DNA of 51,463 nt from Patescibacteria group bacterium (GTDB taxonomy: Bacteria > Patescibacteriota > Doudnabacteria > UBA920). Of this stretch, positions 1 to 51,463 are shown in pieces. A program made the position numbers and the translations under genes. The stretch is from positions 1-51,463 of the forward strand of contig JAMDAY010000029.1 in the NCBI GenBank assembly GCA_023484515.1, in the 5' to 3' direction. The notes under the pieces were generated by a model that ran no database searches, had not been told where the DNA came from, and saw nothing but the letters and a program-made list of their open reading frames with translations. The stretch's first letter is position 1. Every line of letters begins with the position of its first letter.

Positions 1-1
1 C

Positions 2-97
2 GTTGATCGGGCAGTCAGAGAACTTAATCACCGTCCCAGAAAACGCTTAAACTACCTTACCCCTTACGAGGTCTTTGTTAAGGGCCTTAAGCCCTAA
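2..97 (+). mobile_element. IS30-family transposase, C-terminal fragment (5' part outside window)
   Basis: Frame 2 reads VDRAVRELNHRPRKRLNYLTPYEVFVKGLKP*, the typical IS30-type transposase C-terminus (LN.RPRK.L...TP.EVF). Confidence 0.85.
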
Positions 98-126
98 GGG
101 CGGTTGCACTTCAAGCTAGAATGTAG
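98..126. repeat. putative right terminal inverted repeat of the IS30-family element
   Basis: ggcggttgcacttcaagctagaatgtag directly after the transposase stop resembles IS30-family ends (..TTGCACTT..). The left end is outside the window, so this is unproven. Confidence 0.4.
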
Positions 127-216
127 GGAGAGTTGATCCGGAAGGCCGCCTTCGTTTTCTTTGTGCAATCGGCGCCTTTGAACCCTTCCCGTAACCTGCA
201 AATAAAGATTACAAAG

Positions 217-942
217 TTACCGCCTGGCCACGGCTGCCATGAATACTTCTTCCAAATTCCGCGCCTGGTAAGTTTGTTTTAATTGCGCGGCCGTGCCGGT
301 TTCCAAAATGCTGCCGTTATAAATTATGCCCACGCGGTCGGACAAAAATTCTATTTCCAGCATATTGTGCGAGGACAGCAGCACTGCCATGCCGCTGTTA
401 GCCAGGCTGCGGATGGTCTTGCGGATTTCCAGGGCATTAATAATGTCCAGCCCCGAAGTCGGCTCGTCCAAAATTGCCAGGCGCGGCTTGGTCATAACCG
501 TCCGGGCCAGCAGCAATTTGCGCGTCATGCCTTTGCTATAGGTTTTTACCTTGTTTCCCAATTTGTCTTTAAGACCCGCAATTTCCCCGGCAAAACTTAC
601 GAACTCTTTTTGCTGCGCCGGGTTTTCTGCGTAAAGCGAAGCCATAAACTCCAAATACTCCAAGCCGGTCAGGTTTTTGTATGCCCCGGCCTCTTCGGGC
701 AAATAGCTAATTTGCCGCCGCACGGCGGCGGATTCTTTTACCACGTCCATTCCGTAAACCAACGCTGTCCCCGAAGTCGGGCTTAAAATGGTGGAAATAA
801 TCTTTAAGGTAGTGGATTTTCCCGCCCCGTTCGGCCCAATGAGCGCAAAAATCTCCTTTTCCGCCACGGCGAAGCTAATGCCGTTTACCGCAGTAAAATT
901 TCCGTATTTTTTCAATAAATTTTTTACTTCCAATGCTGGCAT
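217..942 (-). CDS. ABC transporter ATP-binding protein (NatA/CcmA-like)
   Basis: Walker A GPNGAGKST, signature YSKGMTRK, Walker B LAILDEPTSGLD, switch His SSHNM. Confidence 0.93.
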   Translation of the reverse strand: MPALEVKNLLKKYGNFTAVNGISFAVAEKEIFALIGPNGAGKSTTLKIISTILSPTSGTALVYGMDVVKESAAVRRQISYLPEEAGAYKNLTGLEYLEFMASLYAENPAQQKEFVSFAGEIAGLKDKLGNKVKTYSKGMTRKLLLARTVMTKPRLAILDEPTSGLDIINALEIRKTIRSLANSGMAVLLSSHNMLEIEFLSDRVGIIYNGSILETGTAAQLKQTYQARNLEEVFMAAVARR

Positions 943-1080
943 ATGCCAGCATTATAGCACATCTGGCAAAATACTGCCTAGGCCTTACTTGGTAACTGCC
1001 CACTGTCCACTGTGTCATTGCTTTGTTTTTCAGGGCTTTAACTGAAAAAAAGCAATCTTTTTCTGGTTAGGATTGCCGCG

Positions 1081-1118
1081 GCCTCATATTTTAAAGCTAA
1101 AAAGCTAAAATATGAGGC
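1081..1118. repeat. inverted repeat / hairpin
   Basis: gcctcatatttta ... taaaatatgaggc, 13-bp perfect stem, between two minus-strand genes. Confidence 0.6.
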
Positions 1119-1143
1119 CTCGCAATAACAGTGAGCAGTTATC

Positions 1144-1299
1144 TTACTTGTTTCCCATCCTCCGCAGCAACTGCATGACTGCGGCGTGGGAAATGGCGGC
1201 AATGGGGTATTGCCGGATTATTTTATGATATTTTGTTTCAAACCCGGTTTCCACGCGGGAAACGGTCAGCAGCTTCCTGACGTAAGACACTAATTTCAA
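1144..1299 (-). CDS. possible small ORF (51 aa, TTG start)
   Basis: LKLVSYVRKLLTVSRVETGFETKYHKIIRQYPIAAISHAAVMQLLRRMGNK*. AAGGTGA lies upstream of a TTG, directly downstream of the hydrolase stop. Confidence 0.3.
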   Translation of the reverse strand: MKLVSYVRKLLTVSRVETGFETKYHKIIRQYPIAAISHAAVMQLLRRMGNK

Positions 1300-1305
1300 A
1301 GTTAA

Positions 1306-2052
1306 TCACCTTTCCATGGCCTTTTCCAAAAAAGCCAAAGTTTTGACCCAACTGTCTTCGGCGGCTTCGCGGTTGTAAGCTGCAAGATTAGTGTGGTTAA
1401 AAAAAGCATGTCCCGCGTTTTTATAAACCAAGTAGTCAAAATCTTTATCCAAACGATCCATAATCTCCCTAAGCCGCGGCAACTGCTTGACCAAATTTTC
1501 GTCCCGCTCCCCGTAAAAAGCCAAAATAGGGCAGGAAATATTGGACAACTCGTCTTCGTCTAGCGGCGCGTGCCCATAAAACGCCACGGCCGCGGCCAGG
1601 CCGGGCTGGTGTATGGCCATGTTCCAGGCATAGGTTCCCCCGAAACAAAAACCGACCGTTGCAATGCGGTTGTCAGTTTTCCCGCTGCTGAGCAAAAAAT
1701 TATAACAACCTTCTAGCCGCAAAATGGTATCGCGGCCGAATTCGGGATTTTGCAGCGGAGCCATGGCTTCGCGCATCTTTTTTTGCGCTTCGTTTTTAGT
1801 GTCCGGATTGGCAATCTCCTTCAGGATTGACGGGCCAATTTGCTCGGTAATGCCGGTCTGCGAAATCAAGTCCGGAGCCAGCACTGCATAACCTTCGCCG
1901 GCTAAACGGCCGGCAATATCCTTGATATTATCGTTCAGACCCCAAACTTCGTGGATTAAAATAATTGCCGGAACTTTGTCCTTAGTTTCTGGCGCGGAAA
2001 AAATAGCGCCAACATCCCCTTTTGCGGTTTTTACGGTAATTATGGGAAGCAT
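1306..2052 (-). CDS. dienelactone hydrolase family protein
   Basis: PAIILIHEVWGLNDNIKDIAGRLAGEGYAVLAPDL; nucleophile motif GFCFGG; GERDE; AGHAFFN, consistent with the DLH alpha/beta hydrolase family. Confidence 0.93.
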   Translation of the reverse strand: MLPIITVKTAKGDVGAIFSAPETKDKVPAIILIHEVWGLNDNIKDIAGRLAGEGYAVLAPDLISQTGITEQIGPSILKEIANPDTKNEAQKKMREAMAPLQNPEFGRDTILRLEGCYNFLLSSGKTDNRIATVGFCFGGTYAWNMAIHQPGLAAAVAFYGHAPLDEDELSNISCPILAFYGERDENLVKQLPRLREIMDRLDKDFDYLVYKNAGHAFFNHTNLAAYNREAAEDSWVKTLAFLEKAMER

Positions 2053-2088
2053 ACAATGTTTTTATGGACTAAATATATGCGACTTCAC

Positions 2089-2149
2089 CCTTGAATGCCG
2101 TCCCGTCTTCCGGGACCACAATCTTCATCCCGGAAGACGGCCTTCAAGG
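2089..2149. repeat. inverted repeat with 13-bp perfect inner stem
   Basis: ccgtcttccggga(2103-2115)/tcccggaagacgg(2128-2140), with outer ccttgaa/ttcaagg pairing. Confidence 0.65.
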
Positions 2150-2206
2150 AAATAAGTTATCATAGTCTGCAAGGTCTTACATCTTAAATCCGTTCAGGAG
2201 GTTTAA

Positions 2207-2473
2207 ATGAAGCTTTCCGACTATTTGCCTTTGGAGCCGGGAGAAGTGCGGATACTGGTCTACAAATACCACGGCGAATATTTCGGAATATTGCAAACCA
2301 CCAGGGTGAATTTGCATGTGCCCCAAGAAATGCTGGGCGCGGAAGTTGTTTTCGCGGTAAGGCGGAAAATTAACACCCGGGAAGACAAGTTTGCGCTGAT
2401 CAAGCAGGTAGAAGAGGAGGGTAAAAGAATCGGCATTGAAAATATCAACTACCTTCAGGATTTTGGGGAATAA
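2207..2473 (+). CDS. hypothetical protein, 88 aa
   Basis: ATG preceded by strong SD (caggaggtttaaATG); followed by an intrinsic terminator. Confidence 0.8.
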   Translation: MKLSDYLPLEPGEVRILVYKYHGEYFGILQTTRVNLHVPQEMLGAEVVFAVRRKINTREDKFALIKQVEEEGKRIGIENINYLQDFGE

Positions 2474-2477
2474 CCTG

Positions 2478-2511
2478 CGGGCCGCTTATTAGCCGGGCGG
2501 CCCGTTTTTTT
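2478..2511 (+). terminator. intrinsic terminator
   Basis: cgggccgc-ttattagccgg-gcggcccg followed by TTTTTTT. Confidence 0.85.
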
Positions 2512-2664
2512 AAATGGCATGTCTGACAACAAAATATTACTGGAACGAACGAAATTAATGGAAAAAATAAATTTTAGATTACAAGATGTCAGCCGCCACC
2601 AGCCGATCTTAAGGCTGATAATATCCAAGATGCCCAGTGCAATGCCATAAAATTATTTTAGGCT

Positions 2665-5600
2665 CTATAGCAGCCATATTCCCTGCGCCAGCGCTTCCAT
2701 GCGCGCCTTTAAGACATTGCCGGCAGGCAAGTCCAGGTCTGCCGCGCTGGCCGGGACTATTTTTGCCTGAGACCAGCCGTAAGACTTAAAAATATCCATG
2801 CTTGGAAACCCGAATTTTTTTCCATTATTAACCCACCACACGGTTTTTCCGGACAAGACCAAAGTGCCGTTCGGATGCGGTCCTGAAAACGTATCTATGG
2901 GACTGCCTGCCGGATAATCGCCCAAATTAATTTTAACGGCCTGCTTAAAGCTATACCCCAACCCTTTAAACACTTTTTCCGAAACAAAACCCCTTTTTAC
3001 CCCGCCGGAACCGATTATATAAATTGTCCGGTTGTCCGAGGCGTCCAAGGCCAAAGTGCCGTCCATGGCTTTTAAGACAGGGCCCAAAGGCAATAAGCGG
3101 TCAGCCTCGTTTGCCGGAACCGCAAGGGAAAAGTTAAACCCGTAAGACTTGTATTCCGCTTCGTTCCTAAAGCCCCTCCTTTGGTTTTGGCTTATTAGGT
3201 AAACGGTTTTTCCGTCCAAAATTAGCGTGCCACCGGGATGGGCCTTGGCTGTGCTTTCCCCCAAAACTTGCGCCAGGCCATTAGCTCCGTCCGGACTGCC
3301 GTTTCCCTCCCGGTCCGGCTCCGAATTCCCCTCTGCGCCAGGCAAATTGCCGGACGCGGCGTTTCCCACTATAAAAGAGCTTAAAGCGGTTGCTTCCGAT
3401 TTAACCTGTTGCAGGCCGGCGTTTAAGCCTTCCGCGTAAGCGGAATTGGTATAAGTGCCGCCCGTAATGCTCGTTGGCAAATTTAAATCATAATCCATGG
3501 CAATTTCCTGCCTGGATAAAATTGTTCCCAGAGAAAACTGCTTGGAAAGCAACACGCTATTGCCCGGACCATAGAGAGTATCGTAAACCACTACGTTAAA
3601 GAGGTCATTGGTTCCGTCGTTATCCACAATCAGATGGAAGGAAATGCTATCCCCGGCTTTGGCAGATGCCCCTTGCAAGGAATTGTTTTTATAAATCCTA
3701 AACAGGTCCGCCTGCGGAAAATAGCCGCTCCCGCCGCCGCCTCCGCCGCCGCCTGACGACCCTCCGGACGCCCCGCCATTCCCGTTGCTGTTATTATTGT
3801 TGTTATCGTTATTATTATCGCTACTGCCCTGCCCTTCCTGATCCTGGGAAAAAACCGTGGTGGTGGCAATGCTTTCCAAAAATGATTGATTATTGTCCAT
3901 ATCCAATTCCGGGCCTAAGCCCCAAATCCTGGCAAAGGTCTGAACTTGGTCTCCTGCCTGCAAAATGGCTGCGGTTTTTAACGGAATAGTAAACTGCCCG
4001 GAAATTCCCGGGGACAATTTACCCAGGTCAAAATTTATAAACCCGGGTTTCGGCTGGCTGAAGCCCGCGGGCAAGGTGCCGGCCGCAACTTCCAAAATTT
4101 CCGGATCGTATTGCCATTCCACAACCGTTCCGGACATGGAAGACTGGCTTAAATTGGAGTATCCTAATTGGAAATTTACGTCCCGGCCTTTTTCTTTGGG
4201 ATAAGCCGGGGACAACAATTGCTGGGTCACAGCCAGATCGGGAAAGCCAAAAACAATATTCCCGTCCCAGTCCCCGAATATATTAACCAGACCTATCTGC
4301 AAGTCAGAACCGATTAAATTGGTATTTGCAAAGTTTATAATATTGGCCAGGGCCTTGGCATTGCCAGTTATAATTTTTGACCGTTTAACGTCCGAGCCTG
4401 CAATATTGTTGGCGCCGGTTGAAGCAATAACGTCCACGTCATTGGCAATTGCCGCGGTATTGTCGTTATTTATACTAACTGCAGTTTCGAAGGTGGAAGA
4501 CGCCGTGGTGGAAGCTTCTTCGGTTAAGTCGGCAATGGCTTGGGCGAACGCGCGGTAAGCCGCCTCGTTGTTATTGTCGCTGGTGGAAAAAAAGGACAGG
4601 CCGCCAATAGTCGGCGACATTACTACCTGGTCAGGCAGGCTGTAAACTCCCCCTTCCCAGTTGCCCAAAGTATTGACCAAATTAAGGTACCATCTGGTAT
4701 TTACTATATTGGCATTGGCTTGCGTCTCCACATTGCTGACCGCTTCCGCTTTTCCGGTTTGGACTTCGATGTCATGCACGTCGCCGCCCTCGCCTTCTTC
4801 CGTTTCCAAAGCGTCAAGGCCGTTATTTCCCGTATCGGCCTGGGTGTTTATGTCGTTAATGACCAAAGCGTCATTGCTGTTTTGCGCGCTAAGGACCACT
4901 TTTTTTACCTGTTCCAAGTCCAGGGCCTGGTTGTCAGGCGCCCCGACGGACATGTAGCCGGCAAAATACAACTCGGGCGGCAAAACCAAGTCTCCTGTCC
5001 ACGAGCCGAAAATATTTATGGAAGCAAAAGTCCAGCGGGAATCAACCAGGTTGGTGTTGACTATATTTAAGATGTTAACTACGGCGTTAACGTTTCCGGT
5101 GGAAATGGACGAATCTTTTACATCGTTTTGGGCCGTAAGGCTGTTGCCTCCGGAGTTTCCTTCCATCGCGACATTATTCCGGACTGCGGCCAAATTTTGG
5201 TTGGTCAGGGTGAAAGAACTTAAACTCTTGCATTCCGCGTCAGTGCAGATTTTTGTAACCAAATCCTGCGCCAGCTCGGCGGGAGTGGCTTGGGGATTAT
5301 TTAAGTATAAGTCAGCGGAAAGGCTGTCAAAATTCTGCACCAACTCCGTTATTTGAGAATTATAAAGGTTGGTATTTATTACATTCAAGACATTGGCATA
5401 GACATTAACGTCACCGGTATTAATAGCTGAATCTTCCAAGTCGCCGCCGCTCTCAATAAAATTTTCTCCGGTATTCGCCCCGTCTTCCACCTGGTTTTCT
5501 ATTATTCCTTCATTATTATTAATGATGTCTATGGTGCCGGTAGCTGTTGAAGTAGCGGCAGGATCGGCCTCAGAGGGGCCTGTCAAAAAGCCCTGCGCTA

Positions 5601-6045
5601 ATGTGGATGTCCCGGCAGCGGCGCTGTCTTCCTGATTAGCCAAAAAGCTTCCGGTTAGGCCGCCAGTCAAAGCAGCATCCTCCTGCTCCTGACTTAGGGA
5701 ATTAGAAATGGAAGCCGGGGAAGACGAAGCACTGTCATTAATTATAGACACCGGCGACGTTGTTGGTTCCTGTAAAAAAATTGCAGCGTCCGTGTTCTCC
5801 GGCGCGCTCCCGGAAGTTTTTTCAGGCAGCTCGTCCCTCTCGCCAACTAAACCCCCGGTTTCGGTATTCGTTCCGCTGTCCTGCATTATCTGTTGCGTTA
5901 TGGTTTCGGAAATTTGGCTTTCCCCTGACGGGCTTGCTGCATTTTCCGCCCAGGCATGGGGAGAAAACCCGGCTGCCACGGTAACGCATAAAATTAAAAC
6001 CTGAATTTTTTTGGCTTTTAAATAAATCAAATTGCGTTTGTTCAT
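2665..6045 (-). CDS. large secreted surface protein: N/T-rich solenoid-like repeats, DUF11-like region, C-terminal TVYxI/SYG repeats
   Basis: ORF extends to 6111, but MNKRNLIYLKAKKIQVLILCVTVAAGFSPHAWA (ATG at 6045) is a better signal-peptide start. Four N-rich units ('..TGNVNAVVNILNIVNTNL..'), a poly-Asn/Gly linker, and three C-terminal repeats (KTVYLIS..RRGF..YKSYGF). Confidence 0.85.
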   Translation of the reverse strand: MNKRNLIYLKAKKIQVLILCVTVAAGFSPHAWAENAASPSGESQISETITQQIMQDSGTNTETGGLVGERDELPEKTSGSAPENTDAAIFLQEPTTSPVSIINDSASSSPASISNSLSQEQEDAALTGGLTGSFLANQEDSAAAGTSTLAQGFLTGPSEADPAATSTATGTIDIINNNEGIIENQVEDGANTGENFIESGGDLEDSAINTGDVNVYANVLNVINTNLYNSQITELVQNFDSLSADLYLNNPQATPAELAQDLVTKICTDAECKSLSSFTLTNQNLAAVRNNVAMEGNSGGNSLTAQNDVKDSSISTGNVNAVVNILNIVNTNLVDSRWTFASINIFGSWTGDLVLPPELYFAGYMSVGAPDNQALDLEQVKKVVLSAQNSNDALVINDINTQADTGNNGLDALETEEGEGGDVHDIEVQTGKAEAVSNVETQANANIVNTRWYLNLVNTLGNWEGGVYSLPDQVVMSPTIGGLSFFSTSDNNNEAAYRAFAQAIADLTEEASTTASSTFETAVSINNDNTAAIANDVDVIASTGANNIAGSDVKRSKIITGNAKALANIINFANTNLIGSDLQIGLVNIFGDWDGNIVFGFPDLAVTQQLLSPAYPKEKGRDVNFQLGYSNLSQSSMSGTVVEWQYDPEILEVAAGTLPAGFSQPKPGFINFDLGKLSPGISGQFTIPLKTAAILQAGDQVQTFARIWGLGPELDMDNNQSFLESIATTTVFSQDQEGQGSSDNNNDNNNNNSNGNGGASGGSSGGGGGGGGSGYFPQADLFRIYKNNSLQGASAKAGDSISFHLIVDNDGTNDLFNVVVYDTLYGPGNSVLLSKQFSLGTILSRQEIAMDYDLNLPTSITGGTYTNSAYAEGLNAGLQQVKSEATALSSFIVGNAASGNLPGAEGNSEPDREGNGSPDGANGLAQVLGESTAKAHPGGTLILDGKTVYLISQNQRRGFRNEAEYKSYGFNFSLAVPANEADRLLPLGPVLKAMDGTLALDASDNRTIYIIGSGGVKRGFVSEKVFKGLGYSFKQAVKINLGDYPAGSPIDTFSGPHPNGTLVLSGKTVWWVNNGKKFGFPSMDIFKSYGWSQAKIVPASAADLDLPAGNVLKARMEALAQGIWLL

Positions 6046-6185
6046 ATGCTTTATTTTTAAGATTGATAACTGTCCCGCGGCCCGGATAACATCCGAAATT
6101 TTGCTTGCCATGGGACAACCTTCAAACGGCTAGTTTGGCTACTATTGCAGGAAAGGGAGGCGGCCTCCCTTTCCTGCAAATACTC

Positions 6186-6785
6186 CTAGAAGCTCCTTAA
6201 CTTTCGCACTATTTTCTTTACGGTAATGTTAAAAGAATTGGTCACTCCGGTGACGGCCTGGGATAATCCGGTGGTAAGGCCGGTACAGTCAAGGCTGTCT
6301 CCCGAACTAACCGCATTGCCGCCGGTTTGGGAAACGGCAGCTACCGCGTTTACATTCCCTACGGTATTGGCATCGGTTTCCGTGCTGGTTACGGTGTCGG
6401 TAGTAGTGATTGTTGCGGATGACTCATCGCCGATATTGGTAGCGTTATCCGCAGAGGCGGCGCTGGATTGGATATACTCCGTAACCTCGTTCTGGTTGGC
6501 GGCGTTGTCCACTACACTGGCCGAATCGGCTTCGCCGGTATTAATGACCGTATTGGTCTGGTCGTCGCTGGAAATTACCGTATTGCCGCCGGAATTGGCG
6601 GTTGACGTAACAGTATTTCCTATAGTGGCGGTGTTAGTAGTGGATAGCGACAGGCTGGCCAGCCAGTTGTTGACTATGGCAGCCAAGGAATCGTCGCTAA
6701 CATTGCTGATGCTGGCAGCCGATGCAGTCCCGCCCATACCCAATGCGACTGCAACTATGGCTAGTCCTGCTATAAATTTTCTCAT
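6186..6785 (-). CDS. small secreted N/T/S/V-rich repeat protein, 199 aa
   Basis: Signal peptide MRKFIAGLAIVAVALGMGGTASA; repeats like TNTATIGNTVTSTANSGGNTVISSDDQTNTVINTGEADSASVVDNAANQN; SD gaaaggaaataATG. Confidence 0.85.
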   Translation of the reverse strand: MRKFIAGLAIVAVALGMGGTASAASISNVSDDSLAAIVNNWLASLSLSTTNTATIGNTVTSTANSGGNTVISSDDQTNTVINTGEADSASVVDNAANQNEVTEYIQSSAASADNATNIGDESSATITTTDTVTSTETDANTVGNVNAVAAVSQTGGNAVSSGDSLDCTGLTTGLSQAVTGVTNSFNITVKKIVRKLRSF

Positions 6786-6894
6786 ATTATTTCCTTTCTC
6801 TTTTTGCCCCTAAGGCAAAAATTTAATTTAAATTTTTTAAAATTTAAAGGGATCGACCCACCCTTTTAATTTATTACTGCGAATGATAATAAAA

Positions 6895-6960
6895 AGCCCG
6901 CCTTAAATACAAAGTCTGCAAATGGTTCTACCATTGCTCTTTGTAATATTAAGGCGGGCT
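6895..6960 (-). terminator. nested hairpin terminator downstream of the 76-aa gene
   Basis: Outer 12-bp stem agcccgccttaa/ttaaggcgggct, intermediate acaaag/ctttgt, inner aatggt/accatt; minus strand continues into TTTTT. Confidence 0.7.
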
Positions 6961-7017
6961 CTCATGGTCCCGCGGCTCCCTTAGTCCGCTAAAAGCCTGT
7001 TTTGAAAGTACTAAACT

Positions 7018-7248
7018 TTATTTGCCAATAGCCTGCAAAGTTGCTGCACTGGCGGAGAAAATATCCTGTCTGGAACCTTGCTCTAATATTTGAACGACAA
7101 CCTTTGGCTGTATTTCCAATTTTAGTTTTGACTGGCAGCAGGGACATATAATGTTAAATTGCGCAAAAGACGGGAAATACCCTCCGCAAAGAATCGGTTT
7201 CTGGCACTTTGGGCAATTGGCAGTTTTGGTATTTTCCATAAAATTCAC
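7018..7248 (-). CDS. small zinc-ribbon protein
   Basis: NCPKCQKPILCGGYFPSFAQFNIICPCCQSKL: two CxxC knuckles. Confidence 0.7.
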   Translation of the reverse strand: MNFMENTKTANCPKCQKPILCGGYFPSFAQFNIICPCCQSKLKLEIQPKVVVQILEQGSRQDIFSASAATLQAIGK

Positions 7249-7579
7249 AATTTATATTTAACATTTTCTGTTGCAATAGACGCAATTATTTCCTTATACT
7301 TACTGACATTTTTTATTCTTATAATATAGATAAAACAATAAAAAATTTTTATTTGATCGGATAAGCAACTTTATTTATTATCCCTATGGTTTAATCCTTT
7401 TTTCATTACACGTCCACAATTAATTAAAAGTATTTATCGAGGCGCTATTTCTGCAATATAACTATTTGTGATTTTAACCGCAATTGTAACATTTATTGCG
7501 GTTAAAATAAATTTGCGTTATTTACAAGCAAGCCTGCTTTCCAAGTATGAATTAACTCGCCCGTCAAAGTATTTAGAGA

Positions 7580-7732
7580 TGGTCTCATAACCTGCTTTTA
7601 AAGCGAAAATTCAGAATTTCGAGCAGATTGGCGCAAATAAATTTTGACGTTTAACTGAAGTTAAGCGGAAAAATTTTTTGCGGCAAGATGCCGAAATTGT
7701 GAAATTGCAGCCAAAATGAGGTTATGAGACCA
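7580..7732. repeat. hairpin element E1 (153 bp) with 14-bp perfect terminal inverted repeats; homologous core to 43106..43274
   Basis: tggtctcataacct ... aggttatgagacca. The reverse complement of the core aligns along its length with E2 (cattttggctgcaatttca..atttcggcatcttg..cgctta...aaaatttattt..ccaatc.gct). Confidence 0.85.
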
Positions 7733-7764
7733 GCTCTAGCAAGATTATTAACCAAACAATGCTT

Positions 7765-7872
7765 ATGGCAAACAATAATAATGTCAGGATGGATGAAGCC
7801 GGCAGCAGCAAACCTGGCGAGCATCCGCCCCATGGCGGTACTTCCGGCGGGGTTGAGGAAAATGAAGAATAA
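7765..7872 (+). CDS. possible small Gly/Glu-rich ORF, 35 aa
   Basis: MANNNNVRMDEAGSSKPGEHPPHGGTSGGVEENEE*. No clear SD. Confidence 0.3.
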   Translation: MANNNNVRMDEAGSSKPGEHPPHGGTSGGVEENEE

Positions 7873-8068
7873 AGCAATAAAGTTCCTTGAGCCGGCATTT
7901 GTTTTCCGCCTGCTTACGCCAACTGCCTTAATCCCCTTTAATAATATTTAACACCAATAAATTTAGAGTTTGGACTTGAACAATTCGGCATTGCTTGCGC
8001 CTGCTAATTTTTTTGCTATGATAAAAATGCCAATATTTATTAACTTAACCCATTGAAAGGAAACAAAA

Positions 8069-8293
8069 ATGAACGAAGGAACCAATATTTCCACCCACGA
8101 CCAATGCAAGCCGGGTAAAGGCACTGCAAATAGTGCGGCCTCGGGAGGCATTTACGGCCTTGCTTTCATTGGCGCATTAGTCTATTATATCCAGCATGCC
8201 CAAACCTTCTGGATGGGGGCGTTGGGCGTACTCAAGGCCCTTATCTGGCCTGCTATGCTGGTTTACAAACTCCTGGAATCTCTAAAAATATAG
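8069..8293 (+). CDS. small membrane protein, 74 aa
   Basis: SD gaaaggaaacaaaaATG; two hydrophobic segments (GGIYGLAFIGALVYYI.. and ..FWMGALGVLKALIWPAMLVYKLLESL). Confidence 0.8.
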   Translation: MNEGTNISTHDQCKPGKGTANSAASGGIYGLAFIGALVYYIQHAQTFWMGALGVLKALIWPAMLVYKLLESLKI

Positions 8294-8387
8294 CTTAACA
8301 ACCTCTTTCCCCGGCTCCGGCCTCGAAGGCCTCCGTCCGGGGTTTCCGACTTGGCATGAGAGCCAAAAGCCTTAAAAAAAGCAGTCC

Positions 8388-8423
8388 AAAATCCTCTTTA
8401 TCCTAAAAATAAAGAGGATTTTT
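8388..8423 (+). terminator. intrinsic terminator
   Basis: aaaatcctcttta - tcctaaaaa - taaagaggattttt, followed by T-rich sequence. Confidence 0.75.
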
Positions 8424-8497
8424 GTAAGTAATTATTTAACAGCTATTCCGTCCCGTAAAACAGATATCTAATAATTTATTATCCGCCATAAAACCTT

Positions 8498-9337
8498 ATG
8501 AATAAAACAACTTTTTTCCACAAAATTTTAGTTTTGGTTCTGGCTTTTTCCGCTTTTACCCCCTTGGCTGCAGGAGCACAAACCAGTTCCATCTCCCGAC
8601 TGATTAAAATTTCGGACAACCCGACGGTTTACATTGTTGCAGGGAATAATACCAAGCGCCCTCTCTTTTCAATCAACGAATTTAATTCTTATGGACTGCA
8701 CTTTAGCGGGGTTATTACGGTTAGCCAAACTCAATTAGACCAATACCCTGCCGTCCAGGTAATAAAGACTGCAAATAATCCGACTGTCTATAAATTGAAT
8801 TCGGATTTTACCAAACAGCCGATTGGCAACTACCAGGCTTTTTTGGATTTGGGATTTAGGCCTCAGGATATTGTGGTAGTAAACACCACGGAACTGGGAT
8901 TATACCCTACCGGAACGATAATTATTAACGGCCAAAGTAATAATACTAATTTTGAACAAGCCGTAAACAGCCATAACCAGAACAATATAATGGCAGACAT
9001 GGCCAATACCGTGGGATTAGCCAGTTTGGGCCAGCCTTTCCAAAATATGTCCAACGACCAGGTGGCTTCAGCCGTGGTTAACCTGACGCGTAACTGGAAC
9101 CAATTCACCTTTTTATCCGCCAGACAGATCCAGCCGCTTGTCCAGGCCACCGCATCGTCAACCTTGCAAAGCTCATTCAATAACCTGCGAAATTATACCC
9201 TGGGATATTCTTCCTCCGATTCAAGGAATGACCGCCTTGTCCTGCTCTACCATACCAACACCCAAGGGATGGTTGACCAGGTAATATATGTATCCTCGCT
9301 GTGTTCCGCGGCTACCCCCTTGTACCAGTGCAAGTAA
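8498..9337 (+). CDS. secreted protein with two TVYxI/SYG-type repeats
   Basis: Signal peptide MNKTTFFHKILVLVLAFSAFTPLAAGAQ; repeats NPTVYIVAGNNTKRPLFSINEFNSYGLHF and NPTVYKLNSDFTKQPIGNYQAFLDLGF similar to the C-terminus of the 1148-aa ORF product. Confidence 0.85.
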   Translation: MNKTTFFHKILVLVLAFSAFTPLAAGAQTSSISRLIKISDNPTVYIVAGNNTKRPLFSINEFNSYGLHFSGVITVSQTQLDQYPAVQVIKTANNPTVYKLNSDFTKQPIGNYQAFLDLGFRPQDIVVVNTTELGLYPTGTIIINGQSNNTNFEQAVNSHNQNNIMADMANTVGLASLGQPFQNMSNDQVASAVVNLTRNWNQFTFLSARQIQPLVQATASSTLQSSFNNLRNYTLGYSSSDSRNDRLVLLYHTNTQGMVDQVIYVSSLCSAATPLYQCK

Positions 9338-9346
9338 GAATCTAAC

Positions 9347-9378
9347 TTAAGAGCCGTTCCGCCAGGAACGGCTCTTAA
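9347..9378 (+). terminator. hairpin, likely terminator
   Basis: ttaagagccgttcc-gcca-ggaacggctcttaa, perfect 14-bp stem 9 nt after the stop codon; weak T-tract. Confidence 0.65.
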
Positions 9379-9669
9379 AATTGGAAAAACCTGCGGCTAA
9401 AAAGCCCGGATCCCATAAAACTGTTTTTTTCCAAGCCTTAGTAATCGCCAGAGGAGCCGTCCGTAAAAACGGCATAGCCGGAAATAATTACGGCTAATCC
9501 CCAAATCACGCAAGTTTTTTAAAATTCCCCATAAGCCAGGCGATTTAGTTTAACCGATAGTTATTCTTGCTGTGCACATTGCGGATTTTTCCCAATACAA
9601 TGTAACTATATCCGGCCAAAGGCATCACATATGTTGTAACGGTTAAGCTATTAACCTGATCGTTAATTT

Positions 9670-10533
9670 ATGAAATTTTTGCGTAATCTTGCGCTAAGCT
9701 TTTTTTTGTTGCTCTTTGCAACGGCAATCGGCTTGGCCGCAGGCCATTTGATGATTACTCATCCTAATAGCTGGTCCGGCAGCCTTGGCAGCTCGTTTTT
9801 TTCTTCCAAAAACAGCCTTTTCAGCAGCGACAGCAGCGCGAACCCTGTCCCTATTTCCAGTGAAGAAGGCAAGGCGCTAATCTCCCAGGCATCTCCCGCA
9901 ATCGTTTCGGTTTATAGCTACCAGCCGGATACTAGCAGCGAAAGTTCTTGGCAAAACTTTCCTTTTGCGCCTTTTTCCGGCAGCTCCTCTACGGTCCAAG
10001 TAAGCGCCGGCACCGGATTTTTTGTTGACCCTGACGGTTATATTTTAACCGACCGGCACGTGGTCCCCCCTGACAGCACGGGATATTCCGTCATTTTGTC
10101 CGATGGCACGAAAAAAGAAGCCCGGGTCGTTTACCGCGACCCTAAAGACGATATAGCGGTCCTAAAAATTTCCGGCAACAACTACCCCACTTTGCCTCTT
10201 GGGGATTCTTCCAAACTGACAATAGGCCAACCGGTAGTCAGCGCCGGCAACGCTTATGGCCAGTCGGAGTATGTATCTACTACCGGTAAAATTACGGACT
10301 TAGGCCAAAGCATTACCGCTACCGACGGACAGCAGGAATTAAAATTAAGCAATGTAATTGAGTCTAGCGCGCAACTGTTTCCGGGCGACAGCGGCGGCCC
10401 CACTTTAGACATGGAAGGAAAAGTGGTCGGCCTGAACGAAGCCACTACGGACGGCCATGCTGAAATGAACTATCTGACTCCCATAAACGAGGCAAAAGAC
10501 GCCATTAGCGCGGCGTTAAACAGCGGACTATGA
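9670..10533 (+). CDS. membrane-anchored/secreted trypsin-like serine protease (S1C/HtrA-like, no PDZ seen)
   Basis: N-terminal TM; GTGFFVDPDGYILTDRHVV (His), DDIAVLKI (Asp), FPGDSGGPTL (Ser). Confidence 0.9.
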   Translation: MKFLRNLALSFFLLLFATAIGLAAGHLMITHPNSWSGSLGSSFFSSKNSLFSSDSSANPVPISSEEGKALISQASPAIVSVYSYQPDTSSESSWQNFPFAPFSGSSSTVQVSAGTGFFVDPDGYILTDRHVVPPDSTGYSVILSDGTKKEARVVYRDPKDDIAVLKISGNNYPTLPLGDSSKLTIGQPVVSAGNAYGQSEYVSTTGKITDLGQSITATDGQQELKLSNVIESSAQLFPGDSGGPTLDMEGKVVGLNEATTDGHAEMNYLTPINEAKDAISAALNSGL

Positions 10534-10654
10534 CAATACGGACCTTTAAAGATAGCCTTTAAAAAATTTATTTTTGAAAATGTCTAACCTTCTATTGTTA
10601 ATTTATAAGATCATTTTAAGCCCTTAATCTTTTAGCATTAAACCCGGAGGTTTT

Positions 10655-10792
10655 ATGTGTTACGAACAAATGCGCTGGTCCAAACAGGACCAATTAGCCT
10701 TGCTTAAAGGGCGCAAAAAAGCCCTTAAGGAACGGCTGGAAAAAGTTGACCGCCTTATCCAGGAATTGGAAAGGGAAAAAGCCATGGCTTAG
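10655..10792 (+). CDS. small coiled-coil protein, 45 aa (not in ORF track)
   Basis: acccggaggttttATG SD; MCYEQMRWSKQDQLALLKGRKKALKERLEKVDRLIQELEREKAMA*; terminator follows. Confidence 0.7.
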   Translation: MCYEQMRWSKQDQLALLKGRKKALKERLEKVDRLIQELEREKAMA

Positions 10793-10811
10793 CCTAACGG
10801 CAAAACTTTTC

Positions 10812-10840
10812 AGCCGCACCGCAATGCGGGGCGGCTTTTT
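10812..10840 (+). terminator. intrinsic terminator
   Basis: agccgc...gcggct followed by TTTT, 20 nt after the small ORF stop. Confidence 0.7.
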
Positions 10841-10898
10841 GCTGCCAAATTCAAAGGCCGCCCCGCTTCTTGCCATACCTAAACAAACCTGCTGGATA

Positions 10899-10936
10899 CT
10901 GTTCTATAAATGTCCGGCCGGACACTTATAGAACAG
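10899..10936. repeat. 38-bp near-perfect palindrome
   Basis: ctgttctataaatgtccgg|ccggacacttatagaacag; 18 of 19 positions complementary, no spacer, no T-tract. Confidence 0.85.
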
Positions 10937-11022
10937 CAAATATTTGCAAACGGTTACAATTCTAAATTTTGCCAAAATAACCAATTCCGGTAAAAGGTAT
11001 TTATTTTTAGCCGCCATTATTG

Positions 11023-11034
11023 TATAATAAACTT
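11023..11034 (+). promoter_or_regulatory. -10 box (TATAAT) of a likely leaderless transcript
   Basis: tgTATAATaaacttATG: the start codon lies where the transcription start is expected. Confidence 0.5.
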
Positions 11035-11892
11035 ATGACCCTGGAACAAAAATTAAAAATCGGTCTGGTGCTGAATACCGCTTTTACCGTGTTTGAATTT
11101 ATTATGGGATTTATTTCGGGCAGCTTGGCCCTGGTTTCCGACGCCGGCCACAACCTGACCGACTCTTTGAGCCTTATGGTCTCCTGGATTGCGGAAAAAA
11201 TTGCCAAGCGCAAGGCCACGCCGGAGCACACTTTCGGATACGGCAAGTCCACCATTATAGCCGCGCTAATTAACAGTTCCGTACTAATAATTTTGGCTTT
11301 GGTAATTTTTTACAAAGCCTACCAGCGCCTGCTGCGTCCGGAACCGGTAAGCGGCGGCACCATAATGCTGGTAGCCCTGGCCGGAGTGGCGGTTAACGGA
11401 ACTATTGCCTTAATGTTCCGCAGCCACAGCCGCAATTTAAATATTAAAAGCGCTTACTTAAACATGGCTTACGACACCCTGGCTTCCGTAGGCGCCTTGG
11501 CTGCCGGCATAATTATCATTTACACCCACAAAACTTTTGCCGACCCCATAATAAGCGTAGTGATTGGAATAATGCTGCTAATTAGCGGATGGAAGGTGGT
11601 AGACAAAGCCATTCATGTCTTGCTAGAGGGCGTGCCGGAAAATATTAATGTTAAGATGGTTCAAGAAGCCATTAGCAAGATTGCCAACGTCAAAAAAGTC
11701 AACGACTTGCATGTCTGGACCATTGCCTCGGAAAAAGCCGCGTTAAGCTGCCAGGTAATATTTGAGGAAAAAGATTTGGCAAAGGATACCGAAACCATAA
11801 AAGAGATAAAACGGATGCTAAACCAAAATTTCAACATCTCCCACGCCACCATAGAAGCGACCCTTGCGGCAGACCCGCCGCATAACCACTAA
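11035..11892 (+). CDS. cation diffusion facilitator (CDF/CzcD-like) transporter
   Basis: GSLALVSDAGHNLTDSLSLMVSWIAEKIAKRKATPEHTFGYGKSTIIAALIN; C-terminal cytoplasmic domain VNDLHVWTIASEKAALSCQV. Confidence 0.95.
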   Translation: MTLEQKLKIGLVLNTAFTVFEFIMGFISGSLALVSDAGHNLTDSLSLMVSWIAEKIAKRKATPEHTFGYGKSTIIAALINSSVLIILALVIFYKAYQRLLRPEPVSGGTIMLVALAGVAVNGTIALMFRSHSRNLNIKSAYLNMAYDTLASVGALAAGIIIIYTHKTFADPIISVVIGIMLLISGWKVVDKAIHVLLEGVPENINVKMVQEAISKIANVKKVNDLHVWTIASEKAALSCQVIFEEKDLAKDTETIKEIKRMLNQNFNISHATIEATLAADPPHNH

Positions 11893-11979
11893 GCCGCCCG
11901 CCCGCCGTTGCCGCTATCGGCAAAACAGCCGTTCAAAACCGACTCAGGTCATTTTTGCAACATGCAAAGATGATCTTTG

Positions 11980-12087
11980 TTATATGCTGGCGCCGTCGTC
12001 ATCCGGGACAATGTCCGGCCCGTAGAACCCAAGTCGCTTACGGCGCTCCTCTTCCCTTTCGTCTTCCTGGTTGTAGATTTTCGGCAT
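11980..12087 (-). CDS. small charged protein, 35 aa (not in ORF track)
   Basis: aaaaGGAGGtgggagttATG; MPKIYNQEDEREEERRKRLGFYGPDIVPDDDGASI*. Confidence 0.6.
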   Translation of the reverse strand: MPKIYNQEDEREEERRKRLGFYGPDIVPDDDGASI

Positions 12088-12159
12088 AACTCCCACCTCC
12101 TTTTCTGGCAGCAAAGACGCCCTTCCGGAATTAACCTTCTAAAGTCAGATTGATTGGGT

Positions 12160-12254
12160 GATGACGCAAATCTGGGACAATCTTCCTTAAGTTTGGTTAA
12201 CGATGATTATTATTTGGTAATCTTAAAGACCGCTTATCCCAGATGTGCGTCATC
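12160..12254. repeat. 95-bp MITE-like / hairpin element
   Basis: gatgacgcaaatctggga (12160-12177) and tcccagatgtgcgtcatc (12237-12254): 17 of 18 complementary; pairing continues imperfectly inward (cttaag/cttaaag). Confidence 0.7.
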
Positions 12255-12398
12255 TCTGCCTCTAAAGCCTATTTGCCCCCTAAGCCTTTACTTAACTTTC
12301 CGCAAAGACAGCCTTGCATTCCTATACGACGAAACAGTTCCAAACCACATAGTCCTCCAAAACGTGCAAACCTTCCGGAAAAAGTTTATAATTAATTT

Positions 12399-13127
12399 AT
12401 GCCAAATAAGCCGAAAAAACTTTCCATCTTTAACTATTCCAGCCGCGAAGAAGCGGAAATTTTTGCGGGCGCGGCCATAAACCGGCTTTTGGAAACCGGT
12501 CTCGGCAGGCCGGTTTTGCTTTTGCTTTCCGCCGGCTCGGCGCTGAAAATTTTAGACGGGGTAAACCCTTCCTTGTTCGGATCGCGCGCCACCGTGACCA
12601 TGCTGGACGAACGGTTCAGCAATGACCCGGAAGTAAACAACTTTGCCAGGCTGCAGCATACCGATTTCTACAAGGAAATCTTTGAACGGGAAACCAACTT
12701 AATCGGCACCAGTCCCCGCCCCAAAGAGACGCAGGAACAATTGGCGCGGCGCTGGGAGACCGGACTGAAAAACTGGCGACAGGAAAACCCGTCCGGTAAA
12801 ATTTTCGCGACTATTGGCATGGGTCAAGACGGACACGTGGCCGGCATTATGCCTTTTTCGGAAGATCCGGATAAGTTTAATAGGTTGTTTAGCAGTAACA
12901 ACTGGGCCGCGGCTTACGACGCCGGCGGCAAGAACCCCTACCCTTTGCGCATTACCGCGACTATGACTTTTTTAAAAATGCTCGATGCCGCAATAGGCAT
13001 TATAACCGGCCCGGAAAAAAAACCTTCCTTTGAAAAAATGCTGTCCAAACAAGCCACCCTTGCCGAACTTCCGGCCATGGTATTTTGGGACATGAAAAAT
13101 TTGGGAATATATACGGACATAAAATAG
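12399..13127 (+). CDS. 6-phosphogluconolactonase / glucosamine-6-phosphate isomerase family protein
   Basis: LLLLSAGSALKIL, TMLDERF, GMGQDGHVAGIMPF motifs. Confidence 0.85.
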   Translation: MPNKPKKLSIFNYSSREEAEIFAGAAINRLLETGLGRPVLLLLSAGSALKILDGVNPSLFGSRATVTMLDERFSNDPEVNNFARLQHTDFYKEIFERETNLIGTSPRPKETQEQLARRWETGLKNWRQENPSGKIFATIGMGQDGHVAGIMPFSEDPDKFNRLFSSNNWAAAYDAGGKNPYPLRITATMTFLKMLDAAIGIITGPEKKPSFEKMLSKQATLAELPAMVFWDMKNLGIYTDIK

Positions 13128-13276
13128 GACATCCAACTTCTTCTTAATGGTGCTTAAATTCTCCAAAACTAACTATAATTATAGACAATTTATAGGTATA
13201 AGATTATAGCAGGCCAAAATACGTATTTTTTACGTAACCGGGCTAAAACGAAACAAAATGCGGCAAATAAAAATTT

Positions 13277-14646
13277 ATGCCAAATGAAACCTTGGAAAAA
13301 ATTGCCAAAGCGCCGGCGCAGACGTTGGAAAAGACCTGGCAAACCTCTGCCCAAGTCGCCAGGGCAATAGGCAACCAGCAGCCCTTTAAAAAGGCCGGAC
13401 AATACTGGCATACGCTGGGGCCGGGCCTGACCACGGGCGCGGCTGACGACGACCCCTCGGGCATTGCCACCTATTCCCAAACCGGCGCAAAATACGGGTT
13501 TAACCTTTTATGGCTGGCGGCCTTTACCTTCCCCTTAATGGCCGTGGTCCAGGAAATGTGCGCGCGCATCGGCCTGGTCACCGGCCGCGGGCTGGCCGGC
13601 AACATTAAGCGGCATTATGCCAAATGGGTGCTGTATTCCGCCACTGCCCTGCTATTTGCCGCCAATACCTTTAACATTGGCGCGGATTTGGGCGCCATGG
13701 CCAAAGCCACGCAGCTACTTGTTCCCCGCGCCGACTTTGTCACCCTGGTATTCTTTTTTACCATTGCCAGCCTGGCCCTGCAAATTTTTACCACTTACGG
13801 CAGCTACGCCAAATACTTAAAATGGCTGGCCTTGATTCTGCTGTCTTACGTCTTAACCGCCTTTTTTGTCAAGCTTGATATGGCCAGCGTCTTAAAATTC
13901 GCAATTTGGCCCCACCTGGTTCTTAACCGGGAACAGCTTTTTTAATTTGCGGAATTTTAGGCACCACCATTTCCCCGTATTTGTTCTTTTGGCAGACTTC
14001 GCAGGAAGTGGAAGAACAAATTTTGGAAGGCAAGACTACCATCAAGCTCCGGCAAAAGGAAGCCATGCCCCAGGAAATGAAAAAAATGCGCATAGACGTC
14101 TGGTCCGGCATGTTTTTTTCCAACCTGGCCATGTTTTTCATCATTTTGACTTGCGCTGCCACCCTGTTCCCGGCCGGCATTACCAACATCCGGACTGCGG
14201 CGGATGCGGCAGCCGCCCTTAAACCTTTGGCCGGGCAATACGCTTCCCTCCTGTTTGCCGTGGGAGTAATTGGCGTCGGCCTGTTGGGCGTGCCTGTCCT
14301 GGCGGGTTCGGCATCTTACGCCCTGTCCGAAAGCTTTGGCTGGAAGCAAGGACTTTACCGCAAACTCCAGCAGGCTTATAATTTTTACGGCGTAATTATT
14401 ATTTCCATGGCTGTGGGCCTGGTATTGAATTTTGTCGGCATAGACCCCATTAAGGCCTTAATATATTCCGCCGTGGCCAACGGGATTGTCGCGCCGGCAG
14501 TGTTAATTCCCATTGTGCAAATGAGCGGCAATAAAAAAATCATGGGAGAATGGGCAAACCGCCCGATAGTTTCTTTAGTCGGATGGGTTACCGTAGGCAT
14601 AATGGCAATATCGGGGGCAGCGGCTATGGCTGCGCTGCTAATGTAA
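13277..14646 (+). pseudogene. Nramp-family divalent metal transporter split by a -1 frameshift at a T6 run (pseudogene, frameshifted gene or sequencing error)
   Basis: ORF1 ends ..KFAIWPHLVLNREQLF*; at c-tttttt-aa (13937-13945) a -1 shift gives ..NREQLF-LICGILGTTISPYLFFWQTSQEVEEQ.., a continuous Nramp sequence. Confidence 0.85.
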
Positions 14647-14649
14647 TAT

Positions 14650-14751
14650 CCGATCCGGATTTACAGATACAATCCGGATTTGCAAATATCTACAAGACAC
14701 CGGAATCTGTAGTTATCCGCAAATACGGATAACATCCGCAAACAGGATCGG
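14650..14751. repeat. complex inverted/direct repeat region
   Basis: ccgatcc(14650)...ggatcgg(14751) enclosing atccggatttacagat / aatccggatttgcaaatat and gttatccgcaaatacggataac. Confidence 0.55.
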
Positions 14752-14834
14752 AATAATGCGGCAGGCCTTTGACAAAAAACCGGTTATAAATTATAATATT
14801 TAAGCAAATTAAGCAAAATCAATTCTAACCAAAA

Positions 14835-15344
14835 GTGCAAAAGACCAGGATTAACCACCAAATTAGGGCTCCGCAATTGCGGGTCATTAACGAAGAAGGG
14901 CAGCAGGTAGGGATTATGAAAACCTCCGAAGCCCTGGCTCTGGCATTGGAACACGGGCTGGACTTAGTGGAAGTTTCGCCTTTGGCCAACCCGCCGGTGG
15001 CCAAGCTGATTGATATTGCCAAATTCCGCTACCAGCAAAAAAAGAACGAAACGGCCGCCCGCAAACACGCAAAAAAAGTGGAGCTAAAGGTCCTTTGGAT
15101 AAGCATGCGGATTTCCGAGCACGACATGGGCATTAAGGCTAAAAAGGCTACGGAATTTTTGGAAGAAGGCAACGTGGTTAAGATTGAACTGCGGATGCGC
15201 GGCCGCGAGCAGGCTTTCGGCGACATTGGACAAAAGCAATTGCAAACTTTTCTGACCCACATTACTTCCCCGTTCCGGGTGGAAGTTCCCATAAAAAGAA
15301 TGGGCGGCACGTGGTCGGTTACGATAGCCCTGGATAAAAAATAA
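14835..15344 (+). CDS. infC: translation initiation factor IF-3
   Basis: NHQIRAPQLRVINEEGQQVGIMKTSEALALALEHGLDLVEVSPLANPPVAKLIDIAKFRYQ; GTG start, since an in-frame TAA lies just upstream. Confidence 0.97.
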   Translation: MQKTRINHQIRAPQLRVINEEGQQVGIMKTSEALALALEHGLDLVEVSPLANPPVAKLIDIAKFRYQQKKNETAARKHAKKVELKVLWISMRISEHDMGIKAKKATEFLEEGNVVKIELRMRGREQAFGDIGQKQLQTFLTHITSPFRVEVPIKRMGGTWSVTIALDKK

Positions 15345-15377
15345 GTTTAATATTTAATATTTAGGATACTTCTACAA

Positions 15378-15572
15378 ATGCCCAAAGTAAAAACCCACCA
15401 AGGAACAGCTAAGAGAATTAAGCTTAGCAGGCGCGGCAAGCTAATTGCCCGCAGCGTCGGCCAGGACCATTATAATTCCCGCGAATCCGGCAAAACCACC
15501 AAGAACAAGCGCCGCGACCTGGTCCTGCACAAGACGAACAATAAATTAAAATCATTAATTCCCTATAAATAG
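15378..15572 (+). CDS. rpmI: 50S ribosomal protein L35
   Basis: MPKVKTHQGTAKRIKLSRRGKLIARSVGQDHYNSRESGKTTKNKRRDLVL; operon context. Confidence 0.95.
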   Translation: MPKVKTHQGTAKRIKLSRRGKLIARSVGQDHYNSRESGKTTKNKRRDLVLHKTNNKLKSLIPYK

Positions 15573-15584
15573 TGGATAGCGGAC

Positions 15585-15633
15585 AGTGATCAGTTAACAG
15601 TTACTGACCACTGGACACTGATCACTGATCACT
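15585..15633. repeat. short-period direct/inverted repeats between rpmI and rplT
   Basis: agtgatcagt (15585) with inverted actgatcact (15617 and overlapping 15624); ACTG repeats about every 7 nt. Confidence 0.6.
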
Positions 15634-15639
15634 ACAAGT

Positions 15640-15984
15640 ATGACACGCATAAAACGCGGAGTCGCCGCGCACAAACGGCGCAAAAATTTACTAAAAAGAG
15701 CCAAAGGTTTTGACAACCGCCGCTCCACCAATTTCGTAGCAGCCCGCGAGGCGCTGCTGCATGCGGACAAATACGCTTACCGCGACCGCCGCAACAAGAA
15801 GCGCGATTTCCGCGCTTTATGGCTTATCCGGACAAACGCCGCCTTAAGGGAAAACGGCACCACCTGGAGCAAGTTTGCCGGCAAGCTGAAAAAAGAAAAA
15901 ATAGCCATAAACCGCAAAATGCTGGCTGAACTGGCCGTCCAATATCCGCAGGAATTTGACAAGCTTGTAAAAAGCCTGATATAA
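15640..15984 (+). CDS. rplT: 50S ribosomal protein L20
   Basis: MTRIKRGVAAHKRRKNLLKRAKGFDNRRSTNFVAAREALLHADKYAYRDRRNKKRDFRALWLIRTNAALRENG. Confidence 0.97.
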   Translation: MTRIKRGVAAHKRRKNLLKRAKGFDNRRSTNFVAAREALLHADKYAYRDRRNKKRDFRALWLIRTNAALRENGTTWSKFAGKLKKEKIAINRKMLAELAVQYPQEFDKLVKSLI

Positions 15985-16088
15985 CCGCGGATACGCAGAT
16001 GACTGCAAGATAACGCAGATTTTAAAACCCCGCACCTTTTAGGTGCGGGGTTATCTGTGTCATCTGTTTTTCATCTGCGTATCTGCGG
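15985..16088. repeat. 104-bp nested inverted repeat containing the rplT terminator hairpin
   Basis: ccgcggatacgcagatga / tcatctgcgtatctgcgg (17 of 18 complementary) around aaccccgcacc-ttttaa-type hairpin at 16026-16052. Confidence 0.7.
16026..16052 (+). terminator. hairpin downstream of rplT
   Basis: aaccccgcacc...ggtgcggggtt stem. Confidence 0.65.
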
Positions 16089-16102
16089 TCTATCTGCGGT
16101 AT

Positions 16103-16633
16103 TTACTTCTGCTGCGAAGCCTTGTCCTGCGTGATAGCCTTGACTACCTGGCCGTCCGACTTAAGGTCTTCATAGAACAAAATTTGATTGTTGCTAATAT
16201 GCATCTGGTCAACCGGCCCGTGCAGCTCACTGCCCAGTTTAACCAAGGAAATTGACTGCTGGGTGCTTGATGATTCGCCGGTGCCGCTGCCCTGCTGCGG
16301 CCCCACTTGCAGGTAATAAATATCCTTTAAGGTTACGTAATTGCTTCTAACGTCGGAAAGCTTGCCAAAATAAACCTGGCCATTGGTCAAAAAGACCGCC
16401 TGATAACCGGAAGGCTTGCTGGCTGCAGCGCCGGTTTGGACAGCGCCGTCCTTGCCGAATAGCTTGCCCCGGAACAGCACGCCGGCAGCCACCAGCAGAA
16501 CAATTATAACTCCTAAAATTATCCAAGGGACTTTGTTAGAAACCTTTTTTCCGGGTTCGGCCGCAGCCGGAGCCGGAGAATATTCAGCCTTGCTGGAAGA
16601 CTGCACCCTATTGATTTTAATTTCTTCAGACAT
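16103..16633 (-). CDS. hypothetical single-TM protein
   Basis: Start MSEEIKINRV with SD (aaaggaaacatatATG at 16633); TM VPWIILGVIIVLLVAAGVLF; ORF track start at 16675 is probably too long. Confidence 0.75.
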   Translation of the reverse strand: MSEEIKINRVQSSSKAEYSPAPAAAEPGKKVSNKVPWIILGVIIVLLVAAGVLFRGKLFGKDGAVQTGAAASKPSGYQAVFLTNGQVYFGKLSDVRSNYVTLKDIYYLQVGPQQGSGTGESSSTQQSISLVKLGSELHGPVDQMHISNNQILFYEDLKSDGQVVKAITQDKASQQK

Positions 16634-16849
16634 ATATGTTTCCTTTTTGTTATTAATAAAGGTTCCCCGCCGCAAGCAGCGGAGGCATTACTGCAAGGAA
16701 CATGCTGCATTTCGCGGCAGAGCCGGCAGGTTTAAAACCTGTATTAGCTCCTCGGCTCGCTTATCAGCCACAGGCTGGCAGACTCGCCTGCGTCGCTAAT
16801 AAACAATCTTTGTCCGCTGATCGCAGATCGGATGGTGTAATCTATCCTC

Positions 16850-17000
16850 GTTTGTGTCATCGCGAGGAGCTTTAAAGGATCTCCAAGGCGACGAAACGAT
16901 CTATTCCAAGGAGGGAAAGATTGCTTCGCCCTTGAGATGCCCGCCTGCCGAATTTTGCAAAATATGGCGGACGAGCATTCAGGCTCGCAATGACACAAAC
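16850..17000. repeat. dispersed palindromic repeat of the 'GTCATTGCGAGC...' type
   Basis: gtttgtgtcatcgcgagg ... gctcgcaatgacacaaac ends; internal 'gattgcttcgcc' and 'ggcgacgaaacgatc'. Confidence 0.7.
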
Positions 17001-17127
17001 AGTCCAAAAACTTCTTAGATTAATCTGCATGACAAATGGGCTAACTACAGCCCAAGGATAGCTAATTTATCCACCTGCCCGCCGTTACCGACTAAGGCAG
17101 ACAAGGGAGGGTAACCTGCGGGAAATA

Positions 17128-17733
17128 TCAACACCTCATTACCTGCAATTGCGGCAAGGTTAAAGCGCGGCGGCGCTTGGCTTTGGAATAAAGGGACTGT
17201 TTCTTCAATCCAATAACAGCGGCCGCTATAACGCTTCCCATAGCCCAGGCTAAAGAAGGATGCGGAATTATTGTTCCGCTGTCAGGGAAACTTGCCGCTG
17301 GGTTAAAAACTGTTATAAAGGCAGTTGGCAATACTGTAATTGCCGTCGGGCTTTGCGCTAATGGCTCAACCGACAAAGTGCGGGTTAAAACTTTTTCAGA
17401 CATGCTTAAGGCAAAGCAAGATTCCGGCTGGGACAGCAAATTTGTTCCTGCCGCATCCTGGACCAAGTTGCCGCCTGCCTGAACGCCCAGCATACAAGGC
17501 CTGGACTCTGAAATTGATATGGATGGATAAAAATTAAGGCTGCCAGCTTTTATTATATTGCCAGATTGTTGGCTATTAACAACTATAACTTTGGGCGCAG
17601 GAGCCAATGCCTCTGCGCGGAAATCTTGACTGGCAGGAACGGGGTTGCTGCTTATCGCCAAAGCGAAATTTGCCGGCGACAGCAATAACGTGCAGGATAA
17701 AATTATTAAAAATTTTTTTAAAGCCTTTGTCAT
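17128..17733 (-). CDS. secreted protein with C-terminal FPDSG-TM-basic tail
   Basis: Signal MTKALKKFLIILSCTLLLSPANFALA; C-terminus SFPDSGTIIPHPSLAWAMGSVIAAAVIGLKKQSLYSKAKRRR. Confidence 0.7.
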   Translation of the reverse strand: MTKALKKFLIILSCTLLLSPANFALAISSNPVPASQDFRAEALAPAPKVIVVNSQQSGNIIKAGSLNFYPSISISESRPCMLGVQAGGNLVQDAAGTNLLSQPESCFALSMSEKVLTRTLSVEPLAQSPTAITVLPTAFITVFNPAASFPDSGTIIPHPSLAWAMGSVIAAAVIGLKKQSLYSKAKRRRALTLPQLQVMRC

Positions 17734-17876
17734 GAGTTTTTTTAATTTTTACCTTGTTTTTCGTTTCTTTACGGTATTCTCTTAAACAAATTATAGCATA
17801 CTTTTTCACTTCTTTTGGCTAAATTTACTGTGGAAAACTTAAATGAAAACGTCCGTTTTAAATTAAACATAAAAAC

Positions 17877-17885
17877 TGCTATACT
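17877..17885 (+). promoter_or_regulatory. extended -10 (TGcTATACT)
   Basis: tgctatact about 65 nt upstream of the PaaX-like ORF in an AT-rich region. Confidence 0.35.
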
Positions 17886-17950
17886 TTTAATAGATTTTAA
17901 AATTTTTAATTTTTCTATTTTTAAATCTTTTATCTTTAAATTTCTGCATT

Positions 17951-18439
17951 ATGTCCCGCGTATTCAACAACCAAACCCTGGAAATTTTAAAATTAGCCGG
18001 TAAAACCCCGGGCATTTCCGCCAGGGAGCTGTTTGCCGCTTGCGGAAAAAAGGCCGGCTATAAAGATTTTTACAATAACCTTTACCGGTTAATCAAGCAA
18101 GAATTACTGGAACGGAAAGACAACAACCAGGGCATTTGCCTGTGGCTAACCGACGAAGGAAATAAAATAATCGGCCGTGCTTGCCCGGAGCGGGATGGCA
18201 TATGGAAACTGGTAATTTTTGATATTCCGGAAAAACAAAAATACGTGCGGGTGGTGCTGCGGGCAAAATTGAAAGCCCTGCATTTCAAAAAGTGGCAAAA
18301 CAGCATTTGGGTTTCCCCTTTTAAATTGGACGAAGAGATAGAGCAGGAGATGGGATATTTGGCGCAAAAATTTTTCGTGCGCTTGATAAAAACCACGGAC
18401 ATAAACTTTACCAAGGACCTGGAAAACCTGTTTAAATAG
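17951..18439 (+). CDS. PaaX-like regulator with Cas2-like C-terminal domain
   Basis: N-terminal winged-helix-like region, then WKLVIFDIPEKQKYVRVVLRAKLKALHFKKWQNSIWVSPF, typical of PaaX-central/Cas2-like ferredoxin folds. Confidence 0.75.
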   Translation: MSRVFNNQTLEILKLAGKTPGISARELFAACGKKAGYKDFYNNLYRLIKQELLERKDNNQGICLWLTDEGNKIIGRACPERDGIWKLVIFDIPEKQKYVRVVLRAKLKALHFKKWQNSIWVSPFKLDEEIEQEMGYLAQKFFVRLIKTTDINFTKDLENLFK

Positions 18440-18526
18440 CGCGCCTCCAATGGTGCCCCGCAGGTGTCCAAAAGACCAACCCGCCTGAAGCACATGGAAG
18501 TTTTTATCCAGATAATTTAGCGTGCC

Positions 18527-18617
18527 ACGTCATTCGCGAACGACGTAGCGTGCCGATTTATCACGTAGAATAAATTTACGTGATTTATCGGCCTTATAGG
18601 TAAGCCCATAAATGGGC
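18527..18617. repeat. cluster of hairpins between convergent genes
   Basis: acgtc..gacgt (18527-18546); gccgatttatcacgta/tacgtgatttatcggc (18552-18592, 14 of 16); gcccataaatgggc (18604-18617). Confidence 0.6.
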
Positions 18618-18649
18618 AAGCTACAGTATAAGGTGGATGCTTATTTATT

Positions 18650-21600
18650 TTATTCACTATAGTTTTGTTCAACAGGGACGCTGCCTGGCGCGACATTGGT
18701 TGTATTATTGGCAGGAGCGGTGCCGGTATCTGCGACGGGGTTATTAGACGCGCCTGCGCCGGATGCGGAACCGGGATCCGAAGTTGGGGTTGCAGAATTT
18801 AAATCCGGAGCCGGAGGCTGGGGTTTTTCAGTAGAGGCATCTAAAACTTCGCCGGAACCGACGCCGCCCGGATTAGCTTCTTTGACAGTCCCAGATGCCG
18901 TATCAACTTTTACATTAACGTCCTTGTCGGAACCCGTCGTATTTTCCCCTTTGGGATTATCCGCGCCAGCAGGAGCCGGAGGCTGGGAAGACACAATAAT
19001 CTCCGGCTGGAAAGCCGCCGCAGGTGCCACTTGAAGGTTAAAGGAAGATTGCCACTGCGTGTCCAGGGGCTGGGCCATGGCTATCCAGTCAAAAGTAATG
19101 TCAGAGGCTGCCGGCTTGCTGATTTGAATAGCAAAGCCGGTTTCTGTTTTGTCAGCCACGCCATAGAAGAAGTCAGGCAAGCCGTTAAAGCTTACCGTAA
19201 CTTTTGGCACGGTTAAGTAAGGCACGTTAAACGTCACAGCGGTTTGATTGTCCCCTTGCTTAATGGTAGCCGTGCCGGCCGTGTCCTTGCCTACGTTTAA
19301 GTGTCCTATTGTGGTTATGTCCCCTACCGCGTTGATGCTAAACAGCGTAGTGGTGGAATTCTGGATGGTGAGGACGTTCTGGCAATTATTGATGACGGAC
19401 ATCTGGGGCAGCCCCAGATGCCTGTCATCTGGGATGCATTCCAGGTTAGACAAAATGGAAACCGAACCGGAAGATGCCACCAAGAACCGGTCCTGCCCGT
19501 CTTTTTGGAGCTGGAGAATATTACCCGCCCCCATTTGATTGATTAAAAACGACAACGGCGTGTCCGTGGCATCCGCATTGGTTAATAATTTATCCGCACT
19601 GGCGTGCGTGCTTAACTGTCCGTCACTTTCGCCCAAAATAAACTTATTATTAATTACCTGGTATCCAAGCTTTACAAAGGCTAAAACAGTGCCGGCTGAA
19701 CCAAGGGTGGTGCTGGCCACTTCGGGATTGCCGTCAAAGTTTTCCAAAGCTTGCCCAATTACCTGGCCGGAGTGAGTCGCTTTCATGGCATAGCCCGGGA
19801 AATTTTTGGAAGCTGTCAGGTAATCGCCGGGCTTTATGTCGCCGTTCTCGTTGGTAACCTTAACCGGCACGCGTCCGGACAAGGCTACGGGAACATTGGT
19901 GGCATTGCCGAATTTTTCGGCTTTGAATCCGCCGAGCAAAATGCCGGGCTTGGTGGAAATTATGCCCAAAACCGCAGAGGTAGAAGAAGCCTTACCCACG
20001 TAAACCGGAAAATCGCCGCTGGCCGCCGCCACGTCGCCAGGCTCCAAAATTTCTTTGGTCGGATACTGTTCGGCCACGTCCACCCCGCCGACCACGGTGC
20101 CGTTGTTGGCATAAATCCGGCCCGCGGTATTGGCGCCGGTGCAGGAGTCGTCCGTGTCCACACACAGCCAGCCATTGGCAACCTGCACATTGCCGCCCGA
20201 TGCGGCCGACCCCACATGCAGCCTCTGTCCCGGTCCCGTGTTTCCAACACCTACGTTGCCGTTAGCGGCATCAATAGTTATCCTATCCGCATCCGAAGCT
20301 AAACCCGCTTTAATTCCTAATTTAGATGATAAGCGGTAAACGCCATAAGTATAGTTGTCCGGGGTATCCATCCAAATACCGGTAGCATCGCCGCCAGTAA
20401 AAATTGGCGCGGTAAACGATGCCCCGCCGTTAACAGACAATGGCTTGCCCGGATTTGTAACGCCAATCCCCACATTTCCGTTCGGCAGCACGGTAAATAA
20501 GGAATCACCCGAAGAGGAGGTAATGGTTAAGAGAGGTAAAGTGGGGTTAGCGCTAGAGCCTTGGAGGGACAAAAGGGAGGATGGAGATGTGGATCCAATA
20601 CCCATGTTCCCCGCTTGGGTCATACGCAGCAAAGAAGCGCCGGAAGTGGAGGAAATGTCAAAAGGATCTACGGTGGAAGCGCCGGTCACGGACAGGCGGG
20701 CTGCGGGAGAAGATGTGCCAATGCTGACATTGCCTTCGCCATATGGCTGTAGCAGCAGGTTTTGGTTGCCAACGCCCGTAACTCTTATTGCCGCGTCATT
20801 GCCTGTTTGCTGAATGCTGACATACTTTCCTCCGGTGCTGTCATAAATTTTCAGCATTTCATTGCTGGATCCGTCAAACAAAGCCAAAGCGCCGTTTTGC
20901 GGCTTAATATTCGTATAGTTGGCGTCAAAGCTGTCGGAAAAGCGCAAATTTCCGTTTAAGTAGATATCATTGCCGCCCACATTCAAATCCCCGCCCTGCA
21001 CGTCCAGCTTATACCCCGGACTTGTCGTCCCAATGCCGACGTTGCCAGAGCTTAATCTCATCGTTTCTATTGAACCGCCGCTATAAATAATAGTGTCATT
21101 CCATTGTCCCGATGCCAACAATACATGATTATCGGTGCTGGTTTTTAATATATCCCTGTATGATTCAACATTGTTAACTTTTGATTTAATAGCATAGTTA
21201 TTTTCCAGAGCAATATTACCATTATATACATGCAATAATTCTTGCGGACTCGTCGTCCCGATGCCGACATTACCGTTAGACAAGACAGTAAGCAAAGAAG
21301 ATCCGGAAGAGGAAGCAATGGTAAGCAATGGGATGGCGGGAGCGGTAGAGGTACCTTGGATAACCAGATTAGAAGAGGGGGAAGAAGAGTTAACGCCCAC
21401 CATGTAGCCAAAGTTATTATAAACGGCATTGGTAGAAGAAGCCCAACCGATTGACGAGCCGGAGCCTACCCCGCAAGAACCAGCCTGCAAGAGTCCAGCA
21501 GCCGATGTACCAATGCACGACTGGCCTAAAAGGCCAGTCAGTGCCAAAGAAGTAGCCGTTGCCTCGCCAGCGGAAGAAACCATAAACTGGTTATTATTCC

Positions 21601-24600
21601 CCACCGTCAACAGCTGGCTCGGACTCGTTGTCCCGATGCCGACATTGCCGTTCTCTACTATTAACCCATAATTCATCCCGCCACTAACAGCACTAAAGTA
21701 ACCACCGATATTAGTCCCTGCCCCGCTACCACCGGCATAACCATATACACCATAACTTGTCCCGCTGTTTGCCCCTGTAGCTACGCCTTGCACACCATAA
21801 TTTGTTCCACCAGTAGCACCGTTATAACCATAGACCCCTGTAGACCCAGCCACACTAACGGACGATTTGAACTGACCGGCAACATATAATTTAATCCCTG
21901 CTGAATCTGCCGCGCCAACTCCCGTATTCCCCGTTGTCGTATTCACAAACAACGCCGGTGTGCTTCCTGTCGCCACGTTTAGATTCCCCCACACGTCTAG
22001 TTTGGCAGCCGGCGAAGTCGTCCCAATGCCGACATTACCATTCCCCTGAATAACCATTTTTACTGTCTCCCCATTTCCAAGCGCTTCATCTGAAGCAGTG
22101 AAAGCCAAACCTCCTGCCCACCCGCTACCCGAACCGGTTGAACTATAACCGTAAATTCCACCCAAAGCCTCAGAGCTGCCTGAAGCCCACTGTCTTACAA
22201 ACTTGACTCCATGGGAAGGTTTTGTCACATCATATCCCCAACCTGAACTTTCCGTAGATTGATTTACATCTAAGGTTAATTGGCCGGAAAGAACACTATT
22301 CGTCGCTGTAGCCTGATTAACATAAAGTTGAGATGATGGAGTGGTGGTGCCAATACCGACGTTGCCTGAGCTGGTAATTATTACGTTTGCCCCCGACGCC
22401 GCACCTGCGGCCTGTCCAAACTTAATGTTGCCAGAGGTTCTAAAACTGACATCTCCTGACAAGTCCCCGGCGTTCAAACCGGTAAATAATATTGAACCTG
22501 TTGGTTCCGTATTTTGAAAATATATGTCTGAAGAGGCAGGCAAAAGCCTAAAATACGCCGTGGATGTATCGTTGCCAATCACCAGTCCTTTATTGCCCGG
22601 CACAACAACCGTTCCATCATTATTCGACCCGCTTCCTTCAATCCTAATCGCTCCATTCACATCTAACTTGGCATTCGGACTGCTCGTCCCGATGCCCACG
22701 TTGCCGGTTGTTGCATTTAACCAGCTATTTCCATTTGAATCCAACCGTATTGCTTGAGTGTTTCCATTGTAAATATCGAAGGAGTATTTAGCCTTGTCAC
22801 CATCTTGGTACATTCGCATAGTGCCGCCACTACTAGAGCCGGGAATAATATACAATATGCTACCGTATTGCCCATCAACAGTTCCAATTTGGCCGCCGTA
22901 ATTATTTCCCGTTATGGTAACACCAGCACTTGTGGCAAGAGGGCCTTGCACCTGCAATCTTGCGCCTGGACTCGTCGTCCCGATGCCGACATTACCGTTA
23001 GACAAGACAGTAAGCAAAGAAGATCCGGAAGAGGAAGCAATGGTAAGCAATGGGATGGCGGGAGCGGTAGAGGTACCTTGGATAACCAGATTAGAAGAGG
23101 GGGAAGAAGAGTTAACGCCCACCATGTAGCCAAAGTTATTATAAACGGCATTGGTAGAAGAAGCCCAACCGATTGACGAGCCGGAGCCTACCCCGCAAGA
23201 ACCAGCCTGCAAGAGTCCAGCAGCCGATGTACCAATGCACGACTGGCCTAAAAGGCCAGTCAGTGCCAAAGAAGTAGCCGTTGCCTCGCCAGCGGAAGAA
23301 ACCATAAACTGGTTATTATTCCCCACCGTCAACAGCTGGCTCGGACTCGTTGTCCCGATGCCGACGTTGCCGTTGCCGAAATAAGAAGCGGTCGAGTTTA
23401 AAACCAGCGGCCGGCCGGTAAAGTTTCCGGAGGCGTCGTAGGCATTAAAGAAAGTGGAATTGCCGCTTTGCACTATCCGGACAGTACCGCCGGTTATCGC
23501 GGTGGTGTCTTGCAGCCGTATGACGCCGCCGGAAGACGCGCCGATGTGCAGCTGGTCTAACGGAGTGGTAATGCTGCCTATAGCCACGTTGGCGCCGAAC
23601 ACCGCCTGGGGGGTAGTGGAAGCGGATAACTGCAGGTACATCTGGCTGCCGGAGGTATTGTAAAAACTCGTCCGTTCGGAAGAAACGTCGGCCTGCAGCA
23701 CTTTGTTGGTGGCGCGGTTGATGTTAATGAACAACGGACTGATAAAATTATTGCCCGACTGGCCGATGGGCATGTACCGCAGGTACATTTCCGAGGTGGT
23801 GGCGGCATAGCCGGGATTGTAGTAGCTTGATTCCTGTCCCCAGAACAGCATCGGCTCGCTGGAGGTGGCGGGAGAAAAAATAGTATCCGACAGGTTATAC
23901 CCCCACCAGGACACGTCGCTGGCTCCGGACTGGGAAGCCGGAAAAGTCCTGATGCTGTAACCGGCGTCGGGAGCGGTATCCGTCGGGAACTGGATGACCC
24001 GGTTCACGCGTATGGTGCCGTTCACATCCAACTTGTACGCCGGACTCGTCGTCCCAATGCCCACGTTCCCACTCGGCAGCACGGTAAACAAAGTATTGCC
24101 GGAAGAGGAGGCAATGGTTAACAGAGGGACGGAAGGATTAGTGGAAGTTCCTTGAATGGTGAGGTTGGAAGAAGGAGAAGAAGAGCCTATGCCCACATTG
24201 CCGGTCAAGTAATATATATCATTGCCAGAAGTGGTCCACTGGGAACCAATATAAGGGGAACCGTTTACGTAAAACGAGGAGGCATTTACAATGCCGTTAA
24301 CATCCAGGGCAAAAGCGGGGGAAGAAGTCCCAATCCCCACCCTGGTATTGCCCGTATCCACGAACAAAGCGGCAACCGACGAAGTCGCTACATTCAAATT
24401 ACCCCAAATGTCCAATTTCGCCGACGGACTCGTCGTCCCAATCCCAAGATTGCCGGCTTGCGTCACGCGCAGCAAGGAAACGCCGGAAGTGGAGGAAATA
24501 TCAAAGGGATCTATAGCCGAAGCGCCGGTAACGGATAAGCGGACTGCTGGCGATGAGGTGCCAAGGCCAAGGCGGTGATTGGCGAGGTCATAAAAGAAAT

Positions 24601-26125
24601 TGGAATTGTCTTCGTCCATGCCGCTTGCCCCCTGGAAGATAACAGACCCCGGAGTTAAGCCGGGGTTAATGCCCGTTACGGTCAAATTGGCAATGGTGGT
24701 AGAACCGCTTAAGGTTGTTTCCCCGCTCACAGCCAGGCTGGCGATTGCGGTAGTTGCAAGCGAAGCGGTACCATTTACCATAAGCGGGCCGCTAAAAGTT
24801 GCCGTGCCAGCCGTAAGCTTGGTATTAACGCTGGCAGTGTCCGTAATCAAATCCAGTGACGATAAGTGGGTAATGCCGGCCAGGCTTCCGGGAACCGTGT
24901 TGCTGTTGCTTGTCGGTTGGACAAAGCTAATTAAGCCGCCGCCGTTAATGCCTGCCGCGCCGGGATCCCCTTTGTCCCCCTTGTCCCCTTTTTCGCCTTT
25001 AAACTTTCCTTCGTCCAAATACTGGTTCAAGCGCTGGCCAATAAGCGAATAAATTATGTCCTGGTCCTGGCTTAAAACCCTGGTAATGCTTTGTTGGATA
25101 ATGGTTGTTGAAGCTTGCCGTCCAAAATTCCCGTTTTGAACATTTTCCAAAAGTTGGTTGTTTTTCGGCGTATTGCTATCTTTGAATATATACCAAATTG
25201 TTTCTCCCCAAGGCGCTATTTTATTATTTGGAATTAGGCCTGCCCACAAAACAGATGCCGCAAATCCGGTAATGGAAATTATTACTGCCAGCGCCAAGCC
25301 AAGTTTGCTAAACTTAGGCTGCTGCCGGAAGCTGCCGTAAAGTTTGCAAAGGCTCAATGTGGAAAAAGCGCTTAAGTTTTCCTTTTCCGATCCGTGCTGA
25401 AATGATTTTTGAGCGTTTTCGTGAAAAAGAAAATTAGATATAAAACGATTTTTTAGCAAATCTTCTTTCGCTGGTTCGGGAACGCTTAAAACCGCGGGTG
25501 GTGTTTTTCCTAAAATTCCTTCCGCTAAAAAGCCCTTGCCTTTTACTTGCCCTTTAAAGCCTTCCCCATTAGCCATGCTTTCGGTTCCCGCCGGGGCCGG
25601 GGCGAAAGAATGCCTGTCAACATTCTGCAATTCAATTTTTGACCGGAGCTGCTCCGACTTTTCCTGTATTTGCCTGTGCGAATTTTCCAATTCCAAAAGT
25701 CCCTGGGAAATCTTGTCAACCCGTTGTTCCAAGCTCTGTAATATTTCCTGCCTTAAATTGCTTAGACGCGGTTCGCCATGGCCAGACTGGGACTGCTGCG
25801 ACAAATTTTCTGCTGCCATTGGCTCGTTATTTGCCGCGCCCTGGTTGGCATTATTTTTTTGGGAATTTAAAACCGCAGCCGGTTCAATATGTACGGGAAG
25901 TTTTACCCCTGTTCCGGAAGAGATTCCACCAATCTCATTGCCATTCTCAACCGCAAACTCGTCTAAAGCCTTTTTTGTGGTTACCCAATTTCTGCCCACC
26001 TTGAAACCTTTAAGCCTTTCAGAGCGGCATAAAAAACTAAGGTAATCCTGGTGATATCCCGTTAATTTGCTTGCTTCGGCAAGCGAAATAATATTATCTG
26101 AATTTTGTTTAAACTGAATATTCAC
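18650..26125 (-). CDS. giant HTH-TM-collagen-like-'GIGTTSP' repeat fibre protein (2491 aa)
   Basis: HTH-like SLAEASKLTGYHQDYLSFLCRSERLKGFKVGRNWVTTKKALDEF; TM LGLALAVIISITGFAASVLWAGLIP; GEKGDKGDKGDPGAAGING; about 20 NVGIGTTSPxxKLDV-type repeats. Confidence 0.9.
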   Translation of the reverse strand: MNIQFKQNSDNIISLAEASKLTGYHQDYLSFLCRSERLKGFKVGRNWVTTKKALDEFAVENGNEIGGISSGTGVKLPVHIEPAAVLNSQKNNANQGAANNEPMAAENLSQQSQSGHGEPRLSNLRQEILQSLEQRVDKISQGLLELENSHRQIQEKSEQLRSKIELQNVDRHSFAPAPAGTESMANGEGFKGQVKGKGFLAEGILGKTPPAVLSVPEPAKEDLLKNRFISNFLFHENAQKSFQHGSEKENLSAFSTLSLCKLYGSFRQQPKFSKLGLALAVIISITGFAASVLWAGLIPNNKIAPWGETIWYIFKDSNTPKNNQLLENVQNGNFGRQASTTIIQQSITRVLSQDQDIIYSLIGQRLNQYLDEGKFKGEKGDKGDKGDPGAAGINGGGLISFVQPTSNSNTVPGSLAGITHLSSLDLITDTASVNTKLTAGTATFSGPLMVNGTASLATTAIASLAVSGETTLSGSTTIANLTVTGINPGLTPGSVIFQGASGMDEDNSNFFYDLANHRLGLGTSSPAVRLSVTGASAIDPFDISSTSGVSLLRVTQAGNLGIGTTSPSAKLDIWGNLNVATSSVAALFVDTGNTRVGIGTSSPAFALDVNGIVNASSFYVNGSPYIGSQWTTSGNDIYYLTGNVGIGSSSPSSNLTIQGTSTNPSVPLLTIASSSGNTLFTVLPSGNVGIGTTSPAYKLDVNGTIRVNRVIQFPTDTAPDAGYSIRTFPASQSGASDVSWWGYNLSDTIFSPATSSEPMLFWGQESSYYNPGYAATTSEMYLRYMPIGQSGNNFISPLFININRATNKVLQADVSSERTSFYNTSGSQMYLQLSASTTPQAVFGANVAIGSITTPLDQLHIGASSGGVIRLQDTTAITGGTVRIVQSGNSTFFNAYDASGNFTGRPLVLNSTASYFGNGNVGIGTTSPSQLLTVGNNNQFMVSSAGEATATSLALTGLLGQSCIGTSAAGLLQAGSCGVGSGSSIGWASSTNAVYNNFGYMVGVNSSSPSSNLVIQGTSTAPAIPLLTIASSSGSSLLTVLSNGNVGIGTTSPGARLQVQGPLATSAGVTITGNNYGGQIGTVDGQYGSILYIIPGSSSGGTMRMYQDGDKAKYSFDIYNGNTQAIRLDSNGNSWLNATTGNVGIGTSSPNAKLDVNGAIRIEGSGSNNDGTVVVPGNKGLVIGNDTSTAYFRLLPASSDIYFQNTEPTGSILFTGLNAGDLSGDVSFRTSGNIKFGQAAGAASGANVIITSSGNVGIGTTTPSSQLYVNQATATNSVLSGQLTLDVNQSTESSGWGYDVTKPSHGVKFVRQWASGSSEALGGIYGYSSTGSGSGWAGGLAFTASDEALGNGETVKMVIQGNGNVGIGTTSPAAKLDVWGNLNVATGSTPALFVNTTTGNTGVGAADSAGIKLYVAGQFKSSVSVAGSTGVYGYNGATGGTNYGVQGVATGANSGTSYGVYGYAGGSGAGTNIGGYFSAVSGGMNYGLIVENGNVGIGTTSPSQLLTVGNNNQFMVSSAGEATATSLALTGLLGQSCIGTSAAGLLQAGSCGVGSGSSIGWASSTNAVYNNFGYMVGVNSSSPSSNLVIQGTSTAPAIPLLTIASSSGSSLLTVLSNGNVGIGTTSPQELLHVYNGNIALENNYAIKSKVNNVESYRDILKTSTDNHVLLASGQWNDTIIYSGGSIETMRLSSGNVGIGTTSPGYKLDVQGGDLNVGGNDIYLNGNLRFSDSFDANYTNIKPQNGALALFDGSSNEMLKIYDSTGGKYVSIQQTGNDAAIRVTGVGNQNLLLQPYGEGNVSIGTSSPAARLSVTGASTVDPFDISSTSGASLLRMTQAGNMGIGSTSPSSLLSLQGSSANPTLPLLTITSSSGDSLFTVLPNGNVGIGVTNPGKPLSVNGGASFTAPIFTGGDATGIWMDTPDNYTYGVYRLSSKLGIKAGLASDADRITIDAANGNVGVGNTGPGQRLHVGSAASGGNVQVANGWLCVDTDDSCTGANTAGRIYANNGTVVGGVDVAEQYPTKEILEPGDVAAASGDFPVYVGKASSTSAVLGIISTKPGILLGGFKAEKFGNATNVPVALSGRVPVKVTNENGDIKPGDYLTASKNFPGYAMKATHSGQVIGQALENFDGNPEVASTTLGSAGTVLAFVKLGYQVINNKFILGESDGQLSTHASADKLLTNADATDTPLSFLINQMGAGNILQLQKDGQDRFLVASSGSVSILSNLECIPDDRHLGLPQMSVINNCQNVLTIQNSTTTLFSINAVGDITTIGHLNVGKDTAGTATIKQGDNQTAVTFNVPYLTVPKVTVSFNGLPDFFYGVADKTETGFAIQISKPAASDITFDWIAMAQPLDTQWQSSFNLQVAPAAAFQPEIIVSSQPPAPAGADNPKGENTTGSDKDVNVKVDTASGTVKEANPGGVGSGEVLDASTEKPQPPAPDLNSATPTSDPGSASGAGASNNPVADTGTAPANNTTNVAPGSVPVEQNYSE
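21246..21643. repeat. 398-bp intragenic repeat, copy 1
   Basis: Appears identical by eye to 22968..23365 (ggactcgtcgtcccgatgccgac ... ggactcgttgtcccgatgccgac). Confidence 0.9.
22968..23365. repeat. 398-bp intragenic repeat, copy 2
   Basis: Appears identical by eye to 21246..21643. Confidence 0.9.
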
Positions 26126-27015
26126 TTTATTTTTTTAATAGCTCCTTTTTTTCTTTCTTTGTGAGGATTATTGGGTAATCTCGGATACCCGATATCTATA
26201 CATATTTTAACTGTTTTAAAATATTTAGGCCAACTATTTTATGCATATTTTTATTAACATTTATCTAATTTTTGTGTTTCATTTTAAATTTTTAAAGCCA
26301 ATTTAACATCGTAATAAAACTGCTACTATGTCAAGCAAATCTTTAAAATTACATCATAATATTATTCAATAAAATGGTTCAAAATACCTACTAACATTAA
26401 AGAACGAAAATTGTGCAACAATATTGTTTCAAAATTAAATTTCTATATTAATTAGACCGCTATATAATTATTAAGAACAAATTGATCATGTAATTCGGGT
26501 TTAATTTGGGTGAAACATCCACCAAAACACGTAAATGCGTCTTGATAATATTGATTATTTATCTAAATTGATTTTACATTAAATAGCCTTAATAAAAATC
26601 CGCTATTAAGTATTTTTGTAGATTCATTTCTACAACTCAAACATCATAGGCACGAAAGAAGATCTTGGATGTTAAAATTTTTGCCCTATTAGCTGTAAAT
26701 AAGGGAATATTTGCTTTTATTATTTTTTTTAACATATAGCCAAAATTTATTAAAAAAATCAATCTGCTATTATTGAAATTAGCTGACTTAAAAGCATATG
26801 GACATTTTAATTAAAACGTTCGTATACTTTAGCACAATACACTTGTCATGCAAATACACATGAAACTTTAATTAAAAGCTCATTTTAACTTTTTACCGAA
26901 TACGTATCCTAAATAATCAAATTTGTCCAAAATTGATTGTTTCATGACATATTTTTATTATTAACTGTCAAAAATTTATTTCACTCAAATTTTATCCACA
27001 GTTTATATAAAATTT

Positions 27016-27051
27016 AAAATCCCGTCCCGGCTTTCGCCGGGACGGGATTTT
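27016..27051 (-). terminator. strong hairpin terminator
   Basis: aaaatcccgtcccgg-ctttcg-ccgggacgggatttt, 15-bp perfect stem just past the stop of the 2625-aa gene. Confidence 0.8.
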
Positions 27052-27063
27052 AATGATATTTGT

Positions 27064-30000
27064 TTAGGGCATCACCAGGAAAAACGGATTGGTTTGGTAT
27101 TGTCCCAAATAAGGATAATACGAATTATTAACTCCCGCCATTTCTTCCAAAACCACATTCCCTTGGCTATACTGGCCCAAATAAGGATAATATACGTTGC
27201 TTAGGTCTACCATTTCTCCTAATACTAAACCATTTTGGCTTTCAACACTGCCTACTGCTACAAAGCCAGATGGATTGTTCTGGTTGTTATATTCCGTGGC
27301 TATCCAGGATTCGGACCTGGCTGTTTTGGAAACCCGCACTTCATCCATGCTGCCGTCTGCCAAAGAGGCTGAATACAATCGCGAACCGCCTAAAGTCAAA
27401 AGCTCGTCGTAGCGCACGGGCTGGTAACTAAAGTAACTGCTATAATTAACCGCCTTGCCGTTAACATAAAGATTCTGGTTAGGGTAACCGGCGGAATTAT
27501 AAGTTCCCGCAATATGATACCACTGGTTAGCGTCCAAGGTGGTGGCATAATCCGTACTTACCCTGCCATAACTGGGCAAGAAATTGGAAATGCTTAATTT
27601 GCCGGTAGCGCTGCTATAGTAAAGCGAAGGGCCGGCGGAATCGTTATAATTAACCGACTCTATCAGGCGTTTAACAGCGGCTGATCCTGTCTGCCAGGTT
27701 GAGGCGGGCTTAAACCATAACTCATAAGTAAAGCTGGTGTCGCGGTCGCCCGCAAAAGCCGTACTGGAAACCTTTTGGCTGGAACCGTCAAAGGTTAAGG
27801 CCTGACCGATCTTACCGGAGGCAAGCCCGTTGCTTCCCGACATGCTGCGGCTATTTTTGCTGTCAGACAAGTTATTACCGTGATAAACCGCCCTAAAATC
27901 ACCGTCCCATACTCCAGCTTTGTCTTGTTGGTCGGAAGCGTAACCGTTGCCGTAATAAACATAAAATGCGGTATCATTGGAAGAAGACAAGGAAGGAAGC
28001 TTAACCCAAGCCGTTAATTGGCCGGTTGAGGAATTATAGCTATCCAGCTCATGGAATAGTTTGGTTTTATTGTCCTGAGATACGAATACAATGTCAGTAC
28101 CGTCAGTCTTGCCAACCTTGCCGCCGTTAACGGTTGACTTTAAGTCATTGGAAGACAGGCTAACCAAGACCGGGAAATTAGAAAGGTTGCCAGCAACTTG
28201 ACCGTGGTTAACGGTTAATTTTTGGCGATAATTCCAAGAGGCATTATACCAGTCAGCCAGGGTTTCCGAATTATTCACCGTCACCGTTACCGAGGCAGTA
28301 GCCGCATTGCCTGCGGCATCCCTGGCTACGGCGGAAATAGTATGGGAGGCATTAGACAGTGTCTTGGTATCCAAGGCCAGTTCGTAAGGGGCAGCAGTGT
28401 CTTCAGTGCCTTGGTTTGTCCCGTCCACCTTAAACTGCACGCCGGCTACTCCGACATTGTCGGTAGCGGAAGCAGAAAGGGTAATACTATTGGAAACCGT
28501 TGAGTTATTGGCCGGAGAGGTTATGGAAACGGTAGGAAGGGTGGTGTCGGAAGGGTTGGAACCGCCTGCCTGCTTTGTCCATAAAACTTGGGCAATGGCC
28601 AAATCGGTATTGTCATAATATTCCACCTTAACCAAATGGCCGCCTGCTGTCAAAGCCTTGGTTACTTTATAGGTAGTTGGTGCTTGGTCTTTCCATTGGT
28701 CAACCACCGGAATACCGTCCACGTAAACTCTCACGCCGTCATCAGCAGTCACGACAAAATCATAGTTGGCATTCTCAAAAGTAAAGTTGCCTTGCCAGCG
28801 GACGGAGAAATGGTCAGCCGGAATGGTCGAGTCGGGCTTGCCAGTGCTCCAGTTAAAATTAATGGAGTTGTCCGTGCGTGACGAGCCAAAGTTGGTTAAG
28901 TTCTGGTCAGTATAATAACAGCCGGTAAAAGCATTGGTGGCGGGAGAGGGGCAGGACGAAGGAACAACAGGATTATTCACCGTCACCGTCACGCTGGCGG
29001 TAGCCGCATTGCCTGCGGCATCCCGGGCTGTGGCGGAAATGGTGTGGGAGGCATTGGACAGAGTTTTGGTATCCAAGACCAGCTCATAAGGAGCAGCGGT
29101 ATCTTCACTGCCCTGGCTTACCCCGTCCACCTTAAACTGCACGCCGGCTACTCCGACATTGTCGGAAGTGGAAGCAGAAAGGGTAATACTATTGGAAACC
29201 GTTGAATTATTGGCAGGAGAAGCTATGGAAACGGCAGGAGGGGTGGTGTCGGAAGCTGCTTGTTTGGTAAAGGCGGCAGAGACTATATTGCTGTCCGTCA
29301 TGCCTGATTTAACCGCTTTAGCCTTAACAGTGGCCGACTGGGTTAAAGTGATGGGAGAGGAATACACCAGGGAAGGATTGGAGCCGTCCGTAGAATAATA
29401 GATGGTAGCGCCGGAAGTAGCCGAAGACAAAGTTACGGTCTGGGCGGAAGTGAACGTGCCGCCATTGGGGGAAATGGCGGGGTCGGAGACTTGGGAGGGA
29501 GCGGAACCGGCAGGAGTAATTTCAATTGCATTAACCATGGCATTGTCAGACATCGTAGTAAACTGCAGGCTAATTTTACCGTCAATCACGTTAACGGTAA
29601 AAGTCTTGTCTAAAGCCTTGTTTATTCCACCGGCCTGGGCGAAAATATCAAAGCTGGTCAAAATCTGGCTGTTATTTAACGAAACGTTGAACAGCCGATT
29701 ACCTGCTCCGGCCCAATAAGTTTCCGCAAACTTTAACTTAACTTGATAAGCGCCATTAGGAACATTAAAATTATAGGCAAAGCCGCCGTAACGGGAAGTC
29801 TGATATAAGGCCGAAGCATTAGTATTGGCAATGGCAGAAGATACGCCGTAGTTGTTACCGCCGGAGTAGTTCTTGTCCGCACTCCAGACAACACCGGCAG
29901 GATCGGTATAAGCAGATCCGCCGACATTGACGCGATAGGTATCGGGAATCGGGTTAATTACCGTAACCGCCGCCGAATCCGTGGCTATATTGCCGGATGT

Positions 30001-33000
30001 ATCGCGCACAACCACGGAAATGGTATGAGAGCCATTAGCGACGGAAGTGGAATCCCAAGAAACGGCATAAGGCACAGCGGTATCTTCCGAACCGATATTA
30101 ACCCCGTCCACTTTAAACTGCACGCCAGCTACTCCGACATTGTCGGAAGCGTTTGCGGCGAGATTAACCATTCCAACAACAGTAACGCCTGCGGCTGGCG
30201 CGGTCAAATCTACAGTTGGCGGAACCGTTTCTGACGAAATGGATTTAGTAAAGCCCGCGCTAACTACATTGCTGTCTGTCATGCCGTTTTTAACCGCCTT
30301 GGCCTTGACTGTGGCAGATTGGGTTAAGGTAACAGGGGAAGAATAAACCAAGGAAGGATTGGAGCCGTCCGTAGAATAATAGATGATAGCGCCGGAAGTG
30401 GCCGAAGAAATGGTAACTGTCTGGGAAGAAGTGAAAGATCCGCCGTTGGGAGAAATGACAGGATCGGACACGGATTGGGGAACAGGACTTAACGTAAAGG
30501 TTTTCGGGGAGCCCGGCAACAAGACATTGGAAGCGCCAGTAGCGTCATTTAAGTCTATGCCGTAAGCGTAAACCTTATGAGCCTTTCCGTCTTTGTAGCT
30601 GTCAGGAATGGAAAAGTTAAAGGCATGATTACCAATGTCGCTCCTATTATCCCCTGCCGTAACGCCGATCGGGCTAACATTGGAACCTGGTTGACCGTCA
30701 AAATACAGATGCACGGAAATAGCCTGGCTTTCGTTGTCCGGATCCTTGGCCCAGCCATAAACCGTGCCGTCGTTCTTTACCCCGTCCAGGCTGCCAATAG
30801 GTTTTTGGTTGGAAGAAGGAGGCGTGGTGGTCTTTTTGACCCAATTAACCCGGGCGGTAGCGCCGCCGGATTGTTCAAAATATTCCACCTTTATCTCATG
30901 GACGCCTGCGGTCATGGCCTTGTCAGCCGTATAAGTTACTCCGGTCTGCGGGTACCACTTGTCAATTACCATTTGATTATCTACGTAAACCCTAATGCCA
31001 TCGTCCGGAGTGGCGGAAAAGGTATATAAGGAACCATCAAAGTCAAAGTTGCCAACCCAACGGACAGAGAACCCATCCGTAGGCATGCTGCTGTCCGGAC
31101 TGCCATAGCTCCAACTGAAATCCACGGCCGGATCCATGCGCATCAGCTTTAAGGAATCAAAATTGGTGCCATTATAATAGCAACCGACAAAAGCGCCGTT
31201 AACCGGCTGATTGCAAGTCAATTGCGGATTATTAACCGTTATGGTAATGGAGGACTCAGCTTTATTGCCTGCAGCGTCCCTGGCAATAGCCTTAATGATA
31301 TGGGACTTGCCGCTTTCCAGGCCAAAAGTATTCAAGGAAGTATTAAAGGGCGCAACAGCCAATTCGGGGCTGGCCGCAGAACCGTCAACTTCAAACATTA
31401 CGCTGACCATGCCTGAATTGTCAGCGGCCGAAGCTTTAAGGGGAATAATTCCGGAAACGGTCTGGCCATTAGCCGGAGAAGTAATGGAGACTGTCGGCTG
31501 AACCGTATCGCCCGAATTGCTGCCGGCCGCTGCCTTTTGGATGATAAATGCGCCAAAGGTAGGGAAAGTGGTCGGCGGCGCATAATCCCAGCCCATAGGC
31601 TTGACCACTGTCCAGCCGTTCATAGGAATGGAAATGGGAGAGCCGTTATATACGCCGGTAATTTTTTCGTTCCAATAGTTTTGAGCGTTGCGGATTTCGT
31701 AAGTATCGCCAGGCTGCAAGCCAATATTGGAAACATCCACGGGTACGCTAACATTTTGGTTCCAGTTATAGATGGTAATATTAGCCCTGCCGGTATCGTA
31801 TTTGTTGGGACGCACAAAGACCTTTACGCCGGTGGGCCGGGAAGTGTAATAAATATTATTGGGATGAGTGGAGCTGTTTACGCCGCTGACGCTGCCGTAG
31901 AAGGTGTTGCCCGTAACAGTAGCCGAGCCCTGGTAATCCAGTTCAAAAGCAACAGCCTGGTCGCTGGCCACGTAGTTATCCTGCACTACCGGGTTTAACG
32001 CGCCGTTATATTTAACAGAAATTCCGCGATTTTCAGGGTTACCCACCGGATAATAAGTGTAGTTGTTTTTCACCACCAAATTTTGCATGGAGGATTCCAG
32101 GGTACCTAAAATAAGGTTTGCGGCCGGCTGGGCAGACAGGTTGGCAACCATGCCGCTGTCAAACGAAGTATTGCCTTCAAAGGTCATGTTGTCGGCACGC
32201 GCGTCAGGATTGGTACCGTAAGCCTGGATACCATGCCCGAAGTTGTCAAAGATAATATTATCCGTGTAATGCTTAGTGCCATAAGCGTTCTGCGTATAAA
32301 TGCCATGGCCATGGCCGCGGTCGCCCAACCCCCCTTCGTAGCCGTCATTGTAAATTAAGTTGCCGTAAATTTCCGTATCAGTATTGCCGATGGCGATCCA
32401 GGCGCTGTAGCCGGTCAGGTCGTGGATAACAAGGTTGATCATCTTGATGTCAGGACCGTAAGTTTCCACGGCCTTGGCGCGATTGGCCGCACCGCCCAGG
32501 CGGGTATTGGTGCACGAAGACATAATTTCAAAGCCCCAGTACCAAGCATGGGCGCCATTAACCCTGAACGCATCATCCGAACCATCGCAGCCGCCGTCAA
32601 TAGCCGCATGTTCACCCGGATATTGGCGCAAAATGACCGGCTTGCTTGCGGAGCCGGTAAGGTTGCTGGTATAAAGCCCGTTATAAATGCCGCCGCGCAT
32701 CCAAACCGTATCGCCGGGCTGGATCCTGCCATTGGCATTATTAGCAAGCACACTGCGCAAATCCCAAGGACTGTTAATGCTGCCATTATTGGCGGACAGT
32801 CCACTGGGAGACACATACCACTGATTGCCGCTTGTTGACCCGCCCGGCACTATGCTAAAAGCAATGACATAATCGTCACCATTGGCATTATGCTGAGCTG
32901 AATTATCTTGGCAGCGGATATAATAAGCATAGCTGCTACCGTCTTGCAAACCGCTTACCGCAAAACTAAAATTGTTGCCCGATGTATTGGCGGCCTGGCC

Positions 33001-34941
33001 GGTCATAGAGCTAAAACCGGTGCTATAAGTGCTATAGCGGCAAGTTGCGGGTTCGTTGGTGGAAAAAGTAACGTTAGCGGAAGTGGTTCCCGCAGGCAGC
33101 GAGCCAGAAGGCAAGCCGCCGGAAATGGCCGGCGGAACCAAGTCAGTCACATTAAAAGCCACGGGCGCGGCAGTGGTGGTATTACCGGCTGCATCGCGCG
33201 CCACCGCAGTTACTATATGGATGCCTGGGGACAAAGGCGCAGTATCCAAGGTTGTGGAATAAGGAGGCCGGTTGTATTCGGCCCGTAGATTCTGGCCGTC
33301 CAGCTTTAGCTGCACCCCCAAAATACCGTTATTGTCGCTGGCTTCGGCCGTAACTTGCACGCTTGAGCCCACCACCTGGTTTGGCGTAGGAGAAGTAATC
33401 ACAACCTGTGGCGGAGTGGTATCAACCGAAGGATTGGAAACCATTCCAGTAGGGACGACTACGAAAACGTTGAATTCCTTGTCCGTGTGCGAAAGGGTCG
33501 TACATGTGCCAGAACAAATGGGCTGGGTAATTTGCGTGTTAGTGGTTGGAATGGCGACCGATCCCCCGCTATACGTTCCGCTTGCTATGGGAGCGCCGTA
33601 ATAGTTTTGCACGTCGCGGATCTCGTACTGCGCGCCCACGCTTAAAACATTGGATAAATCCACGTTTACGCTGTTCAGGCGATCCCAATTGAATATCGTA
33701 ATATTGGCCCGCCCCTGTTCGTATTCATTGGGCCGCACGAATACTTTGGTGCCGGTCGGCCGGGTACCATATTGGACATGGGTATTGCCCGCGTAACCAG
33801 ACAGGTAATTATACGGGGTGTTGGTATATTGAAAATCCACCGATCCGTTAAAAGTATTGCCGGTCAAGGTCAAATTTCTGGTGGCGGAAAACAAGGTGAT
33901 GCCGGAAATATAGTTGTCGGTAACTACCGGATTGGTCGTCCCTCCGGCGTTATAGCCGATATTCAGCGATTGCCCGGTAGAAAGCGGCGTAAAGTAGGAA
34001 TAGTTGTTCCTGATAATGTTGTTTTGGTTGGTTATGCCTCCTCCCACTAGAATGTTCCTTACGTCACCTCCGGCAAGCGCCCCGTTATTAAAGTAGGAAT
34101 TGCCTTCAATGGTAAAGTTATTGATCCAAGCGCCGTCGCCCGATCCATAAAACTGGGAGCCGTGATCCGCGCCGTTGAAGATGATATTGTCGGCCACGCG
34201 GGTGGAAACATAGCGCTCGGCCATGTAAGTGCCATGGCCGTGGCCGCGGTCAGGAGCGACCCATCCGTTGTTATAAACAATGTTGCCATAGAACTCCATA
34301 TTGCCCGAAGTAGAGTAGTTGTCCGAATAGCCCAGGCCCGTTCCCGTGTCGTGCACCACCAGGTTGATGAATTTCAAGTTGGTGCCGAAGACGGAAACGC
34401 CACTGGCCCTGCCGTCGTCGGGGTTGGATCCGGAATTGGGCGAATAGCGGATAGGGTTGGAGTTTTTGATTTCAAAACCCCAGAACCAGGTATAAGAGCC
34501 GTAAGCTTCCAAAGTCGCCGGGGTCAGGTAAATTGAATTGGCATCAATCGTAGCCCGTTCTCCCGGATATTGCCTCACAACAATTGGAGACCCCTCTATG
34601 CCGTTTAAACGGCTTTCGTATTTGCCGCTGTAAGTGCCGCCGCGCAACCAAATGGTGTCGCCCGGCTTGACCGCGCCGTTAGCCCCGCTTAAGGCGGTGC
34701 GCAAATCCCACGGATTATTTATGCTCCCGTTACCCGAGGCGGATCCGTTAGGAGATACATACCACTGGATGCCAGTCGTCACCCCCAACACCCTTCCTGG
34801 ATTGCGGTGCGAAACGGCTGAAAAATCAGCCGCAAAACTGTCAATATAAGATATAGTCTCCACTGTCTGGGAAACCATAAAAGCGCCTGCTAATATAGCA
34901 AGAACGCCAGCTCCAAAGAGCTTGTAGATATGCTTATTCAT
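27064..34941 (-). CDS. giant secreted adhesin-like protein (2625 aa): two beta-helix regions, Ig-like, PA14-like, chitobiase-C-like, malectin-like, DUF2341 and LamG-like domains
   Basis: N-terminal TM/signal; duplicated QWYVSP.G....SIN.PWDLR...QYPGE; PA14-like FSVRW.GNF.F....Y.F....DDG.RVYVD; malectin-like YRVNVGGSAYTD; DUF2341 WNYRQKLTV; LamG-like GQALTFDGSSQKV. Confidence 0.88.
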   Translation of the reverse strand: MNKHIYKLFGAGVLAILAGAFMVSQTVETISYIDSFAADFSAVSHRNPGRVLGVTTGIQWYVSPNGSASGNGSINNPWDLRTALSGANGAVKPGDTIWLRGGTYSGKYESRLNGIEGSPIVVRQYPGERATIDANSIYLTPATLEAYGSYTWFWGFEIKNSNPIRYSPNSGSNPDDGRASGVSVFGTNLKFINLVVHDTGTGLGYSDNYSTSGNMEFYGNIVYNNGWVAPDRGHGHGTYMAERYVSTRVADNIIFNGADHGSQFYGSGDGAWINNFTIEGNSYFNNGALAGGDVRNILVGGGITNQNNIIRNNYSYFTPLSTGQSLNIGYNAGGTTNPVVTDNYISGITLFSATRNLTLTGNTFNGSVDFQYTNTPYNYLSGYAGNTHVQYGTRPTGTKVFVRPNEYEQGRANITIFNWDRLNSVNVDLSNVLSVGAQYEIRDVQNYYGAPIASGTYSGGSVAIPTTNTQITQPICSGTCTTLSHTDKEFNVFVVVPTGMVSNPSVDTTPPQVVITSPTPNQVVGSSVQVTAEASDNNGILGVQLKLDGQNLRAEYNRPPYSTTLDTAPLSPGIHIVTAVARDAAGNTTTAAPVAFNVTDLVPPAISGGLPSGSLPAGTTSANVTFSTNEPATCRYSTYSTGFSSMTGQAANTSGNNFSFAVSGLQDGSSYAYYIRCQDNSAQHNANGDDYVIAFSIVPGGSTSGNQWYVSPSGLSANNGSINSPWDLRSVLANNANGRIQPGDTVWMRGGIYNGLYTSNLTGSASKPVILRQYPGEHAAIDGGCDGSDDAFRVNGAHAWYWGFEIMSSCTNTRLGGAANRAKAVETYGPDIKMINLVIHDLTGYSAWIAIGNTDTEIYGNLIYNDGYEGGLGDRGHGHGIYTQNAYGTKHYTDNIIFDNFGHGIQAYGTNPDARADNMTFEGNTSFDSGMVANLSAQPAANLILGTLESSMQNLVVKNNYTYYPVGNPENRGISVKYNGALNPVVQDNYVASDQAVAFELDYQGSATVTGNTFYGSVSGVNSSTHPNNIYYTSRPTGVKVFVRPNKYDTGRANITIYNWNQNVSVPVDVSNIGLQPGDTYEIRNAQNYWNEKITGVYNGSPISIPMNGWTVVKPMGWDYAPPTTFPTFGAFIIQKAAAGSNSGDTVQPTVSITSPANGQTVSGIIPLKASAADNSGMVSVMFEVDGSAASPELAVAPFNTSLNTFGLESGKSHIIKAIARDAAGNKAESSITITVNNPQLTCNQPVNGAFVGCYYNGTNFDSLKLMRMDPAVDFSWSYGSPDSSMPTDGFSVRWVGNFDFDGSLYTFSATPDDGIRVYVDNQMVIDKWYPQTGVTYTADKAMTAGVHEIKVEYFEQSGGATARVNWVKKTTTPPSSNQKPIGSLDGVKNDGTVYGWAKDPDNESQAISVHLYFDGQPGSNVSPIGVTAGDNRSDIGNHAFNFSIPDSYKDGKAHKVYAYGIDLNDATGASNVLLPGSPKTFTLSPVPQSVSDPVISPNGGSFTSSQTVTISSATSGAIIYYSTDGSNPSLVYSSPVTLTQSATVKAKAVKNGMTDSNVVSAGFTKSISSETVPPTVDLTAPAAGVTVVGMVNLAANASDNVGVAGVQFKVDGVNIGSEDTAVPYAVSWDSTSVANGSHTISVVVRDTSGNIATDSAAVTVINPIPDTYRVNVGGSAYTDPAGVVWSADKNYSGGNNYGVSSAIANTNASALYQTSRYGGFAYNFNVPNGAYQVKLKFAETYWAGAGNRLFNVSLNNSQILTSFDIFAQAGGINKALDKTFTVNVIDGKISLQFTTMSDNAMVNAIEITPAGSAPSQVSDPAISPNGGTFTSAQTVTLSSATSGATIYYSTDGSNPSLVYSSPITLTQSATVKAKAVKSGMTDSNIVSAAFTKQAASDTTPPAVSIASPANNSTVSNSITLSASTSDNVGVAGVQFKVDGVSQGSEDTAAPYELVLDTKTLSNASHTISATARDAAGNAATASVTVTVNNPVVPSSCPSPATNAFTGCYYTDQNLTNFGSSRTDNSINFNWSTGKPDSTIPADHFSVRWQGNFTFENANYDFVVTADDGVRVYVDGIPVVDQWKDQAPTTYKVTKALTAGGHLVKVEYYDNTDLAIAQVLWTKQAGGSNPSDTTLPTVSITSPANNSTVSNSITLSASATDNVGVAGVQFKVDGTNQGTEDTAAPYELALDTKTLSNASHTISAVARDAAGNAATASVTVTVNNSETLADWYNASWNYRQKLTVNHGQVAGNLSNFPVLVSLSSNDLKSTVNGGKVGKTDGTDIVFVSQDNKTKLFHELDSYNSSTGQLTAWVKLPSLSSSNDTAFYVYYGNGYASDQQDKAGVWDGDFRAVYHGNNLSDSKNSRSMSGSNGLASGKIGQALTFDGSSQKVSSTAFAGDRDTSFTYELWFKPASTWQTGSAAVKRLIESVNYNDSAGPSLYYSSATGKLSISNFLPSYGRVSTDYATTLDANQWYHIAGTYNSAGYPNQNLYVNGKAVNYSSYFSYQPVRYDELLTLGGSRLYSASLADGSMDEVRVSKTARSESWIATEYNNQNNPSGFVAVGSVESQNGLVLGEMVDLSNVYYPYLGQYSQGNVVLEEMAGVNNSYYPYLGQYQTNPFFLVMP

Positions 34942-35038
34942 TTTTATTTTTGTTTCTAAGGGATTTTGGCTATTTTGGCCAAAATACCTTTAATTTATTG
35001 CCTATTCATATTATAGCATATCTAATTTTATTTTGCAA

Positions 35039-35084
35039 GTAATTAAGCGGGATTTTTGCCTTCGCAAAAATCCCGCTTAATTAC
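35039..35084 (-). terminator. 21-bp perfect stem hairpin downstream of the DsbA-like gene
   Basis: gtaattaagcgggatttttgc-cttc-gcaaaaatcccgcttaattac. Confidence 0.75.
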
Positions 35085-35114
35085 ATTTGTTAAAATTAAT
35101 ATTTTAACCTTCAA

Positions 35115-35954
35115 CTACTTTCCCTTGAGCGCCTCTTCTATGTACTTTTCGTAAGTCTCATAAGGCAGCGCACCGCCTTGCCATTCCCCGTTTGCATAAA
35201 CCGCCACCAACTTGCCGTTAACAAAGACATTGGGCGTGCCGTTTACGCCTACCTGGGCGGCGGCGGCTTTGTCCTGGTTAATTGCCGCTGCGGCCTCACC
35301 GCCGTCCAAACATTTATTGAATTTAACCGTATCCAAATTTAACTGGGCCGCATATTTTTTTAAGTCGGCAACAGCCAACCCTGTGCCGTCGGACTGCCCC
35401 TTGCTGAACAGTGTGTTGTAATAAGCTTCAAATTTTCCTTGCCGGTTGGCGCACTCCCCCGCCTCTGCCGCTTTCTCCGCATTCTGGTGAAACGGCAGGG
35501 GGAAATTCCTGTAAACCAGCTTGGCCTTGCCCGTGTCTATATATTTGGATTTTATCTGGGAGAAGGTATCCTGAAAAAACCTTTGGCAATAAGGGCATTG
35601 GAAATCGGAAAATTCCACCAAGGTAACCGGGGCATTGGGATTGCCAATGACTGCCGCGCCGTCGCGCGCGGGAATGGAGACCGCAGGCTGGACAGACGGT
35701 GCGTTATTTCCGCCTGCCGGGGCGGGATTATTAGCGCCGGCCGACGCTGCGTTCTGACTGCCTCCGTCAAGTTTTTTTAATATTAGCCGCGTATTGTAAA
35801 AAACGCTTGCTGACACCAAAATGGCGCCCAGCAAAATACTTATGGCCACGGAGTTCGACATGCTGACGCCTAACTTGTCTTTTAAGTTAAGTTTTCTTTC
35901 CATACTTTCCTGGCTGCCACTGGCTTGTGTTTGTTGTTCAGGCATATTTTTCAT
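35115..35954 (-). CDS. membrane-anchored DsbA-family thiol-disulfide oxidoreductase
   Basis: PVTLVEFSDFQCPYCQRFFQDTF..., GVNGTPNVFVNG; N-terminal TM; start likely MKNMPEQQ (35954), not 36050. Confidence 0.92.
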   Translation of the reverse strand: MKNMPEQQTQASGSQESMERKLNLKDKLGVSMSNSVAISILLGAILVSASVFYNTRLILKKLDGGSQNAASAGANNPAPAGGNNAPSVQPAVSIPARDGAAVIGNPNAPVTLVEFSDFQCPYCQRFFQDTFSQIKSKYIDTGKAKLVYRNFPLPFHQNAEKAAEAGECANRQGKFEAYYNTLFSKGQSDGTGLAVADLKKYAAQLNLDTVKFNKCLDGGEAAAAINQDKAAAAQVGVNGTPNVFVNGKLVAVYANGEWQGGALPYETYEKYIEEALKGK

Positions 35955-36042
35955 GATAGTTTTTTTACTATTAAACCACATTTTTAGTATATCATACTTG
36001 AAAGAGATAATCATTCTTATCTGAAAGGTCGCTGAATGTGTA

Positions 36043-36070
36043 AGGGGCATCCTTGCGCAAGGATGCCCCT
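36043..36070. repeat. 28-bp perfect palindrome
   Basis: aggggcatccttgcgcaaggatgcccct. Confidence 0.8.
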
Positions 36071-36096
36071 AAAAAATTTATTATACTGGAAGGAAA

Positions 36097-39000
36097 TTAT
36101 TCTATTTCCACTTCTTCATCATCCGGCGGATTGGAAGATTGAATGGTTTGATTGCCTAATTTGGGAATGACCAGGGTAATCCCTACGCGCATAGTCCGCG
36201 GATTCGGCACTTTTTCCGCGTTGGCCGCCTGGATGTATATCCATTTAGTGCCGTCGCCATAATACCGCTGAGCCAAGCCCCACAAGGTGTCCCCTCTTTT
36301 TACCGTATATGTGCCCAAAGGCTGGATAGGAGAGCCTAATTCCGCCTTTATGCGCTGCAATTCCGCAGCCGGTGTTGCTGCGCCGGCGGAAGATCCGATT
36401 GTTGCGCCGGCCGGAACTCCAGGGATGACTAAGGTAATGCCTACGCGCATGGTCCGCGGATTTTTTACCTTGTCCGTATTGGCTTCCAAGATTTCCCTCC
36501 ACCTGCTCCCGTCTCCGTAAAACCGTTGGGCTATGGACCACAGCGTGTCGCCTCTCTTAACCGTATAATAAACCGTTTGGGACGGCGGGGTTGCCTGGTT
36601 TTGCCCTTCGGGCGGCACATAGCCCTGAGAGGCGGGATAGCCTGGAGGCATCTGCAGACCTCCCAAGGTTCCCTGATTATTTAAATTATTTAGCTGTTGC
36701 CGCAATTGCTGGTTTTCCTGCAGTAACCTGTTATATTCATTTAAGTATGATGTCCCTCCCCCTCCTGAATTGTTCTGCTGGGCGCGGAGAGCTGCGAGCT
36801 GTTGTTCCAATTGGGCAATCCTTTGCTGCAAGCTGGCCACATTATCTTCCTGACCCGTAATGATAATGGTAAAGGCCTTTGTGGCATAGACTTCCTCACT
36901 TGCTTCATCTTCCACCCTGACAGTAAAAGTATAGCTTCCCGTTGCGGTAGGCGTGCCGGAAATTGTGCCGGTTTCGCTGTCCAGGTCCAAGCCGTCGGGC
37001 AATTCGCCGCTTTCCATGGACCAGACTTTGGTGCCGGTAATGCCGGAAGCCTGGAGGGTTTGACTGTATGGGGAATTCACTGTCCCATTTGCCAAGGTTG
37101 CCGTGGTTATGGCGGCTGTTTGGTCGGAAGCGCTGGTTATTGTCAGAGTAAAGCTTTTAACAGCATAAACCTCCTCGTTTGCTTCATCTTCCACCCTAAT
37201 GGAAAAACTATAACTGCCGGCTGCGGTCGGCGTGCCGGAAATTGTGCCGGTTTCGCTGTCCAGGTCCAAGCCGTCCGGCAATTCGCCACTTTGCATGGAC
37301 CAGACTTTGGTGCCGGTGATGCCATTGGCAGACAACTGCTTGCTGTAAGCCGTGCCGACTTTGCCGTTGGGTAAAGATGTGGTGGTGATAGTGACCGTGC
37401 CTTCTGCCTCTATAACAATGGTAAAAGTTTTCGTAGCGGAAACGGACTCATCTTCACTATCTGCCACCTGCACGGTAAAGGTATAACTTCCCGATTCTGT
37501 AGGCGTACCCGAGATTACGCCGGTTTCGCTGTCCAGTTCCAAACCGCCCGGCAACTCACCCACTTCCATTGACCAAACCTTGTCACCACTGATGCCTGTG
37601 GCTGCCAAAGTTTGGCTGTAAGCCGTGCCGACGGTGCCATCCAATAGGCTAGAAGTGGTAATGCTAGCCTGGGCGGTAGCAGCTGAAGAAATAATAACGG
37701 TAAAATTCCTGGAAGCCGTGTTGGTGCCGTCTGTAACCTCAACGGTAAAGCTGTAGCTGCCGGCCGTGGTCGGCGTGCCGGTTATGGCGCCGGTGGAAGA
37801 ATTGATGTTCAAGCCGGCCGGCAGGGTGCCGGTGGAAACCGTCCAGACTTTGGTGCCGGTAATGCCGGAAGCCTGGAGGGTTTGGCTGTAAGCCGTGCCG
37901 ACTTTGCCGTTAGGCAGGGAAGCCGTGGTTATGGACGCGGTTCCGGAAGCGTCAATTACCAAAGTAAAGTTCTTGGTGGCGGAAACTGACGGATTGGCGG
38001 CATCGGCCACTTTAATCGCAAAGCTGTAGCTGCCGGCCGTGGTCGGCGTGCCGGTTATGGCGCCGGTGGAAGAATTGATGTTCAAGCCGGCCGGCAGGGT
38101 GCCGGTGGAAACCGTCCAGACTTTGGTGCCGGTAATGCCGGAAGCCTGGAGGGTTTGGCTGTAAGCCGTGCCGACTTTGCCGTTAGGCAGGGAAGCCGTG
38201 GTTATGGACGCGGTTCCGGAAGCGTCAATTACCAAAGTAAAGTTCTTGGTGGCGGAAACTGACGGATTGGCGGCATCGGCCACTTTAATCGCAAAGCTGT
38301 AGCTGCCGGCCGTGGTCGGCGTGCCGGTTATGGCGCCGGTGGAAGAATTGATGTTCAAGCCGGCCGGCAGGGTGCCGGTGGAAACCGTCCAGACTTTGGT
38401 GCCGGTAATGCCGGAAGCCTGGAGGGTTTGGCTGTAAGCCGTGCCGACTTTGCCGTTAGGCAGGGAAGCTGTGGTTATGGACGCGGTTGTACCGGTAGTT
38501 ATTGTGACTGCGGTTCCGCCATTGGGCAAAGCCGTAAAATTCCCGCCATGGTCGTCCTGCGCGGCATGGGCTCGGTAGCTGACAACCTTATAAGTCCCTG
38601 GAACCAGGTCTGCGGTAACCAAATGGTCGGCGCTGGCTCCTTGCTGCCAATTTAACACCGTGCTGGTAGTGCCGTTAACCTGAACTTGCACGTCAAAGTA
38701 TACATTATTTAGGCTGGAAGGATTCGGGCTGGTAAAAGTTGCCTTATAAGAATCTCCAACTTTTACGCTAGCCTTATCAAACGTCAGGCCGGTAATCTGA
38801 TAGGCAGTGCTTTCTGTCACCTTAATGGTCAAATTTTTAACGGCCATAACGTTACTGTCGCTGACTAAGGCGGCCCTGACGGCAAAAGTATAAGTGCCAG
38901 CGGCGGTCGGAGTGCCTGATATGACGCCGGTGGTGGAAAGAGACAAGCCGGGCGGCAGGCTGCCGCTGTTGGACCATGTTACGGCCTGATTGTTAAAGCC

Positions 39001-42000
39001 GGTGGCGGCCAATACTTGATTATAACCGGTTCCTTTAACCGCGTCGGGCAGGCTGTCCGTGGAAATTTCCGGGGCGGCTAAAACCGTGACAGTAAAATCT
39101 TTTGCGGCAGTATTGGTTCCGTCCGTAACTTGGATGGTAAAAGCGTAAGAGCCGGCTGCGGTTAAAATTCCCTGGACAACGCCGGTAGCGGAATTTAAGG
39201 ACATGCCTGGCGGCAAGTTACCCGCACTTACGTTCCAGGTTTTATTTTCAGCCAGGCCGCCTGTTTGCAAGGTAATCGGCCCGTAAAGGACATTAACCCG
39301 GCCGCTGGAAGGCAGATTCGTGGTTATAACAGCGGCTCCGGCTTCCGTGACAGTGAGAGTAAAATCCTTGCCGGCCGTATTTTCCCCGTCAGAAACATCT
39401 ATATGAATATGGAAAGTGCCGGCGGCATTGGGCTTGACTACCAATATGCCGCTGTCAGTAATGCTTATATCGTCACTTGAGGCTACCGGAACGTCATTAT
39501 CACCCAAAGTCCAGGCGTAATTTCCACTGCCTCCTTCGGCCGCTATCTGGTATTCTATATACTGGTCTTTTTGGATGGATTGGAGGCTGGAGTCGGTAGT
39601 GATGGAAAGGGACTGGGCCGAAACAACAGTCAGCCAGACATCGGCGGAAATATTCGGATCGGTCTTGGATTGAAGATTAATAAAGTGGGGCTGGCCATCG
39701 CCCGGATCCTGAAGCGCGGTAATTATTAACTGGTTGCCGCCCGTTGCTTCCACGCTAAACCAGTCTTGGTCGCCATAGTTTACGTAGACGTCGTCCAAAG
39801 TGCCTTGGCTGCCGTCGCTCATGGTAATATCGTAAGTCAAGGTGGCAGACTCTCCCACATGAAGCTCGGACTTGTCAGATTCCAGGGTAATCTGGGAAAC
39901 AGAAACTGCCGCCTGGTTTACGTTGACCGTAAAAGTCCGGCTGACGCTATTGTCCGCATCCGAAACTACCGTAATAACTGCCGATTTGCCCGAGCCCTTG
40001 CCAATCAATGTAAAATTTTGGCCGCTTTCCCCGTTAAAACTACCGACTTCCTGCAAAGTATTGGGATCAACAAATGTGACCGCAGTCGGATCGGAAGTGG
40101 TTGCATGCCAGCCGGTACTGCCCCCGTCCGGATTGTTTATTGTAACCGTTACCGCATAAGTACCGTTTACGTCCAGGATGTCAGGAGTGCCGTCAAAATC
40201 CATGGTAACTGTTCCCGCTTCCGTAACCACCAGGATAAAATCCTGACTGGCCGTATTCTCCCCGTCTGAAACATTAACATTAATATGGAAAGTGCCGGCT
40301 TCGCTAGGCTTAACCCATAGCGTACCGTCGCCGGAAATAGCAATGTCATCCGAAGACGCTACCGGAACATCGTTACTACCCAAGGTCCAGGCGTAATTCC
40401 CGCTGCCTCCTTCGGCTGCCATCTGGTATTCCATATACTGGTCTTTTTGGATGGATTGGAGGTTGGGGTCGGTAGTGATGGAAAGGGATTGCTGCGTTGC
40501 TTCCGGATGCACAACAACCTGCAAATCAGCGTAATAATTATTGTCAGCCAGGGAAGTGACGGTAATTACCGCAGTGCGGTCTTCTCCCGTAGTATTAGGC
40601 AAGGCGTTAATGACAATTTGATTGCCTTGGACGTAAGCGCTGACTACATCCTGGTAATCGTAATAATCCAGCCTGACTCCGGCGGTGTCCGCGCTGCCGT
40701 CGGACATATTAACCGTATAGGAAGTGGAGCTGTCCGCGGCGCCGCTGTTTAATTCAAGATTGGATTGGTTTAAGGTAACGCCGGTGACAGAAGCGACATT
40801 TTGGGTGTCCTGCGTTACGTTGATATCCGCATAATAATTATTGTCAGCCAGGGAAGTGACGGTAACAGTGCCGCTGCGGCTGTTTCCGGTGCTGTTGGGC
40901 TGGGCAGTGATAACTACATTATCTCCCTCAATATGGGCCTCCAGCCAGTCTTGGGAATCGTAATAATCCAGTCTGACTCCGGCGGTATCCGCGCTGCCGT
41001 CGGACATGTTGACGGCAAAGGAAACATAAGCGTTGCCGCCGTCGCTATTTAAAGCAACGCCAGATTGGCCTACGCTGACGCCGGTGACCATGGGAGCGGC
41101 CGCTTCCGGATGCACAACAACCTGCAAATCAGCGTAATAATTATTGTCAGCCAGGGAAGTGACGGTAATTACCGCAGTGCGGTCTTCTCCCGTAGTATTA
41201 GGCAAGGCGTTAATGACAATTTGATTGCCTTGGACGTAAGCGCTGACTACATCCTGGTAATCGTAATAATCCAGCCTGACTCCGGCGGTGTCCGCGCTGC
41301 CGTCGGACATATTAACCGTATAGGAAGTGGAGCTGTCCGCGGCGCCGCTGTTTAATTCAAGATTGGATTGGTTTAAGGTAACGCCGGTGACAGAAGCGAC
41401 ATTTAAAGCGGGATCTACAACAATAGTTTTATTGATGGTACCAATTACGGAAGAATCAGCATTATCAACCGCCTGGACCATAACGCTATAAGTGCCTTCC
41501 TGCGTTGGTGTGCCGTAAATACCGCCGTTATAACCGTTAATGTCCATACCATCCGGCAAATTGCCGGATACTATTGACCAGGTATAGTCCCCGCTGCCGC
41601 CATCGGCCGTAAAAGTGTATACGCGATACTCCCCCACCCGCACGCCGGAAGCATCGTCGTCAGATATGGAAATTTGCCCTTCGGCTTTGGCCGAAGAAGC
41701 GCCTAAAGTTGAGCTAAAAATTTTTTTCAACGATTCCTTAACTCTGGAGCGGGTGGAGCCTTTGGTATCGGTCTGGGTGCGGACCATCTGGGTAACCTGC
41801 GGCTTGGCTCCCCCCACCTGGCCGCCCATGCCCATTAAAGTGGAACCTACGCCCACGCCGGCCAAAATCTTTTCCTTTTTGGTAATTTTCCTTTTATTCC
41901 TTTTTACCCGCTTGATTTTTACCTTGTCCATAAATTTATGGTTAGTTGATTTTTTTGCCGCCGCAGCCTTGCTTTTTTTGGGCGGAAGAAATTTTTGTTT

Positions 42001-42048
42001 GGGCATTAACATTTTATTTAACCAAATTTTGCGGTTTGCCTTGGGCAA
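36097..42048 (-). CDS. giant putative-Ig repeat protein with two C-terminal LysM domains (up to 1983 aa)
   Basis: Multiple LPxGLxLxxxTGxIxGTPTxAGxYxF units; YTVKRGDTLWSIAQRFYGDGSRWREILEANTDKVKNPRTMRVGITLVIP and a second LysM. Start may be ATG at 42012 or 42006, given overlap with the upstream gene. Confidence 0.9.
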   Translation of the reverse strand: MPKANRKIWLNKMLMPKQKFLPPKKSKAAAAKKSTNHKFMDKVKIKRVKRNKRKITKKEKILAGVGVGSTLMGMGGQVGGAKPQVTQMVRTQTDTKGSTRSRVKESLKKIFSSTLGASSAKAEGQISISDDDASGVRVGEYRVYTFTADGGSGDYTWSIVSGNLPDGMDINGYNGGIYGTPTQEGTYSVMVQAVDNADSSVIGTINKTIVVDPALNVASVTGVTLNQSNLELNSGAADSSTSYTVNMSDGSADTAGVRLDYYDYQDVVSAYVQGNQIVINALPNTTGEDRTAVITVTSLADNNYYADLQVVVHPEAAAPMVTGVSVGQSGVALNSDGGNAYVSFAVNMSDGSADTAGVRLDYYDSQDWLEAHIEGDNVVITAQPNSTGNSRSGTVTVTSLADNNYYADINVTQDTQNVASVTGVTLNQSNLELNSGAADSSTSYTVNMSDGSADTAGVRLDYYDYQDVVSAYVQGNQIVINALPNTTGEDRTAVITVTSLADNNYYADLQVVVHPEATQQSLSITTDPNLQSIQKDQYMEYQMAAEGGSGNYAWTLGSNDVPVASSDDIAISGDGTLWVKPSEAGTFHINVNVSDGENTASQDFILVVTEAGTVTMDFDGTPDILDVNGTYAVTVTINNPDGGSTGWHATTSDPTAVTFVDPNTLQEVGSFNGESGQNFTLIGKGSGKSAVITVVSDADNSVSRTFTVNVNQAAVSVSQITLESDKSELHVGESATLTYDITMSDGSQGTLDDVYVNYGDQDWFSVEATGGNQLIITALQDPGDGQPHFINLQSKTDPNISADVWLTVVSAQSLSITTDSSLQSIQKDQYIEYQIAAEGGSGNYAWTLGDNDVPVASSDDISITDSGILVVKPNAAGTFHIHIDVSDGENTAGKDFTLTVTEAGAAVITTNLPSSGRVNVLYGPITLQTGGLAENKTWNVSAGNLPPGMSLNSATGVVQGILTAAGSYAFTIQVTDGTNTAAKDFTVTVLAAPEISTDSLPDAVKGTGYNQVLAATGFNNQAVTWSNSGSLPPGLSLSTTGVISGTPTAAGTYTFAVRAALVSDSNVMAVKNLTIKVTESTAYQITGLTFDKASVKVGDSYKATFTSPNPSSLNNVYFDVQVQVNGTTSTVLNWQQGASADHLVTADLVPGTYKVVSYRAHAAQDDHGGNFTALPNGGTAVTITTGTTASITTASLPNGKVGTAYSQTLQASGITGTKVWTVSTGTLPAGLNINSSTGAITGTPTTAGSYSFAIKVADAANPSVSATKNFTLVIDASGTASITTASLPNGKVGTAYSQTLQASGITGTKVWTVSTGTLPAGLNINSSTGAITGTPTTAGSYSFAIKVADAANPSVSATKNFTLVIDASGTASITTASLPNGKVGTAYSQTLQASGITGTKVWTVSTGTLPAGLNINSSTGAITGTPTTAGSYSFTVEVTDGTNTASRNFTVIISSAATAQASITTSSLLDGTVGTAYSQTLAATGISGDKVWSMEVGELPGGLELDSETGVISGTPTESGSYTFTVQVADSEDESVSATKTFTIVIEAEGTVTITTTSLPNGKVGTAYSKQLSANGITGTKVWSMQSGELPDGLDLDSETGTISGTPTAAGSYSFSIRVEDEANEEVYAVKSFTLTITSASDQTAAITTATLANGTVNSPYSQTLQASGITGTKVWSMESGELPDGLDLDSETGTISGTPTATGSYTFTVRVEDEASEEVYATKAFTIIITGQEDNVASLQQRIAQLEQQLAALRAQQNNSGGGGTSYLNEYNRLLQENQQLRQQLNNLNNQGTLGGLQMPPGYPASQGYVPPEGQNQATPPSQTVYYTVKRGDTLWSIAQRFYGDGSRWREILEANTDKVKNPRTMRVGITLVIPGVPAGATIGSSAGAATPAAELQRIKAELGSPIQPLGTYTVKRGDTLWGLAQRYYGDGTKWIYIQAANAEKVPNPRTMRVGITLVIPKLGNQTIQSSNPPDDEEVEIE
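37748..38480. repeat. 273-bp tandem repeat, about 2.7 near-identical copies
   Basis: cggttccgga recurs at 37938 and 38211 (273-bp period); protein unit GTASITTASLPNGKVGTAYSQTLQASGITGTKVWTVSTGTLPAGLNINSSTGAITGTPTTAGSYSFAIKVADAANPSVSATKNFTLVIDAS. Confidence 0.9.
40499..40801. repeat. 303-bp intragenic repeat, copy 1
   Basis: Appears identical to 41102..41404; encodes NVASVTGVTLNQSNLELNS...NYYADLQVVVHPEA. Confidence 0.9.
41102..41404. repeat. 303-bp intragenic repeat, copy 2
   Basis: See copy 1. Confidence 0.9.
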
Positions 42049-43027
42049 ATAATTTGATATTTTCTACCGTGGTATCTAAAATCCGCCTGACCGCCTCCAA
42101 AGTATTGAACGCGTTATGCGGAGTAATTACAACGTTGTCCATATGCATCAGTTCATGGTCGGCCAAAGCGGTCTTAAGCTGCTGTTCGTTGGGATGGCTG
42201 TTGGCGAGGATTTCCGCTTCTTCCTTGACAAACCCTTCTTCCTCCAAAACATCAATCGCTGCGCCGGCCAATATGCCTTGGCGCAAGGCCGATACCAACC
42301 CTTGGGTTTCTACTAGCCCGCCGCGCGCCGTATTGACCAGCACCGCTCCTTTTTTGCATAACGTTAAATTTTCCTTATTTAACAGGTGATGGGTGGCCGG
42401 CATGTAAGGCACGTGAAGCGTTATTACGTCGGAAATTTTTAACAAATCTTCCAAGGATAAATATTTAAAACCGTATTCTGCGGCCAATTTTTGGTTTGGG
42501 TAAGGATCGTAGGCGGCCACCTCCATGCCGAACCCACGCGCAATCTTCACCACATAAGCGCCAATATGCCCGGTACCGACAACGCCCATAATTTTTCCTT
42601 TCAAGTCAAACCCCTGCAAACCTTCCACGGAAAAAAGCGCCTCTTCCCTGACGCGCTTAATTGCCGGGTAAAGTTTCCGGCTTAAAGACAACAAGAGTGC
42701 AAACGTAAATTCCGCCACCGTGTTTTCCCCGTAGGTTGGCACGTTGCTGACAAGGATAGATTTTTCTTCACAGTATTTTAAGTCTATATGGTCAAAACCG
42801 GTGCTGCGGGTGGCGATAAATTTTAAATTTGGAAGGCCGCCTATCGCCAGCTTGTCAGCCGGGAAATCCACAAATATTGAAATAATTTCCGTATTGGGAT
42901 TTACGGACGACATTTCGCCATTGCCATAAAAAGCCAAACTAAAACCTTCAAGCTGGCGCTTGACATAGTCCTCTTCCCATTTTTTTAAGCCAAAAAAGGC
43001 CGTATGCATAAGTTTTTTTGTTTCCAA
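42014..43027 (-). CDS. D-isomer-specific 2-hydroxyacid dehydrogenase (D-lactate dehydrogenase-like)
   Basis: TRSTGFDHIDLKYC, GVVGTGHIGAYVVKIARGFGMEVAAYDPYP, LVNTARGGLVETQGLVSAL, NVVITPHNAFNT. Confidence 0.95.
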   Translation of the reverse strand: METKKLMHTAFFGLKKWEEDYVKRQLEGFSLAFYGNGEMSSVNPNTEIISIFVDFPADKLAIGGLPNLKFIATRSTGFDHIDLKYCEEKSILVSNVPTYGENTVAEFTFALLLSLSRKLYPAIKRVREEALFSVEGLQGFDLKGKIMGVVGTGHIGAYVVKIARGFGMEVAAYDPYPNQKLAAEYGFKYLSLEDLLKISDVITLHVPYMPATHHLLNKENLTLCKKGAVLVNTARGGLVETQGLVSALRQGILAGAAIDVLEEEGFVKEEAEILANSHPNEQQLKTALADHELMHMDNVVITPHNAFNTLEAVRRILDTTVENIKLFAQGKPQNLVK

Positions 43028-43105
43028 AGCTAACTTTTGATAAATAAATTATAGCACAACCTTCCCTGGTTGGCAAAATTCTGGATATTTATGGACATTT
43101 CAAAA

Positions 43106-43274
43106 GTCTGTTGCCGAATGCCATTTTGGCTGCAATTTCAGTATTTCGGCATCTTGGCCAAAATAATTTTTTCCGCTTACCTCGGATCCAGTCCGAGGTA
43201 AACATTAAAATTTATTTATACCAATCCGCTTGGAATTCCGAAATTTCGCCTTAAAAGCGCATTCGGCAACAGAC
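43106..43274. repeat. hairpin element E2 (169 bp) with 16-bp perfect terminal inverted repeats; homologous core to 7580..7732
   Basis: gtctgttgccgaatgc ... gcattcggcaacagac; core cattttggctgcaatttcagtatttcggcatcttggcc...; apical stem ttacctcgga/tccgaggtaa. Confidence 0.88.
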
Positions 43275-43292
43275 CCATTCCGGATAACAGAG

Positions 43293-43324
43293 GCAGGCCT
43301 CCCGCTAATTAGCGGGAGGCCTGC
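43293..43324. repeat. 32-bp perfect palindrome
   Basis: gcaggcctcccgctaattagcgggaggcctgc. Confidence 0.85.
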
Positions 43325-43366
43325 AAAGTGACAAATTACTATGCATGACAATTTTTAACCAGCTTT

Positions 43367-45664
43367 CTATCGCGGCCGGAAGTGGATAATCGCGGTATCC
43401 TGCACGATTTTGCCGGTAGCAGGCTGGGTTACTTTAAAAGTAATGGTATATTTTAAGCTGGCTTTGTAGGTCTGGCATAAAGGGAAAGTATCTTCCTTGG
43501 ACGAGAAGCCCAATCCAAACGGCCAATTTTCAACCGACTCTTCCCACCCGGGGGTTACACGTTCCCCGTTTAAGCTTGCTCCATAAGGGATAAATACGTC
43601 ATTTAGCGTCCCAACCAGGAAATAAGTTCCCCTGACTATTGCCGAATAAGGATATTCCTGATTAACCGTGCCGCCGTTTTCGTTTTCCAGCTTGACAGAT
43701 GAGGTAAAAATATCAGCGTTAGCGGAAGACCACTTTACGTCAACCTTGTCGCACCATTTGACCGTGGCTTCCTTTAGTCCGTTAACCGTAATGGAAGCGG
43801 CCGGATCTCCCTGCGGCAGCTTGAATTCGTATTCCAGCCACTGCTGGTCGGAAATATAATTGCCTTTGCCATGAAAGCCGCTAAACATTCCCGCCGTCAA
43901 GTAAGAATTGCCGTCCGAACTAACCAAAAGCATGTCCCGCTCGTTATCCGAAGACCCATTTTTCATTAGCCGAATCTTGGACACGGTCTTTACTGACCCT
44001 AAATCAAACTTAATGCTAGCGGCGCGGAAATTGCTTCCTTGGATGCCTTTGCAATAAATAAAGCCGTCGGGACGCTGCACGCTATTGGAGCAGGTTTCGC
44101 CAGCATTCCAATCCGTAAAAATATTTCCGTCCAAAACATTGGAAGCCGGATGCCCGGGATAAGCCGTCTCCGAACTGGCAGTGATGGTATTGGAAGGAAT
44201 CTTATTGCCTTGCGCGTCGTAAAATTCTGCCTCACGCCAAGAAACCCATCCTTCCTGCAAACTGTCAACTCTTAAATAGCGGAAAGTGGCGTTGGCCGGA
44301 AGCTGGACTGCGGGAACGGAATAAGCTTTAATGGTGTAATCGTTATAATTACTTCCCCAGGAATTATTGATGTAAGACCACAGGCGGATGTGCAAAATAC
44401 GGCCGTCGGTTGGAAGGCTGGTTACGGTTTTGGAAATGCCGGTGAGTTCGCCGGTAAAAATATCCGTTTGACCTTGTCCGCTGCCAATTTCCAGGCGGTA
44501 TTTGGCAACTCCCGTGCCAGCGGACCAGGCAAAAACGGCAGACGGGCCTGTCAAAGTAGAACCCGCGGCCGGAGAAGATAAGGTTGCTTTTACCGAAGCC
44601 GGAGTATTGTTTGCGGCTAAATCAGCCTGGCAAGCCGCTTGGGTAGAAAATGTTTTTAAGCCCTGGTACATATAAGTCCCACAAAACTGCTTTTGCGAAC
44701 AGGAAGAATGGCTGGAGTCATACCACCACAAAGTTTGGCACGAAGAAGCGCCCGAACAGTCTAAAACCATTCCGCAATTGGTTGATGGATTATAGTTAGG
44801 GCCTTGCTTGTAGCTGCAGCCCTGGGGCGGGGCTGCATAATCGCAAATAAAACCTCCCCCGTTCTCCGCCTGTAAAGTGACAAAATATTTCCTGAGCAGC
44901 AGTGTCCCTTTGCCGTTCGGAGAAGAATAATACTCCACGCGGTAACTGGTGTTGGGCTTTAAGGTTGCGGCCTTGCCGCTTTGGCTGTCAGCCGTAGCCA
45001 CTGCCAAAGGTTTGGAAAAAAGATTGTTTTTCTCCATAACGTAAATAGATCCTTGCCTGCCGTTATAGCGCTGCCAGTCAAACTGGTAGGACCATTGTCC
45101 GTTATCAAAGGATACGGGAGTGGCGGTGACTCTTAAGGCTGTGTTGCTGGAGGAAGTCACAATTACGGAAGCATAGGTTTGGGAATCGGAAGAACCTCCC
45201 CCGTTCTCCGCCTGTAAAGTGACAAAATATTTCCTGAGCAGCAGTGTCCCTTTGCCGTTCGGAGAAGAATAATACTCCACGCGGTAACTGGTGTTGGGCT
45301 TTAAGGTTGCGGCCTTGCCGCTTTGGCTGTCAGCCGTAGCCACTGCCAAAGGTTTGGAAAAAAGATTGTTTTTCTCCATAACGTAAATAGATCCTTGCCT
45401 GCCGTTATAGCGCTGCCAGTCAAACTGGTAGGACCATTGTCCGTTATCAAAGGATACGGGAGTGGCGGTGACTCTTAAGGCTGTGTTGCTGGAGGAAGTC
45501 ACAATTACGGAAGCATAGGTTTGGGTCCCCAAAACCAGGCCGGAGCGGAGATCTTCCACGGTCAAAGCCCGGGCCGGCAAAACCCAAGAAAATAACATAG
45601 TTAAAATAAAAACAGCCGGAAGCTGCCATGTCATTGCCTTTCTAAACCAAGAGGGATTTTGCAT
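43367..45664 (-). CDS. secreted protein with tandem 114-aa repeats, Cys-rich segment and discoidin/F5-8C-like domain
   Basis: Signal peptide ..FILTMLFSWVLPARA; two identical QTYASVIVTSSS... units; GCSYKQGPNYNPSTNCG...WWYDSSHSSCSQKQFCG; EAEFYDAQGNKI...ASNVLDGNIFTDWNAG. Confidence 0.85.
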   Translation of the reverse strand: MQNPSWFRKAMTWQLPAVFILTMLFSWVLPARALTVEDLRSGLVLGTQTYASVIVTSSSNTALRVTATPVSFDNGQWSYQFDWQRYNGRQGSIYVMEKNNLFSKPLAVATADSQSGKAATLKPNTSYRVEYYSSPNGKGTLLLRKYFVTLQAENGGGSSDSQTYASVIVTSSSNTALRVTATPVSFDNGQWSYQFDWQRYNGRQGSIYVMEKNNLFSKPLAVATADSQSGKAATLKPNTSYRVEYYSSPNGKGTLLLRKYFVTLQAENGGGFICDYAAPPQGCSYKQGPNYNPSTNCGMVLDCSGASSCQTLWWYDSSHSSCSQKQFCGTYMYQGLKTFSTQAACQADLAANNTPASVKATLSSPAAGSTLTGPSAVFAWSAGTGVAKYRLEIGSGQGQTDIFTGELTGISKTVTSLPTDGRILHIRLWSYINNSWGSNYNDYTIKAYSVPAVQLPANATFRYLRVDSLQEGWVSWREAEFYDAQGNKIPSNTITASSETAYPGHPASNVLDGNIFTDWNAGETCSNSVQRPDGFIYCKGIQGSNFRAASIKFDLGSVKTVSKIRLMKNGSSDNERDMLLVSSDGNSYLTAGMFSGFHGKGNYISDQQWLEYEFKLPQGDPAASITVNGLKEATVKWCDKVDVKWSSANADIFTSSVKLENENGGTVNQEYPYSAIVRGTYFLVGTLNDVFIPYGASLNGERVTPGWEESVENWPFGLGFSSKEDTFPLCQTYKASLKYTITFKVTQPATGKIVQDTAIIHFRPR
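44853..45183. repeat. about 330-bp direct tandem repeat, copy 1 (approx. coordinates)
   Basis: acctcccccgttctccgcctgtaaag ... gaagcataggtttggg, repeated immediately upstream in gene order. Confidence 0.88.
45194..45525. repeat. about 330-bp direct tandem repeat, copy 2 (approx. coordinates)
   Basis: See copy 1; period about 342 bp (114 aa). Confidence 0.88.
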
Positions 45665-45739
45665 ATTGTTTTATTTTTTATTTCTTCTTAAGCTTGTTTA
45701 CATTCTAATTATAGCAAATATTCGAAAATTTTTCAAGTT

Positions 45740-47059
45740 CTAATTGCTTTTTAAACAAACAAAAAAATCCGCCACGTTGGATCCGGTCGGACCAGTGAAG
45801 ACGAAGCTGCCAATTAACTGGAAAAATTCAAAACTGTCGTTGTCGTCCAAAAAACCGGCCGCGTTCAACTTTAAAACCTCGGCCTGCCTTAAGGACAAGC
45901 GGTCAACAATTGCGCCGGCCACCTCGGTATTGTCATGGCCGTCGGAAGCCAGGCAGGCAAATACCTGATTTTCTCCTATTACCGGCAAAGCAGCCAAGGC
46001 CATTTCCTGGTTGCGGCCGCCGCAGCCGGACCCGGTAATTTTTACCGTGCTCTCCCCCGCCCCTAAAAGGCATTCTAATTTTATATTTTGCTTCACGACT
46101 GAAGGTCCAAGCTCCCTGGCTAAGCCCTGGAAGGCGGGAGAAAATATCCTTGCCTTAAAACCCAAGTCTTCCGCTTTCTCCCGCATCGCTTCCAGCGCCG
46201 CTTCTGCGGATACCAGCAAAAAATTATGGACTCTGGCAAAATACTTTTCTTCTTTTGGGGTTTCCGCCAAAGGGCAGGAAGGCAGGCCGGCCGATTCCAA
46301 CACTTCATACTTGCGCAATATTTCTCCGGCTTCCCTTGCGGTAGTCCCGTCTTTTACCGTAGGCCCCGAAGCAACCGCGCTCAAATCATTTCCGGGGACA
46401 TCGCTAAAAATTAATCCGATTACGGTTGCCGGATAAAGCAGTTTGGCCAGCCTCCCCCCTTTTACGAGGCTGGTATGCTTGCGGACCGTGTTCAATTCCT
46501 GGATAGCCGCGCCCTTTAAAGTTAAAGACTTAAATATCTCCGCTTCTTGCGTCGCGGATATTTCAAAGGGCAAGCAGAATAACGCACTGCCTCCGCCGGA
46601 CACCGCGCAAATGACCAAATCCCGTCTCCCCGGTTCTTCCACAAGTCCGGCCATTTCTTTGGTATGACATATATTGATTTCGGAAACGAAAGGATGCGTA
46701 CCTTTCAAGCCAATTATTTTTCCAATTTTTTTTCTGGTATTTTTTGCCTCCTCCAAATTTTCGGCAACATCCAGGGCATAACCGCCCGTTAATTTATCTC
46801 CTATAACATCGCCAATGGCGGCGGCTGTTTCCCAAGCCGCCTTGCCGAAACCCAGAAAAAAAATCCGGTCAAAATCTTTCAGGTTGAACTTTTGTCCGTT
46901 GACGGCGAAGGTATTTTTTTTACGGTTAAATTTAATTGAAGCGTCTACGGCCTTGGTTGTATTAATCGCCTCGTATCCCGCCTCCGCAATTAACAGCGCC
47001 TGTTTGCGCAACGGCGAAATGGCGAGCTGTTGAAAATTTTTTATTATATATGCCGCCAT
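45740..47059 (-). CDS. glycerate 2-kinase (DUF4147/MOFRL family)
   Basis: VCAVSGGGSALFCLP, LNTVRKHTSLVKGGRLAKLLYPATVIGLIFSDVPGNDLSAVASGPTV, GSGCGGRNQEMALAAL, ASDGHDNTEVAGAIVD. Confidence 0.93.
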   Translation of the reverse strand: MAAYIIKNFQQLAISPLRKQALLIAEAGYEAINTTKAVDASIKFNRKKNTFAVNGQKFNLKDFDRIFFLGFGKAAWETAAAIGDVIGDKLTGGYALDVAENLEEAKNTRKKIGKIIGLKGTHPFVSEINICHTKEMAGLVEEPGRRDLVICAVSGGGSALFCLPFEISATQEAEIFKSLTLKGAAIQELNTVRKHTSLVKGGRLAKLLYPATVIGLIFSDVPGNDLSAVASGPTVKDGTTAREAGEILRKYEVLESAGLPSCPLAETPKEEKYFARVHNFLLVSAEAALEAMREKAEDLGFKARIFSPAFQGLARELGPSVVKQNIKLECLLGAGESTVKITGSGCGGRNQEMALAALPVIGENQVFACLASDGHDNTEVAGAIVDRLSLRQAEVLKLNAAGFLDDNDSFEFFQLIGSFVFTGPTGSNVADFFVCLKSN

Positions 47060-47103
47060 ACCATTTTTATTCCTTAAATCTAATTTAATGCTTTAAACTA
47101 ACT

Positions 47104-47139
47104 TACTGCAATTATTCACGTCCGTGAATAATTGCAGTA
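47104..47139. repeat. 36-bp near-perfect palindrome (17-bp arms, 2-nt centre)
   Basis: tactgcaattattcacg-tc-cgtgaataattgcagta, in the gap between two minus-strand genes. Confidence 0.85.
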
Positions 47140-47151
47140 GGGTATTTATTT

Positions 47152-48429
47152 TTAGGCCTCCTCCATCATATCCCATACTGCGGCGGCCACGTTGCGCGGG
47201 TTGCCTAACAGAGGGTCGTGATGAAGGTTAATGAACGGCAAGGAATTGGCTTCTATAAAACCGCAACACTGCCCTTTCCAGCTCTGGGTTATGTCCGGAA
47301 TTATAAAATCAAAACCGATTATGGGGTCGCCCAGCGCCGCCGCCGCTTTTTCAAACAACTCTTTGTTGTCAGGATGGCAAATATCCATATCTTCCGAAGA
47401 AGAACCGCCGTATCCCACCCCGATTTTTTCCGACAGGCAGACCGGTTGCCCCGCAGCCGGCACAGACAGCAGGCTCAAGCCCTGGCGCGCCAAAAAAAGT
47501 TTCATACGATCGTCTATAACAATATCCTTAACTTTCGGATGGGACAGCGAATTCTTTATCCCAATAAGCGCTTTAATGCTGGAAATGCCGTCCCCTACCA
47601 TTTGCGGCGGATCGCCGCGCAAGACGCCCCGCAATTTTCCGTTAATTAAGGTTGCGCGGTAAACCGGCCCGAACAATTGTTCTTCCACCACTACCCAATG
47701 GCAAAGCTGTTTGGCCGCGGCATAGGCTTTTTCCAGTTCCGCATCGGAATTGACAAAAGTCGTGGTGTGCCGGCCGCGGCTGCCGGTGCGCGGCTTGACT
47801 ATTACCGGCATGCCTTTTGATTCTTGGCCTTTATCTTCAGAAACAGAATTTCTTATTTCCTTAAAGATTTTTTTTGCCTTGCGCAGGGTCCTGGCAGTGC
47901 CGCCGGCGGGCACGGGCATTCCGGCTTGCAAAAATCTTTTTTTTAAAAACACCTTGTCATCCATGACATCTAAAATTTTTTCGTCGTATCCGGTCGGCCG
48001 CGGCAAACCGCTAAAGACAATTTTAAATTCCTTGTCTTTTATCTTCTGTTCCAAGGCGCCATGTGCCGCCACTAACCGCTTCTTTTCGGCAATATAAATA
48101 TCCAAAGGCTTGCCTAAAAACAATATTTCCGCCATGTCCAAACCGCGCTTTTCCGCTTCCTCCCACAGCACCTGAGCGCGCCTCACTTTGCACTTAACCG
48201 GATCTTTTTGCAATTTAATGACGCGTAAAAATGTTAAGATTTTCACTATCTGCCAGGACAAATTTAAATGCCGCAGCAATTGCTTAACCTTGCCCAGCAA
48301 GGGGTTGTACATTAGAATGCGGCGCAACGGGGTAAGCAATACGTTGGATGATTCAAAATACCATGCCAGCAAGTGCGGAGTGGGATTGTTTCCGCAATGG
48401 GGGCAAGTTGCAGCTGTTGTTTGGCTCAT
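47152..48429 (-). CDS. ATP-grasp domain protein (cyanophycin-synthetase/glutamate-ligase-like) with N-terminal CxxC
   Basis: VMDDKVFLKKRFLQAGMPVPAGG, PVIVKPRTGSRGRHTTTFV, WVVVEEQLFGPVYRATLINGKLRGVLRGDPPQMVGDG. Confidence 0.85.
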   Translation of the reverse strand: MSQTTAATCPHCGNNPTPHLLAWYFESSNVLLTPLRRILMYNPLLGKVKQLLRHLNLSWQIVKILTFLRVIKLQKDPVKCKVRRAQVLWEEAEKRGLDMAEILFLGKPLDIYIAEKKRLVAAHGALEQKIKDKEFKIVFSGLPRPTGYDEKILDVMDDKVFLKKRFLQAGMPVPAGGTARTLRKAKKIFKEIRNSVSEDKGQESKGMPVIVKPRTGSRGRHTTTFVNSDAELEKAYAAAKQLCHWVVVEEQLFGPVYRATLINGKLRGVLRGDPPQMVGDGISSIKALIGIKNSLSHPKVKDIVIDDRMKLFLARQGLSLLSVPAAGQPVCLSEKIGVGYGGSSSEDMDICHPDNKELFEKAAAALGDPIIGFDFIIPDITQSWKGQCCGFIEANSLPFINLHHDPLLGNPRNVAAAVWDMMEEA

Positions 48430-48480
48430 GGATTGTTTTATATTTAACCAACCTGTGATATTTTACCCTCCAAATCCGCT

Positions 48481-50295
48481 TTAAGGAACAATAACATAAC
48501 TGTCAGGAGTTATAGCCCAAGACCCGCCAGGGCCGGTGGAAAAATCCGAACTTATGAGCCCGCTGTCATAAATGAGGGTTGCGCCGCCGTCCATGGTAAT
48601 TTGCTTGGCCGTAAGTTCTTTTAAGGCGGAGCCGCCGCTAATATGGACATTGCCGTTTTGGGCAACCACCACCACGGAACCGGCGCCTCCCGACATGGAC
48701 ACCGCATCATATCCGCCGCAACCGGGCGCAACCGGGCAGGCGCTGGTAGTAATTAAAAACGGATAACTGCCGGCCACTCCCGAGCCGTAAAAATCGGAGC
48801 CCCCGTTCAATACGACATAGCCGTCGCTGACAATTGCGCCTGAACTGGCGCCGTAGCTGGGCGAAAGGCGGATATTTCCTCCGCCGGTCAAAGTAATATT
48901 ACCCTCCACCCACAGCGTGCCGGTAACCGTAAGCGTGCCGCCACCGTCAACCAGCAAATTTCCCGTAATTTTTATGGGTCCCAGGCTGCCGCCTTGCCAG
49001 TCAATATGGTGATCTCCGGCAATTGTTCCGCCCGCCGCCGCTTCATTTTTCCAGTCTTGGATATTCTGGTCGGACAGAGGCATTGGTTCAGGCGAAGGAT
49101 CGCCGCGGCTCATGTCGCAAGCCTTGTTATTATGGCTGCCCGTCTGGCAGTACAAATTTCCCTCCACGCTTGCTCCCGCCACCGTATGGGCCCAAGCATC
49201 ACCTTGCCCTCCGCTGCCAATATAAACGCCGCCCACGTAGGTGCTTCCTCCGATCGTGGAAGTTCCCCCTCCCAAATAAATTTGGAAATAGCCGTCAAGC
49301 CCGGCCGGAGAAGTATCCGACCAGCTGGAACCGAACCGGCCGACCTTAGCCTGCCCATTGGCGTAGCCATTGTTATTGGCGCCAATAATATAATATTTGG
49401 AGGAATTGGACGAGGCGTCTATAACCAACCAGTAAGTTTGCGAAGGGTCTAAAACCGGGGCAGATGGCATGGTTACGGTTATCCATCCGAAATTGGCGGT
49501 GACTGCGGAAGCCGCCAGCGTTCCGCTCAATAAAACTTCAGTGCCCGGACTGCCGGAATTGTCATTGACAATTTTCACCACCGCATTGGAAGGAGATCCG
49601 ACTTTTTTAAGATAAAATTGGACATTGTTCAACGGCGTGGCTGCGGAAATTCTGAAACTTTGGGCAAAATCCTGCGTGGCGGTAGTGTTGGCAAAGATAA
49701 TGCAGTTCGTGCCGGAACATGCAGTAATGTCCGGCGGATTATTGTTTACCTGGTCAGGCGCCAAAGCCGGCGGATTGGCCGCCGTCGCGCTGCCGGTAAT
49801 ATGGACACCATTGGTAGCCGCAATATTCCCATTGGAGTATATATTTCCGTTAACCGCGGATCCGCCGCTCATGACAAATCCGCCGTTGCCCGCCTGTACT
49901 CCGTAATTAAAGGCTATGACGGAATCATCCACAGACAGTACGGCTTTAACTGTCCTTGCGGACTGGGGATTACTGCTGTCTGGAATATATCCGGTGGAAG
50001 TTATTATTTTACTATTACCGGACAAGGCAGTCACTAAAACCGTGAAGACGCCGCTCCCTAAAACCGTATTGCTTTCCCCGCTGTAATTAGGGTCTTGATT
50101 CAAGGCGTCAACGGCCTTATCCAGGCCGGCTTCGGCCAAATACAGGGCCTGGTCTTTTTGCAAAGCCTGGCGTTCCCCGCGCAAATTTACGGTGGTGTAA
50201 TTCATAATGGCTGCCGCGGCAGTCATAATAATTGCCAGGAACACCAAGGCAAAAATTATTATCTGCCCTTGCTGAGTTCTGTTTTTCATAATCAA
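48481..50295 (-). CDS. PilX-like pseudopilin fused to a large extracellular domain
   Basis: MKNRTQQGQIIIFALVFLAIIMTAAAAIMNYTTVNLRGERQALQKDQALYLAEAGLDKA; bactofilin-like GGSAVNGNIYSNGNI.. stretches. Confidence 0.8.
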   Translation of the reverse strand: MIMKNRTQQGQIIIFALVFLAIIMTAAAAIMNYTTVNLRGERQALQKDQALYLAEAGLDKAVDALNQDPNYSGESNTVLGSGVFTVLVTALSGNSKIITSTGYIPDSSNPQSARTVKAVLSVDDSVIAFNYGVQAGNGGFVMSGGSAVNGNIYSNGNIAATNGVHITGSATAANPPALAPDQVNNNPPDITACSGTNCIIFANTTATQDFAQSFRISAATPLNNVQFYLKKVGSPSNAVVKIVNDNSGSPGTEVLLSGTLAASAVTANFGWITVTMPSAPVLDPSQTYWLVIDASSNSSKYYIIGANNNGYANGQAKVGRFGSSWSDTSPAGLDGYFQIYLGGGTSTIGGSTYVGGVYIGSGGQGDAWAHTVAGASVEGNLYCQTGSHNNKACDMSRGDPSPEPMPLSDQNIQDWKNEAAAGGTIAGDHHIDWQGGSLGPIKITGNLLVDGGGTLTVTGTLWVEGNITLTGGGNIRLSPSYGASSGAIVSDGYVVLNGGSDFYGSGVAGSYPFLITTSACPVAPGCGGYDAVSMSGGAGSVVVVAQNGNVHISGGSALKELTAKQITMDGGATLIYDSGLISSDFSTGPGGSWAITPDSYVIVP

Positions 50296-50882
50296 TGGTT
50301 CTTTAAATACATATTTTGCTGCAAGCGGTTGCTGACCGGCTGGCCTTTGACGGCCGTCCTGGTTTGCAAGTCCATCCGCACCCTTTGGACTTGCGCGAAA
50401 TCCGCATTATCATAATCTAATTGCAGGCTGCCGACAACGTCGCTAAGGATTTTAAATTTACCCTGCCTGCTGCTGGCAGCGTCAGGAAAAATTTTTTCAA
50501 AAAGCTTGCCTCCGGAAACGTAAAAAACCGCATAATCCCACTTACCGCCAATGGCATTGGAATCGCTGTCAATGGAAGGCAATTGCAGCGCCAAAGAATC
50601 GGTTCCCGAATTATAAGCCGTGCCGTCCAGGGTGATGCCGGACACAACATGGCTGGCCTGGGCCGTGTATATATGCATATCCGAGGCGGCCGCGCGTCCG
50701 GATTCCAAAACCCTGACCTGCGCCTGCTGCAAGGCGTAAAGGGAGCTGTGCTGCATATACAAGGCAAACAAAGCTCCAAGCAAAACGCTGGAGACGGCAA
50801 TTACTATGAGCAGCTCCACTAAAGTAAACCCTGCTTGTCCGGACTGGAATTTATTAAATGGCATTTTATATTCCGCCTTCAA
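50292..50882 (-). CDS. prepilin-type N-terminal cleavage/methylation protein (PilW-like)
   Basis: GQAGFTLVELLIVIAVSSVLLGALFALY; overlaps the downstream gene start. Confidence 0.92.
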   Translation of the reverse strand: MKAEYKMPFNKFQSGQAGFTLVELLIVIAVSSVLLGALFALYMQHSSLYALQQAQVRVLESGRAAASDMHIYTAQASHVVSGITLDGTAYNSGTDSLALQLPSIDSDSNAIGGKWDYAVFYVSGGKLFEKIFPDAASSRQGKFKILSDVVGSLQLDYDNADFAQVQRVRMDLQTRTAVKGQPVSNRLQQNMYLKNH

Positions 50883-51243
50883 CCATTAAAGTAGTTAAAG
50901 CAACATTATGGGCATTCCTGCCCGGTTCCTGCCAGCCGACAGTAACCTTAACCTGCTTAACCTTTGCGCTATAGTCGCTTACTTCCAAATTTGCGGAACC
51001 CTGGGGCAATTGGCCTAGCAAGGAATGGGAAAACGGACCGCTGGAGGGGATGGAACTAAAGGGCGCGGCTTGCAGGTCTTCCAGTTCGCTGACGGCAATA
51101 TAGTGCGCCAATTCCTGGTATTTAACGCTGCGATTTAAAACAATGGAATTAGACGCCGCCGCGTAAATTACCAAAACCGCGCCTATAATGAACAGGCTAA
51201 TGACAACTTCTATTATGGTATAACCTTTCTGGCGACGACGCAT
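50866..51243 (-). CDS. prepilin-type protein (PilV/PilI-like minor pseudopilin)
   Basis: MRRRQKGYTIIEVVISLFIIGAVLVIYAAASN; overlaps the downstream gene start. Confidence 0.9.
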   Translation of the reverse strand: MRRRQKGYTIIEVVISLFIIGAVLVIYAAASNSIVLNRSVKYQELAHYIAVSELEDLQAAPFSSIPSSGPFSHSLLGQLPQGSANLEVSDYSAKVKQVKVTVGWQEPGRNAHNVALTTLMVEGGI

Positions 51244-51359
51244 TCTATTTTTTGTTTCTTAGCAACGTACCCTATAACGGGAAATCAAGTAAAATTTTAG
51301 CCGGCTGATTTTTATCTGTCTTGCTATAATATTATACCACCATTACCGTCTTTAAACCA

Positions 51360-51440
51360 TTAGCGCCAGCGGCTGGAATAAATTTTTTTTCCCTGTTTCC
51401 TGCGGTGTTTTTTTATCGCCACTTTTTTCTTTTTGTACAT
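51360..51440 (-). CDS. possible very small basic protein, 26 aa
   Basis: MYKKKKVAIKKHRRKQGKKIYSSRWR*: composition resembles small ribosome-associated basic proteins. Confidence 0.35.
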   Translation of the reverse strand: MYKKKKVAIKKHRRKQGKKIYSSRWR

Positions 51441-51463
51441 TTAGGCCGGTTGGTTTTTAATTT

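Follow-up and report, generated by a model that had tools for sequence, protein, structure and literature searches.

A probable DDE-type MITE family of Patescibacteria with a conserved, predicted folded core and apparently exchangeable ends

The common view of MITEs is of defunct remnants whose ends tie them to a single parent transposon and whose interior is free to vary, and Patescibacteria have reduced genomes with few known mobile elements. To our knowledge, Correia elements have a single TIR family, TA duplications and a distribution limited to one genus. We note that Correia, ERIC, RUP and BOX elements are covered in reviews of bacterial MITEs (PMC10969869 and PMC2229807), and that Correia/NEMIS transcripts are described (PMC10969869, PMC2649163) as folding into a hairpin that is cut or bound by RNase III. 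The movement of a core between end types is not described in the parts of PMC10969869 on which we draw, and a search of the open-access literature found no paper on MITEs in Patescibacteria/CPR. Here we analysed a 51,463-nucleotide stretch of a Patescibacteria genome (the window), and propose, with a probability that we put at roughly 0.7, that its element E1 is a palindromic DDE MITE of about 161 bp that is mobilised in trans, that keeps a fold on one strand and whose ends are exchanged by fold-back copying.

E1 occupies positions 7576-7736 (161 bp) and its relative E2 positions 43104-43276 (173 bp), and both have the family architecture, in which TIRs of about 18 bp flank a core of 125-137 bp. 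The left TIR of E1, of class C (GAGATGGTCTCATAACCT, 7576..7593, + strand), pairs with the right TIR (AGGTTATGAGACCAGCTC, 7719..7736, + strand), its complement with 1 mismatch, and the core between them (7594..7718, - strand) matches R2, a broader core model than our model R1 and one built partly from E1. A TA can be read directly on the left (7574..7575), as a putative TA target duplication, and on the right (7737..7738). The left TIR of E2, of class B (AAGTCTGTTGCCGAATGC, 43104..43121, + strand), has its outermost GG decayed to AA, which makes the target duplication of E2 unreadable; its right TIR (GCATTCGGCAACAGACCC, 43259..43276, + strand) is a 16-bp perfect complement of the left, and the apical stem of its core (43122..43258, + strand) is lengthened to TTACCTCGGATCCAGTCCGAGGTAA. 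The first-pass annotation had placed E1 at 7580-7732, correctly as to sequence and location but with about four outer bases missed on each side, and its view that E1 and E2 have a common core (of about 126 bp) and outer stems that are unlike between the copies and paired within each is confirmed. E2, which is absent from the model, scores 96.8 bits with R2 (E = 5.5e-17), while the 128 bits of the E1 core (E 4.2e-23) are expected by construction, E1 being in the seed. The E1 boundary is real, because a near-identical sister copy (C14:47208-47374, 99% identity over about 167 bp) sits in different flanks. Compared with shuffled sequences, the E1 fold has z = -7.9 as DNA and z = -8.8 and -12.0 for the RNAs of its two strands, and the E2 fold z = -7.7 and -9.0.

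Some features of the surroundings may be recorded here. A terminator-like inverted repeat (ATTTTAACCGCAAT ... ATTGCGGTTAAAAT) lies at 7474-7508, about 70 bp left of E1, and several class-B copies also adjoin strong G+C-rich hairpins. The apical loop has, to the eye, a tandem-GA or kink-turn-like look. On the - strand the window also holds giant open frames of 2491, 2625 and 1983 aa (18650-26125, 27064-34941 and 36097-42048), the second with Big_7, PA14, malectin and laminin-G domains and the third with repeated He_PIG domains and LysM; from sequence, all three probably encode surface-type proteins.

The 1.3-Mb host genome holds 18 near-full-length copies, one short copy and fragments, as found by BLAST with E1 and subsequent extraction, and in these copies three end classes surround one core. 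Class A ends (GAGG[CT][TG]GTCTAAAAACTC) occur in 11 copies with both ends, class B ends (GGGTCTGTTGCCGAATGC) in six copies including E2 and the short L024, and class C ends (GAGCTGGTCTCATAACCT) in E1, its sister and one truncated copy; class C recurs in G000 and G003, where most copies are TA-bordered. The core can be aligned across the host-genome copies, with a mean column identity of 84%, and the ends cannot. TIRs of about 18 bp were present in nearly all copies examined, a distant left-extended subgroup not aligning simply. The elements have the hallmarks of MITEs: they are multicopy and, at 161 bp for E1 and 173 bp for E2, lie within the 50-500 bp of such elements and are too short to encode a transposase.

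Homologues had been proposed for a search in the host genome and its relatives, and they proved to be widespread: R1 finds the core in 21/147 relatives and in 16/50 genomes of the order, and R2 finds it in 45 of 384 genomes sampled from the phylum; these carriers span 26 families and often hold numerous copies. Phage and plasmid records gave no match to the core, and none of six viral-contig pattern matches (0/6) fits the core model. A distant subgroup (L357, L358, L370, L372, L374, L375 and L391-L393, from G132, G205, G360, G119, G188 and other genomes) has, on the left, additional sequence (..TCTCACCGC..) that separates the TIR from the core. Three copies of G003 (L100, L101, L102) share a side-hairpin insertion, AGCTTTAATGGCAATCTGGCTCTGCCAGTTGCCAGCTTAACCCC, at a single position in an arm, which gives a three-way junction. 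In the single-contig, 984-kb genome G174 the core lies on the same strand in 6 of the 7 listed matches (L414-L420), possibly reflecting a replication-strand preference.

The family is mobile and non-autonomous, as had been suggested from E1 and E2, and it carries the signatures of DDE transposition. Duplications of 3 bp flank 9/12 class A copies (ATA, AAG, AAT, TTT, ATC, ATT, ACA, AAT, TCT; expected 0.98, 0/2000 shuffled flank pairings), and duplications of 5 bp flank 15/29 class B copies (for instance TTAAC, GTTAA, TATAT, ACTGA and ATCGC; expected 0.69, 0/2000 shuffled flank pairings), so that for classes A and B the TIR type predicts the length of the duplication. Distant members with AGACCTCT ends have 4-bp duplications in three cases (TATG, TCTT, CTAT), and two GAGCCTGTT copies have a TTA duplication. 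In class C, to which E1 belongs, and in class D, TA or TNA stands at both borders, which is indistinguishable from a target preference.

Similar ends are found on autonomous elements for classes A and B, always in other genomes. An IS in G086 has class-B-like ends (GGGGCTGTCGATAAAC / GGGACTGTCGCCAATA) and is flanked by a 5-bp duplication (TATTA); its 334-aa DDE transposase scores above the cut-off of NF033581 (NCBIfam IS5). In G135 and G115 class-B-like ends adjoin related transposase fragments. An IS1182 element of Zunongwangia has class-A-like ends (GAGGCTGTCTAAAAAG / GAGGCTGTCTGAAAAG) with no visible duplication, and G132 carries IS1182 5' ends with CAGGCTGTCTAAAAAC. It is because the duplications are specific to the TIR type, and because the ends are common to autonomous IS1182- and IS5-type elements, that we regard the family as a non-autonomous DDE element (MITE). 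No autonomous element with class C ends was found. The host genome contains no PF01609, IS1182 (NF033551) or G086-type transposase, so that the partner there would have been lost, be external or be of another kind. The first-pass annotation would have been overturned, by its own account, if E1 and E2 were just the ends of an autonomous IS whose TIRs are fixed. This holds only in part: TIRs there are, but they are not fixed, no autonomous element carrying the family core was found, and none of the ISs found contains the core as one of its pieces.

Several candidate partners were rejected. The search for an autonomous class-A element in the host genome gave only MITE copies and half copies; that for a class-B autonomous pair in 147 relatives gave only MITEs and tip-deletion derivatives of 37-81 bp; and the PF01609 genes of carrier genomes have unrelated ends. 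Class-A-ended MITEs with unrelated interiors occur in Thiosymbion, Hakubella and Zunongwangia. The loci from these three (L155-L232) are unrelated MITE families with a common end, GAGGCTGTCTAAAAAC, which have 3-bp duplications in Thiosymbion and 4-bp duplications in Hakubella. Tip-deletion derivatives, 37-105 bp long and reduced to the ends with a small remainder of the core, are seen at L138, L140, L134, L141-L143 and L024, and two of 73 bp in G014 have 5-bp duplications (TAAAT, ATTAT) and may thus still move.

Different end classes are attached to the same core. A tree built from 76 cores implies 12-14 switches between end classes, as compared to a maximum of four (<=4) for a history with one origin per class, although single switches are weak because the tree rests on few alignment columns, its bootstraps are rough and its strongly supported branches force only a minority of the changes. 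In distant genomes further end types occur, sometimes several per genome (G174, G360), and conservation is higher in the core than in the ends. The two ends of a single copy nevertheless match: class C copies in G003 have 1.57 mismatches between their ends versus 4.45 when shuffled (0/5000). All TIRs keep a loose GRR..CT.T pattern, and therefore drift and exchange may both occur; for some classes gradual end drift instead of exchange is possible.

The covariation signature of a selected structure, first claimed from E1 and E2, holds in 39 diverse cores from 12 genomes taken on the strand opposite to E2: 29 of the 40 predicted core pairs carry compensatory double-sided changes, the covariation score is 0.451 versus 0.150 +/- 0.008 for shuffled and 0.04-0.12 for slid controls, and 94.4% of cells pair versus 78.2% when shuffled. 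Asymmetric internal loops, CTGCAA opposite TTTCG and TCCGC opposite ACATC, are conserved phylum-wide, the latter surrounding the covarying apical stem, and in distant members the GCTGCAA/TTTCGC loop occurs a second time, inward. We conclude that the predicted rod fold of the core is under selection.

The fold also has a preferred strand, although the cells behind the covariation and the strand bias are not independent. For E1 the better-folding strand, on which G-U/G-T is favoured, is the + strand of the window, and the RNA folds of its two strands are -75.7 vs -60.1 kcal/mol; all of the cores (76/76) give the better RNA fold on the strand opposite to E2, in part because they have conserved loops and ancestry in common. 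When mismatches between left and right ends were scored without structure prediction, the terminal stems of a first set had G-U/G-T on the strand opposite to E2 versus the reverse in a ratio of 41:10, with the same direction in 10/11 genomes, and a second set, mostly of other families, gave 22:3, or 63:13 for both sets together. Core stems lean likewise (46:28), weakly and with pairs taken from both strands, and it is thus chiefly the terminal stems that carry the strand claim; the idea that wobbles in the core stems could by themselves give an RNA-specific signature was dropped, as counts were equal on the first fold and weak with both-strand pairs. Covariation, conserved loops and the G-U/G-T bias of one strand lead us to suggest that one folded strand is under selection; the bias may stem from single-stranded DNA, from an RNA transcribed by the element itself or from mutations specific to a strand left exposed.

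This leads us to the following scheme. An IS5- or IS1182-like transposase supplied in trans would recognise the ends and move the element, while the core would persist because a particular strand of the complete element, whether RNA or single-stranded DNA that becomes exposed, folds into a rod that, on our preferred reading, some factor recognises. One arm might pick up an end from another element, with the second arm copied to match by fold-back (palindrome) copying, and such matched exchange would keep both ends alike and let the core change transposase. The larger picture, in which a phylum-wide selfish hairpin of one folded RNA or ssDNA strand swaps ends and rides any DDE transposase present, is one that we advance tentatively and at somewhat less than even odds.

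Alternatively, the element might be a structured non-coding RNA with a function of its own, selfish or of use to the host, and passing transposases might spread it much as an IStron couples a ribozyme to an IS. Covariation and conserved internal loops would fit, as would the better-folding strand found in every core, ancestry being shared, and the excess of G-U-type departures on that strand. We nevertheless consider it unlikely, if a serious contender: the window has 0 Rfam covariance-model matches above gathering score, no promoter-like site was found inside E1, and single-stranded DNA would yield the same G-T bias. Gene orientation shows no bias either, the upstream gene being co-directional in 25/59 cases (host genome, G003, G174, G360 and G254), and a function embedded in the mRNAs of neighbours was set aside as unlikely for that reason.

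Less likely again is an ordinary MITE, in which the core is inherited filler, the arms are matched by fold-back template switching and the fold is functionless. Such a history would accommodate the A-type ends with unrelated interiors in Thiosymbion, Hakubella and Zunongwangia, the copies in which the two ends have been converted to a single variant (L005, L064, L068) and the existence of tip-deletion derivatives. It would not lead one to expect a core better conserved than the ends, or a one-strand G-U/G-T bias from a symmetric correction, and fold-back correction is not the sole force, because it would erase the internal-loop mismatches that persist phylum-wide.

We regard as very improbable the suggestion, made at the outset, that the core moves independently and inserts itself into the loops of palindromes that were already there, so that the outer stem would be target sequence. 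The stems do vary between copies, also between those of a single genome (G174, G360), and the IS1182-family element IS1272 is reported to target and replace inverted repeats (PMC5678879), but here the stems are TIRs common to many copies (one is common to 11 host-genome copies in 11 different flanks), duplications of 3, 4 or 5 bp lie outside them and follow stem type, and similar stems end autonomous IS elements elsewhere. Least credible of all is a REP/RAYT- or IS200/IS605-like element, likewise raised at first, whose single-stranded hairpin a Y1 transposase would move. It would suit a hairpin with strand asymmetry and, as judged on duplications and ends, conflicts with the target duplications and with GRR-type TIRs common to DDE elements.

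Returning to the trans-mobilised MITE with a folded strand that we favour, its TIRs are probably unlike the Correia TIR. As in Correia/NEMIS of Neisseria, these are short intergenic MITEs with TIRs, but the E1 family has a phylum-wide core, many TIR types and duplications of 3, 4 or 5 bp. ERIC, RUP and BOX are also short imperfect intergenic palindromes spread in trans (PMC2229807, PMC3049150), though in unrelated hosts and with no exchange of ends around a conserved core that we found documented. IStrons, which join a group I intron to an IS (PMC4227781), offer a possible parallel in the partnership of a folded nucleic acid with DNA-transposon ends, yet they carry a transposase and a self-splicing intron, neither of which was found in the E1 family. 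IS1272 resembles it in linking the IS1182 family to palindromic DNA, but replaces an inverted repeat without target duplication (PMC5678879), whereas the E1 family has duplications. With the IS1182 and IS5 families themselves the likeness is in the TIRs, to classes A and B, and in the 5-bp duplication of class B; the E1 family differs in having no transposase gene and an interior unrelated to the IS elements examined. The usual picture of a MITE is here inverted, the interior being conserved across a phylum and the ends exchangeable. A conserved core with swappable ends would represent a different route of persistence for a parasite of transposons, and Patescibacteria gain a common mobile element with a folded part.

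Follow-up and report, generated by a model that had tools for sequence, protein, structure and literature searches.

Transmembrane transcription regulators are widespread in bacteria, as documented by a survey of 10,933 bacterial species (PMC10269533) whose text, in the part considered here, mentions neither Patescibacteria nor helix-turn-helix (HTH) domains of the MerR type. ToxR, CadC, TcpP and PsaE, as presented in that part of the survey, follow a one-component logic in which a cytoplasmic HTH, one transmembrane (TM) helix and an outer domain reside in a single protein. In the portion of a report on Clostridium thermocellum used here (PMC12203970), the RsgI anti-sigma factors likewise combine binding outside the cell with an inner gene-control domain whose output is their own locus. 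Paired half-sites in direct or inverted order, read by a winged HTH (wHTH), are found with BldC, lambda Xis and TraN of pIP501 (PMC5859096, PMC7145599, PMC10877727). Classical MerR proteins carry a dimerising coiled coil and a C-terminal effector domain, and phage-type tail fibres are marked by GIGTTSP repeats and a Peptidase_S74 chaperone. RodZ has an N-terminal cytoplasmic HTH of the Cro/CI type that binds MreB, a TM helix and an extracytoplasmic part.

The window, by which we mean the whole stretch of 51,463 nucleotides analysed here, comes from a 1.3-Mb assembly whose closest named relatives are Doudnabacteria, and it encodes a fibre protein of 2491 residues that can be set beside each of these systems. 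With ToxR, CadC, TcpP and PsaE the protein shares its order of a predicted cytoplasmic HTH, one TM helix and an outer part, but its wHTH is of the MerR/Xis type, a fibre of 2200 residues takes the place of a compact sensor, and a predicted operator lies before its own gene. The OmpR/PhoB-type wHTH of ToxR and CadC (Trans_reg_C) is not matched by the window HTH. Measured against the definition of a transmembrane regulator, a DNA-binding domain and at least one TM helix in one protein, it has a wHTH and one TM helix, and we file it as transmembrane-regulator-like with a MerR/Xis-type wHTH, outside the ToxR/CadC family. Whereas RsgI has an anti-sigma domain and an ectodomain that serves as a sensor, here the inner domain is an HTH and the ectodomain is the fibre itself. 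The wHTH fold, the paired half-sites and an acid like Glu19 of Xis are held in common with BldC, Xis and TraN; the covalent junction of the HTH to a TM helix and a fibre sets the protein apart from them, as does the absence of Lys26 and Arg30 of BldC. A variable linker and a TM helix stand where classical MerR proteins have their coiled coil and effector domain. The repeats match tail-fibre PHROGs, but unlike phage tail fibres this one is encoded by a cell genome, anchored in the membrane and headed by an HTH, and a domain search finds no Peptidase_S74 in it; a paralogue in the same genome, on contig C27, has one. The layout is also similar to that of RodZ, from which the window protein differs in having a MerR/Xis-type HTH with a predicted operator. 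Our search of the open-access literature turned up neither a giant fibre equipped with a regulator of its own nor an operator of the window type.

Architecture and predicted topology

The gene is a single reading frame (Table 1) whose coordinates had been given exactly in the preliminary description, which did not state that it lies on the minus strand. From its N to its C terminus the protein runs through a wHTH, a linker, a TM helix, a stem, a collagen-like segment, the GIGTTSP repeats, a head and a Pro/Ala-rich tail. Inspection of the reading frame and its sequence confirms the arrangement first proposed (HTH, TM helix, collagen-like part, about 20 repeats, Pro/Ala-rich tail), and relatives have the same parts in the same order, which argues for more than chance. 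The linker comprises 205 residues and is polar, with a net charge of +2; its earlier reading as coiled-coil-like holds at residues 120-167, where heptad-like spacing is seen, and fails in the rest of the linker. Hydropathy picks out only one strong hydrophobic segment, at about residues 275-298, and between this helix and the collagen-like part the stem sequence reads YSLIGQRLNQYLDEGKFKG. GIGTTSP repeats number 13 under a strict pattern and exactly 20 under a relaxed one, and PHROGs class the repeat part as tail fibre (phrog_9942, E 4e-41), in support of the proposed likeness to phage tail fibres. Two 300-bp stretches of the fibre gene, 1722 bp apart (21228-21527 and 22950-23249), are 97% identical, and judging by this identity fibre modules were duplicated or recombined within the gene not long ago. 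The head contains a domain common to other Patescibacteria fibres; its AlphaFold model (5 sequences) has a pLDDT of 38.

Which side of the membrane does the HTH face? Across 83 TM proteins, lysine plus arginine stand at 2.98 before the helix and 1.69 after it (positive-inside rule, p = 9e-9), a bias that predicts the N-in/C-out orientation put forward in the preliminary description. No signal peptide was seen before the HTH. A cytoplasmic wHTH is thus supported, as a prediction from the positive-inside rule and the missing signal peptide.

Directly upstream of the fibre gene lies a gene for a second giant secreted protein (27064-34941, minus strand, 2625 residues) with parallel beta-helix, Big_7, PA14, malectin, CHB_HEX_C and LamG domains; the operator motif described below is not found in front of it. 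A third giant protein (36097-42048, minus strand, 1983 residues) has ten Ig-like He_PIG repeats, BACON domains and two C-terminal LysM domains.

Table 1. Features of the fibre gene and its upstream region; positions are those of the window.
Feature	Position	Strand	Residues	Remarks
HTH-TM-fibre gene	18650-26125	minus	2491 aa	single ORF, GTG start
Pro/Ala-rich tail	18653-19012	minus	about 2372-2491	
Fibre head	19076-20083	minus	about 2015-2350	shared domain, then weak H_lectin match (E 0.04)
20 GIGTTSP-type fibre repeats	20213-24571	minus	519-1971	PHROG tail fibre
Collagen-like segment	24926-24976	minus	384-400	GEKGDKGDKGDPGAAG, at about residues 383-398
Extracellular stem, conserved	24977-25045	minus	361-383	YSLIGQRLNQYLDEGKF; 69% identity among relatives
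Single TM helix	25232-25297	minus	277-298	hydropathy; positive-inside rule in relatives
Cytoplasmic linker	25298-25945	minus	61-276	weakly conserved
wHTH, MerR/Xis-type	25946-26095	minus	11-60	Pfam, AlphaFold, Foldseek, conservation
Recognition helix of wHTH			about 25-34	HQDYLSFLCR
Wing of wHTH			about 44-50	GRNWVTT
Predicted operator	26179-26194	minus		TATCGGGTATCCGAGA; two overlapping TATCGGATA/TATCCGATA half-sites, 53 bp before start codon
Candidate promoter	26204-26233	minus		TTGGCC, 18 bp, TAAAAT; weak
Terminator-like stem	27014-27053	both		perfect 18-bp GC-rich stem, GAAA loop; parts fibre gene from upstream giant gene

A constrained wHTH of the MerR/Xis type

Pfam HTH_17 matches the N-terminal 95 residues with E 6e-5 and 23.6 bits, short of its gathering score of 27; the same family is matched by 79 of 87 related domains, with E 7e-9 for the best relatives, and HTH_17 and HTH_59 are the only Pfam matches to the window HTH. 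AlphaFold models residues 11-60 with a pLDDT of ~90 as strand-helix-helix-strand-strand-helix with a wing, and the best structures returned by Foldseek are DNA binders, namely TraN of pIP501, the RdfS and Pukovnik excisionases, Xis and DNA-bound BldC, with TM-scores, normalised to target length, of 0.79 for BldC and 0.74 for Xis. The Foldseek E-values all exceed 0.01, as is usual with a domain of 50 residues, and the structural case therefore rests on fold and TM-score; a sequence search of the PDB gave chance matches only. In nine close relatives, identity to the window copy is 68% in the wHTH, 9-12% in the linkers, 29% in the TM helix and 69% in the stem. A chance HTH or a start-codon artefact is ruled out because the domain is conserved in relatives. 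Together, the Pfam match, the model and the conservation bear out the HTH fold that had been noticed at the N terminus, and by these measures the HTH is a real, constrained domain.

Lambda Xis contacts DNA through Glu19, which bonds cytosine N4 and is required for specific binding (PMC7145599), and the base contacts of BldC are made by Lys26 and Arg30 (PMC5859096). When the two proteins are aligned with the window HTH by eye, on their common fold, position 27 (D/E) falls on Glu19 of Xis, and the residues at the positions of Lys26 and Arg30 are D/E and L/F, which means that the BldC contacts are not conserved. On this alignment, the mode of DNA recognition would resemble that of Xis at one position and differ at the other. 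Within the limits of the tools, the domain proved neither to lack an HTH fold or DNA-contacting residues nor to have the wrong topology, the outcomes that the preliminary description had named as speaking against its own proposal.

Distribution and architectures in Patescibacteria

We scanned for the HTH alone, with one genome per species and blind to TM helix and fibre; the best 80 loci are nearly all from Patescibacteria, and the domain is present in 32 of 145 genomes drawn evenly from the phylum. With classes assigned by simple rules (hydropathy and fibre motifs) and hence approximate, the phylum-wide scan yields 83 HTH genes, of which 45 are HTH-TM-fibre fusions and another 30 encode shorter HTH-TM proteins; a TM helix is present in 75 of the 83, most of the short ones included, and membrane location therefore looks selected. 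A fibre gene follows directly upon 10 of the 30 short HTH-TM genes and upon one TM-less HTH gene, and several further short HTH genes are followed by genes for surface proteins outside our fibre-motif list. The survey of Patescibacteria called for in the preliminary description returned, for the most part, fibres anchored in the membrane or short HTH(-TM) genes immediately upstream of fibre genes.

Locus C27, in the genome of the window itself, holds two genes with a 4-bp overlap, one for a soluble HTH of 84 residues and one for a 2575-residue TM-collagen-GIGTTSP-S74 fibre, a two-gene state that may be a fusion split through assembly error. At two other loci (L102:9426-15057 and L104:9424-13563) an HTH-TM gene of 127-131 residues is followed in tandem by a giant HTH-TM-fibre gene that has its own HTH. 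The short HTH-TM genes of some Paceibacterota (L088, L093, L111 and L121) lie ahead of genes for secreted proteins of other kinds, including a family that has the motif TNYxIDxDSxNFGG, and because of this the HTH-TM module appears tied to surface proteins beyond fibres. Viral contigs gave no HTH match in a first scan and, in a second, one divergent 94-residue HTH that has neither a TM helix nor a site.

A candidate operator upstream of the HTH genes

A motif search in the 400 bp upstream of 27 HTH genes recovered AATATCGGATAnCCGATAT with a log-likelihood of 230; none of eight shuffled sets exceeded 91. The element can be written as TATCGG-N4-CCGATA or, equally, as two overlapping half-sites of 9 bp, TATCGGATA/TATCCGATA, and the TATCGGATA half-sites are frequently arranged as TATCGGATAnCCGATA. 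Site positions reach ~300 bp upstream and direct repeats occur too, with spacings of 7, 11, 12-13 and 24-25 bp. At the window gene, the predicted operator sits just downstream of the candidate -10 box, between it and the start codon; promoter-like sites in the region of TTGGCC/TAAAAT are no commoner than in shuffles. When up to 2 mismatches are allowed, the motif occurs in the 1.3-Mb genome at five places (four for the reversed pattern), namely the window site, one site per soluble HTH gene on C27 and two elsewhere; three of the five precede HTH genes of the window type, with the C27 sites about 200-310 bp before the HTH domain. The genome's fourth gene with such an HTH (C33, 1451 residues) has a single half-site with one mismatch.

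Is the motif tied to the HTH? Outside Doudnabacteria, where 53 of 55 HTH genes had no part in motif discovery, 21 of the 55 have an upstream site of at least 14/16, a density 62-fold that in the rest of these loci. In a comparison with Markov-shuffled upstream regions, sites precede 22/55 long HTH-TM genes (0.0005 in shuffles), 13/36 short HTH-TM genes (0.0014) and 4/11 TM-less HTH genes (0); since some loci are present twice with different ends (e.g. L038, L074) and the species are related, enrichment figures and P-values are to be read as indicative only. In 380 Patescibacteria genomes there are three exact copies of the 16-mer, each upstream of an HTH-TM gene (reversed control 0), and exact paired half-sites occur three times in 12 genomes, again always upstream of HTH-TM genes (control 0). 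When one mismatch is allowed, 9 of 14 places in 49 genomes of the order precede HTH genes (reversed control four) and the remaining places lie inside or near unrelated genes; two-mismatch matches in other genomes are near chance level, so only stricter matches count as evidence there. In about 30% of D/E27 genes, the 380 bp analysed contain no half-site at all. A general promoter element is ruled out by the rarity of the exact motif.

At the start of the genes for soluble Fic-HTH proteins with YSQ[E/D]YL there are inverted pairs of TATCGGATA separated by 24-25 bp; such half-sites are missing from four Fic-HTH genes whose residue 27 is Lys or Ala, one of which has a shortened upstream region; Fic-HTH genes with a matching recognition helix thus look autoregulated as well. 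The loci with inverted pairs at the gene start are L084, L106, L151 and L160, and two of the contigs are labelled archaeal MAGs. Upstream of single-HTH D/E27 genes, exact TATCnGATA sites have a G/C centre in 68 of 72 cases; the only Q27 gene with sites has an A/T centre in all four of its own (TATC[A/T]GATA), at an exact 11-bp spacing. There (L124:9930-9990) the half-sites read TATCAGATA, TATCAGATA, TATCTGATA and TATCTGATA, 11 bp apart. A switch of DNA specificity by the one residue at 27 is possible, and with a single gene this is a lead, not proof.

The HTH is the sole feature common to all proteins having the site, and the motif therefore points to the HTH itself. The statistics of the sites show a near-exclusive tie of the operator to genes with a window-type recognition helix, and we infer that the HTH binds DNA directly. 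The earlier suggestion of a transcription-factor-like DNA-binding module is upheld by the fold together with the matching operator motif upstream.

Proposed mechanism and alternative readings

What would an HTH do at the inner end of a fibre? We consider it likely that a cytoplasmic, sequence-specific wHTH that reads TATCGGATA half-sites makes up, with the TM helix and the outer fibre, a transmembrane transcription regulator that controls itself and has its own fibre as output. The sequence comparisons above give good support to DNA recognition and to local self-control, and a change of transcription at the target gene is suggested indirectly, by the predicted operator in the protein's own promoter. 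The sign of this regulation would be repression, going by geometry: with the site placed between the candidate -10 box and the start codon, negative feedback is most likely. The HTH would bind its own promoter and limit fibre output, and since it is tied to membrane and fibre, promoter occupancy should depend on the amount of inserted fibre and possibly also on folding, trimerisation, loading or cleavage of the fibre outside, such that the state of the outer fibre (inserted, assembled, bound or cleaved) would modulate expression. The genome encodes a site-2-protease homologue; such enzymes occur in all 14 control genomes, and for that reason we name release through intramembrane cleavage only as a possible step. 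Host sensing would be plausible for an epibiont, and autoregulation fits better than a broad host-response regulator because the site is local to the protein's own gene.

A plain autorepressor, in which the HTH limits the amount of fibre without any sensing and its fusion to the fibre is incidental or fixes the ratio of repressor to fibre, is a serious if somewhat doubtful possibility. It would account for the split versions, such as the soluble HTH on C27 under a similar operator, and for a local site with no hint of a wider regulon, but it leaves unexplained why a TM helix is so regularly present, even in most short HTH genes, and why the stem just outside the membrane is conserved like the HTH. 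A more far-reaching version of the self-regulating fibre, which we think unlikely, is group-wide control of the surface, in which adhesive fibres would act as their own transcription factors under a shared operator (three loci here), gate one another, and release the DNA inside when loaded or contacted outside; if true, this would be a one-protein, contact-operated switch of the surface repertoire.

The fold is also common to the architectural binders Xis and RacA (RacA comparison in PMC5859096), and with the membrane anchorage this would suit a tether by which the HTH holds the locus or chromosome at the membrane, as MerR-like RacA does at the Bacillus pole, with no control of transcription. 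Such a tether is quite improbable, for a genome has only about three sites, placed before the HTH genes themselves as operators would be and not dispersed like anchors. We give still less credence to a docking domain that fixes the fibre by binding a protein, as RodZ binds MreB, while the motif is owned by another regulator: acidic and hydrophobic residues at the base-contact positions of BldC, and a near-invariant surface that could suit one conserved protein partner, are in keeping with it, but the motif tracks the HTH over three architectures, soluble HTH and Fic-HTH included, in a manner dependent on residue 27, an acidic residue at the position equivalent to 27 makes the key base contact in Xis, and the domain has a net charge of about +3.4. 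A reading of the palindrome as a 5'-leader RNA hairpin or as a terminator-like structure, in either case unrelated to the HTH, is so improbable that we rule it out, for although an inverted repeat lies near the start codon in several genes, direct repeats, the variable spacing, the distant upstream positions and the lack of any Rfam family above its gathering score all contradict an RNA element.

Implications

Cell sensing and surface adjustment in the ultra-small, host-dependent Patescibacteria are almost unknown, and the source bacterium is probably host-dependent too. The predicted self-regulating fibre offers a testable pair in the form of a protein domain and its half-site of 9 bp; the pair is found repeatedly in the group, linked to fibres that probably make contact with other cells, and the operator allows the system to be sought by sequence alone. 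An adhesin with a DNA-binding regulator of its own would constitute an unusually short signalling path.
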